Positions 1-64,000 of a stretch of DNA of 64,000 bases are shown in pieces (position 1 is the first letter of the stretch; every line of letters starts with the position of its first letter). Both the position numbers and the translations under genes were made by a program. Origin of the DNA: Acidobacteriaceae bacterium (GTDB taxonomy: Bacteria > Acidobacteriota > Terriglobia > Terriglobales > Acidobacteriaceae); NCBI GenBank assembly GCA_027452245.1, contig DAIDGW010000080.1, forward strand, positions 1-64,000, read 5' to 3'. The notes below the pieces were generated by a model. That model was not told the origin of the DNA, ran no database searches, and saw only the letters and a list, made by a program, of their open reading frames with translations.

Positions 1-211
1 CCACCATGAATTCCTCCGCTTTCGGATCCAAGTCCCGCTCCCGGAATGGCGAGGGGTCGATGGCATCAAAGAACTGCTTCAATTCTGAGACGTGAATTTT
101 GATGATGGAGCATTTCGAAGGAATAGGATCGCAGCTGAAGACTTGTCCTGCGGAGTGGCGAGACCTGCCATTTCGCGAACTTGCATAACACCCAGTGCGG
201 GGTGGATTCAT
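1..211 (-). CDS. partial gene, N-terminus only, unrecognised
   Basis: An open frame runs off the left edge of the window on the minus strand. The part nearest the edge (about residues 40-70) has protein-like composition, including the stretch FFDAIDPSPFRERDLDPKAE. The ATG at 211 is only the first in-frame candidate. The first 40 or so residues from it look poorly protein-like, so the true start may lie downstream at a non-ATG codon. I do not recognise the family with certainty. It follows the universal stress protein gene in the same direction, so the two may be co-transcribed. Confidence 0.5.
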   Translation of the reverse strand, partial: MNPPRTGCYASSRNGRSRHSAGQVFSCDPIPSKCSIIKIHVSELKQFFDAIDPSPFRERDLDPKAEEFMV

Positions 212-260
212 ACCAATCGAATAATGATGATACTCGCCATGCTCCCCGAAAGCAGACGGC

Positions 261-1160
261 TTAGTCGCTTACGTGCCGCACCGTCAGAACTGGGCAGCAT
301 GCATCTGAAATGATTGCAGAGGCATGCAACCAAGGCCTGCGGTCCGCAAAGAAAGTCGGCGGGGACTTCAGGCCCATAACGATCAGATCACTCTTTTGGT
401 CGCGCGAAAATTCAACAACCTTCTGCACCGCCTGACCAAAAACCACCTCGACCTGAATAGCGTTTCCGGATTCCAGATTATCGTCGCCGAGTTTTCGCAG
501 CTTCTCCTTAAGACTACCCACCAAATCCATGCTTGAAAGCAGAGATTCGTCATTTGTTCTCTCGACAACATGAAGCAGCGTCAGCTCGGCACCATGTTCG
601 TTTGCGATTGACGTGGCGTATGGCAATGCGGCAACCGACGCCGTTGAGAAATCCGTGGGGAACAATATGCTGCGCCGAGTGGAGCTGAACGACTCTGTGT
701 CCGGCACGCAAGGCCCGACGGTAAGTACCGGGCGCTTGGCATACCTAAAGACGCTCTCCGCAACGGATCCCATCAACATCTTTTCCATCCCGACGTGCCC
801 GTGCGTACCGATCACAATTAAGTCAATCTCATACCTGGTGGCAATACGCCTTAGCTCCTCCCACAAATCGCCAACCGCAACTACACTTTCGTGCTCTACG
901 TCTCTCAAGGCCCCACTTTTGATCAATTCCGAAACCAGTTTCTCTAGGTCGATCTGAGCCAATCTTGCGGCCTCGACCGCGGCATCGTAGCCGGCGACAT
1001 TAAACTCCCAGGATGAGACAACGTGCACGATATAAAACTTAGAGTGGTAACGACAAGCAATGGCTAACGCCTGTCTCAGAGCCTTTTCAGAAAGTGGCGA
1101 GAAGTCCGTCGGAGCCAGGACTCTACGTATAGACACGTGAGAAGCCGGTATTTGCGTCAT
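261..1160 (-). CDS. universal stress protein, two tandem UspA domains
   Basis: A cytoplasmic stress protein of 299 residues with two UspA domains in tandem (about 10-150 and 160-295). The first domain keeps the ATP-binding pattern G-2x-G-9x-G-S, visible as GTHGHVG followed by MGS, and the usual PVLTV end strand. The second has the DFS and PVLTVR landmarks but has lost the glycine pattern, so it probably does not bind ATP in the normal way. The start at 1160 has a GAGGG-type ribosome site upstream. UspA tandems act in resistance to starvation, redox or respiratory stress; the exact role cannot be read from sequence. Naming is secure, function general. Confidence 0.9.
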   Translation of the reverse strand: MTQIPASHVSIRRVLAPTDFSPLSEKALRQALAIACRYHSKFYIVHVVSSWEFNVAGYDAAVEAARLAQIDLEKLVSELIKSGALRDVEHESVVAVGDLWEELRRIATRYEIDLIVIGTHGHVGMEKMLMGSVAESVFRYAKRPVLTVGPCVPDTESFSSTRRSILFPTDFSTASVAALPYATSIANEHGAELTLLHVVERTNDESLLSSMDLVGSLKEKLRKLGDDNLESGNAIQVEVVFGQAVQKVVEFSRDQKSDLIVMGLKSPPTFFADRRPWLHASAIISDACCPVLTVRHVSD

Positions 1161-1264
1161 CGGGATTCCCTCATCTACTTCTTGTGCGCAGTTCGGAACT
1201 ATGGGCTGCCGACTTGCCAGACCGGGGGACTATCCGTGTGCACCGTGTCCGCGGACCGAACGTG

Positions 1265-1963
1265 TCACCTTGAAGTTCCTGTATGCCCGAGCTGATCATT
1301 GTCAGTGGCAGCCGTTCTTTCCTCTACTCGGGCAAGCGGCAAGTGCCACCGGTAGCGGACCGCAAGCAGGCGAAGTGCAATGCAGAGTGCCGCTCCGACT
1401 GGCGCCGCTACATGCAAAGGCATTCCTAACCGCTGGCCAACAACCGTGAAGGCCGCGCCCAGCAACGCAGCCACCGCATAGAGTTCGGTTCGCAATACCG
1501 TAGGAATTTCCATGACTAGCACATCGCGAACCATCCCGCCGCCGATTCCTGTTGTCATACCGAGAAGAGTCGCAGCAACCGGTCCCGCGTGAAACGCGAG
1601 CGCCTTGTCTGCTCCAGCAACACAAAACAGTCCCAGTCCGGCAGCGTCGAACAGCAGTACCGGACTACTCAGACGGTTGATGACGGGGTAAGCAAAAAAC
1701 ACAATCAGTCCGGCCAAAATGGACACAGCGACATAACGCCATTCGTTGATCGCCGCCGGCGGAATCGCGCCAATCATCATGTCGCGGGTAATCCCACCCG
1801 CGTTGCCGGTGACGAAGCAAAGAACCAGAATTCCAAAAGCATCCAATCGGTGCTTGACCGCTGCGATTGCACCGCTCAAAGCAAAGACGAAAGTCCCGGT
1901 GAGGTCGAACACGGCCAGAAACGTAGTAACTACGTGGTGGCTGTCGAGTCCGATCTGATTCAT
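1265..1963 (-). CDS. trimeric intracellular cation channel (TRIC/UPF0126) family membrane protein
   Basis: A 232-residue integral membrane protein made of two repeats of about three helices, each with a glycine-rich motif (GNAGGITRDM in the first, GIGGGMVRDV in the second). This is the UPF0126/YadS signature, related to TRIC potassium channels. The frame is open further upstream, but the ATG at 1963 is chosen because it overlaps the stop codon of the upstream amidohydrolase gene as ATGA, a classic translational-coupling arrangement, and because the protein then begins just before the first helix. The prokaryotic family is thought to conduct cations; the substrate here is unknown. The pairing with an M20 hydrolase has no obvious functional explanation. 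Confidence 0.85.
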   Translation of the reverse strand: MNQIGLDSHHVVTTFLAVFDLTGTFVFALSGAIAAVKHRLDAFGILVLCFVTGNAGGITRDMMIGAIPPAAINEWRYVAVSILAGLIVFFAYPVINRLSSPVLLFDAAGLGLFCVAGADKALAFHAGPVAATLLGMTTGIGGGMVRDVLVMEIPTVLRTELYAVAALLGAAFTVVGQRLGMPLHVAAPVGAALCIALRLLAVRYRWHLPLARVEERTAATDNDQLGHTGTSR

Positions 1964-3222
1964 GCCGCCAGCCAGGCTTGAGACGCTACGACGAGCGCCT
2001 GGACTCCTGTCTCCAAGGTAGGGTGAATCACGGGTGCGAAACGCGGGTTGTGGTTGGTCGGTAAATCGGCAGTCGTGCCGGACTTTTGGGCCTCGGCATA
2101 GATTTCGGGATCCGTACCACCCACAAACCAGAAGACAGACGGTGACTGCCACTCCGTGCCAAACGAGCCGAAGTCTTCGCTTGCGGTGGTTGGTTGAGTG
2201 TCTTTCACGCGGTCCGATGGGAAGAAGCTGCGGAAGGCATCGAGTGTGCGCCTTGTCGCCGCTGGATCATTCTTCACAAAGCCGTAACGGTCGAGCGGAG
2301 TGATCTCGGGCTTCTTGGGTGCCCTCGATGCTTCAGCTTCAGCGTTTACGATGCGTTCGATGGCACCGAGCACCCGCTTTCGGACATTTTCATCGAAAGT
2401 ACGTACGTTGAGTTTGATAATTGCCTCGTCGGGAATCACGTTTTCCTTCGTTCCCGCCTGCAGCGATCCGACGGTTACAACCGCAGCATCCGTGGGGGCG
2501 AGTTCACGCGACACAATGGTCTGCAGTCGGAGCACAGTCGCAGCAGCCATGACAACCGGGTCAATACTCGATTGAGGCATCGAACCGTGGGCGCCTCGAC
2601 CAAACATCCGGATTTGTAGACTATCTCCCGCCGAGGTGATCACTCCCGAGCGAGTACTGACTACGCCGGAGGACCCGACCATAACATGCTGTCCGAGTAT
2701 CGCGGTCGGTTTCGGGAAGCGCTTGAGTAAGCCATCATCAATCATTGCCTGCGCCCCGGTGCCCGTTTCCTCCGCCGGTTGAAAAACCGGCATCAGCGTA
2801 CCTCGCCATGCATCGGGGCTTTTCGCCATCAATGTGGCTGCTCCAATCAGCCACGTCACATGCATGTCATGGCCGCAGGCGTGCATCACCGGTACGGATT
2901 TGCCGTTCTCATTGGCAGTAACGTTGCTTGCATACGGCAGGCCAGTCGCCTCGCGAACTGGCAGCGCGTCCATATCCGACCGGAGCATGATCACCGGGCC
3001 ATCACCATTGCGAAGTAAACCCACCACTCCGGTTTTGCCTATACCCGTGGTCACTTCATAACCCACCGACCGGAGACGGTCCGCAGCAACACCGGCCGTC
3101 CGTTTTTCCTGCATGGACAGTTCAGGGTGCGAATGAATGTCTTTGTAAACCGATTCCAGGTCAGTAACCAATGGACCCAGATTGGAGAGAATGCTCTGCG
3201 CTTGGAGTGCTGGTTTAGCCAT
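1960..3222 (-). CDS. M20D-family amidohydrolase (hippurate / N-acyl amino acid hydrolase type)
   Basis: A 420-residue metal-dependent amidohydrolase. The co-catalytic metal landmarks are present: the HSHPELSMQE opening, the catalytic Asp block RSDMDALPVRE, HACGHDMH, and QPAEETGTGA with the catalytic Glu pair. The dimerisation (lid) domain begins near GRGAHGSMP, and a C-terminal His occurs near the end (NHNPRF). Members hydrolyse N-acyl or N-aroyl amino acids, or auxin conjugates in plant-associated bacteria. There is no signal peptide, so the protein is probably cytoplasmic. The start has AGAGG upstream. Its stop overlaps the start of the TRIC-type gene. Family is certain, substrate is not. 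Confidence 0.92.
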   Translation of the reverse strand: MAKPALQAQSILSNLGPLVTDLESVYKDIHSHPELSMQEKRTAGVAADRLRSVGYEVTTGIGKTGVVGLLRNGDGPVIMLRSDMDALPVREATGLPYASNVTANENGKSVPVMHACGHDMHVTWLIGAATLMAKSPDAWRGTLMPVFQPAEETGTGAQAMIDDGLLKRFPKPTAILGQHVMVGSSGVVSTRSGVITSAGDSLQIRMFGRGAHGSMPQSSIDPVVMAAATVLRLQTIVSRELAPTDAAVVTVGSLQAGTKENVIPDEAIIKLNVRTFDENVRKRVLGAIERIVNAEAEASRAPKKPEITPLDRYGFVKNDPAATRRTLDAFRSFFPSDRVKDTQPTTASEDFGSFGTEWQSPSVFWFVGGTDPEIYAEAQKSGTTADLPTNHNPRFAPVIHPTLETGVQALVVASQAWLAA

Positions 3223-3520
3223 ATTTCAGACCTCTTGGGCATCCGCTGACAATGGGGATTGCCACCCGTTCGAACAGCGTAGCCACAATTCTTATCGCCA
3301 CATGGTACTCCTCGCACAGCATTCTGCGTCACTTGCAGAGGACTCGGGGATCCGGTTTCGGAATCGCAGCAGTGCGCTGCTGGACAAACAATGGAGCATC
3401 GAGCGTATATTTGGGCTATCGGCAACTGGTGGGAGATCACCTGCTGTCAGTAGTTGCTTCTGTCCTCTGCAAACCAGCAACCCACTTTCTTACCTCAAAG
3501 TCGCTCTTCTGGAGGTCACA

Positions 3521-3784
3521 ATGACACATCGACGTAATAGGAAAGATGAACTCGGACCGGAATCGGCGGGTCAATCTGGCGATCTTCAGCAACTTTCCGA
3601 TATTGCTGATGCCGATTCCGAAAGCGTAGGGGAGTTGTTAGAGGAAGGAAATGCCATGGAGGCGGAGGCGGTCGGAGGTGTCGAAGACGCCAAGCCGCCC
3701 GACGTTTCTGAAGTTAGAACACGCGAGGTCCCCGAAGACGATGTACCCGCCGAGTACTTGAACAACGACAAGGACGTGGCTTGA
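3521..3784 (+). CDS. small acidic conserved-type protein, unknown function
   Basis: An 87-residue, strongly acidic protein with no cysteine and no membrane segment. It is preceded by a good GGAGG ribosome site 5 bases before the ATG, which decides the start over longer in-frame extensions. The middle reads SESVGELLEEGNAMEAE and the end carries a TREVPEDDVPAEYL block. I recall similar small acidic proteins from Acidobacteriota annotated only as hypothetical, but cannot verify this here. The composition suggests a largely disordered or nucleic-acid-mimicking protein; that is only inference. It sits 46 bases before the SnoaL-like gene and may share its transcript. Confidence 0.7.
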   Translation: MTHRRNRKDELGPESAGQSGDLQQLSDIADADSESVGELLEEGNAMEAEAVGGVEDAKPPDVSEVRTREVPEDDVPAEYLNNDKDVA

Positions 3785-3826
3785 GCGTTAGGGAGGATTG
3801 GACCGCCAAGACAAAGGAGATGCGTC

Positions 3827-4240
3827 ATGGATGCCGCAATCAATCTGCAAAACATGAAGAAGCTGGATGAGTCCTGGAATGCGCAGGACTTGCAAACCTT
3901 TCGCAAATATCACACCAAAGATTGCATTGTGCGCTGGCCCAGTCAACCTCCCATACATGGCGTGGACGCCCACGAACAGGAAGCGATTGCATTCTTCAAG
4001 ATGTTTCCGGATCATCATCTGATTAACAATCCATATAAGATCATGCTCGCACAAGGTGAGTGGATATGCACCGTTGCGGATTTTCGGGGAACAATGAAGG
4101 GCGCAATGACCATGCCTGACGGAACCGTCATCTGGCCCACGAATATGAGCTTTCACATCGACTTCTGTACCGTCGCGCGGCGGAATGAACAGGGCCAGAT
4201 CGTGGAAGAGAATCTTTTTTCGACCTTATGGGCATGCTGA
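3827..4240 (+). CDS. SnoaL-like / ester cyclase-type NTF2-fold protein
   Basis: A 137-residue single-domain protein of the NTF2-like superfamily, SnoaL/ester-cyclase branch. The pattern is typical: an N-terminal helix with WNAQDLQTFRKYH, a conserved turn before the IHG segment, and a late strand of the form FHIDFCTVAR. Members are small cone-shaped cyclases, isomerases or binding proteins, and sequence does not settle which. An AAGGAG-type ribosome site precedes the ATG. It lies between the small acidic gene and the dioxygenase gene on the same strand, and the three may be co-transcribed. Confidence 0.8.
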   Translation: MDAAINLQNMKKLDESWNAQDLQTFRKYHTKDCIVRWPSQPPIHGVDAHEQEAIAFFKMFPDHHLINNPYKIMLAQGEWICTVADFRGTMKGAMTMPDGTVIWPTNMSFHIDFCTVARRNEQGQIVEENLFSTLWAC

Positions 4241-4297
4241 GACAAATCGGCGTGATTCCGGATCAAGCACGAAAGGCAGCATAAGGGGGGGCGAACC

Positions 4298-5080
4298 ATG
4301 GCAGAGCGGATGCCAGCGTTGTTCATAGGGCACGGGAATCCCATGAATGCGCTGCTGGCAAACCCTTATACCCAGAGGTGGGCAGCCATCGGCGCAACGC
4401 TGCCGAGGCCCAAGGCGATACTCTCGGTGTCCGCGCACTGGTACATCGAAGACGCGGCGGTCACCGTGAGCACTGCTCCGAGGACGATTCATGACTTCGG
4501 CGGCTTTCCGCACGAGCTGTATCAGTTGCACTACCCCGCGCCAGGCGATCCCAACCTTGCTGCGCGGGTCGAAAAATTGCTTGCACCTACGCCGGTGCGA
4601 CGCGACGATCGTTGGGGTCTCGACCACGGCACCTGGTCGGTTCTGCTCCACGTCTATCCAGAAGCCGATATTCCAGTGGTTCAGCTCAGCATTGATGAGA
4701 CGCAAGCGCCTTCATTTCATTATGAAGTTGGCAAGCGTCTGGCGCCTTTGCGGGAAGAAGGTGTTCTCATTTTGGGAAGCGGTAACCTCGTGCACAACTT
4801 GCATGCCTATGCTTGGGGAAGGCATGTACCGGAGCCATACGATTGGGCTGTGTCGTTTGAGAATCGAGTCCGCGAGTTGCTTTTAGCGGGAGACTACAAG
4901 CCGCTCGTGAATTACGAGCACCAGCTCGGCAGCGAAGCGGAATTGGCGGTACCTACACCAGATCATTATCTGCCTCTGCTCTATGTTGCCGGCACTCGCA
5001 CGTCATCCGAACTAGTCACGTTTCCCGTTGAGGGCGTGGATGGCGGGTCAGTTTCGATGTTGGCCGTGAGAGTCGGCTGA
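4298..5080 (+). CDS. ygiD: LigB-superfamily extradiol dioxygenase (4,5-DOPA dioxygenase type)
   Basis: A 260-residue class III extradiol ring-cleavage dioxygenase-like protein. The family landmarks are clear: the opening PALFIGHGNPMNAL with the first metal His, SVSAHWY, the GGFPHELYQLHYPAPG block, and GLDHGTWSVL with further metal-binding residues, then GSGNLVHNL near residue 165. Length matches the YgiD/DODA group, which opens the ring of DOPA or related catechols. The true substrate in this organism is unknown, so the E. coli symbol is offered by family resemblance only. The start follows a GGGGGGCG-rich stretch. It reads in the same direction as the SnoaL-like gene 57 bases upstream. Confidence 0.88.
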   Translation: MAERMPALFIGHGNPMNALLANPYTQRWAAIGATLPRPKAILSVSAHWYIEDAAVTVSTAPRTIHDFGGFPHELYQLHYPAPGDPNLAARVEKLLAPTPVRRDDRWGLDHGTWSVLLHVYPEADIPVVQLSIDETQAPSFHYEVGKRLAPLREEGVLILGSGNLVHNLHAYAWGRHVPEPYDWAVSFENRVRELLLAGDYKPLVNYEHQLGSEAELAVPTPDHYLPLLYVAGTRTSSELVTFPVEGVDGGSVSMLAVRVG

Positions 5081-5190
5081 TGAATTGGCCAGCGTGGAAT
5101 TCATGGTGAAATACACAAGGGCTCAAATCGGGTTGAGGGTTCCTCGGATCCCGGTTCATGCGAAGAGCCGAAAGGGGATGCGGTAGCACT

Positions 5191-5213
5191 TGAGGTTGCA
5201 ATCTGCAACCTCA
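5191..5213. repeat. 10-bp perfect inverted repeat between two operons
   Basis: TGAGGTTGCA and TGCAACCTCA form a perfect inverted repeat around a 3-base loop, about 110 bases after the dioxygenase gene and about 70 before the TIM-barrel gene. There is no T run after it, so a simple intrinsic terminator is not certain. It could be a terminator-like hairpin or an operator for the downstream operon. Confidence 0.45.
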
Positions 5214-5281
5214 GAATGCCTTCCCCTCATGCGCAAGGTGCATCCCCAATTTTCCCTGCTGCTTTGTTACACTGGCGCGCT

Positions 5282-6220
5282 ATGCATTCGAGCACGCGAA
5301 GAGAATTTCTGATATCTACGACAACGGTGGCGACGGCGTTTGTCTTGTCTCCCTGGTGTGTCGCTGACACGAACTCTACACCGCACGTAGATTTTCCCTC
5401 GAGACCCCGAGGCCGCGTTGCTGTGGCTTCGTATCCCTTTCGCGAATTCATAGCAGGCCCTGAACACAAAGCAGGAAATCCGACCATTGAACTCGTGGAT
5501 TTCCCGGCGCATATAGTGCAGAAATTCCAGGTGCACCACATCGAACCATGGTCGGCGCACTTCCCTGCAACGGATGTGCAATACCTTGAGCAGTTTCGTA
5601 GGGCTGCGGCAAAAGCCAATTGCGGAGTTGCGAACATCGCGGTTGACGGAGAAGAAAGCCCTTACGCAGCGAATCGGGCTGAGCGCGAGAAGGCGATTGA
5701 ATTTCGAAAGCAGTGGATTGATATCGCCGCGCGAATTGGATCACCCAGCGTGCGCACAAATATTCCGAGGGCGAAAGATTCGAAGCCAGAGGCTGCGAGG
5801 CTCGGCACCAGTCTTAAAATCATTGCCGACCATGGCGCAAAAAAGAATGTCGTGGTGCACCTGGAGAATGACAATCCGGTCAGTGAAGATCCTTTTTTTC
5901 TAGTGCAGGTGGTCGAGCGGGTGAACAGCGCATGGCTGCATACCCTGCCGGACTTCGGCAACACCCTGAATGCACATGACCCGGATTATGCCTATCGCGC
6001 CATCAATGCTATGTTTGCCCATGCATACGGCATCTGCCATGTGAAGAACCGCGAGGTTAACTCGCAGGGCAAGGTCACACAGGTGGACCTGGCACGCACT
6101 TTCGCGATTCTGAGAAAGCACGACTACAAGGGATACTGCTCAATCGAATACGATGCACCGGGTGATCCGTATGCCGCGACGGCTGGACTGGTTGAGCAGA
6201 CGGTTCGGTATCTGAGCTAG
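5282..6220 (+). CDS. exported TIM-barrel protein, sugar phosphate isomerase/epimerase-like
   Basis: A 312-residue AP-endonuclease-2-like TIM-barrel protein from the ATG at 5282. That start leads straight into a Tat-type signal, TRREFL followed by a hydrophobic stretch ending near CVAD. Barrel landmarks include the metal-ligand areas VVVHLENDNP, TLPDFGNTLN, ICHVKNRE and the final YCSIEYD. The family covers xylose isomerase-like, hydroxypyruvate isomerase-like and 3-keto-sugar processing enzymes. It is the first gene of a tight operon with a GMC oxidoreductase, which points to keto-sugar chemistry in the periplasm; that role is inference from context. Confidence 0.85.
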   Translation: MHSSTRREFLISTTTVATAFVLSPWCVADTNSTPHVDFPSRPRGRVAVASYPFREFIAGPEHKAGNPTIELVDFPAHIVQKFQVHHIEPWSAHFPATDVQYLEQFRRAAAKANCGVANIAVDGEESPYAANRAEREKAIEFRKQWIDIAARIGSPSVRTNIPRAKDSKPEAARLGTSLKIIADHGAKKNVVVHLENDNPVSEDPFFLVQVVERVNSAWLHTLPDFGNTLNAHDPDYAYRAINAMFAHAYGICHVKNREVNSQGKVTQVDLARTFAILRKHDYKGYCSIEYDAPGDPYAATAGLVEQTVRYLS

Positions 6221-6244
6221 CCATCGAGTGGTTTGGGGGAAATT

Positions 6245-6856
6245 ATGGCAGGGCAAGGCATTGAGCGCCGGCAAGTGTTGAAAATTCTGGGGACGGCAGC
6301 GGCGGCCGCGCAAGTTCCAGGCTTCAGCCGATGGGCATTTGCTTGCGGCCATGCCGGGAACGCCGCGGCACAGATTCGACCGGCAACGTATCAACCCGTT
6401 TTTTTCACGACGGGTGAGTATGCTTCCGTGGAACGTCTTTGCGATCTGATCATTCCAGCAGATGAAACCCCGGGAGCGAAAGAGGCGGGAGTAGCCGAGT
6501 TCATCGACTTCATGGTGGCGAACGATCCGGAAGCGCAGTATCCGTTCCGCACCGGGCTCACATGGCTGGACGCGGAGAGTGATCGCATGGCAGGAAAGCA
6601 TTTTATCGAACTGCTGCCGGACCAGCAGATGCAGTTGCTCGAACCGCTGGCTTATAAGGAAAAAGCGCGGCCGGGCAGCGAAGAAGGTCAGGCGTTCTTT
6701 CATCTGGTGAGGGATTTCGTTGTAACAGGTTACTACACCAGCGAGATTGGCTACCGGCAACTGGATAATCCGGCGCTCAAGCTCTACTCTGAATCGCCAG
6801 CCTGCCCGCACATGGATGATCCAGAACATACGCGCCTTTCGCCTTCAGCTATTTAA
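6245..6856 (+). CDS. gluconate 2-dehydrogenase subunit 3 family protein (Tat-targeted)
   Basis: A 203-residue small subunit of the gluconate 2-dehydrogenase subunit 3 family. A twin-arginine motif (ERRQVLKILG) opens the protein. The mature part contains the family block LCDLIIPADETPGAKEAGV and a conserved TGLTWLDAES stretch. Such subunits lack the flavin and carry the Tat signal for the large GMC subunit, which is exported as a folded partner. The ATG at 6245 is chosen over an in-frame TTG at 6233 because a GGGGGA site lies 6 bases before the ATG. It is 24 bases after the TIM-barrel gene and 18 before the GMC gene. Confidence 0.88.
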   Translation: MAGQGIERRQVLKILGTAAAAAQVPGFSRWAFACGHAGNAAAQIRPATYQPVFFTTGEYASVERLCDLIIPADETPGAKEAGVAEFIDFMVANDPEAQYPFRTGLTWLDAESDRMAGKHFIELLPDQQMQLLEPLAYKEKARPGSEEGQAFFHLVRDFVVTGYYTSEIGYRQLDNPALKLYSESPACPHMDDPEHTRLSPSAI

Positions 6857-6874
6857 TAGTTTTTGCGGAGAATC

Positions 6875-8542
6875 ATGGCAAAACAGATCTACGACGTGAT
6901 TGTCATCGGGACCGGCGCCGGCGGCGGAATGGCGATCAAGACTCTTTGCGAGGCCGGCTTCAAGGTGTGCGCTCTAAATGCAGGCCGCAGACTCGATCCA
7001 GAAAAGGATTTTCGCTTTCACCGCATGCCCTGGGACATGAAGTTTCGCGGCTTGGATGACCCAAAAAGCCGTGGCTTGTCGTACGGTTACATGGACAACG
7101 AATATACCAAGGCGGCATGGGATCATGAAATTCCATTTACCACGGCACCTGGTAGCGCATGGATGTGGCCGCGCTGTAACGCCGTGGGGGGGAAAACAAA
7201 CTTCTGGGGGCGGAGCTCGGCTCGCTTTGCTGATATTGATTTTCGCGCGGCTTCACTCGATGGCTATGACGTCGACTGGCCCGTAACCTACGAAGAGATT
7301 GCTCCGTATTACACGCGCGTCGAAAAGATGATTGGGGTTGCAAGTACAGTGCAGAACCGGCCCAGCAATCCTGATGGGTCTTATCTTCCGCCGATGAATT
7401 TTCGCTGTCTGGATCGAATCCTGGAATCGGGAGCGAACAAACGCGGTGTCCCTTATCTTCCGGATCGCATCGCGCAGCTCACGCAGCCGCACAACGGACA
7501 TCCGCAATGCCACTTCTGCGGAGAGTGCACAACAGGCTGCGATGTGGGCGCATTCTTTTCGTCTCCATACTTCCTGCTGCCGAAGGCGGAAGCCACGAAA
7601 AACCTTGAACTTCGCACGGATGCCTTGGCGCGAAACATACTCGTCGACGAGAGCGGAAGCGCCTCGGGCGTAGCGTACATCGATCGGAAGACGAAACAAG
7701 AAATCGAGGTGTACGGGAGAGCTGTGGTGGTTGCAGCGGGTTGCATTGAGTCTTCACGGATTATGCTCAACTCCAAGTCGAGGCATTGGCCCGGTGGGAT
7801 CGCGAACTCCAGCGGTCAGCTTGGACGCAATCTCTGCGATCATCTCTACGGCGAGTCGGCCCGCGGATACCTGCCACAGTTAGTTGGGCAGCCAAGTTTC
7901 CCCGACCATGTTTCCGACAGCACGATCGCGTGGATGCCGCGTTGGCAGAACTTGGATAATCCGCAGCAGGAGAAATTCATTCGGGGATATTCGGTCTACC
8001 CGGATGGAGGCTGTTCGGATTTTCCGTGGTATGCGAACGATCTCGAGGGATTTGGGGCGTCATTCAAACGCGAAATCAAACGGCGCTATCCAAGTCCGGT
8101 CAGCTTCACGGTGCAGGCACCCACGTTGCGTTCGGACACGAATTACGTTGACCTTGATCCCGAAGTTAAAGATCCGTACGGAATTCCAGTCGCGCGCATC
8201 CACTTTCAATGGGATGAGAATGTACTGAAGATGTGGGAGCATTCGAAACAGGTCTGTGCCGATGTTCTGCGGGCGGCCGGGGGGATTTTCGAAGGATCTG
8301 CAGATGCGCCAGAGATTCCGGGCTGGAGTCTGCACGAAACGGGCACGTGCCGGATGGGGAATGATCCCAAAAAGTTCGTGACGAACAAATTCGGCCAGAC
8401 TCACGACGTGCCGAATCTTTACGTTTGCGACGCCAGCGTCTTTCTGAACTGCACCGACAAGACGACGACCATCAGCATTCTGACGTTTTCGCTGCGCACC
8501 TCCGAGCATCTGATCGAGAACTTCCGGCGGGGAGACCACTAG
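6875..8542 (+). CDS. GMC-family FAD oxidoreductase, large subunit
   Basis: A 555-residue glucose-methanol-choline oxidoreductase. The FAD dinucleotide-binding motif GTGAGGGMAIK lies at about residue 12. A four-cysteine-like stretch CHFCGECTTGCDVGA near residue 210 is typical of the gluconate or glucoside dehydrogenase branch. The C-terminal FAD/active-site region has HETGTCRMG and the LYVCDASVFLNC end block. With the subunit-3 partner upstream it should form a periplasmic sugar dehydrogenase complex. The ATG at 6875 follows GCGGAG. The protein has no export signal of its own, consistent with co-export. The specific sugar is not determinable; glycoside 3-oxidation is one known activity of the family. 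Confidence 0.92.
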   Translation: MAKQIYDVIVIGTGAGGGMAIKTLCEAGFKVCALNAGRRLDPEKDFRFHRMPWDMKFRGLDDPKSRGLSYGYMDNEYTKAAWDHEIPFTTAPGSAWMWPRCNAVGGKTNFWGRSSARFADIDFRAASLDGYDVDWPVTYEEIAPYYTRVEKMIGVASTVQNRPSNPDGSYLPPMNFRCLDRILESGANKRGVPYLPDRIAQLTQPHNGHPQCHFCGECTTGCDVGAFFSSPYFLLPKAEATKNLELRTDALARNILVDESGSASGVAYIDRKTKQEIEVYGRAVVVAAGCIESSRIMLNSKSRHWPGGIANSSGQLGRNLCDHLYGESARGYLPQLVGQPSFPDHVSDSTIAWMPRWQNLDNPQQEKFIRGYSVYPDGGCSDFPWYANDLEGFGASFKREIKRRYPSPVSFTVQAPTLRSDTNYVDLDPEVKDPYGIPVARIHFQWDENVLKMWEHSKQVCADVLRAAGGIFEGSADAPEIPGWSLHETGTCRMGNDPKKFVTNKFGQTHDVPNLYVCDASVFLNCTDKTTTISILTFSLRTSEHLIENFRRGDH

Positions 8543-8543
8543 C

Positions 8544-8939
8544 ATGACCGGTCGGGGATTCCGTGGGGTAATTTTCATCCGAATTGCCGTCGGCCTGATC
8601 TTCTTCACGCAGGGCATACTGAAATATACGGACGCCAATATGGGAGTAATCCGGTTCACCCGAATCGGATTCCCGCACCCCGCATTCACAGCTCATTTTG
8701 TAGGTGCGTTTGAGATCGTCTTTGGGCTTCTAGTGCTTGTGGGGCTTTGGACTCGACTGACGACCATCCCGCTATTAGTAATTATCTGCACGGCAATTGC
8801 GACCACGAAGATTCCGGAATTTAGCCGGGCAAATGAAGGCTTCTGGTTCATGGTTAGCGACGCCCGTACCGATTTCGCCATGCTGATGTCACTTCTGTTC
8901 CTGCTGACGAATGCCTGGGTAGATCGCGCATCATCCTGA
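8544..8939 (+). CDS. DoxX-family membrane protein
   Basis: A 131-residue membrane protein with four predicted helices of the DoxX type. The opening RIAVGLIFFTQGILKY is characteristic, followed by FVGAFEIVFGLLVLVGLWTR and a C-terminal helix pair. DoxX proteins occur with respiratory or oxidative modules, and some interact with quinones. The ATG starts one base after the stop of the GMC gene, so it is surely in the same transcript. In this setting it may link the sugar dehydrogenase to the membrane electron pool; that is inference. It closes the four-gene operon. Confidence 0.85.
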   Translation: MTGRGFRGVIFIRIAVGLIFFTQGILKYTDANMGVIRFTRIGFPHPAFTAHFVGAFEIVFGLLVLVGLWTRLTTIPLLVIICTAIATTKIPEFSRANEGFWFMVSDARTDFAMLMSLLFLLTNAWVDRASS

Positions 8940-8991
8940 CTGAACATAGCTTGCCGGGGCATTAAGCCATGGGATATGACCTTCGGAATCA

Positions 8992-9020
8992 GTTACTAAC
9001 AAGGTAATTACCTCAGTAAC
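8992..9020. promoter_or_regulatory. nested palindromes upstream of the HEAT/PilZ gene
   Basis: A perfect 12-bp palindrome AGGTAATTACCT (9002-9013) is flanked by GTTACT (8992-8997) and its complement AGTAAC (9015-9020). The density of symmetry in this short gap suggests an operator. The segment TTACCTCAGTAA (9008-9019) nearly repeats one found upstream of the HD-GYP gene at 19714-19725. Confidence 0.4.
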
Positions 9021-9146
9021 GTTTTAGGTCTTACCGTGCCGCATTAGGCTCTATGGAGCACATTTGCGGAAATCAGGAGCGTTTTTATCTCTGTCACGGA
9101 CACAAACTCAGAGCGGGCGACCTCGGCGCGTGCGTTTGTACACAGC

Positions 9147-11828
9147 TTGAATATTCTCATCAAGTACGCACGCATGTATGGCTACGAGCACAAGCGTACC
9201 GAAGCTCAGTTTGAAGTTACCTGGAACGAACTGCAGCAAGGTTTGCCGAAAGCAGGAGAGGGCGGATTTCTGCTGGGTGTCTCGGATAACAAGCTTCTGT
9301 TGGACGGGATTCCCTTAGAGACTGGGAATGCTGAGCGCAGCTTCGCGCAACTGCTCACGACTGCGGGATTGGCCAGCCTGCACTTTTCCAAAGACGTCAC
9401 CATTGAAGACTTCACCCGTCTAGTCCGCGCGTTCACCCTGGCGGGATCGAAGGCGCAAGACGTAGCCAAGCAGATTAAGGACGCCTTGAGCGGAGGAGGA
9501 AAACAAGGCTCGACGATCAAGATCAATGAAGTCAAGTTTGTGGCGGCCGATCCCCTGACGGGCGACGTAAGTGTTGCGGCGCAGATTGCCGCGCAGACGC
9601 TAGGCCCGGAGTTCAAGCAGTGGCTGAACGATCCTCAGAAGCTGCTGCAGCTGATTGCAGCGGCAGAAGGAGCTAAGTCGGGCGGCGGTGGCGAGGCGGT
9701 TTCGGGGACTGTAGTGCCGTTCGGCAGCGTGCCGAATTTCACGGGCGCCGCTGGCAGTAAGGCTGGGCATGGCAATGCGGGCGCAGGCGCCGCAACCGGC
9801 GCAGCTCCGGCCTGGACGGGTGGCGTGGTTCCGCTGCAGGAAGCGGAAGTTATCCAGGCAATCCGGCTTTTGACTCGTTTCGGGCAAGTTCAGGGCGACC
9901 CCAATGTGCGCCCCGAAGAGCTGCAGAAGGAATTAGGCGATGTCGATCCGAACACCCGGCTGAACCTGCAACAGCTCTTGGGCAGCCTGGCGCAAAAAGC
10001 CACGGCAGAGGCCGAACAGGATACGCCACTGCTGATGAAAGCAGCCGAGCACATGGCGATCCGATTCGCCCTGGAGCGTTATCAGAAGGGCGAAGTGAAG
10101 GTCAATGCGGTGCACCAGATGATGGAGCACATGAGCCGGCAGATGGATTCCTTGCGGCAGATCTTGCGCATGCAGGAAGAAAAGATGAGCAAGGCCGGCC
10201 TGCTGGTGGAATCGCATGCCGACATCCTGGACCGCATGTTCTGGGCGGAAGTTCCGGAATCCGGCAAAAAGAGCGTGCTGCTGTCGCATGAAGCACCGTG
10301 TGTCCCTCCGCGCAATGTGCGGCAGTTCGTAGAAGTACTGCTGGACCGTGACGACAAACAGAGCGCGGCCGAGATCTTGAACAACTACTCGGGTTGCCTG
10401 CATGCGAAGGACATCGAACCCCGCCGCAAAGCAGCCACCGGTATCGCGCAACTGGCGGATTTGTATTCACGATTGGGCGGCGAAGCTATGAATACCGCCA
10501 TTCGCAATGTAAGCGAGCAGCTGGGAAAAGAAAAAGATCCTGAGCTGCAGAGCATGCTGGGTGCGGCATTCGTACGCTTGAGCCAGGAAGCAAGCAGCAC
10601 CAAAAATTATGGAGCCATCGACCAGGTTTGTGAGGGGATCGAAACGGTTGGCAAGTTGCGACCGGTGCTGGTCAATGAGCTTCGTCCTCGCATCGGGGTG
10701 GAAAATCGCTTGCCCGAGTTCATTGAGGATGGATTGCGGTCCGATCCAATCTCGGAAGATCTTCTCGGGATTTTGCGCCGCACCGCTGTTTCGTCGTCGG
10801 AACATTTGGCCGACCGGTTCTTCCGTTGCATGCGACGCGATGAGTGCGACCGGATGATCGAACTGGTAAAGGACGTCGGCTCGCCGGTGCTTGCGCAGTT
10901 GCGCGAAGTATTGCGCACGGGGCAGGCACGCCAAGCGTCGGGCGTCATTGGATTGCTCAGCCGCCTTGATGTGGCTTCGCTCCTCGAATTGGTTCCGGCA
11001 CGCTTGCCTGAATGGAACCGGTTCTATCACGATATTGCAGTTCGGCAGATTGCTTACGGCGCCGCACTGGACCGTGGCCGCACGCTGCTCGAACTGGCGG
11101 AAGTTCTCGATCCGTTTGTGTTACCGGAAGCAGTTGACGAAATCGGAATGAGCGGGGACATCGATGCCGCGGCTCCGCTGATGGCGATGGCAAAGCCTGG
11201 GGAGGCGGCTTCGCGCTCGCCTTTTGTTCAGCTGAAAGCCATCGAATCTCTCGGAAGGCTCAGGCACTCGGATGCGGTATCGATCCTGCGTGAGATTCTC
11301 GAATCCAAGAAAACGTTCGGCTGGGCCCATCATCGCGAACTGAGGATTGCGGCGGCGCAGGCATTGTCGAAAACTGACCCGCGTTTCAGCACGCAGATCC
11401 TATCTGACAGTGGTCTGGAACCGGCGGAACTGGGAATCGCTCCACTGGATATGGCTCCGGCCTGTCCCTGGGTACGGCAGCGCCGCTATGAGCGCATGGT
11501 GCTATCGAAGAGCGTGACGGGGACCATCGGCAGTTCGTGGGGCAAATCAAGAATCCTGATCCGCGAACTCAGCCTGGGCGGCGGTATGGGGACGAAGGAA
11601 GATAACCTGCGGATTGGGAGTGAAGCTGAGTTGGAGATCTCTCTCGGACTGAGATCGAAAATCTACGCCCACGTGCTGCTGCGGCGCGCCCGGGTGAATG
11701 AAGTTGGATTTGAAATCGTCAACACCGATCTGGAAAGCCGTTACCGCTTGCGCCGCTTATTGGTCGATGCGCTCAATCGCGTACCGCAGAATAAGGAAAA
11801 TGACTGGAGCGGCGAGCGCAGAGTCTAG
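9147..11828 (+). CDS. large HEAT-repeat protein with C-terminal PilZ domain
   Basis: An 893-residue protein with no signal peptide. An N-terminal helical domain (about 1-115) is followed by a Gly/Ala-rich linker (about 175-230), a long helical region with coiled-coil and HEAT-like repeats (about 235-770), and a C-terminal PilZ-like domain (about 785-890). The PilZ part has an RRYER stretch fitting the RxxxR half of the c-di-GMP motif. The second half is ELSLGG where D/N-x-S-x-x-G is usual, so binding is uncertain. The first canonical in-frame start is TTG at 9147, without a ribosome site. The frame stays open upstream, and an AGGAG site at 9075-9079 points to an ATC codon at 9087 as a possible unusual start. 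Confidence 0.85.
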   Translation: MNILIKYARMYGYEHKRTEAQFEVTWNELQQGLPKAGEGGFLLGVSDNKLLLDGIPLETGNAERSFAQLLTTAGLASLHFSKDVTIEDFTRLVRAFTLAGSKAQDVAKQIKDALSGGGKQGSTIKINEVKFVAADPLTGDVSVAAQIAAQTLGPEFKQWLNDPQKLLQLIAAAEGAKSGGGGEAVSGTVVPFGSVPNFTGAAGSKAGHGNAGAGAATGAAPAWTGGVVPLQEAEVIQAIRLLTRFGQVQGDPNVRPEELQKELGDVDPNTRLNLQQLLGSLAQKATAEAEQDTPLLMKAAEHMAIRFALERYQKGEVKVNAVHQMMEHMSRQMDSLRQILRMQEEKMSKAGLLVESHADILDRMFWAEVPESGKKSVLLSHEAPCVPPRNVRQFVEVLLDRDDKQSAAEILNNYSGCLHAKDIEPRRKAATGIAQLADLYSRLGGEAMNTAIRNVSEQLGKEKDPELQSMLGAAFVRLSQEASSTKNYGAIDQVCEGIETVGKLRPVLVNELRPRIGVENRLPEFIEDGLRSDPISEDLLGILRRTAVSSSEHLADRFFRCMRRDECDRMIELVKDVGSPVLAQLREVLRTGQARQASGVIGLLSRLDVASLLELVPARLPEWNRFYHDIAVRQIAYGAALDRGRTLLELAEVLDPFVLPEAVDEIGMSGDIDAAAPLMAMAKPGEAASRSPFVQLKAIESLGRLRHSDAVSILREILESKKTFGWAHHRELRIAAAQALSKTDPRFSTQILSDSGLEPAELGIAPLDMAPACPWVRQRRYERMVLSKSVTGTIGSSWGKSRILIRELSLGGGMGTKEDNLRIGSEAELEISLGLRSKIYAHVLLRRARVNEVGFEIVNTDLESRYRLRRLLVDALNRVPQNKENDWSGERRV

Positions 11829-11850
11829 GGGGAGCAACTTCTTCTGAGAC

Positions 11851-11882
11851 AAAAAAGCCTCTGCTCGCGCAGAGGCTTTTTT
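11851..11882. terminator. bidirectional intrinsic terminator
   Basis: A perfect 14-bp stem, AAAAAAGCCTCTGC pairing with GCAGAGGCTTTTTT around the loop TCGC. The A run and T run give a U tract on both strands, so it ends both the HEAT/PilZ gene coming from the left and the ATP synthase operon coming from the right. Confidence 0.92.
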
Positions 11883-11900
11883 CGTTCAACGCGAATTTGC

Positions 11901-12212
11901 TTATCTCACCTTGGCGAAGATGATAACCAGGGTATAGAGGGCGAGCGATTCGATCAGAGCCAGTCCAAGAATCAGCGCCAGCTGAATTCCAGGACGAGCG
12001 GCCGGATTGCGCGCCAAACCTTCTGCGGCAGCGGCAGTCGCTTTGCCCTGCGCAAGGGCACAGATGCCTGAGGCGAATGCCATCGAAAAGCCGGCAGCGA
12101 TAGCTACCCAGTTGACGCCACCTGCCGCGGCGGCTTCTCCCCCCTGCGCAAATGCAGGGATGGCGAATGAAAAAACCGATAACCACATGAACAGCTTGCT
12201 TAACTTACTCAT
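11901..12212 (-). CDS. atpE: ATP synthase F0 subunit c
   Basis: A 103-residue proteolipid subunit of the rotary c-ring. The first 22 residues look like a cleavable signal (hydrophobic, ending PAFAQ), an extension seen in some c subunits. The two-helix hairpin follows: GVNWVAIAAGFSMAFASG, the polar loop with LARNPAARPG, and the second helix with the ion-carrying Glu in ALIESLALYTL. A Gln is present in helix 1 (ALAQGK), and Glu-Ser plus a Tyr in helix 2. The position after the Ser is Leu, which resembles proton-type rings. The gene is last in the operon and ends just before the terminator at 11851. Confidence 0.93.
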   Translation of the reverse strand: MSKLSKLFMWLSVFSFAIPAFAQGGEAAAAGGVNWVAIAAGFSMAFASGICALAQGKATAAAAEGLARNPAARPGIQLALILGLALIESLALYTLVIIFAKVR

Positions 12213-12385
12213 GGTTGATTCTCCTTGTAAGAATTGCCGTCAGTGGGTGGTTGACGTCATCCCGTGCAGACGCCCTCACGCTATACGGCGGCACAACAAG
12301 ACTCTGAAACCCTGGCAACTCCGGGATCGCGAAAGGCGATCCATTCCGCGCTCAACAGCCTGCGATTCCCAATAAACCTGGCTGG

Positions 12386-13117
12386 CTAGTGCTCGTCGGC
12401 AACCGCTCCCTGCAGATAAACCGTAGCCAGCAGAACAAAGATATAGGTCTGCAGAAGCGAGACAAAAATGTGCAATCCCATGAAAACCACGGGAAATCCG
12501 ATAGGGACGAGAGAAAAGAAAACCAGCGTCACCAGATCGCCGGCATACATGTTGGCAAAGAGACGAATCGTCAATGAGAGCACGCGGGCGATATGGCTGA
12601 TGATTTCAATGGGAAACATCAGGGGAGCCAGCGCCCACATCGGACCGGCGAAGTGCTTCACGTAACCGATTCCGGCGTGCTTGAATCCCTGCACGTGGTA
12701 ATAGACGAATGCGGCGATCGCACACCCGAGAGGGACGACTGGCAACGCTGTCGGAGACTCAAAGCTGGGCACGATGCCCAATAAATTGCAGCAAAGAATG
12801 AATAGTCCGAGGGCGGTAAGGAACGCGGTGTAGCCTTCGCTATGGTGTCCGATAATCTCGTTGCTCTGGCTCTGAACGAAATTCTCAACCGCCTCAAACG
12901 TGTGTTGCAAACCATTGGGACGGTCGACGGACAAAGTTGCCCGAACCGCAAGGAACATGGCGAGGAGGAACAAAAAGACCAGAATCTCCATTGCAAGCGA
13001 GTTGGGGATGGGCGCCCCCGGGTACTTAGGCGCGACGTGCAGAGCGGCAAGCAGAGCCGCGACAGGTCCGGCGAAAAGATGATTCAGGATCTTGGTGAAC
13101 CAGAGTTGTTCGGGCAT
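12386..13117 (-). CDS. atpB: ATP synthase F0 subunit a
   Basis: A 243-residue membrane subunit forming the ion half-channels beside the c-ring. The essential arginine is visible in the block LSLTIRLFANMYAGD. Five or more hydrophobic helices, and the C-terminal HIFVSLLQTYIFVLLATVYL helix, match the family. The length is near the usual size. It lies 173 bases upstream of atpE, in the same direction, with the accessory genes atpI and atpZ before it. The other F0/F1 genes (b, delta, alpha, gamma, beta, epsilon) are absent from this side of the locus. Confidence 0.95.
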   Translation of the reverse strand: MPEQLWFTKILNHLFAGPVAALLAALHVAPKYPGAPIPNSLAMEILVFLFLLAMFLAVRATLSVDRPNGLQHTFEAVENFVQSQSNEIIGHHSEGYTAFLTALGLFILCCNLLGIVPSFESPTALPVVPLGCAIAAFVYYHVQGFKHAGIGYVKHFAGPMWALAPLMFPIEIISHIARVLSLTIRLFANMYAGDLVTLVFFSLVPIGFPVVFMGLHIFVSLLQTYIFVLLATVYLQGAVADEH

Positions 13118-13169
13118 AAAAAGCGATCGGCGTCAGGTCTCAGTTTTAGTTTGCAATTCCCGCTGGTTG

Positions 13170-13625
13170 CTACAGGCCTCGTCGAACAGCAACGTACAGT
13201 TCGAATCCAGCCTCAACAATGATGGCGGCAACGGGCAAAAATAAGCCCGCAAGGAGGCCGTTCAGGCTTGCGGGAGAAACAGTCAATATAACATAGGCTC
13301 CCACTGCCATCAAAACATAGCGCAGCAGGAAACGAAAGACGATTCCCTGCCCTGATTGTTTGGTTTCGGTGCCTGCAGCGCGATCGACAAATCCGCCGAT
13401 GGCACGTTTGAGCCAGAAAAAACTGATGTATGCGATGAAACAGCCTACGGCCAAGCCAATCGCCGCGCGGCTGCCATATTTCCACCAGCCTCCGAGCACG
13501 ACGACTGGCGCCAAAATCATCATGAAATTTCTAATGCGGTCGATGGCCCCGGAATAGAAGGTTTCCACGGCAACTTGATCGTGATCTAGCTGAGGTTGTT
13601 GGCTATCGGGCATTGGTTCCGGCAC
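13170..13625 (-). CDS. atpI: ATP synthase subunit I-like protein
   Basis: A 151-residue protein with four predicted helices after a polar N-terminus, matching the AtpI (ATP synthase I) type by size, topology and position directly before atpB. AtpI assists c-ring assembly in some bacteria. Sequence conservation in this family is low, so the name rests partly on context. The start at 13625 could also be the Met four residues further in, at 13613. The gap to atpB is 52 bases. Confidence 0.75.
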   Translation of the reverse strand: MPEPMPDSQQPQLDHDQVAVETFYSGAIDRIRNFMMILAPVVVLGGWWKYGSRAAIGLAVGCFIAYISFFWLKRAIGGFVDRAAGTETKQSGQGIVFRFLLRYVLMAVGAYVILTVSPASLNGLLAGLFLPVAAIIVEAGFELYVAVRRGL

Positions 13626-13679
13626 GAAGGCAGAGTTCCAAGAGATGGTACGTGAAACTGAAAACCCGGTGTGGGAGGA

Positions 13680-13931
13680 TTACTTGGTATCGCGCATGAC
13701 AGTCCTGATAAGTTCGACAAAACCGGCAATGATTCCCAGAAAAATTCCCGCAAGATAGAGCCAGGTCGTATGCAACCAGCGGTCGAGGGCGGCACCGAGC
13801 AGCCAGCCGGCGACCAAGGCCGCGGGAAGAATCACGGCCAATTCGCTGTAGCGGGCGGCTTGCACCCAGAAGTTGTCTTTGTTGCGATCTTCGTCGCGAT
13901 CGCCCCGATCATTGGGAAGAGTGTCGGGCAT
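13680..13931 (-). CDS. atpZ: AtpZ-like small membrane protein of the F0 operon
   Basis: An 83-residue protein with a charged N-terminus and two helices: SELAVILPAALVAGWLLGAALD and YLAGIFLGIIAGFVELIRTV. The helix hairpin with G-W-x-L-G-x-x-L-D matches the AtpZ family found at the head of many atp operons, often with AtpI. AtpZ has been linked to Mg2+/Ca2+ transport or ring assembly. It begins 46 bases after the TPR gene and 54 bases before atpI, all on the minus strand. Confidence 0.78.
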   Translation of the reverse strand: MPDTLPNDRGDRDEDRNKDNFWVQAARYSELAVILPAALVAGWLLGAALDRWLHTTWLYLAGIFLGIIAGFVELIRTVMRDTK

Positions 13932-13977
13932 GTTTGCAGGCTGATTCTATCTCACGGACAGGAGGACTTTGGCGAGA

Positions 13978-14730
13978 CTATTTGCCTGTTACCCGCGAGC
14001 GGGCGAGGAACAGATCCGCCTTGCGGAACCACGGGCGCTCACGACGGCGCAGATAGCGGGGCATGGTGGGGCGCTTATCAAGAATCCTCTGGGCCCACTG
14101 ACGGGCCTCGTTGGCGCGTCCCTGCGATTCTAGAAAAAGAGCGTAGTTGTAATAGGTTTCAGAGATGGTTGAGATCTTGGTGGCCTGCTGAAACATCGCG
14201 TCGGCTTTTTCAGGCTGTCCGGTTTGAGCGTAGGCATGGGCAAGCAGCCCCTTGGCTCGGTGGAAATCGTAATTTGGATCAGACGTCACGGCCCGTTCCA
14301 GGTCAGGCACGGCGGCGGCGTAGTCGCCCAAATGGATTTCGGCCACTCCTCGGCGGTAGAAAGGATCGGCCTGATCGGTGCGGGAAGAGATCGCCTTATC
14401 GTAGGCGGCGCGGGCCCGGGAATAGTCGTGCTCGTCGAGATAGAGCAGCCCGAGTTCCTCGTAGTTTCCGGCGGAGGGATTATCCATGACGGCGCGCTCG
14501 AGTTCCCGTATGCGGCGGCGGCGCGGGAACACCTGGAAATATGATCCGCCGCTCGATCCCATGTCGGGAATAACTTCCACGACGATGTAAACGAGGGCGC
14601 CGATCCAGCCTCCGAACAGGATGATGAATATCCAGTACAGGTCGGGGCGGCGGCGAATGAAGTGCACAATAGCCACCACCTGAAGAATGATTCCCCACCA
14701 CGAAATGAAGAAAAAGAGCAGCGATCCCAT
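13978..14730 (-). CDS. membrane-anchored TPR protein (PLDc_N-type N-terminus)
   Basis: A 250-residue protein. The N-terminus (about 1-60) has two hydrophobic segments, with YWIFIILFGGWIGALVYIVVEVIPD, resembling the PLDc_N membrane module. Residues about 75-230 form four or five tetratricopeptide repeats, such as NYEELGLLYLDEHDYSRARAAYDKAI-type units with A, G, Y and A at the usual helix positions. TPR proteins act as interaction scaffolds. Its place directly before the ATP synthase genes suggests co-transcription (46-base gap), though no direct functional link is shown. Confidence 0.85.
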   Translation of the reverse strand: MGSLLFFFISWWGIILQVVAIVHFIRRRPDLYWIFIILFGGWIGALVYIVVEVIPDMGSSGGSYFQVFPRRRRIRELERAVMDNPSAGNYEELGLLYLDEHDYSRARAAYDKAISSRTDQADPFYRRGVAEIHLGDYAAAVPDLERAVTSDPNYDFHRAKGLLAHAYAQTGQPEKADAMFQQATKISTISETYYNYALFLESQGRANEARQWAQRILDKRPTMPRYLRRRERPWFRKADLFLARSRVTGK

Positions 14731-14808
14731 CGAAAGCGCACTATACCACGAGGGCGGGTCCGAGAAGCGCAGGAGAAGACGTCGTAGCGCCGGATAGGGC
14801 GTGGGTGA

Positions 14809-15711
14809 ATGCTAAAATTGATTGTGGGAAAAGCTTGCAAGCCTGCGATCCGCCTGATTGCCACCGATATTGATGGCACCCTGCTGAACCCACAATTCCA
14901 GATTTCACCGGAAGACCTGGCCGCTCTGCGCCGGGCGAACCAGTCCGGGATCGAAGTCGTGCTGGTCACGGGCCGCCGCCACACGTTTGCGCTGCCGATT
15001 GCGCAGCAACTCGGGTTTGATCTCTGGCTGATCAGTTCGAACGGAGCCATCACGCGGTCGATTTCAGGCGCGACTTTCCATCGCGACATGATGCCGATGG
15101 AGACGTGCCGCGAACTTTGCGGCGCAATGCGCGCTTTTCGCGGTCACACTGTGTTGACGTTTGATCAGGAGACGAAGGGCGCAATCGTGCTTGAGCGCAT
15201 GGACGACTTAAACGCCAGTATCCGGCGATGGCTTGAGAAGAACTCGGAGTTCATTGACATAGTCGTTCCCATTGAAAAGGCATTAGTAAGCGATCCGGTA
15301 CAGGCCATGTTCTGCGGGTCGATGGCGAGAATGCAGAGAGCGTTGCAGACGCTACAGAATTGCGGCATGAGTGACAGAATTACTGTATTGCGTACGGAGT
15401 ATCCGGTGCGCGATCTTTCCATGATAGATGTGCTCAACGCGGGATGTTCCAAGGGCCATGCCGTGGAGCGATGGGCCAATTACCGCGGTTTTACGCGCGA
15501 ACAGGTCATGGCCATCGGAGACAATCACAATGACGTCGAGATGCTTGAGTTCGCCGGGCATCCGGTTATCATGGGAAATGCCTGCCAGGAGTTGCGGGAC
15601 CGGGGATGGGTACTGACTCGCGGGAATGATCAGTGCGGCGTCGCCGCCGCCATTGAGCGGGTACTTGACGGTGACTTCGAACCGGCAACCACCGGGAAGG
15701 TGCTGTCCTAG
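14809..15711 (+). CDS. HAD-superfamily (Cof-type) phosphatase
   Basis: A 300-residue haloacid dehalogenase-type hydrolase of the Cof/IIB group. Motif I is ATDIDGTLLN (nucleophile and acid Asp), motif II is the VTGR stretch, a Lys occurs in the KGHAVERW region, and motif IV is GDNHNDVEML. The cap domain lies between motifs II and III (about 95-215). Such enzymes dephosphorylate sugar phosphates, nucleotides or flavin precursors; the substrate is open. There is no strong ribosome site before the ATG at 14809. It diverges from the TPR gene and is followed after 2 bases by the transglycosylase gene. Confidence 0.9.
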   Translation: MLKLIVGKACKPAIRLIATDIDGTLLNPQFQISPEDLAALRRANQSGIEVVLVTGRRHTFALPIAQQLGFDLWLISSNGAITRSISGATFHRDMMPMETCRELCGAMRAFRGHTVLTFDQETKGAIVLERMDDLNASIRRWLEKNSEFIDIVVPIEKALVSDPVQAMFCGSMARMQRALQTLQNCGMSDRITVLRTEYPVRDLSMIDVLNAGCSKGHAVERWANYRGFTREQVMAIGDNHNDVEMLEFAGHPVIMGNACQELRDRGWVLTRGNDQCGVAAAIERVLDGDFEPATTGKVLS

Positions 15712-15713
15712 CA

Positions 15714-16535
15714 ATGCAGAAGTTTACAAAATTCGCGTTATTTGTTGTGCTCGCGCTGTCGGTCCTGTGTGCCTCGGCCACCGATGTCGCCGTACTGCGC
15801 AACGGGTTCTCGATCCGGCATGAGCGCAGGGCAGTTCTGGGAAGTGTCACGCGGCTTTACATCAGCGCAGATGGGTCGAACTATGTCGACGTGCCCACCG
15901 CCGATATTGATCATTTCGAACAGGTCACCCCAGTGGCAGCCGCAAGCGGATCTATCGATAAGAGAACAGGTATTTTGAATTCTGCGACTTCGCCGGGAGT
16001 TCCAGTTGACCTGAATTCTGTGATCGCGCAGGCCAGCGGCAAATATCGGCTCGATCCGGATCTGGTCAACAGCGTCATCAAAGCGGAGAGCGGATTCAAA
16101 GTGCATGCAGTCTCGTCGAAAGGCGCTCAAGGGTTGATGCAACTGATGCCGGGGACTGCTTCAGAACTCGGTGTGCGGAACGCGTTCGATCCGAACCTGA
16201 ATGTCGATGCGGGAGCGCGCTATTTGCGTGAACTGCTGGAACGCTACAACTTCGATCTGATCAAGGCTCTAGCCGCTTACAATGCGGGGCCGCTGCGAGT
16301 GGAAGAATATGGCGGAGTTCCTCCATATTACGAAACGCGGACCTATGTCTCTCGCATCGTACGCGACTTCAACCGGAAGAAGACGGCCGAAGAGAAGAAT
16401 TCAAAGAAAACTCTGAAGAATGCGGCACAGGAAACCTCCCGAACCGTGCAAGCACAGGCTACAGGCTCGGCCTCTTCCCGACCGGTTACTCGCTCTGCAG
16501 CAAGCAGCCTACTTCCTGCTGTCGCGACGAAATAG
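15714..16535 (+). CDS. secreted lytic transglycosylase (SLT domain)
   Basis: A 273-residue periplasmic enzyme that cleaves peptidoglycan glycan strands. It has a signal peptide (KFALFVVLALSVLCASA), an N-terminal strand-rich segment of unknown role (about 25-90), and an SLT lysozyme-like domain (about 105-220). That domain has the catalytic Glu in IKAESGF, the motifs GAQGLMQLMPGTA and DPNLNVDAGARYL, and the typical ALAAYNAGP. The C-terminal tail is Lys/Ser/Ala-rich and probably disordered. The ATG follows the HAD gene stop by 2 bases, so the two are co-transcribed. Confidence 0.92.
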   Translation: MQKFTKFALFVVLALSVLCASATDVAVLRNGFSIRHERRAVLGSVTRLYISADGSNYVDVPTADIDHFEQVTPVAAASGSIDKRTGILNSATSPGVPVDLNSVIAQASGKYRLDPDLVNSVIKAESGFKVHAVSSKGAQGLMQLMPGTASELGVRNAFDPNLNVDAGARYLRELLERYNFDLIKALAAYNAGPLRVEEYGGVPPYYETRTYVSRIVRDFNRKKTAEEKNSKKTLKNAAQETSRTVQAQATGSASSRPVTRSAASSLLPAVATK

Positions 16536-16690
16536 CGCGTCTGTGGGTTCCCCGAACCAGATGTTTGGATCTAACTGTTCTCATTAACTGATACAGAACC
16601 GTGCATTGACCGGTATGTTACGGTCATTTACTTTAGAGATTGCGTCTTCCCGCTTCGCGTGCTCGCGAGCGGGGCGAGGGTCCTCACTGG

Positions 16691-17776
16691 ATGGACAAAA
16701 AGCGAGTCATCATCAGCGCGGTAATCTTCCTGATCCTTGCTACTCTGGTTTACCTGCAATATCGCCACTGGCAGACGTTTGATTGGTCAACCTTCTGGAG
16801 CCAGACCAGCCACGTGAACTGGTGGCGCGTGTTGTTCGGAGTCGCGCTGATCTATTTCGCCTACGGACTGCGGGCGCTTCGCTGGAAGATTTTTCTGAAG
16901 CCCGTGCGGCCGCAGGCCCGATCCATCGATCTCGTGTCTCCCACGATGATTGGGTTCGCGGGGTTGGCGCTACTGGGGCGCGCCGGAGAACCGATCCGGC
17001 CCTATCTGATTGCCCGACGCGAGAATCTCTCGGTTTCCTCTCAACTTGCGGCTTGGGCGGTGGAACGCATCTTCGATGTGGGTGCCTTTACAGTGCTAAT
17101 GGCTCTCGCCGTCTTTCGCGAGGGAGGACTGTATTCCATTCCTGAACCGAGCTGGTACAAAGATCTGCAGCGGGGGGTTCTGGGGCTCATTGGATTAGTC
17201 GCAATTATTGCGCTCGCCGCCATCATCATTAATCGCAAAGGTGAAGCCGTAGCTCAGTGGGTAGAAAAGGAATTTGGACACCTGTCGGAGAATCTCGGGC
17301 ACCGGATTGCCGCGTGGATTCGCGAATTTGGAACCGGACTGCACACAATTGACAGCCCGATGTCATTCGTGTGGCTCTCGGTGGTGTCGATCGGAATGTG
17401 GTACGTGGTTGCGCTGGCGTACATTCAGGTCACACTGTCGTATGGTGCTGCAGCGCTGGAAATTCCTTTATTGCAGATATTGATCCTGATGGGGTCGAGC
17501 ATGCTGGGTTCCATGCTGCAACTGCCGGCGGTGGGTGGAGGCTCCCAACTGGCTACGATAAAAACGCTGACCAGTTTGTTTGATGTGCCGCCGGAAATGG
17601 CCGTGAGTTGCGGGATTCTGCTTTGGCTGGTTACTTTCGCGGCCGTCGTGCCCGTCGGCCTGGTGCTGGCGCATCGCGAGAGGCTGTCATTGCGAAGACT
17701 TTCAGAAGAGAGCCATCGTGCGGAAGAGGAAGTGATCCAGAGTTCCCATGCGCCGGAATCCCAGAATCGAACTTAG
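16691..17776 (+). CDS. flippase-like integral membrane protein (LPG synthase TM region / UPF0104)
   Basis: A 361-residue membrane protein with eight or so helices, of the lysylphosphatidylglycerol-synthase transmembrane-region family. Recognisable parts include the GFAGLALLGRAGEPIRPYLI loop and the AVERIFDVGAF motif early on, and the LQLPAVGGGSQLATIKTL glycine-rich segment late. The soluble synthetase domain of MprF is absent, so this is a stand-alone flippase-like protein, perhaps for a lipid or hopanoid-type substrate. The ATG at 16691 is preferred to an earlier in-frame start because the protein then opens with a short basic stretch before helix 1. Its stop overlaps the stop of the facing regulator gene. 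Confidence 0.85.
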   Translation: MDKKRVIISAVIFLILATLVYLQYRHWQTFDWSTFWSQTSHVNWWRVLFGVALIYFAYGLRALRWKIFLKPVRPQARSIDLVSPTMIGFAGLALLGRAGEPIRPYLIARRENLSVSSQLAAWAVERIFDVGAFTVLMALAVFREGGLYSIPEPSWYKDLQRGVLGLIGLVAIIALAAIIINRKGEAVAQWVEKEFGHLSENLGHRIAAWIREFGTGLHTIDSPMSFVWLSVVSIGMWYVVALAYIQVTLSYGAAALEIPLLQILILMGSSMLGSMLQLPAVGGGSQLATIKTLTSLFDVPPEMAVSCGILLWLVTFAAVVPVGLVLAHRERLSLRRLSEESHRAEEEVIQSSHAPESQNRT

Positions 17777-19569
17777 GAGGCCGGAAACTCCCAACCTTCC
17801 TCTTTCATTTTCTTGTTGGTCCAGTTCTGCAATTGCTCGAAAACGGCGGGTTCAATCACGACGAAGCGAACACCGACACGTCCTTCATCTCCGACCCAGA
17901 CAATCCTGCCTTTGGCTCCGAACTCACCCCCCGCTTCTGGTAAGCCGAAGCTGAGATCGAGCAGACCGGAAAAGCGTAGAGGATCTTTTACCCCGTGAAG
18001 GCCCATGCCTCCGGTGCTCAGGTTGACTCCTTGCGCAAGAATTTCGTCTCCCTTTGCATTTCGAACCCTCACCGGAACCTGCACGCGAGCTCGGAAGAAT
18101 TTCTGCTGCTCAAGGCTGATGTAGCCAAGTGAGCCGGACGCCTCGCCTTGCGGCAAGTTAATTTTATATTCCTTTAGTTTGCGGCTGAGCGTTCGGCGTG
18201 AGATACCGAGCTGATCGGCGGCCATCCCGCGGTGCCCTCCGGTACGCTCCAGCGCTTTCAGGATCATCTGCTCTTCCATGCTTTCCAGATTGCTGACCGG
18301 GAGCGAAGCGGTTTGCCGCATGGCAATCGGTTCACGCTTCAGCGCAGCGCCGATGACGTCCGCCGCAATGGCTTTATCTGTCGACTCCATGGCTACTTTG
18401 GCAACCAGATTCCGCAGTTCGCGGATGTTTCCTGGCCACGAGTAGGAGAGCAGCGTGGAGATTGCTCCCGCAGAAAAATGCTTGAGGGGCGATTTCAGCT
18501 TGAGGAAGTGTTCCGCCAGAGCCACGATGTCTTCTGCACGCTCCCGCAAGGCGGGAACGCGCAGTTGAAATTGTCCAAGCCGGTGAAAAAGATCCTCGCG
18601 GAAACGACCTTCCTTCACGGCGGCCTCAAGATCCTGATTGGTAGCTGCGACAATTCGCACGTCCACCCGAATCTTGCGGTGACCGCCGAGGCGGTAAAAA
18701 GGCTGTCCATCAAGCACGCGCAGTAATTTCACCTGCGTGTGCAATTCCAGTTCGCCAATTTCATCCAGAAACAGGGTTCCCTTGTCGGCAAGTTCAAACA
18801 GACCGGGCTTGGAAACATCCGCGCCGCTGAACGCTCCCTTTTCATATCCAAAAAGCTCGCTCTCAACCAGATTCTCAGGAAGAGCAGCGCAATTGATATC
18901 AACCCACGTGCGTCCGCGACGGTGGGAAGATTCGTGAATCGTGCGCGCGATGAGCTCTTTTCCGGTTCCCGTTTCACCCGTGATCAGGACAGTTTCGGTA
19001 TGGCCGGCAACACGGTCCACCAGTCCCATGAAGCGGTGCATGAGAGGACTGGCCAGAACGAATTGTGTGCCGTCGATCTCACGGGCGACGAAGGGACCGG
19101 ATTGAGCATTTTCTTGTGGCCCTTCGGAACCCGTGCCAACTGTCGTGTCGGGCAGGATGAGCACGGCGAATCCCGCAGACGCCCCCGATGCATCCGACAG
19201 GCGTGTGACAACAAGGTTTACGCGGAGGATCGCGTCATTGCTTGTGGAGTAGCAGAGCCGTTCCTCACAGGAGCCTTGCCGATCTGCCGTACTGAGAAGG
19301 GTGTCCTGGAGTTGTTGACGATCGGTCTTGCGCTTCAAGCCTTCGCGAAAAAAGATGCTGGAGAGCGCCTGCCCTGAAAGAGTCGCCGGACTGTGCTGCA
19401 ACATTCTGGCGCAGGCAGGGGTAGATGCCCCAATAATTCCTCGCGGGTCCGTGAAAAAAGCTGCGATCTCGCCATTTGCCGGAAAAGATGCGGCCGCAGG
19501 CGTGTCCTTCGCGGGAGTGAAAGCTGACAGGGACACCTTCTGCTCCGAGTTGGGCGAAGAGGCTGACAT
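17773..19569 (-). CDS. sigma-54-dependent activator with PAS, AAA+, Fis HTH and C-terminal PilZ domain
   Basis: A 598-residue enhancer-binding protein. A PAS-like sensor lies at about 30-140. The AAA+ ATPase (about 165-400) has Walker A GETGTGKE, the sigma-54 contact loop as GAFSGA (a common variant of GAFTGA), Walker [10 protein letters not shown] and the R-finger region. A Fis-type HTH follows (about 430-480, [22 protein letters not shown]). After that a PilZ domain (about 495-590) is appended; its second motif NLSTGG fits D/N-x-S-x-x-G, but the RxxxR half is degenerate (KFFRAR). PilZ suggests c-di-GMP control. Placing it after the HTH is unusual. There is no phospho-receiver domain. Confidence 0.93.
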
Positions 19570-19644
19570 GGATCCGAGGGTGCTTAGCGAGCTTCAGACC
19601 TCCGTTGAATTCTAAGCAGGTCCGAGGCTGAGCGGATGTAACGA

Positions 19645-19719
19645 AAGTAACCGGGGTGATGCAATGACTCTGATGACTGAGGGTTGGCAGAAACAGGATT
19701 CCGCTGCCCGCGGTTACTT
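19645..19719. other. potential structured leader RNA or operator region
   Basis: A 9-bp arm AAGTAACCG (19645-19653) is exactly complementary to CGGTTACTT (19711-19719). Inside lies a second stem, GGCAG (19686-19690) with CTGCC (19704-19708). It sits in the 285-base gap between the divergent activator and HD-GYP genes. No known riboswitch consensus was recognised. TTACTTCAGTAA (19714-19725) overlaps its right arm. Confidence 0.3.
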
Positions 19720-19854
19720 CAGTAAGCTACTGCGACCGTTTTCATTCTCCTAGGATGGGGAAAGCTCGGAGAAGTGTGCAGTGCAGGGCTGATTAGGGTA
19801 CCAGGGCGGCCCTGCCCGTGGTCTGCACGCTTGGGCCGCATCCTGTAAGTGCGG

Positions 19855-22329
19855 ATGAAAAGGGTGACTGAAGAACTGTCGCTGCAAACAAAGCTATTTG
19901 TTGGCTTTATGGCGCTGACCGGCGTCATGTCGCTGATTTTCGGGTTTTCTCACTGGCAGGCGACGGACCTTGCTCGCTTCATTTGCTACCTCGCAGTCGC
20001 CATTCTCGCCTCAGGATTGAAAGTTCAGTTGCCGGGTATTGATGGCACGATGTCAGTAAATTTCCTGTTCATCCTGCTCGGCGTAATGGAACTGACGTTA
20101 CCCGAAACGCTAATCATCGGGTGCACCGCAACCCTGGTACAAAGCATCTGGCAGGCGCGGAAGCGGCTCGATCCGGTAAAGATATTCTTCAACGTGGTCG
20201 GCATGATGGCGACCGCGTCAGCGCTCACATACCTCAGCTATCACTGGCTTCTTTCCCGGTACAGCGGCAATAAGCCCATCCTTCTGATGGTAGCGGCTCT
20301 GGTCTTTTTCTTTGCCAATACGATGCCGATCTCGGTCGTGATTGCGTTGACCGAAGGAAAATCAACGCGGAAGGTCTGGTCGGAATGCTATTTCTGGTCC
20401 TTCCCGTATTACCTGGTTGGCGCCGCTGCAGTTGGGCTGGTGGGAATCATCAACCGGCAAGCGGGATGGCAGACCTCGCTGCTCGTACTTCCTCTCATTT
20501 ACTGGGTGTACCGCTCATATCGCATGTATCTAGGGCGCCTCGAAGCAGAAAAGGAGCGCGTGGAGATCGAGAAACGGCACGTCGAAGAGATCGCTTCGCT
20601 AAACATGCGGACCATTGAAGCTTTGGCGCTCGCCATCGAGGCAAAGGATCACACCACGCATACGCATTTGCAGCGGGTCCGAACCTACGCGGTCGAAGTC
20701 GCGAAAGAACTGAATCTGCCGGAGAGCGAAATTGAAGCGCTTCGGGCGGCGGCTCTATTGCACGACATCGGGAAACTTGCCGTTCCTGAACAAATCATCA
20801 ATAAGCCAGGAAAGTTAACGCCGGAAGAATTCGAAAAAATGAAGGTGCATCCGATTGTGGGGGCGGAAATTCTCGATCGCGTGGCATTTCCTTACCCCGT
20901 CGCACCCATTGTGAGATCGCACCACGAGCGATGGGATGGATCAGGCTATCCCGAAGGTTTGGTTGGAGAGGAAATCCCGATTGGAGCTCGCATTCTCGCC
21001 ACCGTGGATTGCCTGGACGCTTTGGCATCCCACCGCCAGTATCGCCAGGCTTTGCCTCTACATGCAGCGATGGAGAAAGTAAAGGAGCAGTCGGGAACGT
21101 GGTTTGATCCCAAAGTTGTAGAAATTCTGGAGCGTCGCTATGTCGATCTCGAACGCATGGCCTTGATGCATGAAGAGACAATTGGCCCGCACATGCTCTC
21201 GAAAGCAGTTCGGGTAGAACGTGGATTAGCGCCTGCCGCTGGGTTTGAAATGGCTTCGGAAACTTCCAACACGGTGGACAGCGGCGATTTCCTGACATCA
21301 ATTGCGTCCGCCCGGCAGGAAGCGCAAACCATGTTCGAACTCAGCCAGGACCTGGGCGTCTCATTGAGCTTGAGCGAAACTCTGTCGGTGCTGTCGATGC
21401 GGCTGCGGAAGATGATCCCGTACGATTCGATAGCGGTATTTGTAAACCGAAATGGCTGGTTGTTGCCGGAACTGGTCAGCGGCGAGAACTTCCGTGTGCT
21501 GTCTGCGCTTCGGGTTCGCGTGGGTGAAGGACTTTGCGGATGGGTCGCGGAGAACTGCAAACCGATTGTGAATGGGGGCCCTGAACTCGAGGCTGGGTAC
21601 GTGATTGATCCCGATCGTAACGCGATTTTGCGCTCGGCGCTGGCCGTTCCCCTGGAAGGACTGAATGGCGTGGTTGGCGTGCTGGCTATGTATCAGACCA
21701 ATCATGACGCTTTCACTCCGGACCACCTGAGAATTCTTCTGGCCGTGGCTTCCAAGGTCGCACTCTCGATTGAGAATGCCCTGAAATATCAGCAGGCGGA
21801 GAGCTCCGCCACGACGGACTATCTCACCGGACTTCCCAACGCACGTTCGCTCTTCGTACATCTGGCGCAAGAAGTCGTGCGTTCGCGCCGCATGAAAACA
21901 TCCCTCGCAGTGATGGTATGCGACATCGATGGCTTCAAGCAGATCAATGACTCTTATGGACACCTGGAAGGCGACAAATTGTTGCGGGAGTTCAGCACAC
22001 GGCTCAAAGAAATCTGCCGAGGCTACGACTATATCGCCAGGATGGGCGGAGATGAGTTTGTCATTACAGCACCGGGACTGACGCCGGAAGCGGCCGCGGA
22101 AAAGGCGGATCAACTGAATCGCGCAGCGATTGACTCCTGTCGCGCGGTGCTTGGCCGGGACTTGATCACGCTGAGCGTGGGAACGTCCTTCTGCCCAGAC
22201 GATGGCTTTGACGTGGAACGGCTATTGGCGGACGCCGATCGCCGAATGTACTCGATCAAGCAAGTACATCACGACAAATCTGCCGAACAGCCACTGGAAA
22301 CGAAAGCGCACGGAGCATCACTCTCGTAG
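19855..22329 (+). CDS. membrane sensor protein with HD-GYP, GAF and GGDEF domains
   Basis: An 824-residue c-di-GMP turnover protein. Six or seven N-terminal helices (about 10-210) form a sensor module that includes LPGIDGTMSVNFLFIL. A coiled linker leads to an HD-GYP phosphodiesterase domain with HDIGK and HHERWDGSGYP intact. A GAF domain follows (about 455-620), then a GGDEF cyclase domain with GGDEF intact and an inhibitory RGYD site five residues before it. Having both activities complete is notable. A GTG six bases earlier is an alternative start. Its stop lies 8 bases before the ABC permease gene. The sensor module is homologous to the free-standing protein at 28573. Confidence 0.92.
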   Translation: MKRVTEELSLQTKLFVGFMALTGVMSLIFGFSHWQATDLARFICYLAVAILASGLKVQLPGIDGTMSVNFLFILLGVMELTLPETLIIGCTATLVQSIWQARKRLDPVKIFFNVVGMMATASALTYLSYHWLLSRYSGNKPILLMVAALVFFFANTMPISVVIALTEGKSTRKVWSECYFWSFPYYLVGAAAVGLVGIINRQAGWQTSLLVLPLIYWVYRSYRMYLGRLEAEKERVEIEKRHVEEIASLNMRTIEALALAIEAKDHTTHTHLQRVRTYAVEVAKELNLPESEIEALRAAALLHDIGKLAVPEQIINKPGKLTPEEFEKMKVHPIVGAEILDRVAFPYPVAPIVRSHHERWDGSGYPEGLVGEEIPIGARILATVDCLDALASHRQYRQALPLHAAMEKVKEQSGTWFDPKVVEILERRYVDLERMALMHEETIGPHMLSKAVRVERGLAPAAGFEMASETSNTVDSGDFLTSIASARQEAQTMFELSQDLGVSLSLSETLSVLSMRLRKMIPYDSIAVFVNRNGWLLPELVSGENFRVLSALRVRVGEGLCGWVAENCKPIVNGGPELEAGYVIDPDRNAILRSALAVPLEGLNGVVGVLAMYQTNHDAFTPDHLRILLAVASKVALSIENALKYQQAESSATTDYLTGLPNARSLFVHLAQEVVRSRRMKTSLAVMVCDIDGFKQINDSYGHLEGDKLLREFSTRLKEICRGYDYIARMGGDEFVITAPGLTPEAAAEKADQLNRAAIDSCRAVLGRDLITLSVGTSFCPDDGFDVERLLADADRRMYSIKQVHHDKSAEQPLETKAHGASLS

Positions 22330-22337
22330 GAAACGCG

Positions 22338-23210
22338 ATGGCCACTCTGGTATGGAGAATCGCACGGCACGGGGTGATCATGCTCACGATCGTACTGCTG
22401 GGCGGCTTCCTTTCCGCTACCTTCATGCGTTTGGCGCCAGGATTCGATGTGGATGAGCGAGAAATGGATCCGCATCTGAATGCGGCGAGCATTCAAGCAG
22501 TGCGCGAAGAGCACACGCAAAACAGAAACATCGTCCGATACTACGCTCAGTCATTAGCCAAGGCCCTGCACGGCGATCTTGGGACCTCGATCTCTCTGGG
22601 CCAACCCGTAGCCGCGCTGCTCAAAGAGAGATTGCCCTTGACTCTGCGACTGGTGGCGCTCGGTCTCGGTATGGGCTGGGCGGCCGCCCTAGCCCTGGCA
22701 ATGAGCGCAGCATGCGTCCGGCTCGTAAGTTACGACGTGGCGAGCACGTTGCTGAGTGGACTCTTTTTGTGCATTCCGGCCGCAGTGCTGGCGCTGCTTT
22801 CCGTTCTCTGGAACCTTCCAGGAGCCCTCGCCATCGCCCTGATTGTGTTTCCCCGCGTGTATCGCTATGCCCGGAACCTGCTGTCCAAAGCCTACTCGCT
22901 GCCGCATGTGACGACGGCACGCTGCAAAGGCCTGGGCGAGCTAAGAATTCTGTTCTGGCATGTGATACCGGTCGCGGGTCCGCAGTTACTGGCATTGGCA
23001 GGAGTCTCCGTCAGCATGGCGGTAAGCGCTGCGATCCCGATCGAAGCGTTGTGCGGACTGCCGGGGGTGGGGCAACTCGCATGGCAAGCGGCCCTGTCGC
23101 GGGATCTGCCACTGCTCACGAGCATAGGCGTGCTCATTACGCTCGTAACCTTGTTGGCAAACTCAAGTACCGATGTAATCGGACAAGCCATGGGGAGCCA
23201 GAAAGCATGA
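22338..23210 (+). CDS. ABC transporter permease, dipeptide/oligopeptide type (DppB-like)
   Basis: A 290-residue inner-membrane permease with six helices. The binding-protein-dependent transport motif (EAA loop) appears as TARCKGLGELRILFWHVIPVAGP, and the late IEALCGLPGVGQLAWQAALSRDLPLL is typical of the DppB/OppB group. The N-terminus carries the usual short cytoplasmic start and a periplasmic loop with the EHTQNRNIVRYYAQSL region. It follows the HD-GYP gene by 8 bases and overlaps the next permease by ATGA. Confidence 0.93.
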   Translation: MATLVWRIARHGVIMLTIVLLGGFLSATFMRLAPGFDVDEREMDPHLNAASIQAVREEHTQNRNIVRYYAQSLAKALHGDLGTSISLGQPVAALLKERLPLTLRLVALGLGMGWAAALALAMSAACVRLVSYDVASTLLSGLFLCIPAAVLALLSVLWNLPGALAIALIVFPRVYRYARNLLSKAYSLPHVTTARCKGLGELRILFWHVIPVAGPQLLALAGVSVSMAVSAAIPIEALCGLPGVGQLAWQAALSRDLPLLTSIGVLITLVTLLANSSTDVIGQAMGSQKA

Positions 23211-24016
23211 ATTTCTGGCAGAAACTGGCTGGCTGCATCTTGCTGCTGGTCGTTTGTTTATCGTTAGCGGCCGGGTGGCTCGCGCCAGCCGGATATGCGT
23301 ATCAGGATCGGGAGAATGCCGGGGCTCCGCCTTCGCACCAGCACTGGCTGGGTACGGACGATCTCGGTCGCGACCGGTTCGCGCGAATTCTGTATGGCAC
23401 CAGAATTTCGCTGCTGTTGGCTCCGGCAGCGGCGCTGATTTCTACGCTGCTGGCGGCAATGATTGGAGGGTTCGCGGGATACGCGGGAGGAATCTGGCAG
23501 CGTGCGGCCACGGCAATTACGGATCTTTTTCTTTCATTGCCATGGTTATTTCTGCTGATTGCGGTCCGGGCATTGATGCCGCTCAATATTTCGCCGCTGG
23601 AATCCGTCACGGTGACGTTTTCGCTGCTCGGCCTGTTGGGATGGACGGCAGCAGCCCGGGTATTGTGTGCGGCCGGAGCTTCACTGCGGGATTCAGATTT
23701 CGTCTGCCAGGCTCGTGCGTCGGGAGTGAGAAATTCGCGGCTCTTCTGGATTCATGTGCTACCCAACATGGCGCCAGTGCTGCTGGCACAATTCTGGATC
23801 TCAATACCGGTGTTTATCTTGAGCGAGGCGAACTTGGGAATCTTGGGGCTGGGAGTCGCCGAACCATTGCCCTCGTGGGGGAGTCTGTTGCGGGAATTGG
23901 AAGGCATGATCTCGATTGGGGATGAACCCTGGAAGCTGGCGCCATTGGCGCTGCTGGTCGTGGTGGTCACATGTTTTCAAATTGTGCTGTCAAATCAACA
24001 GGAGGTGGCCGCATGA
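23207..24016 (+). CDS. ABC transporter permease, dipeptide/oligopeptide type (DppC-like)
   Basis: A 269-residue partner permease. The HWLGTDDLGRDRFARILYGTRISL block near residue 45 is diagnostic of DppC/OppC. The EAA loop reads CQARASGVRNSRLFWIHVLPN, and the C-terminus has GLGVAEPLPSWGSLL. The ATG at 23207 overlaps the previous stop, and a much longer in-frame extension upstream is rejected as the shadow of the other permease. Its own stop overlaps the next start. Confidence 0.93.
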   Translation: MNFWQKLAGCILLLVVCLSLAAGWLAPAGYAYQDRENAGAPPSHQHWLGTDDLGRDRFARILYGTRISLLLAPAAALISTLLAAMIGGFAGYAGGIWQRAATAITDLFLSLPWLFLLIAVRALMPLNISPLESVTVTFSLLGLLGWTAAARVLCAAGASLRDSDFVCQARASGVRNSRLFWIHVLPNMAPVLLAQFWISIPVFILSEANLGILGLGVAEPLPSWGSLLRELEGMISIGDEPWKLAPLALLVVVVTCFQIVLSNQQEVAA

Positions 24017-25656
24017 CGCGCTGCCAAAATTTCTCATTCCGGGTATTGCTTGGCGCCGCGTTGGGCCTCTCCGCAGCCATTTCCGCATTGGCGCAAGGGG
24101 GCGGACAGCTACGTTTTTGCCTGCACACCGAGCCCAAGACGTTCGATCCGCTGCAAGTTGAGGATGACGCTTCCGTTTCTATCCGCTATCTGACTGGCGG
24201 GGTTCTGATTCGTGTAAACCGGCAAACCCAAGCTTTGGAACCTGAACTGGCGGAATCGTGGAAGGTTTCCAAGGATGCGCGACAGATCACGTTCAAGCTG
24301 CGTTCCGGTGTCCGCTTCTCCGACGGAAGTCCTTTCACGGCCGAAGATGTGGCCTTCACGATGCAGCGATTAATGGACCCGGCATTGCACTCGCCTACCG
24401 GTGATGCATTCCGAACCGGGTCTGGGAAGGTTCAAACCCGAATCACTTCGCCCACTCAGATGACGATCGTGTTCCCGGCGCCCGTCGCGGGACTGGACCG
24501 GATGTTTGATCAGGTCGCAATAGTTTCTTCGCACGCGTTCCGCCAGGAAAGTGCCGTGAACGGACCTTTTCTTGGGCCATTCGTCGTGGCCGAGTACAAG
24601 CCGGGGTCAAGCGTGCTGCTGCGCCGAAATGCATATTACTGGAAGACTGACGCACAGGGCCGCAAGCTACCCTACCTCGATTCGATTCTTCTCGACATCC
24701 AACCCAATCGCGACATTGAAATGCTTCACTTCCGGCGAGGCGAAGACGAGCTGATCAACGCGCTCGACAGCGATTACTTCGACAAGCTGGCTTCGATGTC
24801 GCCAGAACTCGTGCATGACGCAGGAGCATCTCTCGATAGCGAACAGATGTGGTTCAATCAAGTGGCCAAGGCCCCGATTCCGGATTACAAAAAGGCCTGG
24901 TTTCGCTCGACGGCTTTTCGACGGGCGATTTCAGAAGCCATCAATCGGGAAGACCTCTGCCGCGTGGTATTTCACGGGCATGCGCAACCAGCTTTGGGTC
25001 CATTCTCCCCGGCCAACAAATTTTGGTTCGACAGCAAGCTGAAGCCGCAAACATACATGCCTGATGCAGCATTGAAGTCCTTGCAGGCAGAAGGCTTCCA
25101 TCTGGACAATGGGACCCTCAAAGACTCTCACGGAAATGATGTGGCCTTCTCGCTGATCACGAACGCGGGCAATAAATACCGTGAGGGCATGGCCGTCCTC
25201 ATTCAGCAGGACCTGCAGAAAATTGGGGTTCACGTCAACGTAGTGACGCTTGATTTTCCTTCTCTGATCGAGCGTATGACACAAACTTTCGACTACGAAG
25301 CCATCCTATTGGGACTGACGAACGTTGATCTGGATCCGAATGCCGAGATGAATGTGTGGTTGAGTTCCGCCGAGAATCATCAATGGAACCCGCAACAGAA
25401 AACGCCGGAAACGGCATGGGAAGCGGAGATAGATCGACTGATGCGCGCACAAGCTTCGGCGAGCGACCCCAGGAAGCGCAAAGAATATTTTGATCGTGTC
25501 CAGGAGATCGTGGTGGAACAACAGCCATTCATTTTCCTGATTAACAAAGATGCATTGTCGGCTTCTTCATCGCTCGTGAAGGGCGAGAACCCGGTCATCC
25601 TTCATCCGCAGACGTTCTGGAATGCGGAACGTCTCACAATTGCAAAGGCAAACTGA
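24013..25656 (+). CDS. ABC transporter peptide-binding protein (SBP family 5)
   Basis: A 547-residue periplasmic solute-binding protein. The start at 24013 overlaps the permease stop and has GGAGGTGG upstream. A signal peptide ends near ALAQGGG, with no lipobox cysteine at the cleavage site, so it may be soluble and not a lipoprotein. The family-5 signature lies in LEPELAESWKVSKDARQITFKLR and in RSGVRFSDGSPFTAEDV. The C-terminal lobe contains the usual VEQQPFIFLINKD. Members bind di- or oligopeptides, nickel or sugars; the permease type favours peptides. Confidence 0.93.
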   Translation: MTRCQNFSFRVLLGAALGLSAAISALAQGGGQLRFCLHTEPKTFDPLQVEDDASVSIRYLTGGVLIRVNRQTQALEPELAESWKVSKDARQITFKLRSGVRFSDGSPFTAEDVAFTMQRLMDPALHSPTGDAFRTGSGKVQTRITSPTQMTIVFPAPVAGLDRMFDQVAIVSSHAFRQESAVNGPFLGPFVVAEYKPGSSVLLRRNAYYWKTDAQGRKLPYLDSILLDIQPNRDIEMLHFRRGEDELINALDSDYFDKLASMSPELVHDAGASLDSEQMWFNQVAKAPIPDYKKAWFRSTAFRRAISEAINREDLCRVVFHGHAQPALGPFSPANKFWFDSKLKPQTYMPDAALKSLQAEGFHLDNGTLKDSHGNDVAFSLITNAGNKYREGMAVLIQQDLQKIGVHVNVVTLDFPSLIERMTQTFDYEAILLGLTNVDLDPNAEMNVWLSSAENHQWNPQQKTPETAWEAEIDRLMRAQASASDPRKRKEYFDRVQEIVVEQQPFIFLINKDALSASSSLVKGENPVILHPQTFWNAERLTIAKAN

Positions 25657-26486
25657 TGGCGGAGGGCGCGGACATTCTGCTGTCGGCGAATGTATCGATA
25701 CGCTATGGCGGCAAGCCGGTGCTGAACGGCTTGAACCTGGAAGTGCATCGGGGGGAAATTCTGGGGTTGGTAGGCCAGAGCGGCTCGGGGAAGAGCACTC
25801 TGGCGATGGCCATCCTGGGATTGCTGAATCGCAATCGCGCTCAAGTGGAAGGCAGCATCCGCTTTGCGGAGGTGGACCTGCTCCATCTGAAAGAGCGCCA
25901 GATGCGTGAATTGCGCGGGGGGCAGTTGGCTCTCGTGCTACAGAGTCCCTTGTCCTCATTGAATCCTGCGCTGAAGATCCGCACTCAACTGCGAGAAGCA
26001 TGGCGAACCCATGCGTCGGGCAGTTCCGCGGATCGCGATAATGCGATTCGAAAAGTGCTCGAGAACGTGAGTTTGCCTTGCAGTGAAGAGTTCCTGAAGA
26101 AATATCCTTCGCAGATGAGCGTCGGGCAGGCACAAAGGGTACTGATTGCGATGGCCGTACTGCACCGTCCATCACTATTGATCGCTGACGAAGCCACCAG
26201 CGCTCTGGATGTAATCACACAATCAGAGATTCTCGCTCTCTTCTCGAAGTTGAGCCGAGAGACGGGAATGGCGATGCTCTACATCTCGCACGATCTCGCC
26301 TCTGTAGCGGGCGTCTGTCACCGCGTTGCCATTTTGCATGAGGGGTGCATTGTTGAATGCGCGCCGACCGAGCAGATTTTTGCCGGTCCTCAACATGAAT
26401 ACACCCGGCGACTGATGGCAGCCCTGCCACCCATCTTCAACCGGGCGCCGGTCAGTATCGGGCGCAAGGCCGCTGCGTCGATCTGA
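25656..26486 (+). CDS. ABC transporter ATP-binding protein (DppD-like)
   Basis: A 276-residue ATPase. Walker A is GQSGSGKST, the Q-loop is in VLQSPLSSLNPA, the signature is MSVGQAQR (a variant of LSGGQ), Walker B is LLIADEATSALD and the H-loop is ISHD. The C-terminal ATPIFAGP-type oligopeptide extension is present. The ATG shares one base with the preceding stop (TGATG). Dpp/Opp importers normally need two different ATPases; only this one is encoded here and the next gene is a protease, so it either works as a homodimer or borrows a partner elsewhere. Confidence 0.92.
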   Translation: MAEGADILLSANVSIRYGGKPVLNGLNLEVHRGEILGLVGQSGSGKSTLAMAILGLLNRNRAQVEGSIRFAEVDLLHLKERQMRELRGGQLALVLQSPLSSLNPALKIRTQLREAWRTHASGSSADRDNAIRKVLENVSLPCSEEFLKKYPSQMSVGQAQRVLIAMAVLHRPSLLIADEATSALDVITQSEILALFSKLSRETGMAMLYISHDLASVAGVCHRVAILHEGCIVECAPTEQIFAGPQHEYTRRLMAALPPIFNRAPVSIGRKAAASI

Positions 26487-26530
26487 GCCTACACCCTGCC
26501 GCAAAGTCAGCTTCCGGGGGTCCTTAAAGT

Positions 26531-26576
26531 TGGGACATTCTGTCTCGCGCCCAGCGGCGTGGGACAATCTGGCCCA
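26531..26576 (+). promoter_or_regulatory. paired upstream activator sites for a sigma-54 activator (candidate)
   Basis: Two related imperfect palindromes, TGGGACATTCTGTCTC (26531-26546) and TGGGACAATCTGGCCCA (26560-26576), have centres about 30 bases apart (three helical turns). They lie roughly 75-120 bases upstream of a sigma-54 promoter, the usual place for enhancer sites. The match to a specific activator is not known; the PilZ-containing activator at 17773-19569 is a candidate. Confidence 0.55.
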
Positions 26577-26636
26577 ACGCAACCTGCATTTCCAATCGTT
26601 TACTCATTTATTTTCAGTAACTTACGTTTGAGGAAT

Positions 26637-26652
26637 TGGCCGGAGGCGTGCA
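26637..26652 (+). promoter_or_regulatory. sigma-54 (-24/-12) promoter of the subtilase gene
   Basis: TGGCCGGAGGCGTGCA fits the sigma-54 pattern, with GG at 26638-26639, GC at 26650-26651 and exactly ten bases between. TGGC and TGCA match the consensus ends. Transcription would start near 26664, giving a leader of about 40 bases to the ATG at 26706. Confidence 0.65.
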
Positions 26653-26705
26653 CTTGTCTACGCGTTACACGCACGATCTTTCCCCCAACCGAAAGGGTGA
26701 GATTT

Positions 26706-28535
26706 ATGGTGCTTACAAAGCAAGCTCAAAAGCGAAAAGGACACGGCGAACGTCATAGCGCCGCATGGGGCAAGCGTATAGCGATCGTAGCGCTGCTATT
26801 GGTATCAGATCTGGCGTTCGCACAGACGGCAATTTACGCCGGCGGGTCTAGCTACAGAATGGCCAGCAATCAGCGCTTATCGTCGGAATTGCAACACCTC
26901 TTCGCAAAGCGCGGGACCAGAAACGCAGCTCAGACCGTTAAGGTCATCGTGCAATATCGGATGGTTCCGACTTCAGCCCACTATGCGCGGATGCAAAACC
27001 TCGGCGGACGGGTTAATGCCAAGTTGCACTTCATCAAGAGTGCGGCATTTACCATTCCGGTGAGCAAACTGGCGTCGCTGGAATCTGATCCGGACATTTT
27101 GTCGGTGACCATTGATCATCCGCTGAAGGGCAGCGATGATTACACGGACGCGGCGGCCAATGTCAGCGCTGCGTGGAACTCAGGCTTTGACGGAACGGGT
27201 GTGACGGTCGCCGTGATCGACAGCGGCATCAATGACAGCCATCCTGATCTATGGGACGCCGCCATGACGCATTCCCGCGTTTTATATCATCAGGATTTCA
27301 CGGGCACCCCGACAACGAATTCCAGCGGTGCGCAATACGATCTCTATGGTCACGGCACGCATGTCGCCGGAATTATCGGCGGCAACGGGCATGACTCGGC
27401 AGGACGTTATGCCGGGGTTGCTCCCAATGTGAATTTCGTCGATCTTCGTGCGCTGGACCAGAACGGATCAGGTACCGACAGCACGGTCATCAACGCTATT
27501 CAGGCTGCGATCTCTCTCAAGAATGTCTATAACATCAAGCTGATCAACCTGTCTCTCGGACGCGGTATTCCTGAGCCCTATGCGCAGGATCCACTCTGCC
27601 AGGCAGTGGAAGCCGCATGGAACAATGGAATCATGGTAGTCGTGGCCGCCGGCAACTACGGACGTCTCGGTATCAACGGCAGCAATGGTTACGGCACGGT
27701 GACAGCTCCTGGCAACGACCCTTATGTACTGACCGTCGGCGCGATGAAGGACATGGAGACATACACGCGGGCTGACGATCAGCTAGCCAGCTACAGCTCG
27801 AAGGGCCCCACGACCTATGACCACATCGTCAAGCCGGATATCATGGCGATGGGCAATCACGTGGTTTCGCTCGCGGCTCCAGGAGCAACGTTGGAGGCGC
27901 ATTATTCGGACGATCTCGTCGAAGGTACAGATGGCGGAAACGAATATTTCACCCTCAGCGGAACGAGCATGGCGACTCCGGTCGTAACCGGTGTCGCGGC
28001 TCTGGTGCTGCAACAGAACGGCCAATTGACTCCGGACCAGGTAAAGGCCCGGCTGATGAAGACGGCATATAAGCTTTCGTTGATTTCGACTTCAGCGTAT
28101 GTACCCCATTTGCTGATGAACTTCCTCGAGTTCTATGACTTATTTGCGATGGGTGCAGGATACGTGGACGCCCAGGCAGCTCTTACGAACACCGACCTGG
28201 CGCCTCCCACGGTCGGTGCAGCTCTGTCTCCGACGGCTGTTTACAACAGCTCAAACAACACCATCTCTTTCTTGAATGGCAATTCCAAGATATTGCCAGG
28301 CTCGGTTGTCTGGGGCTCGTCCGTTGTTTGGGGGAGTTCGGTGGTGTGGGGAGCAAATGTGAGCGGCACCTCAGTTGTCTGGGGTAGTTCCCTGCCCTGG
28401 AATAGTCCTCTAACCAGCGCATTCAGCGTTGTTTGGGGGTCGAGCACCACGACGTCAGCTACGAGTGTCGTCTGGGGAGCGTCTGAGTTAAGCGCAACCA
28501 GTGCATTTTCCGATGCTGGAGATGACGAGCAATAA
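26706..28535 (+). CDS. secreted subtilisin-like S8 serine protease with VVWG-repeat tail
   Basis: A 609-residue exported protease. A basic N-terminus and hydrophobic stretch ending FAQTA form the signal, and an I9-like pro-region (about 60-145) follows. The catalytic domain has Asp in VAVIDSGIND, His in GHGTHVAGI and Ser in LSGTSMATPVVTG. The tail (about 540-609) is a low-complexity repeat built on SVVWGSS and variants, found to my knowledge mainly in subtilases of this phylum. The ATG at 26706 has a GGGTGAG site. A longer open frame upstream covers the promoter and is rejected. Expression is probably sigma-54 dependent. The substrate is unknown. Confidence 0.92.
   Translation: MVLTKQAQKRKGHGERHSAAWGKRIAIVALLLVSDLAFAQTAIYAGGSSYRMASNQRLSSELQHLFAKRGTRNAAQTVKVIVQYRMVPTSAHYARMQNLGGRVNAKLHFIKSAAFTIPVSKLASLESDPDILSVTIDHPLKGSDDYTDAAANVSAAWNSGFDGTGVTVAVIDSGINDSHPDLWDAAMTHSRVLYHQDFTGTPTTNSSGAQYDLYGHGTHVAGIIGGNGHDSAGRYAGVAPNVNFVDLRALDQNGSGTDSTVINAIQAAISLKNVYNIKLINLSLGRGIPEPYAQDPLCQAVEAAWNNGIMVVVAAGNYGRLGINGSNGYGTVTAPGNDPYVLTVGAMKDMETYTRADDQLASYSSKGPTTYDHIVKPDIMAMGNHVVSLAAPGATLEAHYSDDLVEGTDGGNEYFTLSGTSMATPVVTGVAALVLQQNGQLTPDQVKARLMKTAYKLSLISTSAYVPHLLMNFLEFYDLFAMGAGYVDAQAALTNTDLAPPTVGAALSPTAVYNSSNNTISFLNGNSKILPGSVVWGSSVVWGSSVVWGANVSGTSVVWGSSLPWNSPLTSAFSVVWGSSTTTSATSVVWGASELSATSAFSDAGDDEQ
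28302..28490 (+). repeat. repeats encoding the SVVWG motif
   Basis: Six VVWG copies, with variants of S-V-V-W-G-S-S, spaced irregularly by Ser/Thr-rich linkers; a seventh unit is degenerate (LPWNSP). The first three copies are in direct tandem. The repeats make up the C-terminal tail of the subtilase. Confidence 0.85.
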
Positions 28536-28572
28536 CCGTGTGTCGATGAGCGCAACCAGAAAGGAGGAACCA

Positions 28573-29298
28573 ATGGCGAATCGCACACGGCAAACTCAAC
28601 TCTTCGTCGGCGCAATGGCAATTGCAGGCTTGGCTGGAACAGCCTATGCAGCTGCCATCGATCATGCCCTGCACATACCTTACGCACTGGCCCTATTGGG
28701 AATGGCGGCGCTGACCTCCAGAATGAAGGCAAAGTTGCCGGGCATTGAAGGCAACATGTCCGTCAATCTGCCGTTCCTGCTCATGGCAGTGGTTAACTTG
28801 AGTGCGGCTGAAGCAATCACCATCGCCGCTCTCTCAACCGCAGTCCAAACCTGGCCCAAGAAGAACGCGAAGCTAAAGCCTCAGCAGATGCTGTTTAACG
28901 TGAGCATGTTGGCGCTTGCTACGAGCATAGCTAGCCTGGTTTGGCATTCGGGAGCATTCAGCAAAACGTCGGCAATCGCCGATCCCGTGATGCTGGCTAC
29001 TGCAACGGCGATGTTTTTCTTCGGACAAACTGCGCCCGTGGCAGGAGTCATTGCCGTCAGTGAGGGTACGAACTTACCCCGCACCTGGTGGAGCATCGCG
29101 CAACTGTCGTTTCCGTATTTCGTACTGAGTGCCGGGCTGACGACTATGACCGATATCGTCAGTCATCACACAGGGTGGCCGATTGCAATGCTGGCCTTCC
29201 CGGTAATGTATGCAGTCCACCGGTCGTATCGGCTTTACTTCGGGACGGTGTCCGCAAGCACCGCACCCTTGGCTCGCGTGGCGGCTGTCGGAAGATAG
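28573..29298 (+). CDS. stand-alone membrane sensor-domain protein
   Basis: A 241-residue protein with about seven predicted helices and no attached output domain. It is clearly related to the N-terminal membrane part of the HD-GYP protein at 19855: both have LPGI-(D/E)-G-x-MSVN, a Q-rich segment followed by FNV, and the final MY-x-VHRSYRLYFG-like end. A perfect AGGAGG site fixes the ATG. It begins 37 bases after the subtilase stop and is likely co-transcribed. Its function is unknown; it may be a receptor that pairs with a separate output protein, or a decoy of the HD-GYP sensor. Confidence 0.8.
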   Translation: MANRTRQTQLFVGAMAIAGLAGTAYAAAIDHALHIPYALALLGMAALTSRMKAKLPGIEGNMSVNLPFLLMAVVNLSAAEAITIAALSTAVQTWPKKNAKLKPQQMLFNVSMLALATSIASLVWHSGAFSKTSAIADPVMLATATAMFFFGQTAPVAGVIAVSEGTNLPRTWWSIAQLSFPYFVLSAGLTTMTDIVSHHTGWPIAMLAFPVMYAVHRSYRLYFGTVSASTAPLARVAAVGR

Positions 29299-29362
29299 CC
29301 GCCCGCAGTTCTTCCCTTAAATCACCCGCGAATACCGGATGTAATCGGCAGATACGTGGCGT

Positions 29363-29530
29363 CATCGCTGCGGCTGCCAAACATCCGCGCGTATTGTGCC
29401 TCCGCAGGCAGATCCCACTGGCTTAGACAACGGGCCCACATTGATATTCAATTCATTCCAGACTTGCCCATACAACGCAGAAGCTAAAAATAATAAACAC
29501 ACGGACACAGGAATGGACTGATATTTCATG
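29363..29530 (-). CDS. possible small secreted peptide
   Basis: A 55-residue open frame with a convincing signal peptide: MKYQSIPVSVCLLFLASALYGQ followed by a polar mature part of about 33 residues with one Cys. A TGAGG-type site lies about 5 bases before the ATG. It is unrecognised and could be the N-terminal remnant of a longer secreted protein. Its direction is opposite to its neighbours. Confidence 0.35.
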
Positions 29531-30027
29531 GAAACCTCAGGAGCTTAGTGAGCGTCCCCATGAGATACATGCACCCTGTTCCAAGCGGTTGCAATGTTCC
29601 ACGTAGTTTCGCGGTGTGAGTGAATTTACGCCGTCCGCCTAGTGACGCAGGTCTCAATAGTGTGCCGGAGCACGAGCGCTGATTCGTGGATCGCTGAATA
29701 AAAACGCCGAACTTAGGATTTACGTTGCGCAAGCAGTACGGATCGTAAATACCTCGCCGTCCGATGATGGCACACCGGTTCCGAGGTGTTCTGGGGCAAC
29801 CAAAGCAGAGCTAAAGGACATCATGGTCTGCAGGGGGGCAAAGATGTCGCTTCACCGCAGCGGCAGTCAGGCCGTCGCGTTAGGCTCTGTTGCATTTGGC
29901 GGCCTAAGGTTTGCCAAGAGGTACGGCCAATCTTCCGTCCGCTCCTGCCACGCTCCATTTCGTTCAATCACGTGCGCCCCGGCAGGAAATGGTTGGCTGG
30001 ATAAATCAGTGAACAGGAGATCCTTCT
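29531..30027. other. intergenic stretch without recognised gene
   Basis: About 500 bases before the FecR-like gene. Only small out-of-frame ORFs occur. One feature seen is a spaced inverted pair, TTTACG and CGTAAA, near 29740-29775. No clear promoter was recognised. Confidence 0.4.
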
Positions 30028-31170
30028 GTGCGACCAGTGTGTCTGGGAATCATCTCAACCTCTTTTCTCTTTTTCGCGTCTCTGCTATTTGCCGATACAG
30101 AAACGAACGCACCTCCTCCGCCGGGCACCCTGAATTACATTGAGGGGCAAGCCGCAATTGGCGATCAGACTCTTGACTCGAAGTCTGTGGGTTCAACCGA
30201 ACTTGAGCAGGGTCAAACCCTGAATACAACGGACGGCAAAGTCGAGGTTCTGCTTACACCCGGAGTCTTTCTCCGCCTGGGATCCAATAGCTCGGTAAAG
30301 ATGCTGTCCCCCACCTTGACCGATACCGAAGTTCATTTGGAAAAAGGTCATGCAATCGTGGAAGTGGCGGAGATTCATCACGAAAATGATCTTCGGGTAA
30401 TTGCGGGCGGGGCCATGATTAGGCTGCTGAAAACAGGACTCTATGACATCGACCTGAGTCAGCATCAATTACGAGTGTTTGGAGGCAAGGCGTATGTGCT
30501 GGAAGGTGACAGACACACTGACGTTGGAGGGGGACATGCCATCACCCTGGGAACCGATGCAGATAACGCCAAGCTCAAGTCGGTCAAGTTCAACAAGAAG
30601 TCATACGAAGAGGGAGACCTGTATCGCTGGAGCAGTTTGCGCTCGGCATATCTGGCCGAAGCAAATGTGAATGCGGCGAGTCTTTACGCAGATAACGGAG
30701 GCGGTCCATGGGGGCCGGGATGGTGGGGATCGGACTGGTATTGGGATCCCTATTTTGACGCTTTCACTTTCATTCCCGGAGATGGAATTTTCTACAGTCC
30801 GTTTGGGTGGGGATACTACTCTCCCTGGATGGCTTACCAAGCCCCTTTCTACATGTATGGAGGCCAACCGATGTATCACCACTTCGGCCCTGACTACCAC
30901 ACCTGGGGTGGCACGCACCACTATGTGGGAAGCCCCAACTATGCTCACGGGATTTACCACGGTCCGGGTTCTTCCGGCGCATTCCGTTCTGGGCCGCGCA
31001 TGATGACCGGCGGACGCGGCATGGGAATGGGACGCGGCAGGGCGGGAGGGTTTGGCGGGTATCATGGCGGCGGTTTCCACGGCGGCGGATTCGGGGGTGG
31101 AGGGTTCCACGGTGGAGGCTTCCACGGCGGCGTAGGTTTCCATGGCGGTGGTGGTTTTCACGGCCGCTAA
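30028..31170 (+). CDS. secreted FecR-domain protein with Gly/His-rich C-terminus
   Basis: A 380-residue exported protein from a GTG start with AGGAGA 7 bases upstream. A signal peptide (IISTSFLFFASLLFA) is followed by a FecR-like beta domain (about 35-200), with GQAAIGDQTL and the segment TLNTTDGKVEVLLTPGVFLRLG. There is then a Trp/Tyr/Pro-rich part (about 230-310) and a tail of GGG-F-H repeats with more than ten His. The tail could bind metal or sit in the cell wall; that is inference. There is no anti-sigma N-terminal helix and no sigma factor gene nearby, so it is not a classical FecR regulator. Confidence 0.85.
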   Translation: MRPVCLGIISTSFLFFASLLFADTETNAPPPPGTLNYIEGQAAIGDQTLDSKSVGSTELEQGQTLNTTDGKVEVLLTPGVFLRLGSNSSVKMLSPTLTDTEVHLEKGHAIVEVAEIHHENDLRVIAGGAMIRLLKTGLYDIDLSQHQLRVFGGKAYVLEGDRHTDVGGGHAITLGTDADNAKLKSVKFNKKSYEEGDLYRWSSLRSAYLAEANVNAASLYADNGGGPWGPGWWGSDWYWDPYFDAFTFIPGDGIFYSPFGWGYYSPWMAYQAPFYMYGGQPMYHHFGPDYHTWGGTHHYVGSPNYAHGIYHGPGSSGAFRSGPRMMTGGRGMGMGRGRAGGFGGYHGGGFHGGGFGGGGFHGGGFHGGVGFHGGGGFHGR

Positions 31171-31208
31171 CCGGAATTCATCATCCGAACTTCGAGGAGC
31201 TATTTACG

Positions 31209-31994
31209 ATGCGATCTTTGCTTATCTTCCTATTGTTGTCACCGACCTTTCTATTTGCTGACAGCCCGTTTGATGGTACCTGGGTCGCGAATCTGAACAC
31301 GATCCAATTGCCTCGCCATCCGGAAATTTATCTGCTCCAGAACGGCACGTACGAATGTTCCACGTGCGTGCCCAAAATCAATGTAAAAGCCGATGGCAAA
31401 GATCATCCCGTAGCGGGCTCACCCTACTTCAGCTCAATCGCCGTGAGGGTGATCGATCCGAACAGCATCGAGATCACGGAAAAGATGCGGCAGAAAACCG
31501 TCTATTCAGAAATGGATACGGTTTCTTCCGAAGGAAACACTCTGGTGGAAAAAATCACAGACATGGCCGCTGCCAACGATAAGCCGGAAACAGCGACGGA
31601 GACTTTCAAGCGGGTCAGCGCTGGTCCAGTCGGCTCAAGTTCAATCTCGGGATCGTGGCAAGCAGCCAAGATTGCGGGTGCTTCCGAAAACGGAACATCG
31701 GTGACGTATCACAGTATCCAGGATGGATTACAGGCTGAGAATCCTAATGGCGAAGGCTATAGCGCAAAATTTGATGGACACGAATATCCCATTCATGGAG
31801 ATCCCGGGCACAACACCGTGTCGCTTCGCCGGGTCAATGCACATACGATCGTCGAAACGGACCGGCAGGATGGAGCAGTCCACTACCAAGTCCGAATGAC
31901 TGTATCTCACGACGGGAAATCGATGCGGGTGACAGAAATCGACAATGAGCGCGGGGACCGGACAACATACATCCTGGAGAAGCGGGCGCAGTAA
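31209..31994 (+). CDS. secreted protein with two related halves, unknown function
   Basis: A 261-residue exported protein (signal SLLIFLLLSPTFLFA). The mature part seems to consist of two halves of about 120 residues. Each begins with a GTW or GSW element (FDGTWVANL; ISGSWQAAK), passes a GKDHPV/GHEYPI turn with a following NSIEI/HTIVE strand, and ends in a TxTYILEK- or TETFKRV-like strand. This suggests a duplicated lipocalin-like or beta-barrel domain. The only two cysteines are in the first half (ECSTC). It follows the FecR-like gene by 38 bases and shares its direction. Confidence 0.75.
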   Translation: MRSLLIFLLLSPTFLFADSPFDGTWVANLNTIQLPRHPEIYLLQNGTYECSTCVPKINVKADGKDHPVAGSPYFSSIAVRVIDPNSIEITEKMRQKTVYSEMDTVSSEGNTLVEKITDMAAANDKPETATETFKRVSAGPVGSSSISGSWQAAKIAGASENGTSVTYHSIQDGLQAENPNGEGYSAKFDGHEYPIHGDPGHNTVSLRRVNAHTIVETDRQDGAVHYQVRMTVSHDGKSMRVTEIDNERGDRTTYILEKRAQ

Positions 31995-32008
31995 TCCACT
32001 AAAGCAAA

Positions 32009-32037
32009 CTGGCGCCAGCAACGTTCGCTGACGCCAG
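32009..32037. terminator. hairpin between converging genes
   Basis: CTGGCGCCAGC and GCTGACGCCAG form an 11-bp stem with one mismatch around a 7-base loop, between the converging duplicated-domain gene and the FG-GAP gene. There is no T run, so its strength is uncertain. Confidence 0.45.
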
Positions 32038-32095
32038 AAGACAACGGGTCGATTCTGCTCATCAGAATCGAATTGCGAACTCCACAGCGGGTGTT

Positions 32096-35000
32096 TTACT
32101 GCACCTTCACCACAACGGATGTAGCTTGATGCATTGCCCCGGAAGTGCCGGTGACCGTCACCGTGTAAGTGCCCCCCGGTGTTCCGTTAGTCGTTGTTGC
32201 CGGCGTGCTGTACCCTCCACAAGCGGTCTGCAGCATGCAACCGGCAGCAATCAAAATGGCAATTCCGATGGCCAGAAGTTTCCTACGATTCGGTTGGGAC
32301 ATTCCTGTTCCTCCCAGGCAGAGACATGGAATCAAAAACGCCAGGAATCCCAGCTTGCCGGTTCCAGATTCGCCTTTCGCAATATGCCGAAGATCAGCTT
32401 GCGAGGACTTGCTGGAAACGTGAAGGGTCGCTGTGCCGACGCCACCTGAAACAGACACTGGAGTCACAGAGCAACTCACCGGTGAACTGACGAGCGGGGT
32501 AACCGCGCAGCTCAGATCAACCATGGAAGGGTTGAAACCGCCCGCGGGGTTAATGGTGATCGTCCATTGTGCCGAACCTCCAGGCTGAATCGTCGTTGAA
32601 CTCAGCGCTTTGGATGAAAGAGCAAAACCGGCAACTGTGACCGATTCAGACAGTACACTTGATGTGCTGCCCGAGTAGTCGTTACTTCCGCCATAGACCG
32701 CGGTAATATGGTGCGATCCTGCCGCCAGGGAAGAAATGGAGAACGTTGCCACTCCATTGGCCAGGCTGGAAGAACCAATCTGCGTTGATCCATCCAGGAA
32801 GCTGATTGTGCCAGTTGGCACTCCCGAGCTGGCCGCGTTAACACTTGCTGTAAGTATGACGTTCTGGCCGACATTCGCCGGATTCGGCGTCGCGGTCAGG
32901 GCCGTTGTGGTAGCTCCGTTCTGTACTACCTGTGTGAGTGCGCTCGACGTGCTCGCGGCGTAATGCGAGTCTCCGCTATAGGACGCGGTTATCGAGTGGG
33001 ATCCGATTGCCAAACTCGAAGTGCTGAGAGTCGCGGTTCCCTGCAACAGGGTTGCTTGCCCGAGTTGGACGGCTCCATCGCTGAAGGTGATAGTCCCAGT
33101 CGGCGCACCTTGGGTTTGCGGGGCGACTGTCGCATTGAGCGTGATCGACTGCCCGAAAGTAGACGGATTCGCCGAGCTGCTGACACCGGTCGTGGTCGGG
33201 ACGATAAAGCCGTCGGAGATGTTGAGTAGAACCGTGACTCCTCCGACCGCAAGATCCGGCCGGCCGTCTCCGTTAAAGTCGGCGGATACCGTGGCTATCC
33301 CGATCGCTCCCAGCGACATTGGAGACTGGAAGGTACCGTCACCATTGCCCAGGAGCAGCACATCGGAAGCGCCGGAAGCGACATCCAGTTTGTGATCTCC
33401 GTTGAAATCGCCAACCACGATTGTTTGCCAGCCCTCGCTTTGCGGCACCAGGGTCGTGAGCGCGGTCTGGAATGTACCGTCGCCATTCCCCAAAAGAACT
33501 GACATCGCGCTGTTCGAACAGTTGTTGCTGGCGCAGCTATTCTCGACAACGATATCCAGCTTTCCATCGCCATTGACATCGGCCGCCTGCAACGCTTCAG
33601 CGCTTTGCCCACCGCTGTTGTAGTTGACTGCCGGTTGGAAGGTCCCATCGCCATTGCCCAAAAGCACGCTGACGATTCCATTCGAACAACTGGAGTTGCT
33701 CTGGCACTCGTTAGCAACGACAATGTCGGGCTTGCCGTCTCCATTCGTGTCCCCCACGGCTACCCCAAGCGCATATGTACCTCCTGAGTTGTAGCTCACC
33801 GCTGACTGGAACGTACCGTCGCCATTTCCCAGCATGACATTTACGGCGCCAGCTGTGCAGTTACTGTCGCCGCATTGCGCGGCGAGAACGATGTCGAGTT
33901 TGTTATCGCCGTTCACATCTGCCAGAACGACCGTTTCCCCGTTGTTGTTCGTAGAGTAGGTCGTCGGAGCTTGAAAAGTTCCGTCTCCGTTGCCTAACAG
34001 CACGCCGACTACACCCTGCGAGCAGTTGCTGCTGGTCGTGCATTGATTGGTTACGACAATGTCCGCCTTGCCATCGCCGTTGACGTCTGCGGCGGCAATC
34101 CAGTACGCGTATTCGCCGCCTGAGGAATAAGTGACCGGCGCCTGGAATGTGCCGTCGCCATTGCTGAGCAGGACGCTTACGGAGCCACCGGTACAAGTCG
34201 TGTCGCCACACTCGTTTGCGATCAGCAGGTCCGGCTTGCCATCCCCGTTTACGTCTGCCACCGCCATTCCATAAGAGTTCCAGCTACCCGTCGGGTAGAT
34301 CACTCCCGCCTGTAGTGTGCCGTCGCCGTATCCCAGCAAAACATTGATCGAGCCCGTGTTGCAGATGAAAGATGTGCCATAACACGAATCTGTCACCAGA
34401 ACATCGGGGTTTCCGTCACCATTGACATCGCCCACCAGAACCGTGGTCAGCGATGGCCCCATCATCGCCATGAAGTCATTTGATCCGGCGGCATAAGCGA
34501 TGCCTGACTGGAAGGTTCCGTCTCCGTTGCCCAGGAGCACGCTGGCCGCATTGCCGCTCTGGCAATTCGAGTTCATTGGGCACTGATTACTGACCACCAC
34601 ATCGAGTTTGCCGTCACGATTAAGATCAGCGAGCGCGAGGGACTGAGCATAGGTTCCACCAGATCCGTACTGGACAGCATTCTGCAAAGTTCCGTCGCCA
34701 TTCCCCAGAAGCACCCCTACCGTCCCATAGCTGCAGTTTGAGGTATTCTCACAACTGTTTGAGACGAGAACATCCGGATGACCGTCGCCATTGACGTCTC
34801 CGATGACAATGGCGGTGCTTTCAATACCAGCAGAGCTGGAATTGATTGCATTTTGGAAAGTGCCATCACCATTACCAAGAAGCACACTGACGATACCGTT
34901 CGAGCAATTTGAATTGCTGACGCACTCATTCACAATCGCGACATCGAGCTTGCCGTCTCCATTGAGATCAGCAACTGCGATGCCTTGAGCTGTCGCTGCT

Positions 35001-35797
35001 CCTGAGCTGTAGTTCACTGCCGATTGGAAAGTTCCATCCCCATTGCCCAGCAAAACACTCAGCACGCCATTCGAGCACGAATTCGTGGAATTGCACTCCT
35101 GAACAACAAGCAGGTCGAGTTTGCCGTCTCCATTTGTGTCTCCAACGGCTACGGCTTTAGCGGTCGGCGCTCCAGTGTTATAGGCGACGGCTGGCTGAAA
35201 GGTTCCATCACCGTTGCCCAACATGACATTCACTACGCCGGAGGAACAACTGCTATTGCAGTAACTTACGGCCACGATGTCGAGCAGTCCATCCCCGTTC
35301 ACGTCGGCCAATGTGACCGCCTGCAGGTCCGTAGCAGTTGAATAACTGACCGGGGCCTGATAAGTTCCGTCGCCGTTCCCCAAGAGAACCGTGATGACTC
35401 CATTGGAGCAGTTGTTTGGCGCGCACTGGCTAGCCATGACCAAGTCCAATTTGCCATCTCCATTGAGATCCCCGGTGGCGGCGGCGATAGTCTGCTGACC
35501 GCCAGATTGAGTGGTAATGGCGGCGGTGAAAATTTGTGTATTCGAAGTCGGTAAACTCGAGAGCATCGGATGCACGTTCTGAGTGTTCCGGGCAGTTGCA
35601 ATTGCCTTCTCTGCCGGAGTTAGTGGCCGCAATGACGCTGGTCCCGGGACATGAAACGAAGACGGGACAACATTGATGGCTTTCAGGTTAGGGCGAGAAG
35701 CTTGGGAGACTTCCTGTCCACGTGCAGTTGCAGGACCGAATCCAAACCCCAGCATCGCCAGAAGTACAGCGACCGACGAGATGACGCGCTTCGACAT
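32096..35797 (-). CDS. large secreted FG-GAP/VCBS repeat protein with Ig-like domains
   Basis: A 1233-residue exported protein. The ATG at 35797, with GGAGA upstream, leads into a signal peptide ending near ATARGQ. From about residue 90 to 790 there are 13 clear repeats of about 50-65 residues, each with an NGDGKxDxV calcium-loop segment and a VLLGNGDGTFQ strand, plus one degenerate copy. Two Ig-like (Big_3-type) domains follow (about 830-1010), then a beta segment, a hydrophobic stretch containing a CGG, and a TYTVTV C-terminal strand. The repeats resemble integrin beta-propeller blades. A surface or adhesion role is inferred. Confidence 0.9.
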   Translation of the reverse strand: MSKRVISSVAVLLAMLGFGFGPATARGQEVSQASRPNLKAINVVPSSFHVPGPASLRPLTPAEKAIATARNTQNVHPMLSSLPTSNTQIFTAAITTQSGGQQTIAAATGDLNGDGKLDLVMASQCAPNNCSNGVITVLLGNGDGTYQAPVSYSTATDLQAVTLADVNGDGLLDIVAVSYCNSSCSSGVVNVMLGNGDGTFQPAVAYNTGAPTAKAVAVGDTNGDGKLDLLVVQECNSTNSCSNGVLSVLLGNGDGTFQSAVNYSSGAATAQGIAVADLNGDGKLDVAIVNECVSNSNCSNGIVSVLLGNGDGTFQNAINSSSAGIESTAIVIGDVNGDGHPDVLVSNSCENTSNCSYGTVGVLLGNGDGTLQNAVQYGSGGTYAQSLALADLNRDGKLDVVVSNQCPMNSNCQSGNAASVLLGNGDGTFQSGIAYAAGSNDFMAMMGPSLTTVLVGDVNGDGNPDVLVTDSCYGTSFICNTGSINVLLGYGDGTLQAGVIYPTGSWNSYGMAVADVNGDGKPDLLIANECGDTTCTGGSVSVLLSNGDGTFQAPVTYSSGGEYAYWIAAADVNGDGKADIVVTNQCTTSSNCSQGVVGVLLGNGDGTFQAPTTYSTNNNGETVVLADVNGDNKLDIVLAAQCGDSNCTAGAVNVMLGNGDGTFQSAVSYNSGGTYALGVAVGDTNGDGKPDIVVANECQSNSSCSNGIVSVLLGNGDGTFQPAVNYNSGGQSAEALQAADVNGDGKLDIVVENSCASNNCSNSAMSVLLGNGDGTFQTALTTLVPQSEGWQTIVVGDFNGDHKLDVASGASDVLLLGNGDGTFQSPMSLGAIGIATVSADFNGDGRPDLAVGGVTVLLNISDGFIVPTTTGVSSSANPSTFGQSITLNATVAPQTQGAPTGTITFSDGAVQLGQATLLQGTATLSTSSLAIGSHSITASYSGDSHYAASTSSALTQVVQNGATTTALTATPNPANVGQNVILTASVNAASSGVPTGTISFLDGSTQIGSSSLANGVATFSISSLAAGSHHITAVYGGSNDYSGSTSSVLSESVTVAGFALSSKALSSTTIQPGGSAQWTITINPAGGFNPSMVDLSCAVTPLVSSPVSCSVTPVSVSGGVGTATLHVSSKSSQADLRHIAKGESGTGKLGFLAFLIPCLCLGGTGMSQPNRRKLLAIGIAILIAAGCMLQTACGGYSTPATTTNGTPGGTYTVTVTGTSGAMHQATSVVVKVQ
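33250..35550 (-). repeat. array of about 13 FG-GAP coding repeats
   Basis: The DNA repeats with a period of roughly 150-195 bases, each unit carrying the code for LLGNGDGTFQ and NGDGKxDxVV. Diverged codons show the array is old and not a recent expansion. It lies within the FG-GAP protein gene. Confidence 0.85.
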
Positions 35798-35897
35798 CGA
35801 ATCTTCTCCGTATTCAAAAATGGAATTTGCTGCGAACGTGCTGTTCACTGCAGAACGGCAGGACAGACCACAACTCAACGTCGAAACTGTCTGAGAT

Positions 35898-35914
35898 CGA
35901 GACGAACTGTCTCG
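35898..35914. promoter_or_regulatory. palindrome upstream of the FG-GAP gene
   Basis: CGAGAC and GTCTCG form a perfect 6-bp inverted repeat around 5 bases, about 100 bases upstream of the start codon. The half-site GAGAC/GTCTC resembles the TGTCTC half of the upstream sites before the subtilase gene. The surrounding gap (35798-36150) holds no gene that I recognise. Confidence 0.4.
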
Positions 35915-36151
35915 GAACTGGTCAGTCCGCGGCCCGAGAACCCCACAAACCCCTTTGTTGTCGGTGCGCGCACTGAACTTCTGGCAAGCGGAGTGCCAGA
36001 CGAATGGGCCAGATTTAAATCAAAGGTTCGAAGCAGTAAAGAGGACCGGGAAATCTGTTGCTCTCAAGGGGAGTTGCATCTCGCGAGGGCCGCCTGTCAC
36101 AGTACCCAGTTCCTGGACACAAGACAGTTCAGCAATCTTCACCGGAGCAGG

Positions 36152-36179
36152 CACTAGTTCACGATTTCCGCGTAAGGAG
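36152..36179 (+). repeat. 28-bp direct repeat, copy 1
   Basis: An exact 28-base sequence beginning CACTAGTTCACG and ending GTAAGGAG, found again at 38689-38716. This copy lies in the decayed NYN-like gene, where it would encode TSSRFPRKE. Confidence 0.85.
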
Positions 36180-36435
36180 AACGTGGAGCGGATATGATTG
36201 CTCTCGAGGAAAGCTACGATGTAGCGGTGGTCGTCTCCGGTGCCGACAGTATTCCTACCATTGAGTTGATGAAGCGCCGACGAAAACACGCGGGAGGCTG
36301 TAGAGTTTGTACGTGGTTATCCACCAGAGAAAAAAGGTAAGGGGTTTTTCGTCCAAGATCAAGCTGTCTGCGAATTTCGTGGCGCGAATCTACGAAATGG
36401 AGCTGGTTTCTAAGAAAGTTGCCAACAAGATTTGA
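36152..36435 (+). pseudogene. decayed NYN (LabA-like PIN fold) domain gene
   Basis: Three frames together give a protein-like run. The first is SSRFPRKENVERI. The second is MIALEESYDVAVVVSG, followed by ADSIPTIELMKRRRKH. The third frame gives VEFVRGYPPEKKGKGFF. A return to another frame adds FVARIYEMELVSKKVANKI and a stop. The YDVAVVVSG-x-D block with a following IELMKRR helix is the NYN nuclease landmark. At least two or three frameshifts separate the pieces, and the N-terminal half is missing. Family assignment is from memory of NYN sequences and is moderately sure. Confidence 0.6.
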
Positions 36436-36900
36436 GTGGTACGTTCGCGCTGCACTGCGGCGTCGGCAACCCCGCTGGCAACATGATTTTCCGGTATAGG
36501 AATCGTAGGCGCTCTTCTTTCCTGTCGGCATCTATGCCTCTACAATTGGGCTAGTAAATCCAGCCGTCCAGTGATCTGCCCGGAACGTTGCAGAATGCTG
36601 TACACGCCCTAATTGATCGCCCACATTGAGCTGGGACTTCAAACTGATACATGACCGGGCTTTCCGGTAGCGTCCGGACACCACCGAAGGCTTGCCGAGA
36701 GCGGAACAATTGACACGTCTTTATACGCATCAGTACTGACGCTGGCGGCCCGCATTTCCAGCCCATAGACCCATGTATTCCTTAGAATCCGGCGTCAGTA
36801 TTTATGCGTGGAAAGCTTCTTGACTCCTCGAAGCCATCAAGGAATGCGGGACACGAGCAGCCAAGAAAAATTGAACTGAAAAGTTGTCGGCAGGCTCCTG
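36436..36900. other. gene-poor stretch upstream of the Fic gene
   Basis: About 465 bases with only short frames lacking protein character. It lies between the NYN remnant and the Fic operator region and looks like degraded DNA. Confidence 0.4.
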
Positions 36901-36902
36901 CT

Positions 36903-36956
36903 TGCTTATTAAGACATGATGTCATATCCTTTAATAGCGAGAATGCTTATTAAAGG
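36903..36956. promoter_or_regulatory. inverted and direct repeats before the Fic gene (candidate operator)
   Basis: TGCTTATTAA occurs twice in direct orientation (36903-36912 and 36944-36953). CCTTTAATAG (36928-36937) faces CTTATTAAAGG (36946-36956) as a near-perfect inverted repeat. All lie within 75 bases of the Fic start. The C-terminal winged helix of the Fic protein could bind here for autoregulation. Confidence 0.5.
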
Positions 36957-36973
36957 CCCCCTTCATAACGCGA

Positions 36974-38149
36974 GTGGTCACTGAAGACAAGTCGAGGCTG
37001 GGGACCTACGTGACAACGACGGTCACCGGAGAACCAGTGCGGGCCTTCATCCCGCCAGAGCTGCCGCCCAATCCACCTGTGGAATTGGCGGGGCTGTATC
37101 AGCATCTTGACCGTGCCAACCAAGCGCTGGGCAGACTCGATGGCCTGACCACGTTGCTTCCAGACACGAAGTTCTTCTTGTACCTATATATCCAGAAAGA
37201 AGCACTACTGTCGTCCCAGATTGAAGGAACGCAATCGTCGTTATCGGATCTATTGCTGTTTGAAAATGACGCTGAACCGAGTGTTCCGATTGACGATGTC
37301 GAAGAAGTCTCAAACTACGTCGCGGCGGTGCAACATGGGCTTCGTCGGGTCGCGGGCGGCTTTCCGCTCTCTCTCCGACTCATCCGCGAAGTTCACGCCA
37401 TTCTGTTGCGCGGCGGACGTGGGGCCAACAGAACTCCGGGCGAATTCCGGCGATCGCAAAACTGGGTCGGCGGAACGCGTCCCGGCAATGCTGCGTTTGT
37501 TCCGCCTCCCCCAGAGCGGTTGATGGAGTGTCTCGACAGCCTTGAGCGTTTTCTCCACGACGAAGAACACAAGTTGCCCATTCTGGTCGAGGCCGGATTG
37601 GTTCACGTGCAGTTCGAGACCATTCACCCCTTCTTGGATGGCAATGGCAGACTCGGGCGTCTGCTGATCACACTTTTGCTCTGCTCCAAGGGCGCGTTGC
37701 GAGAGCCTCTTTTGTACCTCAGCCTGTACTTCAAAACGAACCGCGACCGGTACTACGATCTGCTTCAGGGCGTTCGAAAACAGGGTGCATGGGAGGAGTG
37801 GTTGGCCTTCTTTCTGGAAGGGACAGAGATCACGGCACGCTCCGCTGCCGATGCCGCAAAGCAAATTCTGACTCTTTTTGCAAAGGATCGAGACCGCATT
37901 CAGACAATCGGACGCGCAGCCTCTTCTGCGCTGCGTGTTCATGAGTACATGCAGAAGAAACCACTGGTGGCTATTGGTACTGTGGCCGAAGAGCTTAGGC
38001 TATCCATCCCCACAGTGACGGTTGCCTTGGATCACCTCGTTCGCCTCGGTATAGCCAAGGAGGTCACGGGAAAGCGCCGAGCCCGTGTCTTCGGATATTC
38101 ACGTTATCTGAAGATCCTGAGTGAAGGGACAGAACCCATTCGGCAGTAG
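36974..38149 (+). CDS. Fic-family AMP-transferase-like protein with C-terminal winged helix
   Basis: A 391-residue Fic protein. The core motif HPFLDGNGRLGR lies near residue 218 and is complete (HxFx[D/E]GNGRxxR). An inhibitory helix motif SSQIEG precedes the Fic core at about residue 80, which makes this a class II (N-terminally inhibited) Fic protein. The C-terminus (about 325-390) is a winged helix-turn-helix, with EELRLSIPTVTVALDHLVRLGIA. The GTG start at 36974 gives the usual length. The protein should modify a target by AMP or phosphate transfer; the target is unknown. It is isolated, with no antitoxin partner gene, since the inhibitor helix is built in. Confidence 0.92.
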   Translation: MVTEDKSRLGTYVTTTVTGEPVRAFIPPELPPNPPVELAGLYQHLDRANQALGRLDGLTTLLPDTKFFLYLYIQKEALLSSQIEGTQSSLSDLLLFENDAEPSVPIDDVEEVSNYVAAVQHGLRRVAGGFPLSLRLIREVHAILLRGGRGANRTPGEFRRSQNWVGGTRPGNAAFVPPPPERLMECLDSLERFLHDEEHKLPILVEAGLVHVQFETIHPFLDGNGRLGRLLITLLLCSKGALREPLLYLSLYFKTNRDRYYDLLQGVRKQGAWEEWLAFFLEGTEITARSAADAAKQILTLFAKDRDRIQTIGRAASSALRVHEYMQKKPLVAIGTVAEELRLSIPTVTVALDHLVRLGIAKEVTGKRRARVFGYSRYLKILSEGTEPIRQ

Positions 38150-38187
38150 CAGGCAGTTCTCGTTCGGGTGATTGTTCAAGGTCTCGC

Positions 38188-38433
38188 ATGTCAGATAAAG
38201 TCATTTCGCAAAGGATCAACACGGTACTTCTACTTGGCCTCACAACCGTGGTGGCGGTGATCTTTTCCTTGCTGCCCCGGCACTCATCTCCGCGGTGGCG
38301 GAGGAACCGTAGACGAGAATTTCCTGAAAGCGGTCATCCAATAATTGCTCTAAGGTGGTTCCAGAAGTTGTTGTGCTATAAACCAAGCGTAATGTTTCTA
38401 TGTGCATCGCCAAGCTGCAAGGGCCGGGTTTGA
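38188..38433 (+). CDS. possible small membrane protein or gene remnant
   Basis: An 81-residue frame with an ATG start. The first 35 residues look real (MSDKVISQRINTVLLLGLTT, then a hydrophobic run), giving one membrane helix. After the HSSPRW point the sequence is basic and then protein-like character fades, so the gene may be frameshifted or truncated. No family is recognised. It lies 38 bases after the Fic gene in the same direction. Confidence 0.35.
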   Translation: MSDKVISQRINTVLLLGLTTVVAVIFSLLPRHSSPRWRRNRRREFPESGHPIIALRWFQKLLCYKPSVMFLCASPSCKGRV

Positions 38434-38535
38434 ACCTGGTTCAGGAATTGACGTGCATTGCTCTCATTGCGCTCAAATGGCAGAACCTCAGTGGAAACGC
38501 CTAAAAAACAGCCTGTTCCGACAGGCGTTTATCCT

Positions 38536-38556
38536 CTGTAGCCCCAGCTGGACTCG
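38536..38556 (-). other. tRNA 3'-end fragment (candidate attachment-site remnant)
   Basis: On the minus strand, TTCGAGTCCAGCTGGGGCTAC reads like a T-loop, the T-stem 3' strand and an acceptor 3' strand (TGGGGCT plus A). No matching 5' half, D-arm or anticodon arm lies upstream of it, so it is not a complete tRNA. Such fragments are left where elements integrate into tRNA 3' ends. Confidence 0.35.
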
Positions 38557-38688
38557 AAATGATTGCCAGCCGCTTTATGAAGGAAGGTCTCCGATTTCAA
38601 GTAATTATAGAGCGTTGGGCCAGCAGCCCAACGGAATAGGGCACAGCCCGGATTTGGCGGCTTGGCTGCTTGCACTATCAGGCCGCGC

Positions 38689-38716
38689 CACTAGTTCACG
38701 ATTTCCGCGTAAGGAG
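38689..38716 (+). repeat. 28-bp direct repeat, copy 2
   Basis: Exact copy of 36152-36179. Here its last bases AAGGAG serve as the ribosome site of the next gene, 7 bases before a GTG start. The two copies bracket a 2.5-kb segment with the Fic gene. Confidence 0.85.
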
Positions 38717-38723
38717 CACACTG

Positions 38724-40910
38724 GTGAGAGTCAGGGTCTCGGATTTTTGCGCAATTCTGCTGTTCGCAGCGGCTGCAGTTAGGGCGCAAGACACACAGTA
38801 TCAGCCGCAGGACCAGCAGATTCCGGCTCCGGCGTGTTATGCACCGAGTGACGCCTGGCAGACTGGCGCCGTGACCTGCTCACAGAGTGATCATGCTGCA
38901 TGGCTGAAAGACATTCAGCACTGGCGCAACGAACGCCGCATCCGCATCGCTTATAACGGATCGCGCTATGACATTCCTGAGCTGAAATGGACACAGTCGA
39001 GTTTCTTCCAGCCGCAGATGATAGTCGAAGATCGATTCTTCTACGATCCGGTCGCGCACCGCTACACAGTGGACCGATATCTCGACGATCTTGAACGGCG
39101 ATACGGTGGTATCGATGCCGTTCTCATCTGGCCGACCTATCCAAATATGGGAATCGATAATCGCAATCAGCAGGACATGATTCGCTCAATGCCCGGAGGC
39201 ATTCCCGGCGTCAAGCAGATGATTGCGGAGTTTCACCATCGAGGCGTACGCGTTCTTTTCCCAATGATGATGTGGGATCAGGGCACGAGAGATCCCGGGA
39301 TGCCATGGCCAGACTCAATTGCGAGATTGATGGCGGAGATTGGCGCCGATGGGGTCAATGGCGACACGCAGGATGGAGTGCCACTGGCATTCACGACAGC
39401 TGCCGAAAACATTGGGCATCCGCTGGCCTTTGAGCCTGAGAACGGTCCGGCGGATGAAGCACTCGCGTGGAACGTGATGACGTGGGGACAATATCAGTTC
39501 CCATTCGTGCCGATGGTGGATAAGTACAAATGGCTGGAGCCTCGGCACATGGTCAACATCTCTGATCGCTGGAATCACGACAAGACGAACGACCTGCAGT
39601 TCGCGTTCTTCAACGGCGTGGGATGGGAAAGCTGGGAGAACATTTGGGGCATATGGAACGGCATTACTCCTCAAGATGCAGAAGCTACGCGACGAGTGGC
39701 CACCCTGGAGCGAGCTCTCGCAGAGTTTCTTGTCAGTCCGGAATGGGAACCGCTCACGCCTATGCTGCGCTATGGAGTTTTTGGGAGCCGATGGCCGCTG
39801 CGCTCCCAAACTGTCTGGACTATTGTGAACCGCAATGAATACAACGTTGACGGTCCCGAGGTCGAACTCCCTTGGCAGGAGGGATTGCGTTATTTCGATC
39901 TCTACCACGGAGTAGAGCTCAAACCCGACAAGAGTGAGGCAGGAAATGCAGTTCTCAGCTTTGCCATCGAGGCGCATGGATACGGAGCGCTGCTGGAGTC
40001 GCCGTCGGGGCCGGCGCCGTCGATTCAGAAGCTAATGACAACCATGAAAGGTCTAAGCGCGACCCCGCTGAGCGCTTATTCGCATGAGTGGAAAGTACTA
40101 CAGCAACATATCGTACCAATTGCCCCAACGGAGCCAGTTTCCGGTTCTCCCGCAGACATGGTGAAGATTCCGGAAGGAAACTTCGACTTTCGCGTCGAAG
40201 GAATTGAGATCGAAGGATCAAATGGTGTGGGAGTTGACGTGGAGTATCCGTGGGAGGATACTCCACGACGGTTCCATGATCACCCCATGCACATCAAGTC
40301 TTTCTGGATCGACAAGTATCCAGTGACCAATGCGCAATTCAAGAGATTCCTCAATGCAACGAAATATCATCCGACCGACGCTTTGAATTTCCTGCGCGAC
40401 TGGAGCAATGGAACCTATCCATCTGGCTGGGATAACAAGCCTGTGACTTGGGTGTCGCTCGAAGATGCACGGGCGTACGCGGCGTGGGCTGGAAAGCGAT
40501 TGCCGCATGAGTGGGAGTGGCAATATGCGGCACAAGGCAGCGATGGGCGGAAGTATCCGTGGGGGAATGAATGGCTGGCGGATGCGGTTCCCATACCTGA
40601 CAAGGGGCGTACGATGCACGGTCCCGATGAAGTCAATGCTCATTCATCCGGCGCGAGCCCATTCGGCGTGATGGATATGGTTGGAAATGTATGGCAATGG
40701 ACTGATGAGTTCCAGGATGAACACACGGCCGCGGCGATCTTGCGCGGCGGCAGCTACTATCAGCCGCAGGGGTCGATGTGGTATTTTCCCCAGACCTATA
40801 AACTGAACGAGCACGGCAAACTGTTGTTGATGTCTCCGAGCATGGACCGCTCGGCCGCACTCGGCTTCCGATGCGTCCGGGACGCAGAATACGAGTCAGG
40901 CAAAGGCTAA
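38724..40910 (+). CDS. secreted two-domain protein: TIM-barrel hydrolase-like plus FGE/SUMF1-like domain
   Basis: A 728-residue exported protein, starting at GTG 38724 behind AAGGAG. A signal peptide (SDFCAILLFAAAAVRAQ) is followed by a barrel-like domain (about 40-400) with VDRYLDDLERRYGGIDAVLI and GVRVLFPMMMWDQGTRDPG, resembling glycoside hydrolase barrels. A beta segment follows (about 400-440). The C-terminal domain (about 470-728) is FGE-sulfatase type: HPMHIKSFWIDKYPVTNAQF, LPHEWEWQYAAQG and GFRCVRD. The cysteine pair needed for formylglycine formation is absent from the RGGSYYQPQGSMW region, so this domain is probably not a sulfatase-activating enzyme. It leads a carbohydrate-uptake cluster. 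Confidence 0.8.
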   Translation: MRVRVSDFCAILLFAAAAVRAQDTQYQPQDQQIPAPACYAPSDAWQTGAVTCSQSDHAAWLKDIQHWRNERRIRIAYNGSRYDIPELKWTQSSFFQPQMIVEDRFFYDPVAHRYTVDRYLDDLERRYGGIDAVLIWPTYPNMGIDNRNQQDMIRSMPGGIPGVKQMIAEFHHRGVRVLFPMMMWDQGTRDPGMPWPDSIARLMAEIGADGVNGDTQDGVPLAFTTAAENIGHPLAFEPENGPADEALAWNVMTWGQYQFPFVPMVDKYKWLEPRHMVNISDRWNHDKTNDLQFAFFNGVGWESWENIWGIWNGITPQDAEATRRVATLERALAEFLVSPEWEPLTPMLRYGVFGSRWPLRSQTVWTIVNRNEYNVDGPEVELPWQEGLRYFDLYHGVELKPDKSEAGNAVLSFAIEAHGYGALLESPSGPAPSIQKLMTTMKGLSATPLSAYSHEWKVLQQHIVPIAPTEPVSGSPADMVKIPEGNFDFRVEGIEIEGSNGVGVDVEYPWEDTPRRFHDHPMHIKSFWIDKYPVTNAQFKRFLNATKYHPTDALNFLRDWSNGTYPSGWDNKPVTWVSLEDARAYAAWAGKRLPHEWEWQYAAQGSDGRKYPWGNEWLADAVPIPDKGRTMHGPDEVNAHSSGASPFGVMDMVGNVWQWTDEFQDEHTAAAILRGGSYYQPQGSMWYFPQTYKLNEHGKLLLMSPSMDRSAALGFRCVRDAEYESGKG

Positions 40911-41221
40911 AAGCTTCACCTTCGGAAAGAGAAGACTTTTTAGCCTGCCTAATAAGGAGCGGTATCGTACCATCACAAGAAAGAACACTCCGTGCGCTCA
41001 GTCACAATTAACCCATTTTCAAAGTGTAAAAGGGCCCACATTTAACTCTTCCCAGAATTAAGCCAAATGTTGATAATCAATCGTTTTAATGGAGGGGAGT
41101 CCCAGCTCTGGTGGAACAGATGAGCCGAGTTCTGAGCCCTTGGCGCCGCTTCTCCCCGTTCTTGGCCCCGAAAGATTTGAATAACTCAGCTTCCTGTCGC
41201 TAGAAATCGGAGGAGGTTCCC
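40911..41221. other. upstream region of the first Oar-like receptor gene
   Basis: No gene is seen in these 311 bases. Symmetric elements include AGGCTAAAA/TTTTAGCCT (40904-40912 and 40937-40945, spanning the previous stop), GGTA-TCG-TACC (40961-40971) and TTGAT-A-ATCAA (41070-41080). Any of these could be regulatory. The end carries the GGAGGAGG ribosome site of the receptor gene. Confidence 0.4.
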
Positions 41222-44200
41222 GTGAATCTCTTGCATAAAACGCCTCGCAAGTGCCAGATCGCAGTAAGAACCGCCTACTTGTTTTTGATTCTCCTGCTAC
41301 CTGCAGTCCTCCTGGGGCAGGCTTACTTCGGTACCGTCAGCGGATTACTCACCGATCCATCGGGTGCCGTCATAGCGGGTGCTAAAGTCACTCTGGTCGA
41401 CGAGCATAAGGGATACCAATTCACCGCCACGTCCGACAAGGATGGGCGCTACCTGTTTGCTTCAATTCCGCCGGGGGTGTACTCGGTATCGGCGGAAATG
41501 TCGGGTTTTGCGAAAACCGAGCGCACCCGCGTCGTCGTGAATGTCAGCGAGAACGCAACCGCCGATATGACGATGAAGGTGGCCGGTTCATCGCAAACTG
41601 TTGAGGTCAAGGCCGAAACGCAGAATATCGCGACCGAAGATGCCACCACCGGTCAAGTCGTGGACCGCCGATTCATCAATGACCTGCCGCTGATCGACCG
41701 CAATATCACCGACCTGACATATCTGGCTCCGGGCGTGACCAACATGGACGATCAGTGCCCGAACTGCGGAGGAACGAACTGGGTCTCTAACGGCAGCCGT
41801 GGTGCCAGCGCCGACATCCTGATGGACGGGGCCTCCATCACCAATTTCGAGCCGAACGGCGGCGTTACCCAGGCGGTTTACACTCCATCACCGGAAGCCG
41901 TCGAAGAGTTCAAAGTACAGCAGACCAACTTCAGCGCGGAGTATGGATTTTCGGGTGCATCCATTCTCAACATGGTCACGCGCTCGGGCACCAATGACTT
42001 TCATGGTAGCGTCTACGACTTTATTCGCAATACGATCACGGATGCGAATAACTGGTACAACGATCACGCCACGCCAATTGTTCCGATTCCTCCAGTTCAC
42101 CGCCATGATTTCGGAGCCACGCTTGGCGGCCCGATCATCAAGAACAAGACGTTTTTTTTCTTCGACTATGAAGGCCTGCGCCAAAGCAATATGAATACCT
42201 ATCAGGCCGGCGTCCCTAGTGCTGCCATGCGGACGGGAAATTTCGGCGAGGTCTGCACTACACAGGGCGGAACGTTCAACCCTTCCGGATTATGCGTCGA
42301 CGGTTCCGGCAACGCGATGAACGCGGGCCAGCTTTGGGACCCTTATTCTGGCGTTTACAGCTCCATTGACGGCGGCCCTGTGCGCAGTGCCTTTATTCCG
42401 TTTAACCGAATTGATCAGTACATCAGTCCAGGGAATCCCAAGCTTCCAGCAAATCTCCAACCTGCCCCGGGAGTTCATGGCAACCTGCTTGACCCCGTCG
42501 CCATGAAGGTTATGAATTTGTTTCCGAGCCCAAACAACCCGAGTGGGGGCATCTACGACAATTGGATCGCATCCGGGGCGACTCCCAATTCAAACGATCA
42601 GTTTGATTTGAAAATCGATCATCGCTTCAACCAGAAGAATTTGTTGAGCGCCAGGTACTCTCAGGAATGGACTTCTACGAGTCCGTTTGATTGCTTTAAT
42701 GACGTAGTCGATCCCTGCGGGAGCGGTTCGAACAAGAGCACGGCTCATGTGTTCGCTATCGATGAAACCTACACAATCACGCCAACCACGCTGTTGACCA
42801 CGACCTTTGGCGTCACACGTGGAGCGATGCGGATTTCCGCCTACAATTCGAGCCACGGTAGCAACCCCCTCGGGAGCCTGGGATTTCCTTCGTACCTGCA
42901 ATCAAATGGTTTCAACGGCGTCCCGGCAATGTTCATGAACGACTACTTGGCTGCAGGATTTCCGAATGCGGGGAATGATCCTTACGGGAATTACAAGCAG
43001 GGCCAGACGACGGGGCAGCTTTCGTTCGTGCTGAGCAAAATCCATGGTCAGCATGAGCTGAAGTTCGGCTTCGAAGGACGCCTGCACCAGCAGAACTACA
43101 TCCAGACGAATGCTCCGCTGGGTTATTTCAACTTCGATAATCGAGGAAGCTCGATTTGTCCAGCGATTGAAGGCACCTCGCAATGTTCAGATGGCACAGT
43201 GGCTGGCGGAGATAGTATGGCAAGCTTCCTGATGGGACAGATGTCCAGTGGGTATTACGAAATTCAGTTCCAACCGGCCACAGAAAACTATGAGTATGCA
43301 TGGTTCGCGCAAGACAACTACAAAGTGACGCCCAAAGTGACGCTAAACATTGGTCTGCGCTATGACGTTTCCCTGCCCCGCACGGACCGGTACAATCGGC
43401 AGAACTGGTTCAATCCGAATGCCATCAGTCCTCTCAATGGGGGAAAGATCACCTACACTGATCCGCTAACTCTGCAGACGGTGACCCGGCCTCTCATGGG
43501 TGGCGAGGTATTTGCCAATTCGAATGTCCGCACGAACTATGTAACGGATTGGAGCGACATCCAGCCGCGTTTCGGGTTCGCGTATCAATTCGCTCAGAAT
43601 ATGGTGGTACGCGGAGGATACGGAATCTATTACGGCCAGTCTCGTTCGGGCGCCAGCGGCGTAGTGCCGTATGGCGGCCAAGGGTTTGACCAATACACCA
43701 ACGCGATCACCACCTACAACAGTGACGGCGCCACTCCCTATCTGCACCTGAGCAACCCGTTTCCCAATGGATTGATTCAGCCGCCGGGAAGCTCACTTGG
43801 CCTGATGAACGATGTCGGTTTCGGTGCTAACGGACCGTTGCGTACACAGGCCGCAAACCTGACTCCCTACGAGCAGAGTTGGAGCCTCGGAGTCGAACGC
43901 CAATTGTCATGGAACGTTGTCGTGGATGCGGAATACCTTGGGAAGAAAGGGACGCACCTGCCATTCAGCGGGGCAAATCAACTCGATATTCTCGGCCCAT
44001 GGGTCGAGCAGTATCAGGGCAACACGCCCCAGATGAACGCTTTGAATGCGCTCTACACGAATCCACCCGGTTGCGCTCCTTACTGCAATCCATTCAATGG
44101 AATCATTACGAATCCATTTAGCAGCATGTCGAGTTCGGTACCCGCCTATCAATTAAGGACCCCTTACCCACAATTCAACAACGTAACGACCGACGTTCAA

Positions 44201-44998
44201 ATGATCGCGAATTCCATTTATAACGGCCTGCAACTGGAGGCGCGAAAGGCCTTCAGTAGCGGTCTGGAGTTCCTGGTCAACTACACGTGGTCGAAGTCGA
44301 TTGACGACTCTTCTGTTGGCGACGACAACGTGACCTGGCTTGGCAGTTTCACAAGCTTGCAGGATCCGAACAAGCCCTACCTCGAGCGCAGCCTTTCGAC
44401 CTTCGACATACCCTCAGTGCTGAAGTTCAGCTATAGCTACGACCTGCCGATCGGTCGCGGCAAAGCGTTCTTCGGCAATATGCCGCGAGCTCTCGACCTG
44501 ATTGTTGGCGGGTGGAAGACGAATGGCATCTGGGAGATCCGTGATGGCCGGCCACTTCCGGTCACTGTCTCAAACGGCGGAACACCCATACCCACCTATG
44601 GGGCGCAGAGGCCCAATCTCACTGGAATACCACGCCGTAACTACGGAAAAGATTGGCAAGACAATTACTTTGCTAATCCTCAGGTCTTTCAGCAGCCGGC
44701 GCCCTTCACCCTCGGGACCATGAGGCGGACTATTTCGTATGTGCGATCGCCAATGATTTTCAGCAGCGATCTCTCCCTCGCCAAACAGTTCCTGCTGTCG
44801 AAAGCCCATGAAGGGGTAAACCTGGAATTGAGGCTCGAGGCCCAAAATGCCTTCAATCACCCGACATTCAGTATGGGCACTCCCGGGCCCTATGGTGACT
44901 CGACGTTGAACGTAGGTGATCCCAACTTCGGCAAATTGTTCTACATGTCGCCAATTGGGCCGCGGCAGGTACAATTGGCAGCGAAAATCAATTTCTGA
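41222..44998 (+). CDS. Oar-like TonB-dependent outer-membrane receptor
   Basis: A 1258-residue outer-membrane protein from a GTG start with GGAGGAGG upstream. A signal peptide (YLFLILLLPAVLLGQ) is followed by a carboxypeptidase-regulatory-like beta sandwich (about 35-125, GLLTDPSGAVIAGAKVTLVD), then a plug domain (about 130-260) and a long beta barrel ending in the aromatic C-terminus INF. This is the Oar/adventurous-gliding type common in Acidobacteriota; it has no SusD partner. It lies between two exported carbohydrate-active genes and probably imports their products. The ligand cannot be read from sequence. Confidence 0.92.
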   Translation: MNLLHKTPRKCQIAVRTAYLFLILLLPAVLLGQAYFGTVSGLLTDPSGAVIAGAKVTLVDEHKGYQFTATSDKDGRYLFASIPPGVYSVSAEMSGFAKTERTRVVVNVSENATADMTMKVAGSSQTVEVKAETQNIATEDATTGQVVDRRFINDLPLIDRNITDLTYLAPGVTNMDDQCPNCGGTNWVSNGSRGASADILMDGASITNFEPNGGVTQAVYTPSPEAVEEFKVQQTNFSAEYGFSGASILNMVTRSGTNDFHGSVYDFIRNTITDANNWYNDHATPIVPIPPVHRHDFGATLGGPIIKNKTFFFFDYEGLRQSNMNTYQAGVPSAAMRTGNFGEVCTTQGGTFNPSGLCVDGSGNAMNAGQLWDPYSGVYSSIDGGPVRSAFIPFNRIDQYISPGNPKLPANLQPAPGVHGNLLDPVAMKVMNLFPSPNNPSGGIYDNWIASGATPNSNDQFDLKIDHRFNQKNLLSARYSQEWTSTSPFDCFNDVVDPCGSGSNKSTAHVFAIDETYTITPTTLLTTTFGVTRGAMRISAYNSSHGSNPLGSLGFPSYLQSNGFNGVPAMFMNDYLAAGFPNAGNDPYGNYKQGQTTGQLSFVLSKIHGQHELKFGFEGRLHQQNYIQTNAPLGYFNFDNRGSSICPAIEGTSQCSDGTVAGGDSMASFLMGQMSSGYYEIQFQPATENYEYAWFAQDNYKVTPKVTLNIGLRYDVSLPRTDRYNRQNWFNPNAISPLNGGKITYTDPLTLQTVTRPLMGGEVFANSNVRTNYVTDWSDIQPRFGFAYQFAQNMVVRGGYGIYYGQSRSGASGVVPYGGQGFDQYTNAITTYNSDGATPYLHLSNPFPNGLIQPPGSSLGLMNDVGFGANGPLRTQAANLTPYEQSWSLGVERQLSWNVVVDAEYLGKKGTHLPFSGANQLDILGPWVEQYQGNTPQMNALNALYTNPPGCAPYCNPFNGIITNPFSSMSSSVPAYQLRTPYPQFNNVTTDVQMIANSIYNGLQLEARKAFSSGLEFLVNYTWSKSIDDSSVGDDNVTWLGSFTSLQDPNKPYLERSLSTFDIPSVLKFSYSYDLPIGRGKAFFGNMPRALDLIVGGWKTNGIWEIRDGRPLPVTVSNGGTPIPTYGAQRPNLTGIPRRNYGKDWQDNYFANPQVFQQPAPFTLGTMRRTISYVRSPMIFSSDLSLAKQFLLSKAHEGVNLELRLEAQNAFNHPTFSMGTPGPYGDSTLNVGDPNFGKLFYMSPIGPRQVQLAAKINF

Positions 44999-45121
44999 TC
45001 AGAATTCCATTGGCGGTGAGCAGCGACTCGCTCACCGCGTTTTCTTCTTCGTGTTTGGTTCTTAATCGCAATGCGGCCCATCCCAGCGGCTGCATCGCCG
45101 TGGTACGAACAAGGAGACACC

Positions 45122-47260
45122 GTGGTCCAAGCAACCCGCGTTGGGGTACGCCTTGCGCAATTCATTTCCCTGGTATTCGTCCTCCTGGTATCAATGGCTT
45201 CCGCCCAGACAGTTATCGTCGATGCCACTCCGTCCCACGTCGTAAATACTTTCAGTCCACCCCATGCTCTGGGAGCTGCGATTGATCGGCTCAGAACCGG
45301 CACTCCCGAACATTTACTGACACAGCCGCTATTGAAAGAAATCCTCGGAGCGGGCTGGCAGACCGTAACCTACCGTCAAAACACAGAATTGATGGTCGAA
45401 GCGTGGCACTGGAATCCGCAAGGCACGTGGAGCAATGCCGAGAAGCAGGAAGGTTATTTCGTCGGCAGCGCAACACCTACCGATGAAATGATTCAGCATT
45501 CCTGGGCCTACCCCCTGCCGCATCGTGGCTTCAGTCGGGGCGATGGCAACGGATGGTCGCGCCTTACCGACGGCGATTTGAACTCATACTGGAAAAGCAA
45601 TCCATATCTCACTAAGGCTTTCACTGGCGAGGACGATGCGCTCCATCCGCAGTGGGTCATCCTCGATCTGGGAAGCAAAATTAATCTGAACGCTATCCAG
45701 ATTGCATGGGCGAGTCCTTATGCGCGGAAATACCTGGTTCAATTTTGGACCGGCGAGCTAGAGCCTTTCTACGACGGAACGACCAAAGGCACGTGGCAGA
45801 CGTTTCCCCTGGGAGCAGTGGCTGAAGGTAAGGGCGGCACGATCACGCTGAAACTGGCGGATTGGATGATTCCTGTCCGGTATTTGCGCATTTGGATGAC
45901 CGAATCCTCGAACACTTGCGATACCCATGGCTCATCTGACCTGCGCAACTGCGTAGGATATGCAATCAACGAACTTTACGCCGGAGCCCTTGGGCGCGAT
46001 GGAGAGTTTAACGACTATGTCACACATTTCCCGAGCCGCCAGCAAACTGTAACGTGGCCTTCGTCTGTCGATCCCTGGCACGCGGCTACTGATTTGAACC
46101 AATCTCGGGGTGACCAAGTAGGGTTCGATTTCTTTTTCAATTGCGGCGTGACTCGCGGACTGCCCACCATGGTCCCGATTGCCATGCTTTATTCCACGCC
46201 CGAAGATGCGGCTAACGAAATTGCTTACCTCTACAAGCGGCAATATCCCATCTCATGGATTGAAATGGGTGAAGAGGCGGACGGCCAGCACATGTTGCCG
46301 GAAGATTACGCCGCGCTCTACCTGCAATTCGCCACTGCCATTCATAAACTTGTTCCCGAAGCCAAGTTGGGTGGTCCACCCTTCGAGGGAACGTTCGAGG
46401 ACGTCGAAGTTTGGCCGGACGCTAAAGGAAAAGTCTCATGGCTCGGCCGCTTTCTCGATTACCTCAAAGCGCATGGACGTTTGAACGATTTTACATTCTT
46501 CTCTTTCGAACATTATCCGTATCAGGATCGCCCGACTTATTCGTGGGCGGACCTCTATCCCGAACCGGAATACGTGCACCATATCGTCCAAGTCTGGAAG
46601 GATGATGGATTGCCCGCGAATATTCCGTTCTTCATGACCGAGGGTAATATCGGCGGCGGGGCCGGACCGGAAACGGTGAAGAGTGGTTTGTGGCTGGCTG
46701 ACTATGTCGGATCGATGATGGCCGAGGGTGCCGGAGCAACCTACTACTTCCACTACATGCCTTATCCGGGAAACATCAGTGGTTTCGGAAATTTCTTATG
46801 GATCGATAAGGATTACAAACTCGTAGGCTATCCGCCACAATATCTCGCAGCGCAACTCATCACTAAAGAATGGGTGCAGCCTGTCGACGCTCCACATCGG
46901 CAGTTCAAAGCCAGCAGCGACATAGTCGATGCTGCAGGCAACGTCCTTGTGACTGCCTACGCTGTCGAACGTCCCGATAAACAATGGTCAGTAATGCTGG
47001 TCAATCGCGATCAACACAACGATCACACAGTCGAAGTGGTCTTCAAGGGGATGCAAGCGAAGGAAGATTCTTACTTCTCGGGCGAGGTGGCCCGCATTAC
47101 CTTCGGTGCGAATGAGTATCAGTGGCACCCGGAAGGTGTATTCGGACATGCGGATCCTGACGGACCGCCATCCAGATCTACCGTCGTTGGCAGCGCCAAG
47201 AGTTCGTACTTGCTTCCGAAGGCGTCCATCACGGTACTGCGCGGCCAAATCGCGCACTAA
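45122..47260 (+). CDS. secreted glycoside hydrolase-like protein (clan GH-A type) with discoidin-like insert
   Basis: A 712-residue exported protein. The GTG at 45122, with AAGGAG upstream, is preferred to an earlier ATG because it opens directly into a signal peptide ending SMASAQ. A discoidin (F5/8 type C)-like segment (about 150-290), with WSRLTDGDLNSYWKS and PQWVILDLGSKINLNAIQI, is followed by a TIM-barrel part. Likely catalytic Glu residues are in ISWIEMGEEADGQ and FFMTEGNIGG. It resembles the GH39/GH44/GH51 kinds of folds without a firm family. It follows the Oar-like receptor by about 120 bases. Confidence 0.78.
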   Translation: MVQATRVGVRLAQFISLVFVLLVSMASAQTVIVDATPSHVVNTFSPPHALGAAIDRLRTGTPEHLLTQPLLKEILGAGWQTVTYRQNTELMVEAWHWNPQGTWSNAEKQEGYFVGSATPTDEMIQHSWAYPLPHRGFSRGDGNGWSRLTDGDLNSYWKSNPYLTKAFTGEDDALHPQWVILDLGSKINLNAIQIAWASPYARKYLVQFWTGELEPFYDGTTKGTWQTFPLGAVAEGKGGTITLKLADWMIPVRYLRIWMTESSNTCDTHGSSDLRNCVGYAINELYAGALGRDGEFNDYVTHFPSRQQTVTWPSSVDPWHAATDLNQSRGDQVGFDFFFNCGVTRGLPTMVPIAMLYSTPEDAANEIAYLYKRQYPISWIEMGEEADGQHMLPEDYAALYLQFATAIHKLVPEAKLGGPPFEGTFEDVEVWPDAKGKVSWLGRFLDYLKAHGRLNDFTFFSFEHYPYQDRPTYSWADLYPEPEYVHHIVQVWKDDGLPANIPFFMTEGNIGGGAGPETVKSGLWLADYVGSMMAEGAGATYYFHYMPYPGNISGFGNFLWIDKDYKLVGYPPQYLAAQLITKEWVQPVDAPHRQFKASSDIVDAAGNVLVTAYAVERPDKQWSVMLVNRDQHNDHTVEVVFKGMQAKEDSYFSGEVARITFGANEYQWHPEGVFGHADPDGPPSRSTVVGSAKSSYLLPKASITVLRGQIAH

Positions 47261-47393
47261 TGCTCCCATTCAATTCATAAGTGGTTGAAAATAGAGCCCG
47301 GGCGGAGTCTAACCGCCGACCAACGGTTTAGGGAACACCACGTCATATTTTATATCGCTGGTATTTATGCGGTTATTTCTATCTTGTGCACAA

Positions 47394-47413
47394 CGTCTGT
47401 GCATGATGTTCTT
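47394..47413 (+). other. paired TTGTGCA-type sites, left (candidate integrase arm sites)
   Basis: TTGTGCA (47394-47400) and CTGTGCA (47407-47413) are spaced 13 bases apart, 31 bases before the integrase remnant. A second pair with the same 13-base spacing lies beside the tRNA at 49722-49741. Confidence 0.45.
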
Positions 47414-47443
47414 TCTGTTGTGGTGGGGTTCGGAAAGGGCGTC

Positions 47444-47614
47444 ATGCAGAACGGCCAAATCAAGCAAGTCGGCAACTGCTGGTTGTTGAGGTACTACGAG
47501 CCAATCGTTGAGAACGGTCTGGTAGTCAAGAGACAGAAAACCAGAAAACTTGATCTTTCACCGGAGCTAGTTGCGAAGAAGGGCTCAACAGAGGCGGCGC
47601 GTGTGAGGCAATGA
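47444..47614 (+). pseudogene. truncated tyrosine integrase, N-terminal fragment
   Basis: A 56-residue piece from ATG 47444: MQNGQIKQVGNCWLLRYYEP continuing with a VxNGLVVKRQKTRKL segment. This is the N-terminal beta-stranded DNA-binding part found at the start of many site-specific tyrosine recombinases. The core-binding and catalytic domains (R-H-R-Y) are absent: the frame ends at 47614 and I find no continuation. A dead integrase next to tRNA sequence fits an old integrated element. Confidence 0.6.
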
Positions 47615-48061
47615 GGCAGGCCCAGTCATCTCTCGAAATCTCAGGCCAAGAGGACGCCGCTATCAACGCACTTCATCAGGTAAAGATGGGCAACGCCTGT
47701 GATGGGTACTGAATGTCGCGAATGGTCAGCGCCTGTCTCGATGGAACCCTTCAAAAACCTTTCCAAAATGCCACAGAACGCATGCAAATTCGACTGAGCC
47801 GACTGAGAAACAACTAACTTGGGTTCACGTCGGACCTTGCGGGCCGGTCGCTTGTAAAATAGCGACATTCGTTAACTGTTCGCCCCTGTGTAATGCTGGC
47901 GAAGTGAGGGAAGTCTGCATTCCTGACTTTGGCAAATATTGACGTGCGAATTCAATAGGTTTAGAATGAAGGAGATAGATTGCATTAAATATAACCTGAC
48001 TTGTAATAAAAAATCGACATCCTATCACTTGCACTCGTCTAAAGATTTGAGATCCCCAAAT
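47615..48061. other. gene-poor region between integrase remnant and HTH gene
   Basis: About 447 bases without a recognised gene. A 75-residue frame on the minus strand (47641-47868) has no family resemblance and is not called. The right part is AT-rich, unlike the surrounding DNA. Confidence 0.4.
47980..48009 (+). promoter_or_regulatory. possible promoter of the HTH-nucleotidyltransferase operon
   Basis: TTGCAT (47980-47985) and TAATAA (48004-48009) are separated by 18 bases in an AT-rich stretch 53 bases before the ATG. The fit to a housekeeping promoter is fair. Confidence 0.35.
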
Positions 48062-48751
48062 ATGACGGCACACGAATTCAAACAGGCAAGGAAGAAGCAG
48101 CGTCGGACGCAGGAAGCCGTTGCACGTCTATTAGGCGTATCGCAAGCATATGTTGCCCTTTTGGAGAACGGGAAAAGACCGTTTCCTGATGCTCTGGCCA
48201 GAAAGGCTGTAGTTCGGCTCAAAATGAATCCTCTCGCTTTGCCAGTCAAAGAGCAAAAAGCAAAGATGGATGGACAGTATTTTGCGCAGCAACTCTCAGC
48301 CCTTGGATATCCAGGTTTCGCCTCCATGCGTGCAGCGTGGAAGAGAAATCCTGTTCAAGTTTTGTTAAACGCGTTATCACAAAACAATTTAGAAGCACGA
48401 GTGGCCGAAGCTCTGCCTTGGTTACTCACAAACTATGCAAACATGAGCGATGCTAACCGAGGTTGGCTGCTTGAGCAGTCGAGGCTTCGAAATTTGACGA
48501 ATCGTCTGGGCTTCGTGGTGACTCTCGCCAAGCAGGTTCTTGCCCGAAAGGGGGAGACGGCGTCAGAGCGCTACACTTGTCTGTGTTTATTGGAGTCAAA
48601 GCTCATGGAAAGTCGTCTTGACAAGGAAGATACGCTTTGTCAGTTACTCTCGAAAACCGAGGAAGAATGGCTAAAGCAGACGCGTCCTCCGGAAGCAAAG
48701 TCGTGGCATTTGCTGACTGATTGGCGACCGGAACATCTTCAGTATGCTTAA
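48062..48751 (+). CDS. XRE-family HTH protein, putative antitoxin
   Basis: A 229-residue protein. An XRE helix-turn-helix lies at the N-terminus (about 5-60, with RRTQEAVARLLGVSQAYVAL then LENGKRPFP). The rest (about 75-229) is a helical domain of unknown type, with W-rich C-terminus. The ATG at 48062 gives a start right before the HTH. Its stop overlaps the start of the nucleotidyltransferase gene by 8 bases (ATGCTTAA), so the pair is translationally coupled. HTH plus nucleotidyltransferase pairs often act as toxin-antitoxin or phage-defence modules; the HTH protein would be the antitoxin and autorepressor. Confidence 0.82.
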   Translation: MTAHEFKQARKKQRRTQEAVARLLGVSQAYVALLENGKRPFPDALARKAVVRLKMNPLALPVKEQKAKMDGQYFAQQLSALGYPGFASMRAAWKRNPVQVLLNALSQNNLEARVAEALPWLLTNYANMSDANRGWLLEQSRLRNLTNRLGFVVTLAKQVLARKGETASERYTCLCLLESKLMESRLDKEDTLCQLLSKTEEEWLKQTRPPEAKSWHLLTDWRPEHLQYA

Positions 48752-49289
48752 CAAGCTTGAGGATGTTCCATCGCATTGGCCATCGTTTCTGAAAGAAATT
48801 GATCAGGCTTTCACAGCCCCCGTGGAACTTCACTGCCTCGGGGGTTTTGTCTTAGACGTGTTGTGCGGACTGCCAAGACCTACCGACGATCTGGACTACA
48901 TCGCTGTGATTCCCAACTACTCCGCGAACGAACTTGAGGACGTGGCTGGGCGCGGGTCCAAACTCAGCCGCAAATACCGGCTGTTTATTCAGTATACTGG
49001 CGGCTTTTCAGACTATCCGGATAGCTATGAAGACCGACTCACTCCGCTCGATTTTGACCTAGATAAGCTTTCTCTAAAAGTTCTGGAGCCTTATGATTTG
49101 GCGCTGTCCAAACTGACAAGAAATAACCCCAAGGATCGTGAGGATGTAAAGCTCCTCGCCGCCAAATTAAAGCTCAGCTTCAAAACTCTGATGGAAAGAT
49201 TCGAAGCAGAGATGAGGCCATATTTAGCAAACTCTGGATGGCATCTCAATACCCTCAACCTACTGTGGAGGGAATATTTCTTGGAATAA
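48744..49289 (+). CDS. DUF6036/AbiEii-like nucleotidyltransferase, putative toxin
   Basis: A 181-residue protein of the DUF6036-type nucleotidyltransferase fold. The core motif is visible: HCLGGFVLDVLCGLPRPTDD followed by LDYI, that is a Gly-Gly start helix and a D-x-D metal pair (DDLD). A later LEPYDLALSKLTRNNPKDREDV helix block matches AbiEii-type proteins, in which the Lys and the final Asp are conserved. The AbiEii group transfers nucleotides to tRNA or other targets and poisons the cell unless the antitoxin represses it. It is linked with the XRE protein and sits on a probable mobile element. The target is unknown. Confidence 0.82.
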   Translation: MLNKLEDVPSHWPSFLKEIDQAFTAPVELHCLGGFVLDVLCGLPRPTDDLDYIAVIPNYSANELEDVAGRGSKLSRKYRLFIQYTGGFSDYPDSYEDRLTPLDFDLDKLSLKVLEPYDLALSKLTRNNPKDREDVKLLAAKLKLSFKTLMERFEAEMRPYLANSGWHLNTLNLLWREYFLE

Positions 49290-49640
49290 TCAATCAGCGC
49301 TGAGCACTCGCAAGCAGATCAACTAATCGCGATCACCGCTAAGTCTGTGCCTGATGCGCTGTTAACTGTTGTTCTATCAACGGCCCCTCGCCTGCCCCCC
49401 CGCCTCGACCCGGATAGCCCATCATAAAACGTTTGTTCAAGTCGCCGCCCGAGCGCACGCGAGCTACGAGATTTCTTGGTTTGCATGATGATTTCTGCGT
49501 GAATTTTCTTACCACTTGATGTCCTGATACGGACCAATTCGGCCCTATTCGATACTGGTCACCCTCAGTACAACATCGGGATTTGTCTTACTAAACGCGC
49601 GAATATGTGAAAACTGTACCCGGTGTAAAATCAGTGCACG
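49290..49640. other. region between toxin-like gene and tRNA
   Basis: No gene is recognised in these 351 bases. A 72-residue minus-strand frame (49319-49537) has no recognisable features. A TAAAAT sequence at 49626-49631 could be the -10 element of the tRNA promoter. Confidence 0.35.
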
Positions 49641-49716
49641 GGCCCCGTTGCTTAACGGGATAAAGCACAGGTTTCCTAAACCTGCAATTCCGGTTCGAGT
49701 CCGGACGGGGCCTCCA
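49641..49716 (+). tRNA. tRNA-Arg (anticodon CCT)
   Basis: A 76-base cloverleaf with encoded CCA. The acceptor is GGCCCCG/CGGGGCC, the D stem GCTT/AAGC, the anticodon stem CAGGT/ACCTG with loop TTCCTAA, and the T stem TCCGG/CCGGA with loop TTCGAGT; the discriminator is T. The D-arm is somewhat unusual (AACGGGATA loop). The anticodon CCT reads AGG. Confidence 0.93.
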
Positions 49717-49721
49717 GTCTG

Positions 49722-49786
49722 TTGTGCATATTCTTTGTGCACGAGAACAAGCGAAAAAGCCCACAATTAGACACAACCATGCACAA
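49722..49786. other. TTGTGCA sites right of the tRNA (candidate integrase arm sites)
   Basis: TTGTGCA occurs at 49722-49728 and 49735-49741, 13 bases apart, and in inverted form as TGCACAA at 49780-49786. The 13-base spacing equals that of the left pair at 47394-47413. The sites lie between the complete tRNA and the truncated tRNA. Confidence 0.45.
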
Positions 49787-49831
49787 ATGTAAGCTATTGA
49801 AAACAAAGCAAGATGGCACATAGGCAGCGAA

Positions 49832-49870
49832 TTAGGAAACCGCTACTCTATCCATCTGAGCTACGGGGCC
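49832..49870 (-). pseudogene. 5' half of a second tRNA-Arg(CCT), broken at the anticodon loop
   Basis: On the minus strand from 49870: acceptor GGCCCCG, then TA, a D-arm GCTCAGATGGATAGAG, an anticodon 5' strand GCGGT and the loop TTCCTAA. After the loop the sequence no longer pairs properly (TTCGC against GCGGT) and no T-arm follows. The 5' half is a better match to a usual bacterial tRNA-Arg(CCT) than the complete copy. Breakage at the anticodon loop is the classic crossover site of tyrosine recombinases. Confidence 0.65.
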
Positions 49871-50129
49871 ATGCACCCTGCTTGTCCTGCTGCCAAACAG
49901 CAGATTCTGGAGAATGCAGGATTAGAATTAAACATCTCTCAAGACTATTTTTAGCAATCTGGCCGACTGCATCTCCGTTTGCCACCGTCGGTTCGTTCGA
50001 GCGGCCCGAATGTGCCCAAAATCGCCGACCGATCCAGTTACTTTCGTGACCTAACGAGAGCCTCTGAATTGCCAAAAAGCCCGACCTAACGTGCGATCAT
50101 TGTCCAGTCCGTTCATATTCATATTGTCC

Positions 50130-50936
50130 ATGCAACGCAACTCTGAAAGCCTGCTTTCGAGACTTGCTCCTCAACTGTCACGCCTGGAGAAGCGCGACTG
50201 GGAACTGTGGGCGATCGTGTCCGTCACAGGAGTCCTGGTCAGCTTGGGGTTGGTTGCAGTTACCCTGCCATCAATGTTCTTGCAGCGGGATAACATCCAT
50301 ATCGAGTTTGATGTGCCCCGCCCGCTGGTCCTGGGACTGATTGTCCTGATGGTTCTTATGAACACCTATCTTGTGAGCCGGCGACTTGAACTTCGGCGCG
50401 TTCGGGAAGAACTCATATCCACCACTCTTCAAGCGCAATTGATCGAGCAGCAGTCATTTATCGATCCTTTGACCGACGTCTACAATCGGAAATCGCTCGG
50501 CGACATTACACAAAGATTCATGAAACATGCTCGACGGCTGGGAAACCCACTCACATTCCTGATGATTGACGTCGACAACTTCAAGCAGGTAAACACGAAG
50601 TTTGGCCACTTGACGGGCGATACTGTCCTTGCCGAACTTGGGGCAATCCTGAAGAAAGCAATTCGTGGATCGGATGCAGTAATACGCTACGGAGGAGATG
50701 AATTCCTTATCTGTCTGGCCGATACCGACTCCGATGGCTCAGAAACCGTGGTTCAGCGCATCGATAAGCACATTAAGGACTGGAACTCAGCGTCGAACCT
50801 GGATAGTTTTAACTTAGCCGTAAGCATCGGAATCGCAGAGTGGCATGAGGGCGAAAGTCTGGACCAGGTGCTCGATGCCGCTGATCGCAAGATGTACCAG
50901 TGCAAAAACGCGGAAGCGCACGCTCCCTCCATTTGA
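50130..50936 (+). CDS. membrane-anchored GGDEF diguanylate cyclase
   Basis: A 268-residue protein with two predicted helices (about 25-45 and 68-88), a short linker with a coiled coil, and a GGDEF domain (about 110-265). The catalytic motif is GGDEF, intact, preceded by RGSD five residues before it, which is the inhibitory I-site. It also has the DPLTDVYNRKSL start and the IGIAEW segment. It makes c-di-GMP. No input domain beyond the helices is visible. A GTG at 50091 is an alternative start; neither start has a clear ribosome site. Confidence 0.9.
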   Translation: MQRNSESLLSRLAPQLSRLEKRDWELWAIVSVTGVLVSLGLVAVTLPSMFLQRDNIHIEFDVPRPLVLGLIVLMVLMNTYLVSRRLELRRVREELISTTLQAQLIEQQSFIDPLTDVYNRKSLGDITQRFMKHARRLGNPLTFLMIDVDNFKQVNTKFGHLTGDTVLAELGAILKKAIRGSDAVIRYGGDEFLICLADTDSDGSETVVQRIDKHIKDWNSASNLDSFNLAVSIGIAEWHEGESLDQVLDAADRKMYQCKNAEAHAPSI

Positions 50937-51029
50937 CCTTCCCGAAGAATTCCCAATCGCAACATCTGAATAGCAACCCACGACCGGTCCGCAACCCGTT
51001 TTCTGAATTATGCCCTGTTTTTGCCGCAC

Positions 51030-52202
51030 TCAAGGTTGCTGTTGAGGCATCCGCCTCTGGTGAGCCTCGTACCACCGGCTAACCAAAATATCAGTCGAAG
51101 AAAAAACAAAAATCGATGCAGCAACGGACACGGCAACCAAATGTGCAAGCTGAGTAAGTCCTGCCTGCAAAATTAAGAGCCCATATACCACCGAAGCAAA
51201 TCCCTTGGGACCGAACCACCCGGCAAGCAGTCTCTCGTGCCATGCCAGTTCTGTTCCTGTTAGCGAAAGAACGACCGCGGGAGGACGCAGGACAAAGGTG
51301 GCCAAAGCAATAAACGCATACTCCCATCCGGAAAGTGCCTCAAAGAAATGTCTTGCAATGACAGCCCCAAATATCAGAATTGCGGCCAATTTTAAAAGTT
51401 CGGCGATCAACTCACCGAAACTTTCGAAAGACTCCACCGCCGAGGTGCCCAAGCTCGCAATCGTTATACCGGCAGCATAAGCACCCAGGAAAAGATTGGC
51501 TCCCGTGCTGTAACAGATTGCAAGCACGAGTAAGCCCAGAGCAAAAGCATTTAGGCTCTCAAAAATCCCCGCCGCCTTGAAAAATCGGCTGTGCTCGAGC
51601 CGAATACCCAGCCATGGTACGACGATCCCTATAACCACCCCGAGCACGAGTTGGAGGACGATGATCCACAGACTCTCTCCCGTGTGGTCGGACCTGACCA
51701 GCAAAAGCATGACAACAGGCAGCGCCAGGCCGTCGTTCATTCCGCTTTCGACATTCAACAGGCTTTTTACCCGCTGCGAAATCGCCTCGAATCGAAAGAT
51801 TGCTGAAACAAATACGGGATCAGTCGGGCTTAGAACGGCGGCGACAAGAAAAGACGCGATCCACGACGCTGAGAGCGCATAGTGAGCTACCAGCGCAATT
51901 GCACCAATGGTCACAGGCATGCCAATAAGCAGAGCGCGGCCGGGAAGATGCCACGACTCGGCAATCGAACTTACCCCGCCCGTCCGCATGCCGTCTGTAA
52001 AAAGAATGCTGAAGAGCGCAATCTCTGATACGCGAGCCAGCAAAGCATGCGGGAGTTCCGGAGCCGTGCCGAAGACTCCCCTTCCTGTAAGGAATCCTGC
52101 AACCAGGAAGAGCAGGGCTGCCGACAAGATGCTTCTTTCGGCGATATCAGAAACCAGTACTGCGATGAGCAACGTGACGGAAAAGACGAGCAATAGGGTC
52201 AT
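51030..52202 (-). CDS. CPA1-type sodium/proton antiporter
   Basis: A 390-residue membrane antiporter with about twelve helices. The ion-binding region has SPTDPVFVSAI and, further on, ESGMNDGLALPVV with the ND pair typical of electroneutral CPA1 (NhaP-like) exchangers. The late GWFGPKGFASVVYGLLIL block is also diagnostic. It lacks the long C-terminal tail of larger family members. It should exchange Na+ or K+ for H+ across the inner membrane. It lies alone on the minus strand between the diguanylate cyclase gene and the aldehyde dehydrogenase gene. Confidence 0.92.
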   Translation of the reverse strand: MTLLLVFSVTLLIAVLVSDIAERSILSAALLFLVAGFLTGRGVFGTAPELPHALLARVSEIALFSILFTDGMRTGGVSSIAESWHLPGRALLIGMPVTIGAIALVAHYALSASWIASFLVAAVLSPTDPVFVSAIFRFEAISQRVKSLLNVESGMNDGLALPVVMLLLVRSDHTGESLWIIVLQLVLGVVIGIVVPWLGIRLEHSRFFKAAGIFESLNAFALGLLVLAICYSTGANLFLGAYAAGITIASLGTSAVESFESFGELIAELLKLAAILIFGAVIARHFFEALSGWEYAFIALATFVLRPPAVVLSLTGTELAWHERLLAGWFGPKGFASVVYGLLILQAGLTQLAHLVAVSVAASIFVFSSTDILVSRWYEAHQRRMPQQQP

Positions 52203-52333
52203 GTAATGTCACAGGTGCCGTTTAGCACACGAAGGTTATTCGTAATCAAATGGATATCCCCAGTCAATGTGGATCGGGTTGTGCGCCACAAAGCGACGTG
52301 CGAAAATGCGTATCCGCGAGTTACGCCGAGACC

Positions 52334-53767
52334 ATGCTGGATCATCGTAATTTCTATATCGATGGAGAGTGGATAACGCCAAGCATCGAGCATGCGCACC
52401 ACGTCATTAATCCCGCGACAGAAGAACCAATCGCGATGATCACGCTCGGAAGCCCTGAAGACGTGAACCGAGCGGTAACAGCGGCCAAGCGGGCCTTTGA
52501 GAGCTATTCGCAGACATCGATCCACGAGCGCCTCGACTGGCTGCGCCAAATTATCGATCTCTATCAGGAAAAGAGCCAGGAAATGGCAGAGATCATTTCC
52601 CTGGAGATGGGCGCACCTGTATCTCTGGCCAGGAAAGCTCAGGTTCCCGCCGGATTGGCCCATTTCCTTGAGGTTGTGAAAGTACTCGAGCAATTTCGCT
52701 TTGAAGAACTCAAGGGCACAACCCTGATGCGAAAAGAGCCAATCGGCGTATGCGGCCTCATCACTCCATGGAATTGGCCGATGAACCAGATCGCCTGCAA
52801 GGTGGCTCCGGCTCTGGCCGCCGGATGCACCATGATACTCAAGCCTAGCGAACTGGCTCCGCTTTCGGCGCATCTACTGGCGGAAATCATCCATGGCAGT
52901 GACCTTCCGCCAGGTGTGTTCAATCTCGTGGATGGAGATGGCCCGACAGTCGGTGCCGCTATTGCCAGCCATCCTGAGGTCGACATGGTCTCATTCACCG
53001 GGTCGGCACGCGCAGGCGTGGCCGTGGCGGTGGCAGCAGCTCCCACCGTGAAGCGGGTGACGCAGGAGTTGGGCGGAAAATCGGCGAACGTCATTTTGGA
53101 CGACGCGGACCTCGAGACGGCGGTGCGCGACGGAGTGAGAGCATGCTTCCGCAATACTGGACAGTCTTGTAACGCTCCAACGCGCATGCTCGTACCACGC
53201 AGGCGGATACTTGATGCGGAGAATGTGGCCAGAGAGGCAGCAGAGTCGATGCCAGCGGGAGACCCGAAATGTGACCAGACGGACCTGGGGCCGCTCTCCA
53301 ACAAGCTCCAGTATGAAAAAGTGCAATCTTACATTCGGCGGGGGATCGATGAAGGCGCCAAGTTAATCAGTGGTGGGCTGGGACGACCTCATGGAATCGA
53401 TAGGGGCTTCTTCGTGCGTCCCACAGTGTTCAGCAATGTCTGCAACAACATGACCATTGCGCGTGAAGAGATCTTTGGCCCAGTGCTGTGCATTATTCCG
53501 TACGACCACGACGATGAAGCGGCGCAGATCACCAACGACTCTCCTTACGGGTTGGCCGGATTTGTGACTTCAGGCAACCTCGACCGGGCGCGCCTGTTCG
53601 CCAAGCGGATCCGCGCCGGCAACGTACATATCAATGGAGCACGGGTCGACTTCGGAGGCTGCTTTGGCGGATATAAGCAATCGGGTAATGGCCGGGAGTG
53701 GGGAGAAGCAGGTCTGGAAGAGTTCTTAGAACTGAAGGCGATATTCGGATATCAGCCTTTAACCTGA
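52334..53767 (+). CDS. NAD(P)-dependent aldehyde dehydrogenase
   Basis: A 477-residue aldehyde dehydrogenase. The catalytic Cys lies in FRNTGQSCNAPTRM, the general base Glu in VTQELGGKSANVI, the coenzyme-binding region in TPWNWPMNQIACKVAPALAAG and FTGSARAG, and the late EEIFGPVL block follows. The length is that of the standard family. The ATG at 52334 is chosen because the domain begins just after it; an in-frame start at 52250 would add a Cys-rich leader without family support. Its stop lies 2 bases from the stop of the facing oxidoreductase gene. The substrate is not fixed by sequence. Confidence 0.93.
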   Translation: MLDHRNFYIDGEWITPSIEHAHHVINPATEEPIAMITLGSPEDVNRAVTAAKRAFESYSQTSIHERLDWLRQIIDLYQEKSQEMAEIISLEMGAPVSLARKAQVPAGLAHFLEVVKVLEQFRFEELKGTTLMRKEPIGVCGLITPWNWPMNQIACKVAPALAAGCTMILKPSELAPLSAHLLAEIIHGSDLPPGVFNLVDGDGPTVGAAIASHPEVDMVSFTGSARAGVAVAVAAAPTVKRVTQELGGKSANVILDDADLETAVRDGVRACFRNTGQSCNAPTRMLVPRRRILDAENVAREAAESMPAGDPKCDQTDLGPLSNKLQYEKVQSYIRRGIDEGAKLISGGLGRPHGIDRGFFVRPTVFSNVCNNMTIAREEIFGPVLCIIPYDHDDEAAQITNDSPYGLAGFVTSGNLDRARLFAKRIRAGNVHINGARVDFGGCFGGYKQSGNGREWGEAGLEEFLELKAIFGYQPLT

Positions 53768-53769
53768 AA

Positions 53770-54780
53770 TCAAAACTTCTTAGCTACCATTGGAACGTCT
53801 TCCGACACGCCCGTTCTCAGACTCCGGTATGCCGCATCGAGAATCTCTTGGTTCTGCCAGCCTTCCTCACCGGGCACAGGAAATTCAGCTTTTCCCTCCA
53901 AGGCAGCAGAAAACGCGTCCACTTGTCGCCCATAGGCATCTGCGTTCGAAATAACTTCCCTTTCGACTACGACTCCGTTGCGATGTACTTTCAATTCGAC
54001 GGGCTTATCAACGGTAAGTCCATTGTGGGCCTCAATGCTGCCCCCTTCACCGACAATTTCGAGGGGCGTACGATATTCGGATCGCGTCGAGACCAGAACC
54101 GATGCCAGAGTTCCGCGCGCAAATTCGAGAGACAAGACGGACGATGCTTCAACATCCCCAGAATCTTCGTCGCTCATGGCCCTCGCACTCACGCGTACAA
54201 TTTCGTCGTCAAGGATGTACCGAAGCGAATCGATGCAGTGTACGCCAACATCCGCAATCGGGCCTCCCCCAGCGATCTTTGCGTCCGTCAGCCATTTGCG
54301 CGGATGCGTTCGTGCCGGGTAGGAAAACTCGGAGCGAGCAAAAACCGGTTTCCCGATCTGGCCGCTAGCGATGCGATCGCGAAAAGCCTTTGTGCTGCGT
54401 TCAAACCGGAAAATCTGCGCCACGCCCAGCAGCAATTTCGCATTTCGTGCTGCTTCGACCATTTTTCGGCACTCGTCGGCGTTCATGCCCATCGGCTTCT
54501 CGCAAAGCACAGGCTTACCACACCTCAGTGCGAGCAGCACATCGTCCAAGTGACAACTGTTCGGGGTGGTGACGAAGACAGCGTCAACCTCGGGAGACCG
54601 GCAAAGATCTTCGGCGGAATCAAACGCCTGCGCAATCTTGTATTCAGCCGCAGACGCTTGCGCCTTTTGCATATCACGGCGCGACAAAGCAGTGACTCGG
54701 CTGTTCTGGGCCAATGAGAAACCGGGCATCAGCCGACGCACTGCATGCAGTCCAAAACCTAAGATGCCATAGCGGATCAT
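53770..54780 (-). CDS. Gfo/Idh/MocA-family oxidoreductase
   Basis: A 336-residue NAD(P)-dependent oxidoreductase. The N-terminal Rossmann fold starts with GILGFGLHAVRRLMPGF, and the conserved CEKPMG (a catalytic Lys-Pro pair) lies near residue 95. The C-terminal substrate domain has the GGPIADVGVHCIDSLRY block with the usual catalytic His. The family oxidises or reduces sugars, inositols or keto-sugars; the substrate is unknown, but the many glycoside hydrolases nearby make a sugar likely. It converges with the aldehyde dehydrogenase gene. Confidence 0.92.
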   Translation of the reverse strand: MIRYGILGFGLHAVRRLMPGFSLAQNSRVTALSRRDMQKAQASAAEYKIAQAFDSAEDLCRSPEVDAVFVTTPNSCHLDDVLLALRCGKPVLCEKPMGMNADECRKMVEAARNAKLLLGVAQIFRFERSTKAFRDRIASGQIGKPVFARSEFSYPARTHPRKWLTDAKIAGGGPIADVGVHCIDSLRYILDDEIVRVSARAMSDEDSGDVEASSVLSLEFARGTLASVLVSTRSEYRTPLEIVGEGGSIEAHNGLTVDKPVELKVHRNGVVVEREVISNADAYGRQVDAFSAALEGKAEFPVPGEEGWQNQEILDAAYRSLRTGVSEDVPMVAKKF

Positions 54781-54870
54781 AGATGGGAAACATCCAGTGT
54801 AATCCTCATCGCTCGAACTAGGCAGACATATCCTCTGGGTTTCGCATTCAACTCAGAATTGAAGTCTGGC

Positions 54871-55359
54871 TTAGCGATGTGCCATGCCGTAGGCGATTGC
54901 TCCGGCCGATGCTCCGATATCCACCACCGAGGTGAGTCGCTCGAGCCTATGGTGTCCTGATCTATGGAAGAAATAGCTGATACCCACGACGCTACCTGTC
55001 TCGAGAGCAAAGTTTGTCGCGAGTGCGGGAGTGCTGCCGGTGAACAACCGCGTCACGGGATTCAGTTCCCTTCCGCCATTTGCGAGATTAGCGCGGGTAA
55101 CCAGAAAATCGCCGGCACTAAAGGCCGCGACACTCGCAAACAGAACGCGGTTTTTGTTATCCCAGAATCGATGCGGACGTGGTACCTCTCGCGTCACGGG
55201 CACGAATGTGACCGGAGGGGGAGACATGGAAGCAGTCGAGGTGCTTAATGCAGCGGCAAAAGCATTCTGCTGGGCGCAAACAGGTACCGATTGCGCCGAC
55301 ACAAGCGCCATCACGAGTAATGCTTGCCCGAGAAATACGCGGACGCAGACTCTTCGCAT
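54871..55359 (-). CDS. small secreted or membrane protein, unknown function
   Basis: A 162-residue protein from the ATG at 55359, which opens a signal peptide (VFLGQALLVMALVSAQSVPV). The mature part has RFWDNKNRVLFASVAAFSAG, a GRELNPVTRLFTG stretch and two hydrophobic segments. Proteins with the DxxNxxLFxxxA pattern and an ELNP motif are common in this phylum as hypotheticals; I do not know a function. It lies alone upstream of the Gfo/Idh/MocA gene, in the same direction. Confidence 0.75.
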   Translation of the reverse strand: MRRVCVRVFLGQALLVMALVSAQSVPVCAQQNAFAAALSTSTASMSPPPVTFVPVTREVPRPHRFWDNKNRVLFASVAAFSAGDFLVTRANLANGGRELNPVTRLFTGSTPALATNFALETGSVVGISYFFHRSGHHRLERLTSVVDIGASAGAIAYGMAHR

Positions 55360-55390
55360 GACTTTAGTGTCGGCCAAGTACTGGCCCCCG

Positions 55391-55424
55391 GTACTAGTAC
55401 TATCGTATCTCCGAAAATCGGGGA
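55391..55424. promoter_or_regulatory. two palindromes upstream of the small secreted protein gene
   Basis: GTACTAGTAC (55391-55400) is a perfect 10-bp palindrome. TCTCCGA-AAA-TCGGGGA (55408-55424) is a 7-bp inverted repeat with one mismatch. They are 7 bases apart and about 35-65 bases upstream of the start codon of the minus-strand gene. Confidence 0.4.
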
Positions 55425-55592
55425 ATGGCCCTAAAGTGGTGCAAAAGAAGACCCTAGCATCCAGAACGGAGTCTTGCTCGTATCCTTCTGAAAAAATTGC
55501 TGGTAACACGGGCTCCCGGCCGCCCGGGTCTGGGTACGGCGATGGGATCAGAAACGCTTCCTTCTGCCACTCTGCGCCCTCGCTGGAACTAG

Positions 55593-55621
55593 AGGGTTCC
55601 GGTTGCTCAGGCCGAAACCCT
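55593..55621 (-). terminator. hairpin after the second Oar-like receptor gene
   Basis: AGGGTTCCGG and CCGAAACCCT form a 10-bp stem with one mismatch and a 9-base loop, about 20 bases after the stop of the minus-strand receptor gene. There is no clear T run. Confidence 0.4.
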
Positions 55622-55641
55622 GAGTGGACCTTTGCGTAAGA

Positions 55642-58600
55642 TTAGAAAGTAAGACGCAGCGCGATCTGAACAATTCTCGGATCAAACGTCTGAAATACCT
55701 GCCCGAAGGTCGGGGAGGTAAGGGTGGTATTGGGATCCATGAACTGCGTGTGATTGAAGACGTTAAAGGCCTCCAGCCGGAATTCGGCATTCAGGCTTTC
55801 GAAAACCTGAGTTGATTTTGCGAGGGCTAGGTCAAGGTTCGTGCGGCTGGGCCCGCGGAAAATCCCGCGGCCGGTGCCGTAAGTGCGAAGTGACGGCGTT
55901 GTCTGGGCACAATTATCGGACGGAAGAATGTGCGAGATGGCAGCCGGCGCCTCCGTACTGCACGGCGTTCCAATGGGATACTGGTTGGCCGTGAACGTAG
56001 CAGGATCAAAATAGATGTTGGAATGATTATTGCTCTTTGGATTGAGAGTTCGTACACCGTTATAGCCGGACGAGAACAAAGCATTCGTCAGGAAAAGATC
56101 GCCCGCGCCCGACGTTCCCGGATCGTCAAACGCATATCCAGACCCCAACTGAGAATTCACGGTCAAGGGAAAGCCGGTTCGCCAGCTGAAGATGGGATAC
56201 AGAGTCCAACCCTTGAGAAGCGATTTCGGTCCGGTTTCCCACGCTTGCTCGAAGGGCAATTCCCATCCCCCGCTGAGCGTGATGCGATGCGTCACATCGT
56301 AATCGGAGGATCCGCGGAACGCGCCGATGTCATAGGCAGGCACGCCTTGAGAGCTGTTAAATCTTCCTGACGCATTGTCGATACTGTGGCCATAGGTGTA
56401 GCCCAGAGTGAAATATGTATTACCCAAGCGACTGCTCATGTTCTGCTTGGTGAGCGAGGCCTGAAGGCTGTTATAGCTGGCGAAGCCTTTGTTCACGCGT
56501 GTGTTTTGCCAACCCTGGATCGGGCAAACGGATGCCGCATTCACTGTGCCGAGGACTGGATCAATATACGAATTGTTGTTGGCAGCATAGTTGGCGCAGT
56601 AATTGATTATTTCCGCATTGGTTTGGCCGAGATTCAAAATTCGGCTTGTGGTTCCCAGGATCATGGGATTACCTACGATGTTCACCGGCAGAATCTTCGA
56701 GTCGCTGCCAACATAATTTACTTCGGCCTGTAAGCTGCGAACGATCTCCCGCTGTACGCTCAGGTTGTACTGGTAGACATACGGAGCGCGCAGGTGTGGA
56801 TCGGCGGTGGACACACCCCAAGGCAAGAACCCTGATTTCACCCAATCTACGTTCCCGGCGGGCGGTTTGGAAGGAAATGGATTTGGCTGGCCGACTGCGG
56901 GATAGGGATTGGACATGTAAGTCACTGGCGAAGACTGCACTGCCGGAAGATTGGGGAAATTGAATGAAGCATATCCGGCATAGGGAGGGCCGCCGTTCAT
57001 ATCAACGTTGTCCGAGGCATTGACGATATCCCAGAAGATTCCAGCCCCGCCACGAATGCTGGTTCTATGATCGCCCCAAGGATCCCAGGCGAATCCGAAA
57101 CGCGGTGCGATGTTTTTTCTATCGGGGAAATTCGTTCCCCGAGGTGCACCTGCATCTCCCGGAAACTCCAGTCCCACCGGAGCATAAATGAATCGCGTCG
57201 ACTGCACGCCTTGCTGGAAGTTTTGTGTTCTACCCAAGGTATCCAGCTTGGGCGTGCTGTAGTCATAACGAAGGCCGAGCGTCAGCACCAGATTGCTTCT
57301 GACCCGCCACTCGTCCTGAACAAATCCATACGAAGCTTTTGTTCTCACGTTGTTCGGAGCATTCGGTCCTTGCGAGAAGAAGTTCGGAATACCCAGGAGG
57401 AAGTTGGCGTATTCGTTCCCCGTGCCCGGTCCATAATTGGCGAAGAAGTAATACCCCGACATTTCGTACCCGTATTGCAAATTGTCCTGATAGGGAGAGA
57501 TTCCGCCGCCGAACTTCCATGTGTTATTGCCCTTGACCCACGTCAGCGTATCTGACAGGGCGTAGGTCGTATCAGCGTAGGAGGTCGGTCCGTTAAATGT
57601 ATTGAAGCCCAAGTTGAGACCATTGTTGAACGACATGAATGGGGGACCAGAACTCAGATCGGGGGTAATGTTGAATCCCAGTTGCTGAGGCCCGGGCAGC
57701 GCAGCAAGGGGTTGCGCGGACTGCAGATATCGCCGCTGGGCTGTAAAGCGGAGCTCATTCAGCAGATTGCCGGCAAAAGTGTGCGTGTACGCCAGATTTG
57801 AAAAGTAAATGTCGGTTTTGTTGCCCACCGGAAATCCAGGTGCTGTAGCCGAAAGCTGGGCAAAGGGATCGGTCTGGTTGAGGCGTTGCCCACCAACCGT
57901 GAATGACAATCTGTCTTTGTCACTGATATTGAAGTCGAGTTTTCCTGTCAGCTCATTGCGGTTGTCCGTAGCATTCGCTGCCGACGAGATCAAACCGCTA
58001 GAAGAAGTAGGAATCACGCCCAGACCAATATAGTTAGCGGCTGCCGAATTTATCTTGGTTGGATCGATAATTGCCTGCGCCGCGAGAGTGGGGTTCGACT
58101 GGAAATAAGGGTTTGCCTGCAAGAAAGCCACGACATTGGGATCGGGTCCACCATTCACTGATTGGGAAAAGTTTCCTTTGAGTTCTTGCGGAGTGAACGC
58201 GGGAGTGTTTGACACCGTTTCGGCCGCATTCTGCCGCTGTCCCTGGTAGGAAACAAAGAAGAAAAAACGGTCTTTGCCTTCTAGTATATGTGGGAGGGTG
58301 AGCGGACCACCGAGGGTGCCTCCGAACTGATTTCGCTTCAATACGTTTCTCGGCAGTGATTCCTGGATATTGAAATAAGTGTTGGCATCGAAGGCGTCGT
58401 TGCGCACGTAATCGAAGACCGATCCATGCAGGCGATTGGTGCCCGACTTGGTAACAACACTGATTATGCCTCCAGCATTTCTCCCATATTCAGCGGAATA
58501 ATTACTCTCGAGAATTCGGAATTCGGCAATCGAATCGGGATTCGGATTAAACACGACATCGTTATTCAAAAGGTTGTTGTTGTTGCCGCCATCCATAAGA

Positions 58601-59172
58601 TAGGTGACCATCTCCGGACGGCCACCAGCCACGCTGAAACCGGAACCATGCTGCGCACTCGGATCGGCATCGGTAACCCCAGGTTGGAGCAGTGCCAGGC
58701 TCAACACATCACGTCCATTCAATGGCATGTCGACGATAGGCCGGTCTGTGACGGAATCTCCGACAGTGGCATTCACCGTCTCCACCCCCGAGGTTTTCGT
58801 GGTGACTGTGATGACTTGGCTGACCGCCCCGATGGTCAATTTGAAGTCGATGCGTAGCGTCTGATTGATTTCCAGCTTTCGGTCTTCGGTTTTGGAAATC
58901 GCAAAGCCTTCGTGCTGCGCGGTCACCTGATACGTCCCAATCGGCAGAGCCAGCACCTCGAAATATCCGGAGTCGTTGGTGACCGTGTGATTTTCCACGC
59001 CCGTCGCTACATTTGTAACCGTTACGGTCGTGCCCGGTATGATCGCACCCTGGGTGTCGGTTACGTTTCCGACGATCTGGCCGGCGGCATTCTGGCCAAA
59101 AGCCAATTTCAAGGGCGAAAAGACCAGCAGTATCAAGACCGCGCGCAAGGCAAAAGTCTTCATGGTTTGCAT
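55642..59172 (-). CDS. Oar-like TonB-dependent outer-membrane receptor (second)
   Basis: A 1176-residue outer-membrane protein. A signal peptide ends near LAFGQNA. A carboxypeptidase-regulatory-like domain follows (about 30-115, GNVTDTQGAIIPGTTVTVTN), then a plug (about 120-250) with MPLNGRDVLSLALLQPG, and a large barrel finishing in RLTF. The first Met has AAGGTG upstream. It has its own promoter, with a perfect palindrome over the -10 area (59252-59271), so its expression is probably repressed by a sugar-responsive regulator. The neighbouring genes upstream (GH2, SDR and GH63-like) share its direction and probably its pathway. The ligand is unknown. Confidence 0.92.
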   Translation of the reverse strand: MQTMKTFALRAVLILLVFSPLKLAFGQNAAGQIVGNVTDTQGAIIPGTTVTVTNVATGVENHTVTNDSGYFEVLALPIGTYQVTAQHEGFAISKTEDRKLEINQTLRIDFKLTIGAVSQVITVTTKTSGVETVNATVGDSVTDRPIVDMPLNGRDVLSLALLQPGVTDADPSAQHGSGFSVAGGRPEMVTYLMDGGNNNNLLNNDVVFNPNPDSIAEFRILESNYSAEYGRNAGGIISVVTKSGTNRLHGSVFDYVRNDAFDANTYFNIQESLPRNVLKRNQFGGTLGGPLTLPHILEGKDRFFFFVSYQGQRQNAAETVSNTPAFTPQELKGNFSQSVNGGPDPNVVAFLQANPYFQSNPTLAAQAIIDPTKINSAAANYIGLGVIPTSSSGLISSAANATDNRNELTGKLDFNISDKDRLSFTVGGQRLNQTDPFAQLSATAPGFPVGNKTDIYFSNLAYTHTFAGNLLNELRFTAQRRYLQSAQPLAALPGPQQLGFNITPDLSSGPPFMSFNNGLNLGFNTFNGPTSYADTTYALSDTLTWVKGNNTWKFGGGISPYQDNLQYGYEMSGYYFFANYGPGTGNEYANFLLGIPNFFSQGPNAPNNVRTKASYGFVQDEWRVRSNLVLTLGLRYDYSTPKLDTLGRTQNFQQGVQSTRFIYAPVGLEFPGDAGAPRGTNFPDRKNIAPRFGFAWDPWGDHRTSIRGGAGIFWDIVNASDNVDMNGGPPYAGYASFNFPNLPAVQSSPVTYMSNPYPAVGQPNPFPSKPPAGNVDWVKSGFLPWGVSTADPHLRAPYVYQYNLSVQREIVRSLQAEVNYVGSDSKILPVNIVGNPMILGTTSRILNLGQTNAEIINYCANYAANNNSYIDPVLGTVNAASVCPIQGWQNTRVNKGFASYNSLQASLTKQNMSSRLGNTYFTLGYTYGHSIDNASGRFNSSQGVPAYDIGAFRGSSDYDVTHRITLSGGWELPFEQAWETGPKSLLKGWTLYPIFSWRTGFPLTVNSQLGSGYAFDDPGTSGAGDLFLTNALFSSGYNGVRTLNPKSNNHSNIYFDPATFTANQYPIGTPCSTEAPAAISHILPSDNCAQTTPSLRTYGTGRGIFRGPSRTNLDLALAKSTQVFESLNAEFRLEAFNVFNHTQFMDPNTTLTSPTFGQVFQTFDPRIVQIALRLTF

Positions 59173-59251
59173 AGAGCACCTTTCGAACGAGCTGTGACTT
59201 CGGAGCCCGCCTGCCGTACCGCACCAAAATGAATAGATCGCTATCCGTTAC

Positions 59252-59271
59252 TGTATGCAGTATTGCATACA
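59252..59271. promoter_or_regulatory. perfect 20-bp palindromic operator
   Basis: TGTATGCA-GTAT-TGCATACA is a perfect inverted repeat with 8-bp arms. It overlaps the predicted -10 position of the minus-strand receptor gene, 80 bases before its start. The form resembles operators of GntR/FCD-type repressors, though the regulator is not in the window. Confidence 0.7.
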
Positions 59272-59287
59272 ATGTTGCAGACAGCGT

Positions 59288-59293
59288 TGTCAA
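59288..59293 (-). promoter_or_regulatory. -35 element of the second receptor gene
   Basis: A perfect TTGACA on the minus strand, 17-18 bases before the palindrome's TATGCA. Together they make a housekeeping-type promoter whose -10 lies inside the operator. It lies directly after the stop of the GH2 gene. Confidence 0.5.
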
Positions 59294-59318
59294 GATTTTT
59301 TTGAGTTCTTCGGGGAAG

Positions 59319-61433
59319 CTAATGGGTAGAGGGACCGACCGATGCCGTGGTTCCACCTTCTTGCGGATTCCGCCACAAGGCCCACTGTTGAGCAGCCATG
59401 AATCCTGTCGGACGGAACAACGTGAACTCCAGCCGCAGGACATCGGTTTTTTGAACATCCCACTTCTGGCTCAAGGTTTGTGGCAGACCCATTTCCGGCA
59501 AGACCCGCGAACCACTAATCACGGTCTTATTATCTGCATCCAGCACGCGCCACTTCGCCACATAACCGACCAGAGGATAAGAGGGTAATTCGTCTTCCGA
59601 GCGACGTGAGACGATTGCGTGAAAACCGACGGGTTTGCCGTTTCCGTCGTAATTCCAGCCCAAATGCACCACAGCCGGTGAATTTTCCTGCTGCCAGGCA
59701 TAGTAAGAGGGTTTGCGCTGACGGTTCTGGTCGACGACCCCATGATCGACCCAGTGGTCATCTTGCCCAGGTCTCAAGTTATGAAACGACCGGTAATCCT
59801 GGTAGCACCATAGAAGAGCTCCTGCAATCCAATCCTGTTTGCCGAGCAATGCCAACTGTTCGCGTATGATTCGCACCCTTTCCCGGTCGGCAACACCGGC
59901 ATTGACCGCAAACACCCCCGGGTATCCGAATTCACTGACCAGGACCATCTTGTCTGGGTACCCTTTGGAGATCTTTTCAATGGCGGGAAGAAGCAGATTC
60001 TCCGGCCCATCCCAGGAGCCAAAGTATTGGTTCCACATAATGAAATCTGCAAACCGCGACGCATTCGTTGCTGGATCTACAAAGGCAATGAGATCGTCGG
60101 CAAAGCTGACATAGCGGTTTGGATCCAATTGTTTCGAGAGCGCATACATGGTCTTGAAATAGGCGATTCCACCCGGAGTGTTGGTCGCGCTTTCATTCTC
60201 CATGCTCCAGGCGAAGATGCTGGGATGGTTATAGTTTTGCTCGATCAGATCGCGGAGCAGTTGTTTCGCCAGAGCAACCACCCTGGGATTGGTCATCTGC
60301 GCCTCACTGAACTGCCACATGGGGACCTCGGGAATCATGAGAATCCCATTGCGGTCGGCAAAGTCATAAATGTACGGATTCTGCTGATAGTGCACGGGCC
60401 GTGTGAGGGTAGTCTGCAGATTTTTCAGATCGTCGTAATCGTGCAGCATCGTCCCGCGTGTCTCGGCCAAACCTTCCCACGGGGAATCTTCATGTCTCGT
60501 CAGGCCGGTGAGGCGAATGCGTTCGCCATTCAGATACAGATGACGGTCGCGAATCTCGATGGTCCGGACACCGAAGTTGTCGGAAATATCGTCCAGAATT
60601 TGACTGTGGTTCGTGCTGACCTGCACGTCGCTCCGATAAAGGAACGGATTATCGATTCCCCACAGATGAACTTGGGGAATCTGCACGGTGAGATCGACCG
60701 TTTGCTTTCCAGGAGGAACTATCAGTTCCCTGTCTGCTGAGGCAACAACCGTATTGCCATTCGAGGTAAACACAGCCAGGTGAAAATGGAAAGGCTGATT
60801 TTTCTTGGTGACATTCTCGAACAGAATGTGGTCCGAAACCGAGGCAGTCGTCCCCGACGGGCGTGCGTCGATGTGCTGCCATCGAATCACGGCGGTATCG
60901 CTCAGCGTAATCCACGCATCGCGAACCATGCCCCCATAGGGCCACCAATCGTAGATTTTTCCAGTGGGACCAACCTTCAAGTCGGCTCCGGGAATCGTGT
61001 CCGCCTTCGGTTCGTTGTTGACTTCGACCACGAGCAGATTGGAATTCTTCAGAAACTTTGTGATGTCGAAGTAGTAGGCGTTATACCCGCCCTCATGCTC
61101 GCCCACGAGTTCGCCATTAAGCCACACCCGCGATTTGTAGAATGTAGCGCCGAAATGCAGTTCCACATGCTGGCTTTTCCACTCTGCAGGAGCGATAAAG
61201 TCTTTAAAGTACCAGCCATTTCCAATGAATTCTGAATGCTCACCGATGTTCCACGTGTGCGGAAGAGAGACAGACTCAAGATCATTCGGTTCCTGCCTGA
61301 ACCATGCCTGCTGCTCGCCGACGTTGGATGGGTCGATACGGAAATGCCAATTCGAATTGACATCCACTCGAACGCTGCCCAGAGCACCGGGGCACCATAA
61401 AGCCAGCAACAACAGAGCGCGTGAAAGTTTCAC
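59319..61433 (-). CDS. secreted glycoside hydrolase family 2 enzyme (beta-galactosidase/glucuronidase type)
   Basis: A 704-residue exported enzyme from a GTG start, with a signal peptide (ALLLLALWCPGALG). The order is a jelly-roll domain (about 25-190, with LPHTWNIGEHSEF and HFGATFYKSRVWLNGE), an immunoglobulin-like domain (about 195-290), and a TIM barrel (about 295-600). The catalytic acid/base is the Glu in the WSMENE segment and the nucleophile the Glu in VLVSEFGYPG. A C-terminal beta domain follows. GH2 enzymes remove beta-galactose, glucuronate or mannose; the specificity is not determined. It is 51 bases after the SDR gene. Confidence 0.92.
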   Translation of the reverse strand: MKLSRALLLLALWCPGALGSVRVDVNSNWHFRIDPSNVGEQQAWFRQEPNDLESVSLPHTWNIGEHSEFIGNGWYFKDFIAPAEWKSQHVELHFGATFYKSRVWLNGELVGEHEGGYNAYYFDITKFLKNSNLLVVEVNNEPKADTIPGADLKVGPTGKIYDWWPYGGMVRDAWITLSDTAVIRWQHIDARPSGTTASVSDHILFENVTKKNQPFHFHLAVFTSNGNTVVASADRELIVPPGKQTVDLTVQIPQVHLWGIDNPFLYRSDVQVSTNHSQILDDISDNFGVRTIEIRDRHLYLNGERIRLTGLTRHEDSPWEGLAETRGTMLHDYDDLKNLQTTLTRPVHYQQNPYIYDFADRNGILMIPEVPMWQFSEAQMTNPRVVALAKQLLRDLIEQNYNHPSIFAWSMENESATNTPGGIAYFKTMYALSKQLDPNRYVSFADDLIAFVDPATNASRFADFIMWNQYFGSWDGPENLLLPAIEKISKGYPDKMVLVSEFGYPGVFAVNAGVADRERVRIIREQLALLGKQDWIAGALLWCYQDYRSFHNLRPGQDDHWVDHGVVDQNRQRKPSYYAWQQENSPAVVHLGWNYDGNGKPVGFHAIVSRRSEDELPSYPLVGYVAKWRVLDADNKTVISGSRVLPEMGLPQTLSQKWDVQKTDVLRLEFTLFRPTGFMAAQQWALWRNPQEGGTTASVGPSTH

Positions 61434-61484
61434 CGAGTACCTCTCCCCTAAGTTTGACCATCTCGATGCCGCCGCCGGAAGACT

Positions 61485-62273
61485 TTAGGCGAGCCCGCCG
61501 CCGTCCACGACCAGATAGGCACCCGTGATCCATCGCGCCATGTCACTGGCGAGAAACAGCACCGCATTGGCAACGTCCTCAGGGGTCCCCACTCGCCGAA
61601 GCGGACGGTCTGCTGCTTCACGCATGAACTGACCGGGGTCTTCCCCGAGTTGACGACACTCTCCCGCCAGCATTGGTGTATCGATATCACCGGGACATAC
61701 GCAGTTGACCCTGACGTTTTTGGGACCGAAGTCGATTGCCATGGCGCGGGTGAGATTGAGAATGCCGCCTTTGGCAGCACAGTAAGCCGCCGCTTTTGGG
61801 CCGCCCTTCAGCGACCATCCCGATCCGGTATTGATGATCACTCCGCCTCCATTCCGGATCATGTGCGGTATCACTTCGTGCGACATGAGATAAGCTGCCT
61901 TCAGACCTACATCCAGAACTGCATCCCATTCGCCTTCTTGCAATTCGAGAACGTCTTTGCGTACCACAACACCAGCATTGTTGCAGAGGATATCGATCTT
62001 TCCGTACGCTGCGATTGTCTGTTCCACAGCACGATGGCAACCGTCGGAGGATCGAATGTCGCATTCGGCGAACATTGCCCTGTTGCCACCACCTTCGATT
62101 GCCCGAACAGTCTCTTTTCCTCCATCGCAATTGACATCGATGACGACGATAGAAGCGCCCATCTCGCTCAAACGAAGCGCGATTCCCCGCCCGATGCCGG
62201 AGCCCGCTCCTGTAATGAGTGCGACTTTCCCCTGGACCGAAAGCATCTCTGCCGCTTTGTTCTGCATATTCAT
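61485..62273 (-). CDS. short-chain dehydrogenase/reductase (SDR)
   Basis: A 262-residue classical SDR. The NAD-binding motif is TGAGSGIG, the NNAG block is present (CNNAGV), the catalytic Ser is in the NTGSGWS stretch, and the active-site YxxxK is YCAAKGG. The end IDTPMLAG and the C-terminal GAYLVVDGGG are typical. The ATG at 62273 is used; a TTG at 62306 would add 11 residues. The protein is cytoplasmic and probably converts a sugar or polyol derivative in the pathway of its glycosidase neighbours. It lies 30 bases after the GH63-like gene. Confidence 0.92.
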   Translation of the reverse strand: MNMQNKAAEMLSVQGKVALITGAGSGIGRGIALRLSEMGASIVVIDVNCDGGKETVRAIEGGGNRAMFAECDIRSSDGCHRAVEQTIAAYGKIDILCNNAGVVVRKDVLELQEGEWDAVLDVGLKAAYLMSHEVIPHMIRNGGGVIINTGSGWSLKGGPKAAAYCAAKGGILNLTRAMAIDFGPKNVRVNCVCPGDIDTPMLAGECRQLGEDPGQFMREAADRPLRRVGTPEDVANAVLFLASDMARWITGAYLVVDGGGLA

Positions 62274-62302
62274 GAACTTATTTGTCTCATTAGCTTGGCG
62301 TG

Positions 62303-64000
62303 TCAATGTAACCCGGCGCCCGCACTGGCTTGAAGTGGCGCCTCGGGCGCTGGCATTTTGCCGGCTTCGATAAACGACATAAAACCCATCAACGTTCCCC
62401 AGGAATGAAACTCATCACTCGATAGTCGGGGGTCATCACCGGTTCCAGTAATAGCCGAATAGTTCTCGCAGACGAAGCCGTTTCGTCGCCATTCATTCAG
62501 GAACATCGCTCGCGATTTTGTCACAAGCTGTTCCTGGGCATCTTGCAGTCCGTAGTTCCTCAAACCCAGATAAACCAGGAAATTCAATGGAGGCCAGACG
62601 GCGCCCTTCCAGTAACGCTGTTTCGGATACGACGGATCGTTACGGGCAATGGAGGGCAACATGTAATCGCCATAGAACTCCGCCGGATTGAAAAAATGTT
62701 CTCTGACGATGGCCTGCGCCCTGGCCGAATCCGTGATCCTTGCCAGCAGCGGATAGAACAGCGTTGGCGACAGGCGATAGGAAAGGGAGTCTAAGTCAGT
62801 CCTGCGGTTCAGGTACGTACTCGTCTGCGCATCCCAGAGTAACCGATCCATTTCCTTGCTGACTTGTTGGGCGCGAGCTCGGAGTTCCGCTGCCTCAGCA
62901 GCCCGTCCAATGAGCGTTGCAATTTCTCCTAGCGCTTTACAATCTGCGACATAAAGGCTGTTCAGGCCCACGTCTTGCAATTCCAAGGTGTTCTTCGCCG
63001 GATTAAAAGGTACCCCCTCATACATAGGAGAGTCGTCCATGCCGGACTCATACCCGGCGGTCACTTTCGTGTGAATGTCGGGCTGATCCAGTGGATTCTT
63101 CGAGAGGTCGGAACCATAGCTCAACAGATTGCCGTTCTTGCGCGCCTTCATCCACCAACGATTCCAGGTGAGCAGATCGTCAAACGAACTCTCCAGCAGC
63201 CATCGCTCGGGATATCGTTTGTAGATTTCCTTCAGCATGATTGCGCCCACCGGAGGCTGAGAGTGATCCCAGGACTTTGTTCCATTGCCCCGATCGTCAT
63301 TGGGAATGAATCCCTCTTCCGTCATGCTCCGCAAGTGCTCAATAAAATTGGCATAAGCCCAATCTCGGCTGTACAGGGAACTAATGTAAGCGAGGAAAAA
63401 GTTGTCCCACCCAAACAGGGCATACCCTCCATATTCCTCATCCCACAGCCGGCCCACGGTGGACACAACACGGTCATACTTGGGTTCATAAATCGTATTC
63501 CACGCCAAACCGGATTCGACAGCTAAGTAGGTTTCCTTGAGATCGCCAGATGCCGCAGCCCGATCTTCCATCGCCTGGCGCTTCCTGGCAATGAACTGCT
63601 GCACCTCTTGAATCGAGCGCAATTTACCTGTCGAAAGCGCGATGGGCCCGTCGAGTGCAACTACCAGATAAGGAGTGTGAGTCTGAACGTATGGATCCTC
63701 AATCACTTTTCCAGTCACATACAGCCGCACTTCGCGTGATGGTAATTTTGCGATGATCACATTGTCGTGGCGCGACAGTTGGCCGGGACGATTCCACAGC
63801 ATCTCGCCCCCTAACACAACCGAGACTGGCAGTTTCAACTCATTTTGGGGAGTAACCAGCAATACTAAATTTGCACCGTCGGCGGCAGATTCGACACGAA
63901 CCACGGCATGCTGCCAAGACAACTCAAGTTCGGAATAACTTCCATCCAGTGCGTGTAGGCCAGGACGGATGCGTTCCACATCGTCACCGCGGCGACCAAT
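62303..64000 (-). CDS. GH63/MGH1-like glucosidase, truncated by the window edge
   Basis: At least 565 residues; the N-terminus lies beyond the right edge, since the frame stays open to the end of the window. The (alpha/alpha)6-type barrel landmarks are GYALFGWDNFFLAY, the WDHSQPPVGAIM stretch, GYESGMDDSPMY and YWKGAVWPPLNFLVYLGLR. These are features of the GH63 and mannosylglycerate-hydrolase-like enzymes. The Asp in the GWDNFF motif is the probable catalytic acid, and a Glu near the C-terminus (CENYSAITG) the probable base. The protein cleaves an alpha-glucoside or related sugar. It is first in the visible part of the operon with the SDR and GH2 genes. Confidence 0.88.
   Translation of the reverse strand: MGRRGDDVERIRPGLHALDGSYSELELSWQHAVVRVESAADGANLVLLVTPQNELKLPVSVVLGGEMLWNRPGQLSRHDNVIIAKLPSREVRLYVTGKVIEDPYVQTHTPYLVVALDGPIALSTGKLRSIQEVQQFIARKRQAMEDRAAASGDLKETYLAVESGLAWNTIYEPKYDRVVSTVGRLWDEEYGGYALFGWDNFFLAYISSLYSRDWAYANFIEHLRSMTEEGFIPNDDRGNGTKSWDHSQPPVGAIMLKEIYKRYPERWLLESSFDDLLTWNRWWMKARKNGNLLSYGSDLSKNPLDQPDIHTKVTAGYESGMDDSPMYEGVPFNPAKNTLELQDVGLNSLYVADCKALGEIATLIGRAAEAAELRARAQQVSKEMDRLLWDAQTSTYLNRRTDLDSLSYRLSPTLFYPLLARITDSARAQAIVREHFFNPAEFYGDYMLPSIARNDPSYPKQRYWKGAVWPPLNFLVYLGLRNYGLQDAQEQLVTKSRAMFLNEWRRNGFVCENYSAITGTGDDPRLSSDEFHSWGTLMGFMSFIEAGKMPAPEAPLQASAGAGLH

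Follow-up and report, generated by a model that had tools for sequence, protein, structure and literature searches.

In Acidobacteriaceae bacterium (GenBank assembly GCA_027452245.1, contig DAIDGW010000080.1, forward strand positions 1–64,000, the whole stretch analysed and referred to here as the window), genes for a c-di-GMP enzyme, a peptide-class importer, a secreted subtilase and a free-standing membrane sensor domain follow one another between positions 19855 and 29298, in an order that is real, conserved and beyond chance. These genes are neighbours again and again in soil acidobacteria, and their promoters are often alike, which suggests a protein-digesting circuit. We put at about even the chance that in the Terriglobia (Acidobacteriota) they form one functional module coupling extracellular proteolysis to c-di-GMP, including the steps proposed below. 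The parts are known and newly combined. A search of open-licence papers found no description of such a circuit, in agreement with the earlier note, which could name no described system with this gene content, and Acidobacteria are not mentioned in the retrieved excerpts of PMC12316311.

All genes of the line are on the + strand and were found in the order that the earlier note gave. The first encodes a MASE9–HD-GYP–GAF–GGDEF protein (19855..22329; Pfam HD_5 8.7e-42, GGDEF 3.9e-38, GAF_2 6.5e-13; MASE9 0.0036, under the cut-off). As had been claimed, eight bases separate its end (22329) from the first permease ATG (22338). The importer genes encode an OppB/DppB-type permease (22338..23210; BPD_transp_1 7e-17), an OppC/DppC-type permease (23207..24016; BPD_transp_1 8.7e-17; Opp4C top among the NCBIfam matches listed, under its cut-off), a family-5 solute-binding protein of the peptide/nickel class (24013..25656; SBP_bac_5 1.9e-69) and a sole ATPase (25656..26486; ABC_tran 4e-28). 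The S8 subtilase gene (26706..28535; Peptidase_S8 3.9e-55; signal peptide and pro-region identified by eye) is followed 37 bp later by that for the free-standing MASE9 membrane protein (28573..29298; MASE9 4.7e-7, above the cut-off). Among the NCBIfam matches listed for the window proteins, the sole ones above their own cut-offs were TIGR00254 and TIGR00277, both general domains. The genes in line are probably co-transcribed. Two features were absent from the earlier note: the tail of SVVWG repeats on the subtilase, and a divergent sigma-54 activator gene beside the HD-GYP gene (17773..19569, - strand), whose product has an AAA+ domain with a GAFSGA loop, a Fis HTH and a C-terminal PilZ domain (Pfam Sigma54_activat 3.4e-66, HTH_8 1.3e-15, PilZ 3.4e-11).

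The earlier note had named a lack of conservation in relatives as grounds for giving up the proposed linkage of protease, importer and c-di-GMP genes. In 22 of 45 genomes of the genus (counted by hand), a single contig carries the genes for the HD-GYP protein, the binding protein, the subtilase and the free MASE9 in that order; in the remainder, parts were missing or split over different contigs. Other families also have these parts together, arranged in other orders, so the linkage is supported both within and outside the genus. Outside the genus, 80 MASE9–HD-GYP loci were drawn from the roughly 150 matches listed of a larger set, 60 of them nearly the best-scoring and 20 lower-scoring; several genomes supply two loci, and nine loci end less than 1 kb downstream of the MASE9–HD-GYP gene. 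An importer was directly downstream in 35/80, an S8 gene within 6 kb in 36/80 and an activator within 3 kb in 35/80. Both importer and S8 were present at 25, importer only at 10, S8 only at 11 and neither at 34 (Fisher 3.8e-5, a value not derived from independent events, since the loci are related to each other). Most of the loci with neither came from one family (f6). In that family an importer lay next to the MASE9–HD-GYP gene in 10 of 43 loci and an S8 gene within 6 kb in six of 43, which indicates that the enzyme also does other work. A MASE9–HD-GYP paralogue in the window's own genome (contig 49) has neither importer nor S8 within 13 kb, and at one locus (L014) the subtilase and free MASE9 are present, with importer and HD-GYP absent from the 8 kb upstream.

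Where a subtilase lies next to MASE9, its C-terminus is made of hexapeptide repeats. In the window protein, which has the catalytic D, H and S motifs, the tail (28302..28532, + strand) consists of six SVVWG units (hexapeptide SVVWGS), ends in FSDAGDDEQ and is conserved in orthologues. Strict patterns for the D, H and S motifs were present in 67, 61 and 50 of 67 tailed relatives, respectively. The protein has the S8 domain, catalytic motifs and signal peptide of other secreted S8 subtilases and differs from them in its C-terminal repeats, which no Pfam or NCBIfam match covered at E 0.01. When the repeat units were compared over all pairs, 30 codons were the same, 52 synonymous and eight non-synonymous. 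The genome's two tailed paralogues differ in their unit (SVVWGS and NALWGS), and many tails are broken up by non-repeat stretches. A DNA pattern for VVWG units spaced by six codons matched in three of 199 genomes of the phylum.

The tail and MASE9 go together. In 13 genomes, picked for prior S8, MASE9 or binding-protein matches and hence non-random, 20 S8–MASE9 pairs lay within 5 kb of each other against 0.43 expected at random, and MASE9 was within 5 kb of 17/25 tailed S8 genes versus 2/46 untailed ones (71 of 72 S8 matches classed for tail, two split genes counted twice, and the MASE9 list joined by hand from several searches). Both of the untailed S8 genes near MASE9 are broken or split. 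The other eight of the 25 tailed S8 genes, of which two are on short contigs, have no MASE9 near them. In all 33 fetched cases, the free MASE9 gene came directly behind an S8 gene with at least three WG-type units, and loci fetched via free MASE9 alone had a tailed S8 in front in 28/29, the 29th being cut by the contig end.

The membrane domain corresponds to Pfam MASE9 (PF20972, cut-off 24.3), above which the free protein scored (30.4 bits) and under which the N-terminus of the HD-GYP protein fell (17.7 bits). The two are 35% identical over 228 columns (E 6e-41), which bears out the earlier claim that a free copy of the enzyme's sensor domain lies behind the subtilase. A literature search on MASE9 found no relevant paper. 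In a VIA comparison of the predicted MASE9 structure, a medium-confidence model (pLDDT 65.7), ranks 1–21 were all ECF-transporter membrane components, with Z of 11.0–13.9, a range that helical models can attain through arrangement alone, and the next fold scored 8.5. Foldseek comparison of the same model gave E of 0.097 or more. The model appears to resemble the ECF S-components ThiT, RibU, FolT and BioY, from which MASE9 differs in sequence (5–12% identity), and this likeness suggests that MASE9 may bind a small ligand. S-components work with EcfT and EcfA; no ECF module was noticed in the loci that were read.

In the enzyme, HD-GYP phosphodiesterase motifs (HDIGK and HHERWDGSGYP, the latter conforming to HHExxDGxGYP) are combined with the diguanylate cyclase motif GGDEF and an I-site (RGYD-N5-GGDEF). 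Among 69 full-length relatives, HD[IVL]GK was retained in 65, the GYP motif in 69, GG[DE]EF in 69 and the I-site in 60. Fusion of a multi-pass membrane input domain to a c-di-GMP enzyme is shared with MASE-domain enzymes such as E. coli DgcE, which carries MASE1 (retrieved excerpts of PMC6510439); relative to DgcE as described there, MASE9 is fused to both HD-GYP and GGDEF and is encoded a second time, unfused, behind a protease gene.

The importer shares two permeases, a family-5 binding protein and an Opp-type ATPase with the Opp/Dpp/Nik peptide or nickel importers, and the top match of its binding protein among solved structures was the oligopeptide-binding protein AppA (8.8e-31). It differs in having an HD-GYP/GGDEF gene at the head of the operon and a single ATPase gene. 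Opp-type importers have two permeases, a binding protein and two ATPases, so the earlier description of the importer as complete needs amending as to the number of ATPases. Of 34 related loci that include a binding-protein gene, 31 had exactly one ATPase, the other three being cut by the contig end. Such an importer could work in an Opp-like manner if its ATPase homodimerises.

The sigma-54 promoter previously placed before the subtilase was retained on grounds other than its match score. By score, the match at 26637–26652 (+ strand, TGGCCGGAGGCGTGCA) is no better than chance, being one of 31 sites in the window that score as high as it does or higher, and a site called from score alone was rejected. 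It gains weight because its position is conserved, the best match lying at -65 to -86 in 25/30 subtilase orthologues of the genus and elsewhere in five. The element has the GG-N10-GC arrangement of a sigma-54 promoter at -24/-12 and, in the alignment, sits behind two conserved palindromes of the pattern GGGACA-N3-TGTCCC (26532..26546 and, 29 bp from it, 26561..26575, each with one mismatch). To our knowledge this operator has no known counterpart. A -24/-12 element of score at least 12 followed 29 of 36 palindromes, versus 8% in shuffles. Paired palindromes with -24/-12 elements were found upstream of subtilase genes and, in other families, also of HD-GYP genes. At up to one mismatch, 35 of 40 palindrome copies fell upstream of module genes, in regions that make up 3.9% of the bases. 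Of eight control patterns, seven gave 0 or 1 there, and the remaining one, which differs little from the operator, gave 10/17. At up to two mismatches the figure was 74/153, and two controls were enriched too (11/72 for an N5 spacer, 47/183 for CGGACA-N3-TGTCCG), the other six giving between 2/155 and 6/84. In the gap between the HD-GYP and activator genes of the window, the palindrome was absent at up to four mismatches, and eight other loci of the genus with the whole set had none, at up to two mismatches, before either gene. An operator common to the subtilase and the HD-GYP operon within the genus was therefore rejected; the gap carries a different conserved element there. One genus member (G001, locus L150) has a palindrome pair, 29 bases apart, before the first ATG of the activator gene.

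The adjacent activator probably binds the palindromes. As in sigma-54 promoters that have paired enhancer sites, the spacing between the palindrome pair and the -24/-12 element is set, and the differences lie in the operator and in the window activator, in which Pfam found no receiver domain at E 0.01. GAFSGA was present in 41 of the 56 activator ORFs collected. PilZ domains that bind c-di-GMP carry the motifs RxxxR and (D/N)xSxxG; the window PilZ has QxxxR with NLSTGG. As no PilZ-like tail was found in 41/56 activator ORFs either (some cut or of other activator types), the sequence case for the activator as a putative c-di-GMP reader through PilZ is weakened.

In the module that we propose, the activator would turn on the subtilase with its WG-hexapeptide tail, and the membrane would hold both the free MASE9, encoded with the subtilase, and the MASE9–HD-GYP–GAF–GGDEF enzyme. 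The MASE9 ligand would most likely report proteolysis, as a product peptide, an amino acid or the tail itself, and the enzyme would convert this signal into a change in c-di-GMP, while the peptides would be taken up by the Opp-type importer with one ATPase whose genes follow that of the enzyme. Mere nutritional co-location, in which protease and importer are neighbours through a shared role in protein scavenging, with the HD-GYP protein a general regulator heading the operon by chance, seems unlikely to us. It would account for the many MASE9–HD-GYP genes with no importer or S8 neighbour, and for paralogous binding proteins near tail-less S8 genes in 10/13 loci, four of these ten without an HD-GYP gene, but against it stand the free protein of the same sensor domain behind the protease in every fetched case, the pairing of MASE9–HD-GYP with tailed S8 even where the stretch read has no importer (L097–L103), and the operators common to module genes.

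The linkage of tail and MASE9 can also be read as docking, MASE9 being a membrane partner of the tail, which would keep the protease cell-bound or be processed with help from MASE9, with the c-di-GMP enzyme sensing tail occupancy. Repeat position 2 is V or I in 30/30 tailed S8 with a free MASE9 versus 14/30 without, in favour of docking, but on the tree the association comes down to three to five independent pairs, too few for an independent-pairs test. Some tailed S8 genes have no MASE9 nearby, 14 tailed S8 with V/I repeats have no free MASE9 behind them, and the structure model of subtilase and tail (four sequences; pLDDT 29.9) was unusable and so bears nothing on docking, which we regard as unlikely. 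Quite improbable, in our estimate, is a bolder reading in which the subtilase is both protease and signal carrier: the S-component-like MASE9 would read the locus-specific tail or its pieces, the linked importer would take them up, and a private peptide would tell the cell how much proteolysis it carries out outside, c-di-GMP being set accordingly. Very improbable is a tail that serves as a precursor of hexapeptide signals arranged in tandem, which proteolysis would set free and which the linked importer and MASE9 would take up or sense. The adjoining peptide-class importer, the near-identity of units within a gene despite differing codons and their divergence between paralogues are consistent with a precursor, and the non-repeat stretches interrupting many tails speak against it. 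The case for a peptide signal in the tail is one of anatomy.

If the module operates as proposed, with proteolysis reported through MASE9 to the c-di-GMP enzyme, MASE9 gains a testable function, and c-di-GMP would be linked to protein digestion in widespread soil bacteria that are hard to work with. The subtilase tail and the sigma-54 operator are now defined, and both can be searched for elsewhere.

The module spans positions 17773–29298 of the window and comprises eight genes, encoding a sigma-54 activator, a MASE9–HD-GYP–GAF–GGDEF protein, two permeases, a binding protein, an ATPase, an S8 subtilase and a stand-alone (free) MASE9 membrane sensor domain. The activator gene (17773–19569, minus strand) is divergent from the MASE9–HD-GYP–GAF–GGDEF gene, whose product carries HD and GYP motifs, GGDEF and an I-site, and shares 35% identity at its N-terminus with the free MASE9. 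Two Opp-type permeases, a family-5 solute-binding protein and one ATPase are encoded between the HD-GYP gene and the subtilase gene. From the HD-GYP gene through the ATPase gene packing is tight, and the gene coordinates confirm the 8-base gap before the importer operon described in the earlier note, with overlaps thereafter. The permeases, binding protein and ATPase of the proposed peptide importer are all present, but there is only one ATPase. The subtilase promoter, predicted from sequence only, falls within a 219-base gap, and the free MASE9 gene lies 37 bases beyond the subtilase gene. Downstream of the module, a large secreted protein with FG-GAP-like repeats, recognised by eye, is encoded on the minus strand (32096–35878).

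The earlier note had called for a gene-neighbourhood comparison, and 101 genomes, including 45 from the window's genus, were searched using the free MASE9, binding protein and subtilase as queries. Counting from the three match lists, the HD-GYP, binding protein, subtilase and free MASE9 genes were found in the same order on one contig in 22 of the 45 genus genomes, with 8.7–10.6 kb, approximately, between the starts of the HD-GYP and free MASE9 genes. In the remaining genus genomes, parts of the module were missing or spread over different contigs, and seven (G001, G026, G027, G028, G031, G034 and G044) yielded no match to the free MASE9 or the binding protein at the thresholds used. Gene-by-gene reading revealed the whole set in six genus loci (L117–L120, L133 and L134) and in two from named relatives (L016 and L017), while a third relative (L014) had only the subtilase and free MASE9 of the set; loci L014–L017, of which L015 was deposited as Candidatus Sulfotelmatobacter (class Terriglobia), are probably already among the genomes counted and add no evidence.

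MASE9–HD-GYP proteins were detected in 96 of 299 genomes of the class (E up to 1e-70). Among 80 such loci outside the genus, the importer was directly downstream in 35, an S8 gene was within 6 kb in 36, an activator was within 3 kb in 35 and a free MASE9 was present in 16. Importer and S8 occurred together in 25 loci, with 10 containing only the importer, 11 only S8 and 34 neither (Fisher 3.8e-5, a value that makes the case look too strong, as the loci are related and most of the 'neither' cases are contributed by family f6, where the importer was found in 10 of 43 loci and S8 in 6 of 43). A single ATPase gene was present in 31 of the 34 loci with a binding protein, and the other three are truncated by a contig end. 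The 39 S8 genes within 6 kb were upstream and divergent (24), upstream in line (7), downstream in line (6) or downstream and opposite (2), and family f10 has the arrangement S8, MASE9–HD-GYP–GGDEF, permeases (L124, L129). This variety of sides and strands indicates that the association has outlasted rearrangement.

A census of 13 genomes chosen for carrying such genes (72 S8 hits, 36 MASE9 genes) found 20 S8–MASE9 pairs within 5 kb where 0.43 were expected at random placement, an excess favoured by the choice of genomes, and 19 of the 36 MASE9 genes had an S8 gene within this distance. Less dependent on that choice is the contrast between S8 proteins with a C-terminal WG-repeat tail, 17 of 25 of which had a MASE9 nearby, and untailed ones (2 of 46, of which one has a broken tail and the other is the front part of a split gene). 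In all 33 fetched cases, the free MASE9 gene came immediately after an S8 gene whose product has three or more WG-type units, and S8 was seen in 28 of 29 loci fetched via the free MASE9 alone, the 29th ending at a contig end. One WG-tailed subtilase from family f52 of the phylum (G172:C65:25262–27448, L115) showed neither MASE9 nor importer matches over the 16 kb read.

The subtilases beside MASE9 close with about 4 to 14 hexapeptides of the general form x-x-x-W-G-x, and no Pfam or NCBIfam match covers this tail. The unit is SVVWGS in the window's subtilase and NALWGS in the second tailed subtilase of the same genome; SAMWGS, SAVWGN, SVIWGN and TALWGK were found in other loci. Codon comparison among the window's units gave 30 identical, 52 synonymous and 8 non-synonymous, and because the same residues are encoded by different codons, the peptide seems to be kept by selection rather than to reflect recent duplication. 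Position 2 was V or I in 30 of 30 tailed S8 with a free MASE9 and 14 of 30 without, but this is only a hint of an association, as a tree of 68 S8 cores provides just 3 to 5 independent contrasts.

The sigma-54 promoter proposed for the subtilase was, taken singly, no better than 30 other matches in the window and hence at chance level, but it gains weight from conservation of its position, the best match falling between −65 and −86 in 25 of 30 genus orthologues. Alignment of 30 upstream regions placed the −24/−12 element (TTGGC..CGTGCA) behind two conserved palindromes, which start at 26532 and 26561 in the window; a pair with the same 29-base spacing belongs to the second tailed subtilase found in this genome (contig 5). 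The 2.05 Mb of fetched loci contain 40 palindromes with one mismatch or none, and 35 of them fall in the 400-base zones upstream of genes for tailed S8, MASE9–HD-GYP proteins and activators, which account for 3.9% of the bases. Of eight control patterns, seven gave 0 or 1 in these zones, and the near variant CGGACA-N3-TGTCCG gave 10 of 17. A −24/−12 element scoring at least 12 was behind 29 of 36 palindromes, compared with 8% in shuffles, at 74–83 or 99–114 bases in 27 of the 29. An exact palindrome copy is also present elsewhere in the genome (G000:C128:6707–6723).

No palindrome was found before the window's HD-GYP and activator genes at up to four mismatches, or before those of eight further genus loci at up to two. 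A different conserved element, seen by alignment, precedes these genes in the genus (window 19640–19740), and its GTTAC/GTAAC half-sites, between the activator and HD-GYP genes, are perhaps a second operator. In a genus member that lacks the subtilase (G001, L150), palindromes at 812 and 841, 29 bases apart, lie ahead of the first ATG of the activator, as if it controlled its own gene. Sigma-54 activators usually contain the motif GAFTGA. Of 56 collected activator ORFs, from the window and its relatives, 41 have GAFSGA instead and 15 have a PilZ-like tail with QxxxR.

A MASE9 model built from eight sequences (pLDDT 65.7, pTM 0.66) matched ECF S-components in Foldseek with probability up to 0.99, but with E of 0.097 or more. 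On VIA re-alignment, ranks 1–21 were all ECF-transporter membrane components (Z 11.0–13.9, values that helical models can attain through arrangement alone), followed by Lnt at 8.5 and lower. That the ranking breaks off cleanly after one sort of protein favours a likeness to S-components, while the medium model confidence weighs against relying on the match.

Following paralogues of the binding protein identified 13 loci, and in 10 of these a tail-less S8 lies within the stretch read. An HD-GYP-only protein (HD and GYP motifs) is directly behind this S8 in six of the 10, two of which (L146, L153) have a full importer with two ATPases, and a seventh such S8 is found in L181. Between the binding protein and the S8, reading by eye placed genes for an ECF-like sigma factor and a long protein (about 970 aa). 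The second-type loci are L136 (G000:C154:92000–109900), L137–L139, L143, L146, L153 and L181; in L136, from the window's own genome, the HD-GYP-only gene is absent behind S8. Of the S8 from such loci, the tree includes six, which group in a clade of their own. Within the class, protease, binding protein and HD-GYP have thus been combined in a second way.

Linkage, conservation and the shared promoter type make a single module the best account of the locus. Each enzyme class is known; the combination of parts, the subtilase tail and the MASE9 connection are new, and no description of such a module was found in the open-licence papers searched. The module would fit a loop in which a product of proteolysis is the signal that MASE9 senses, c-di-GMP changes in response and the importer takes up that product.
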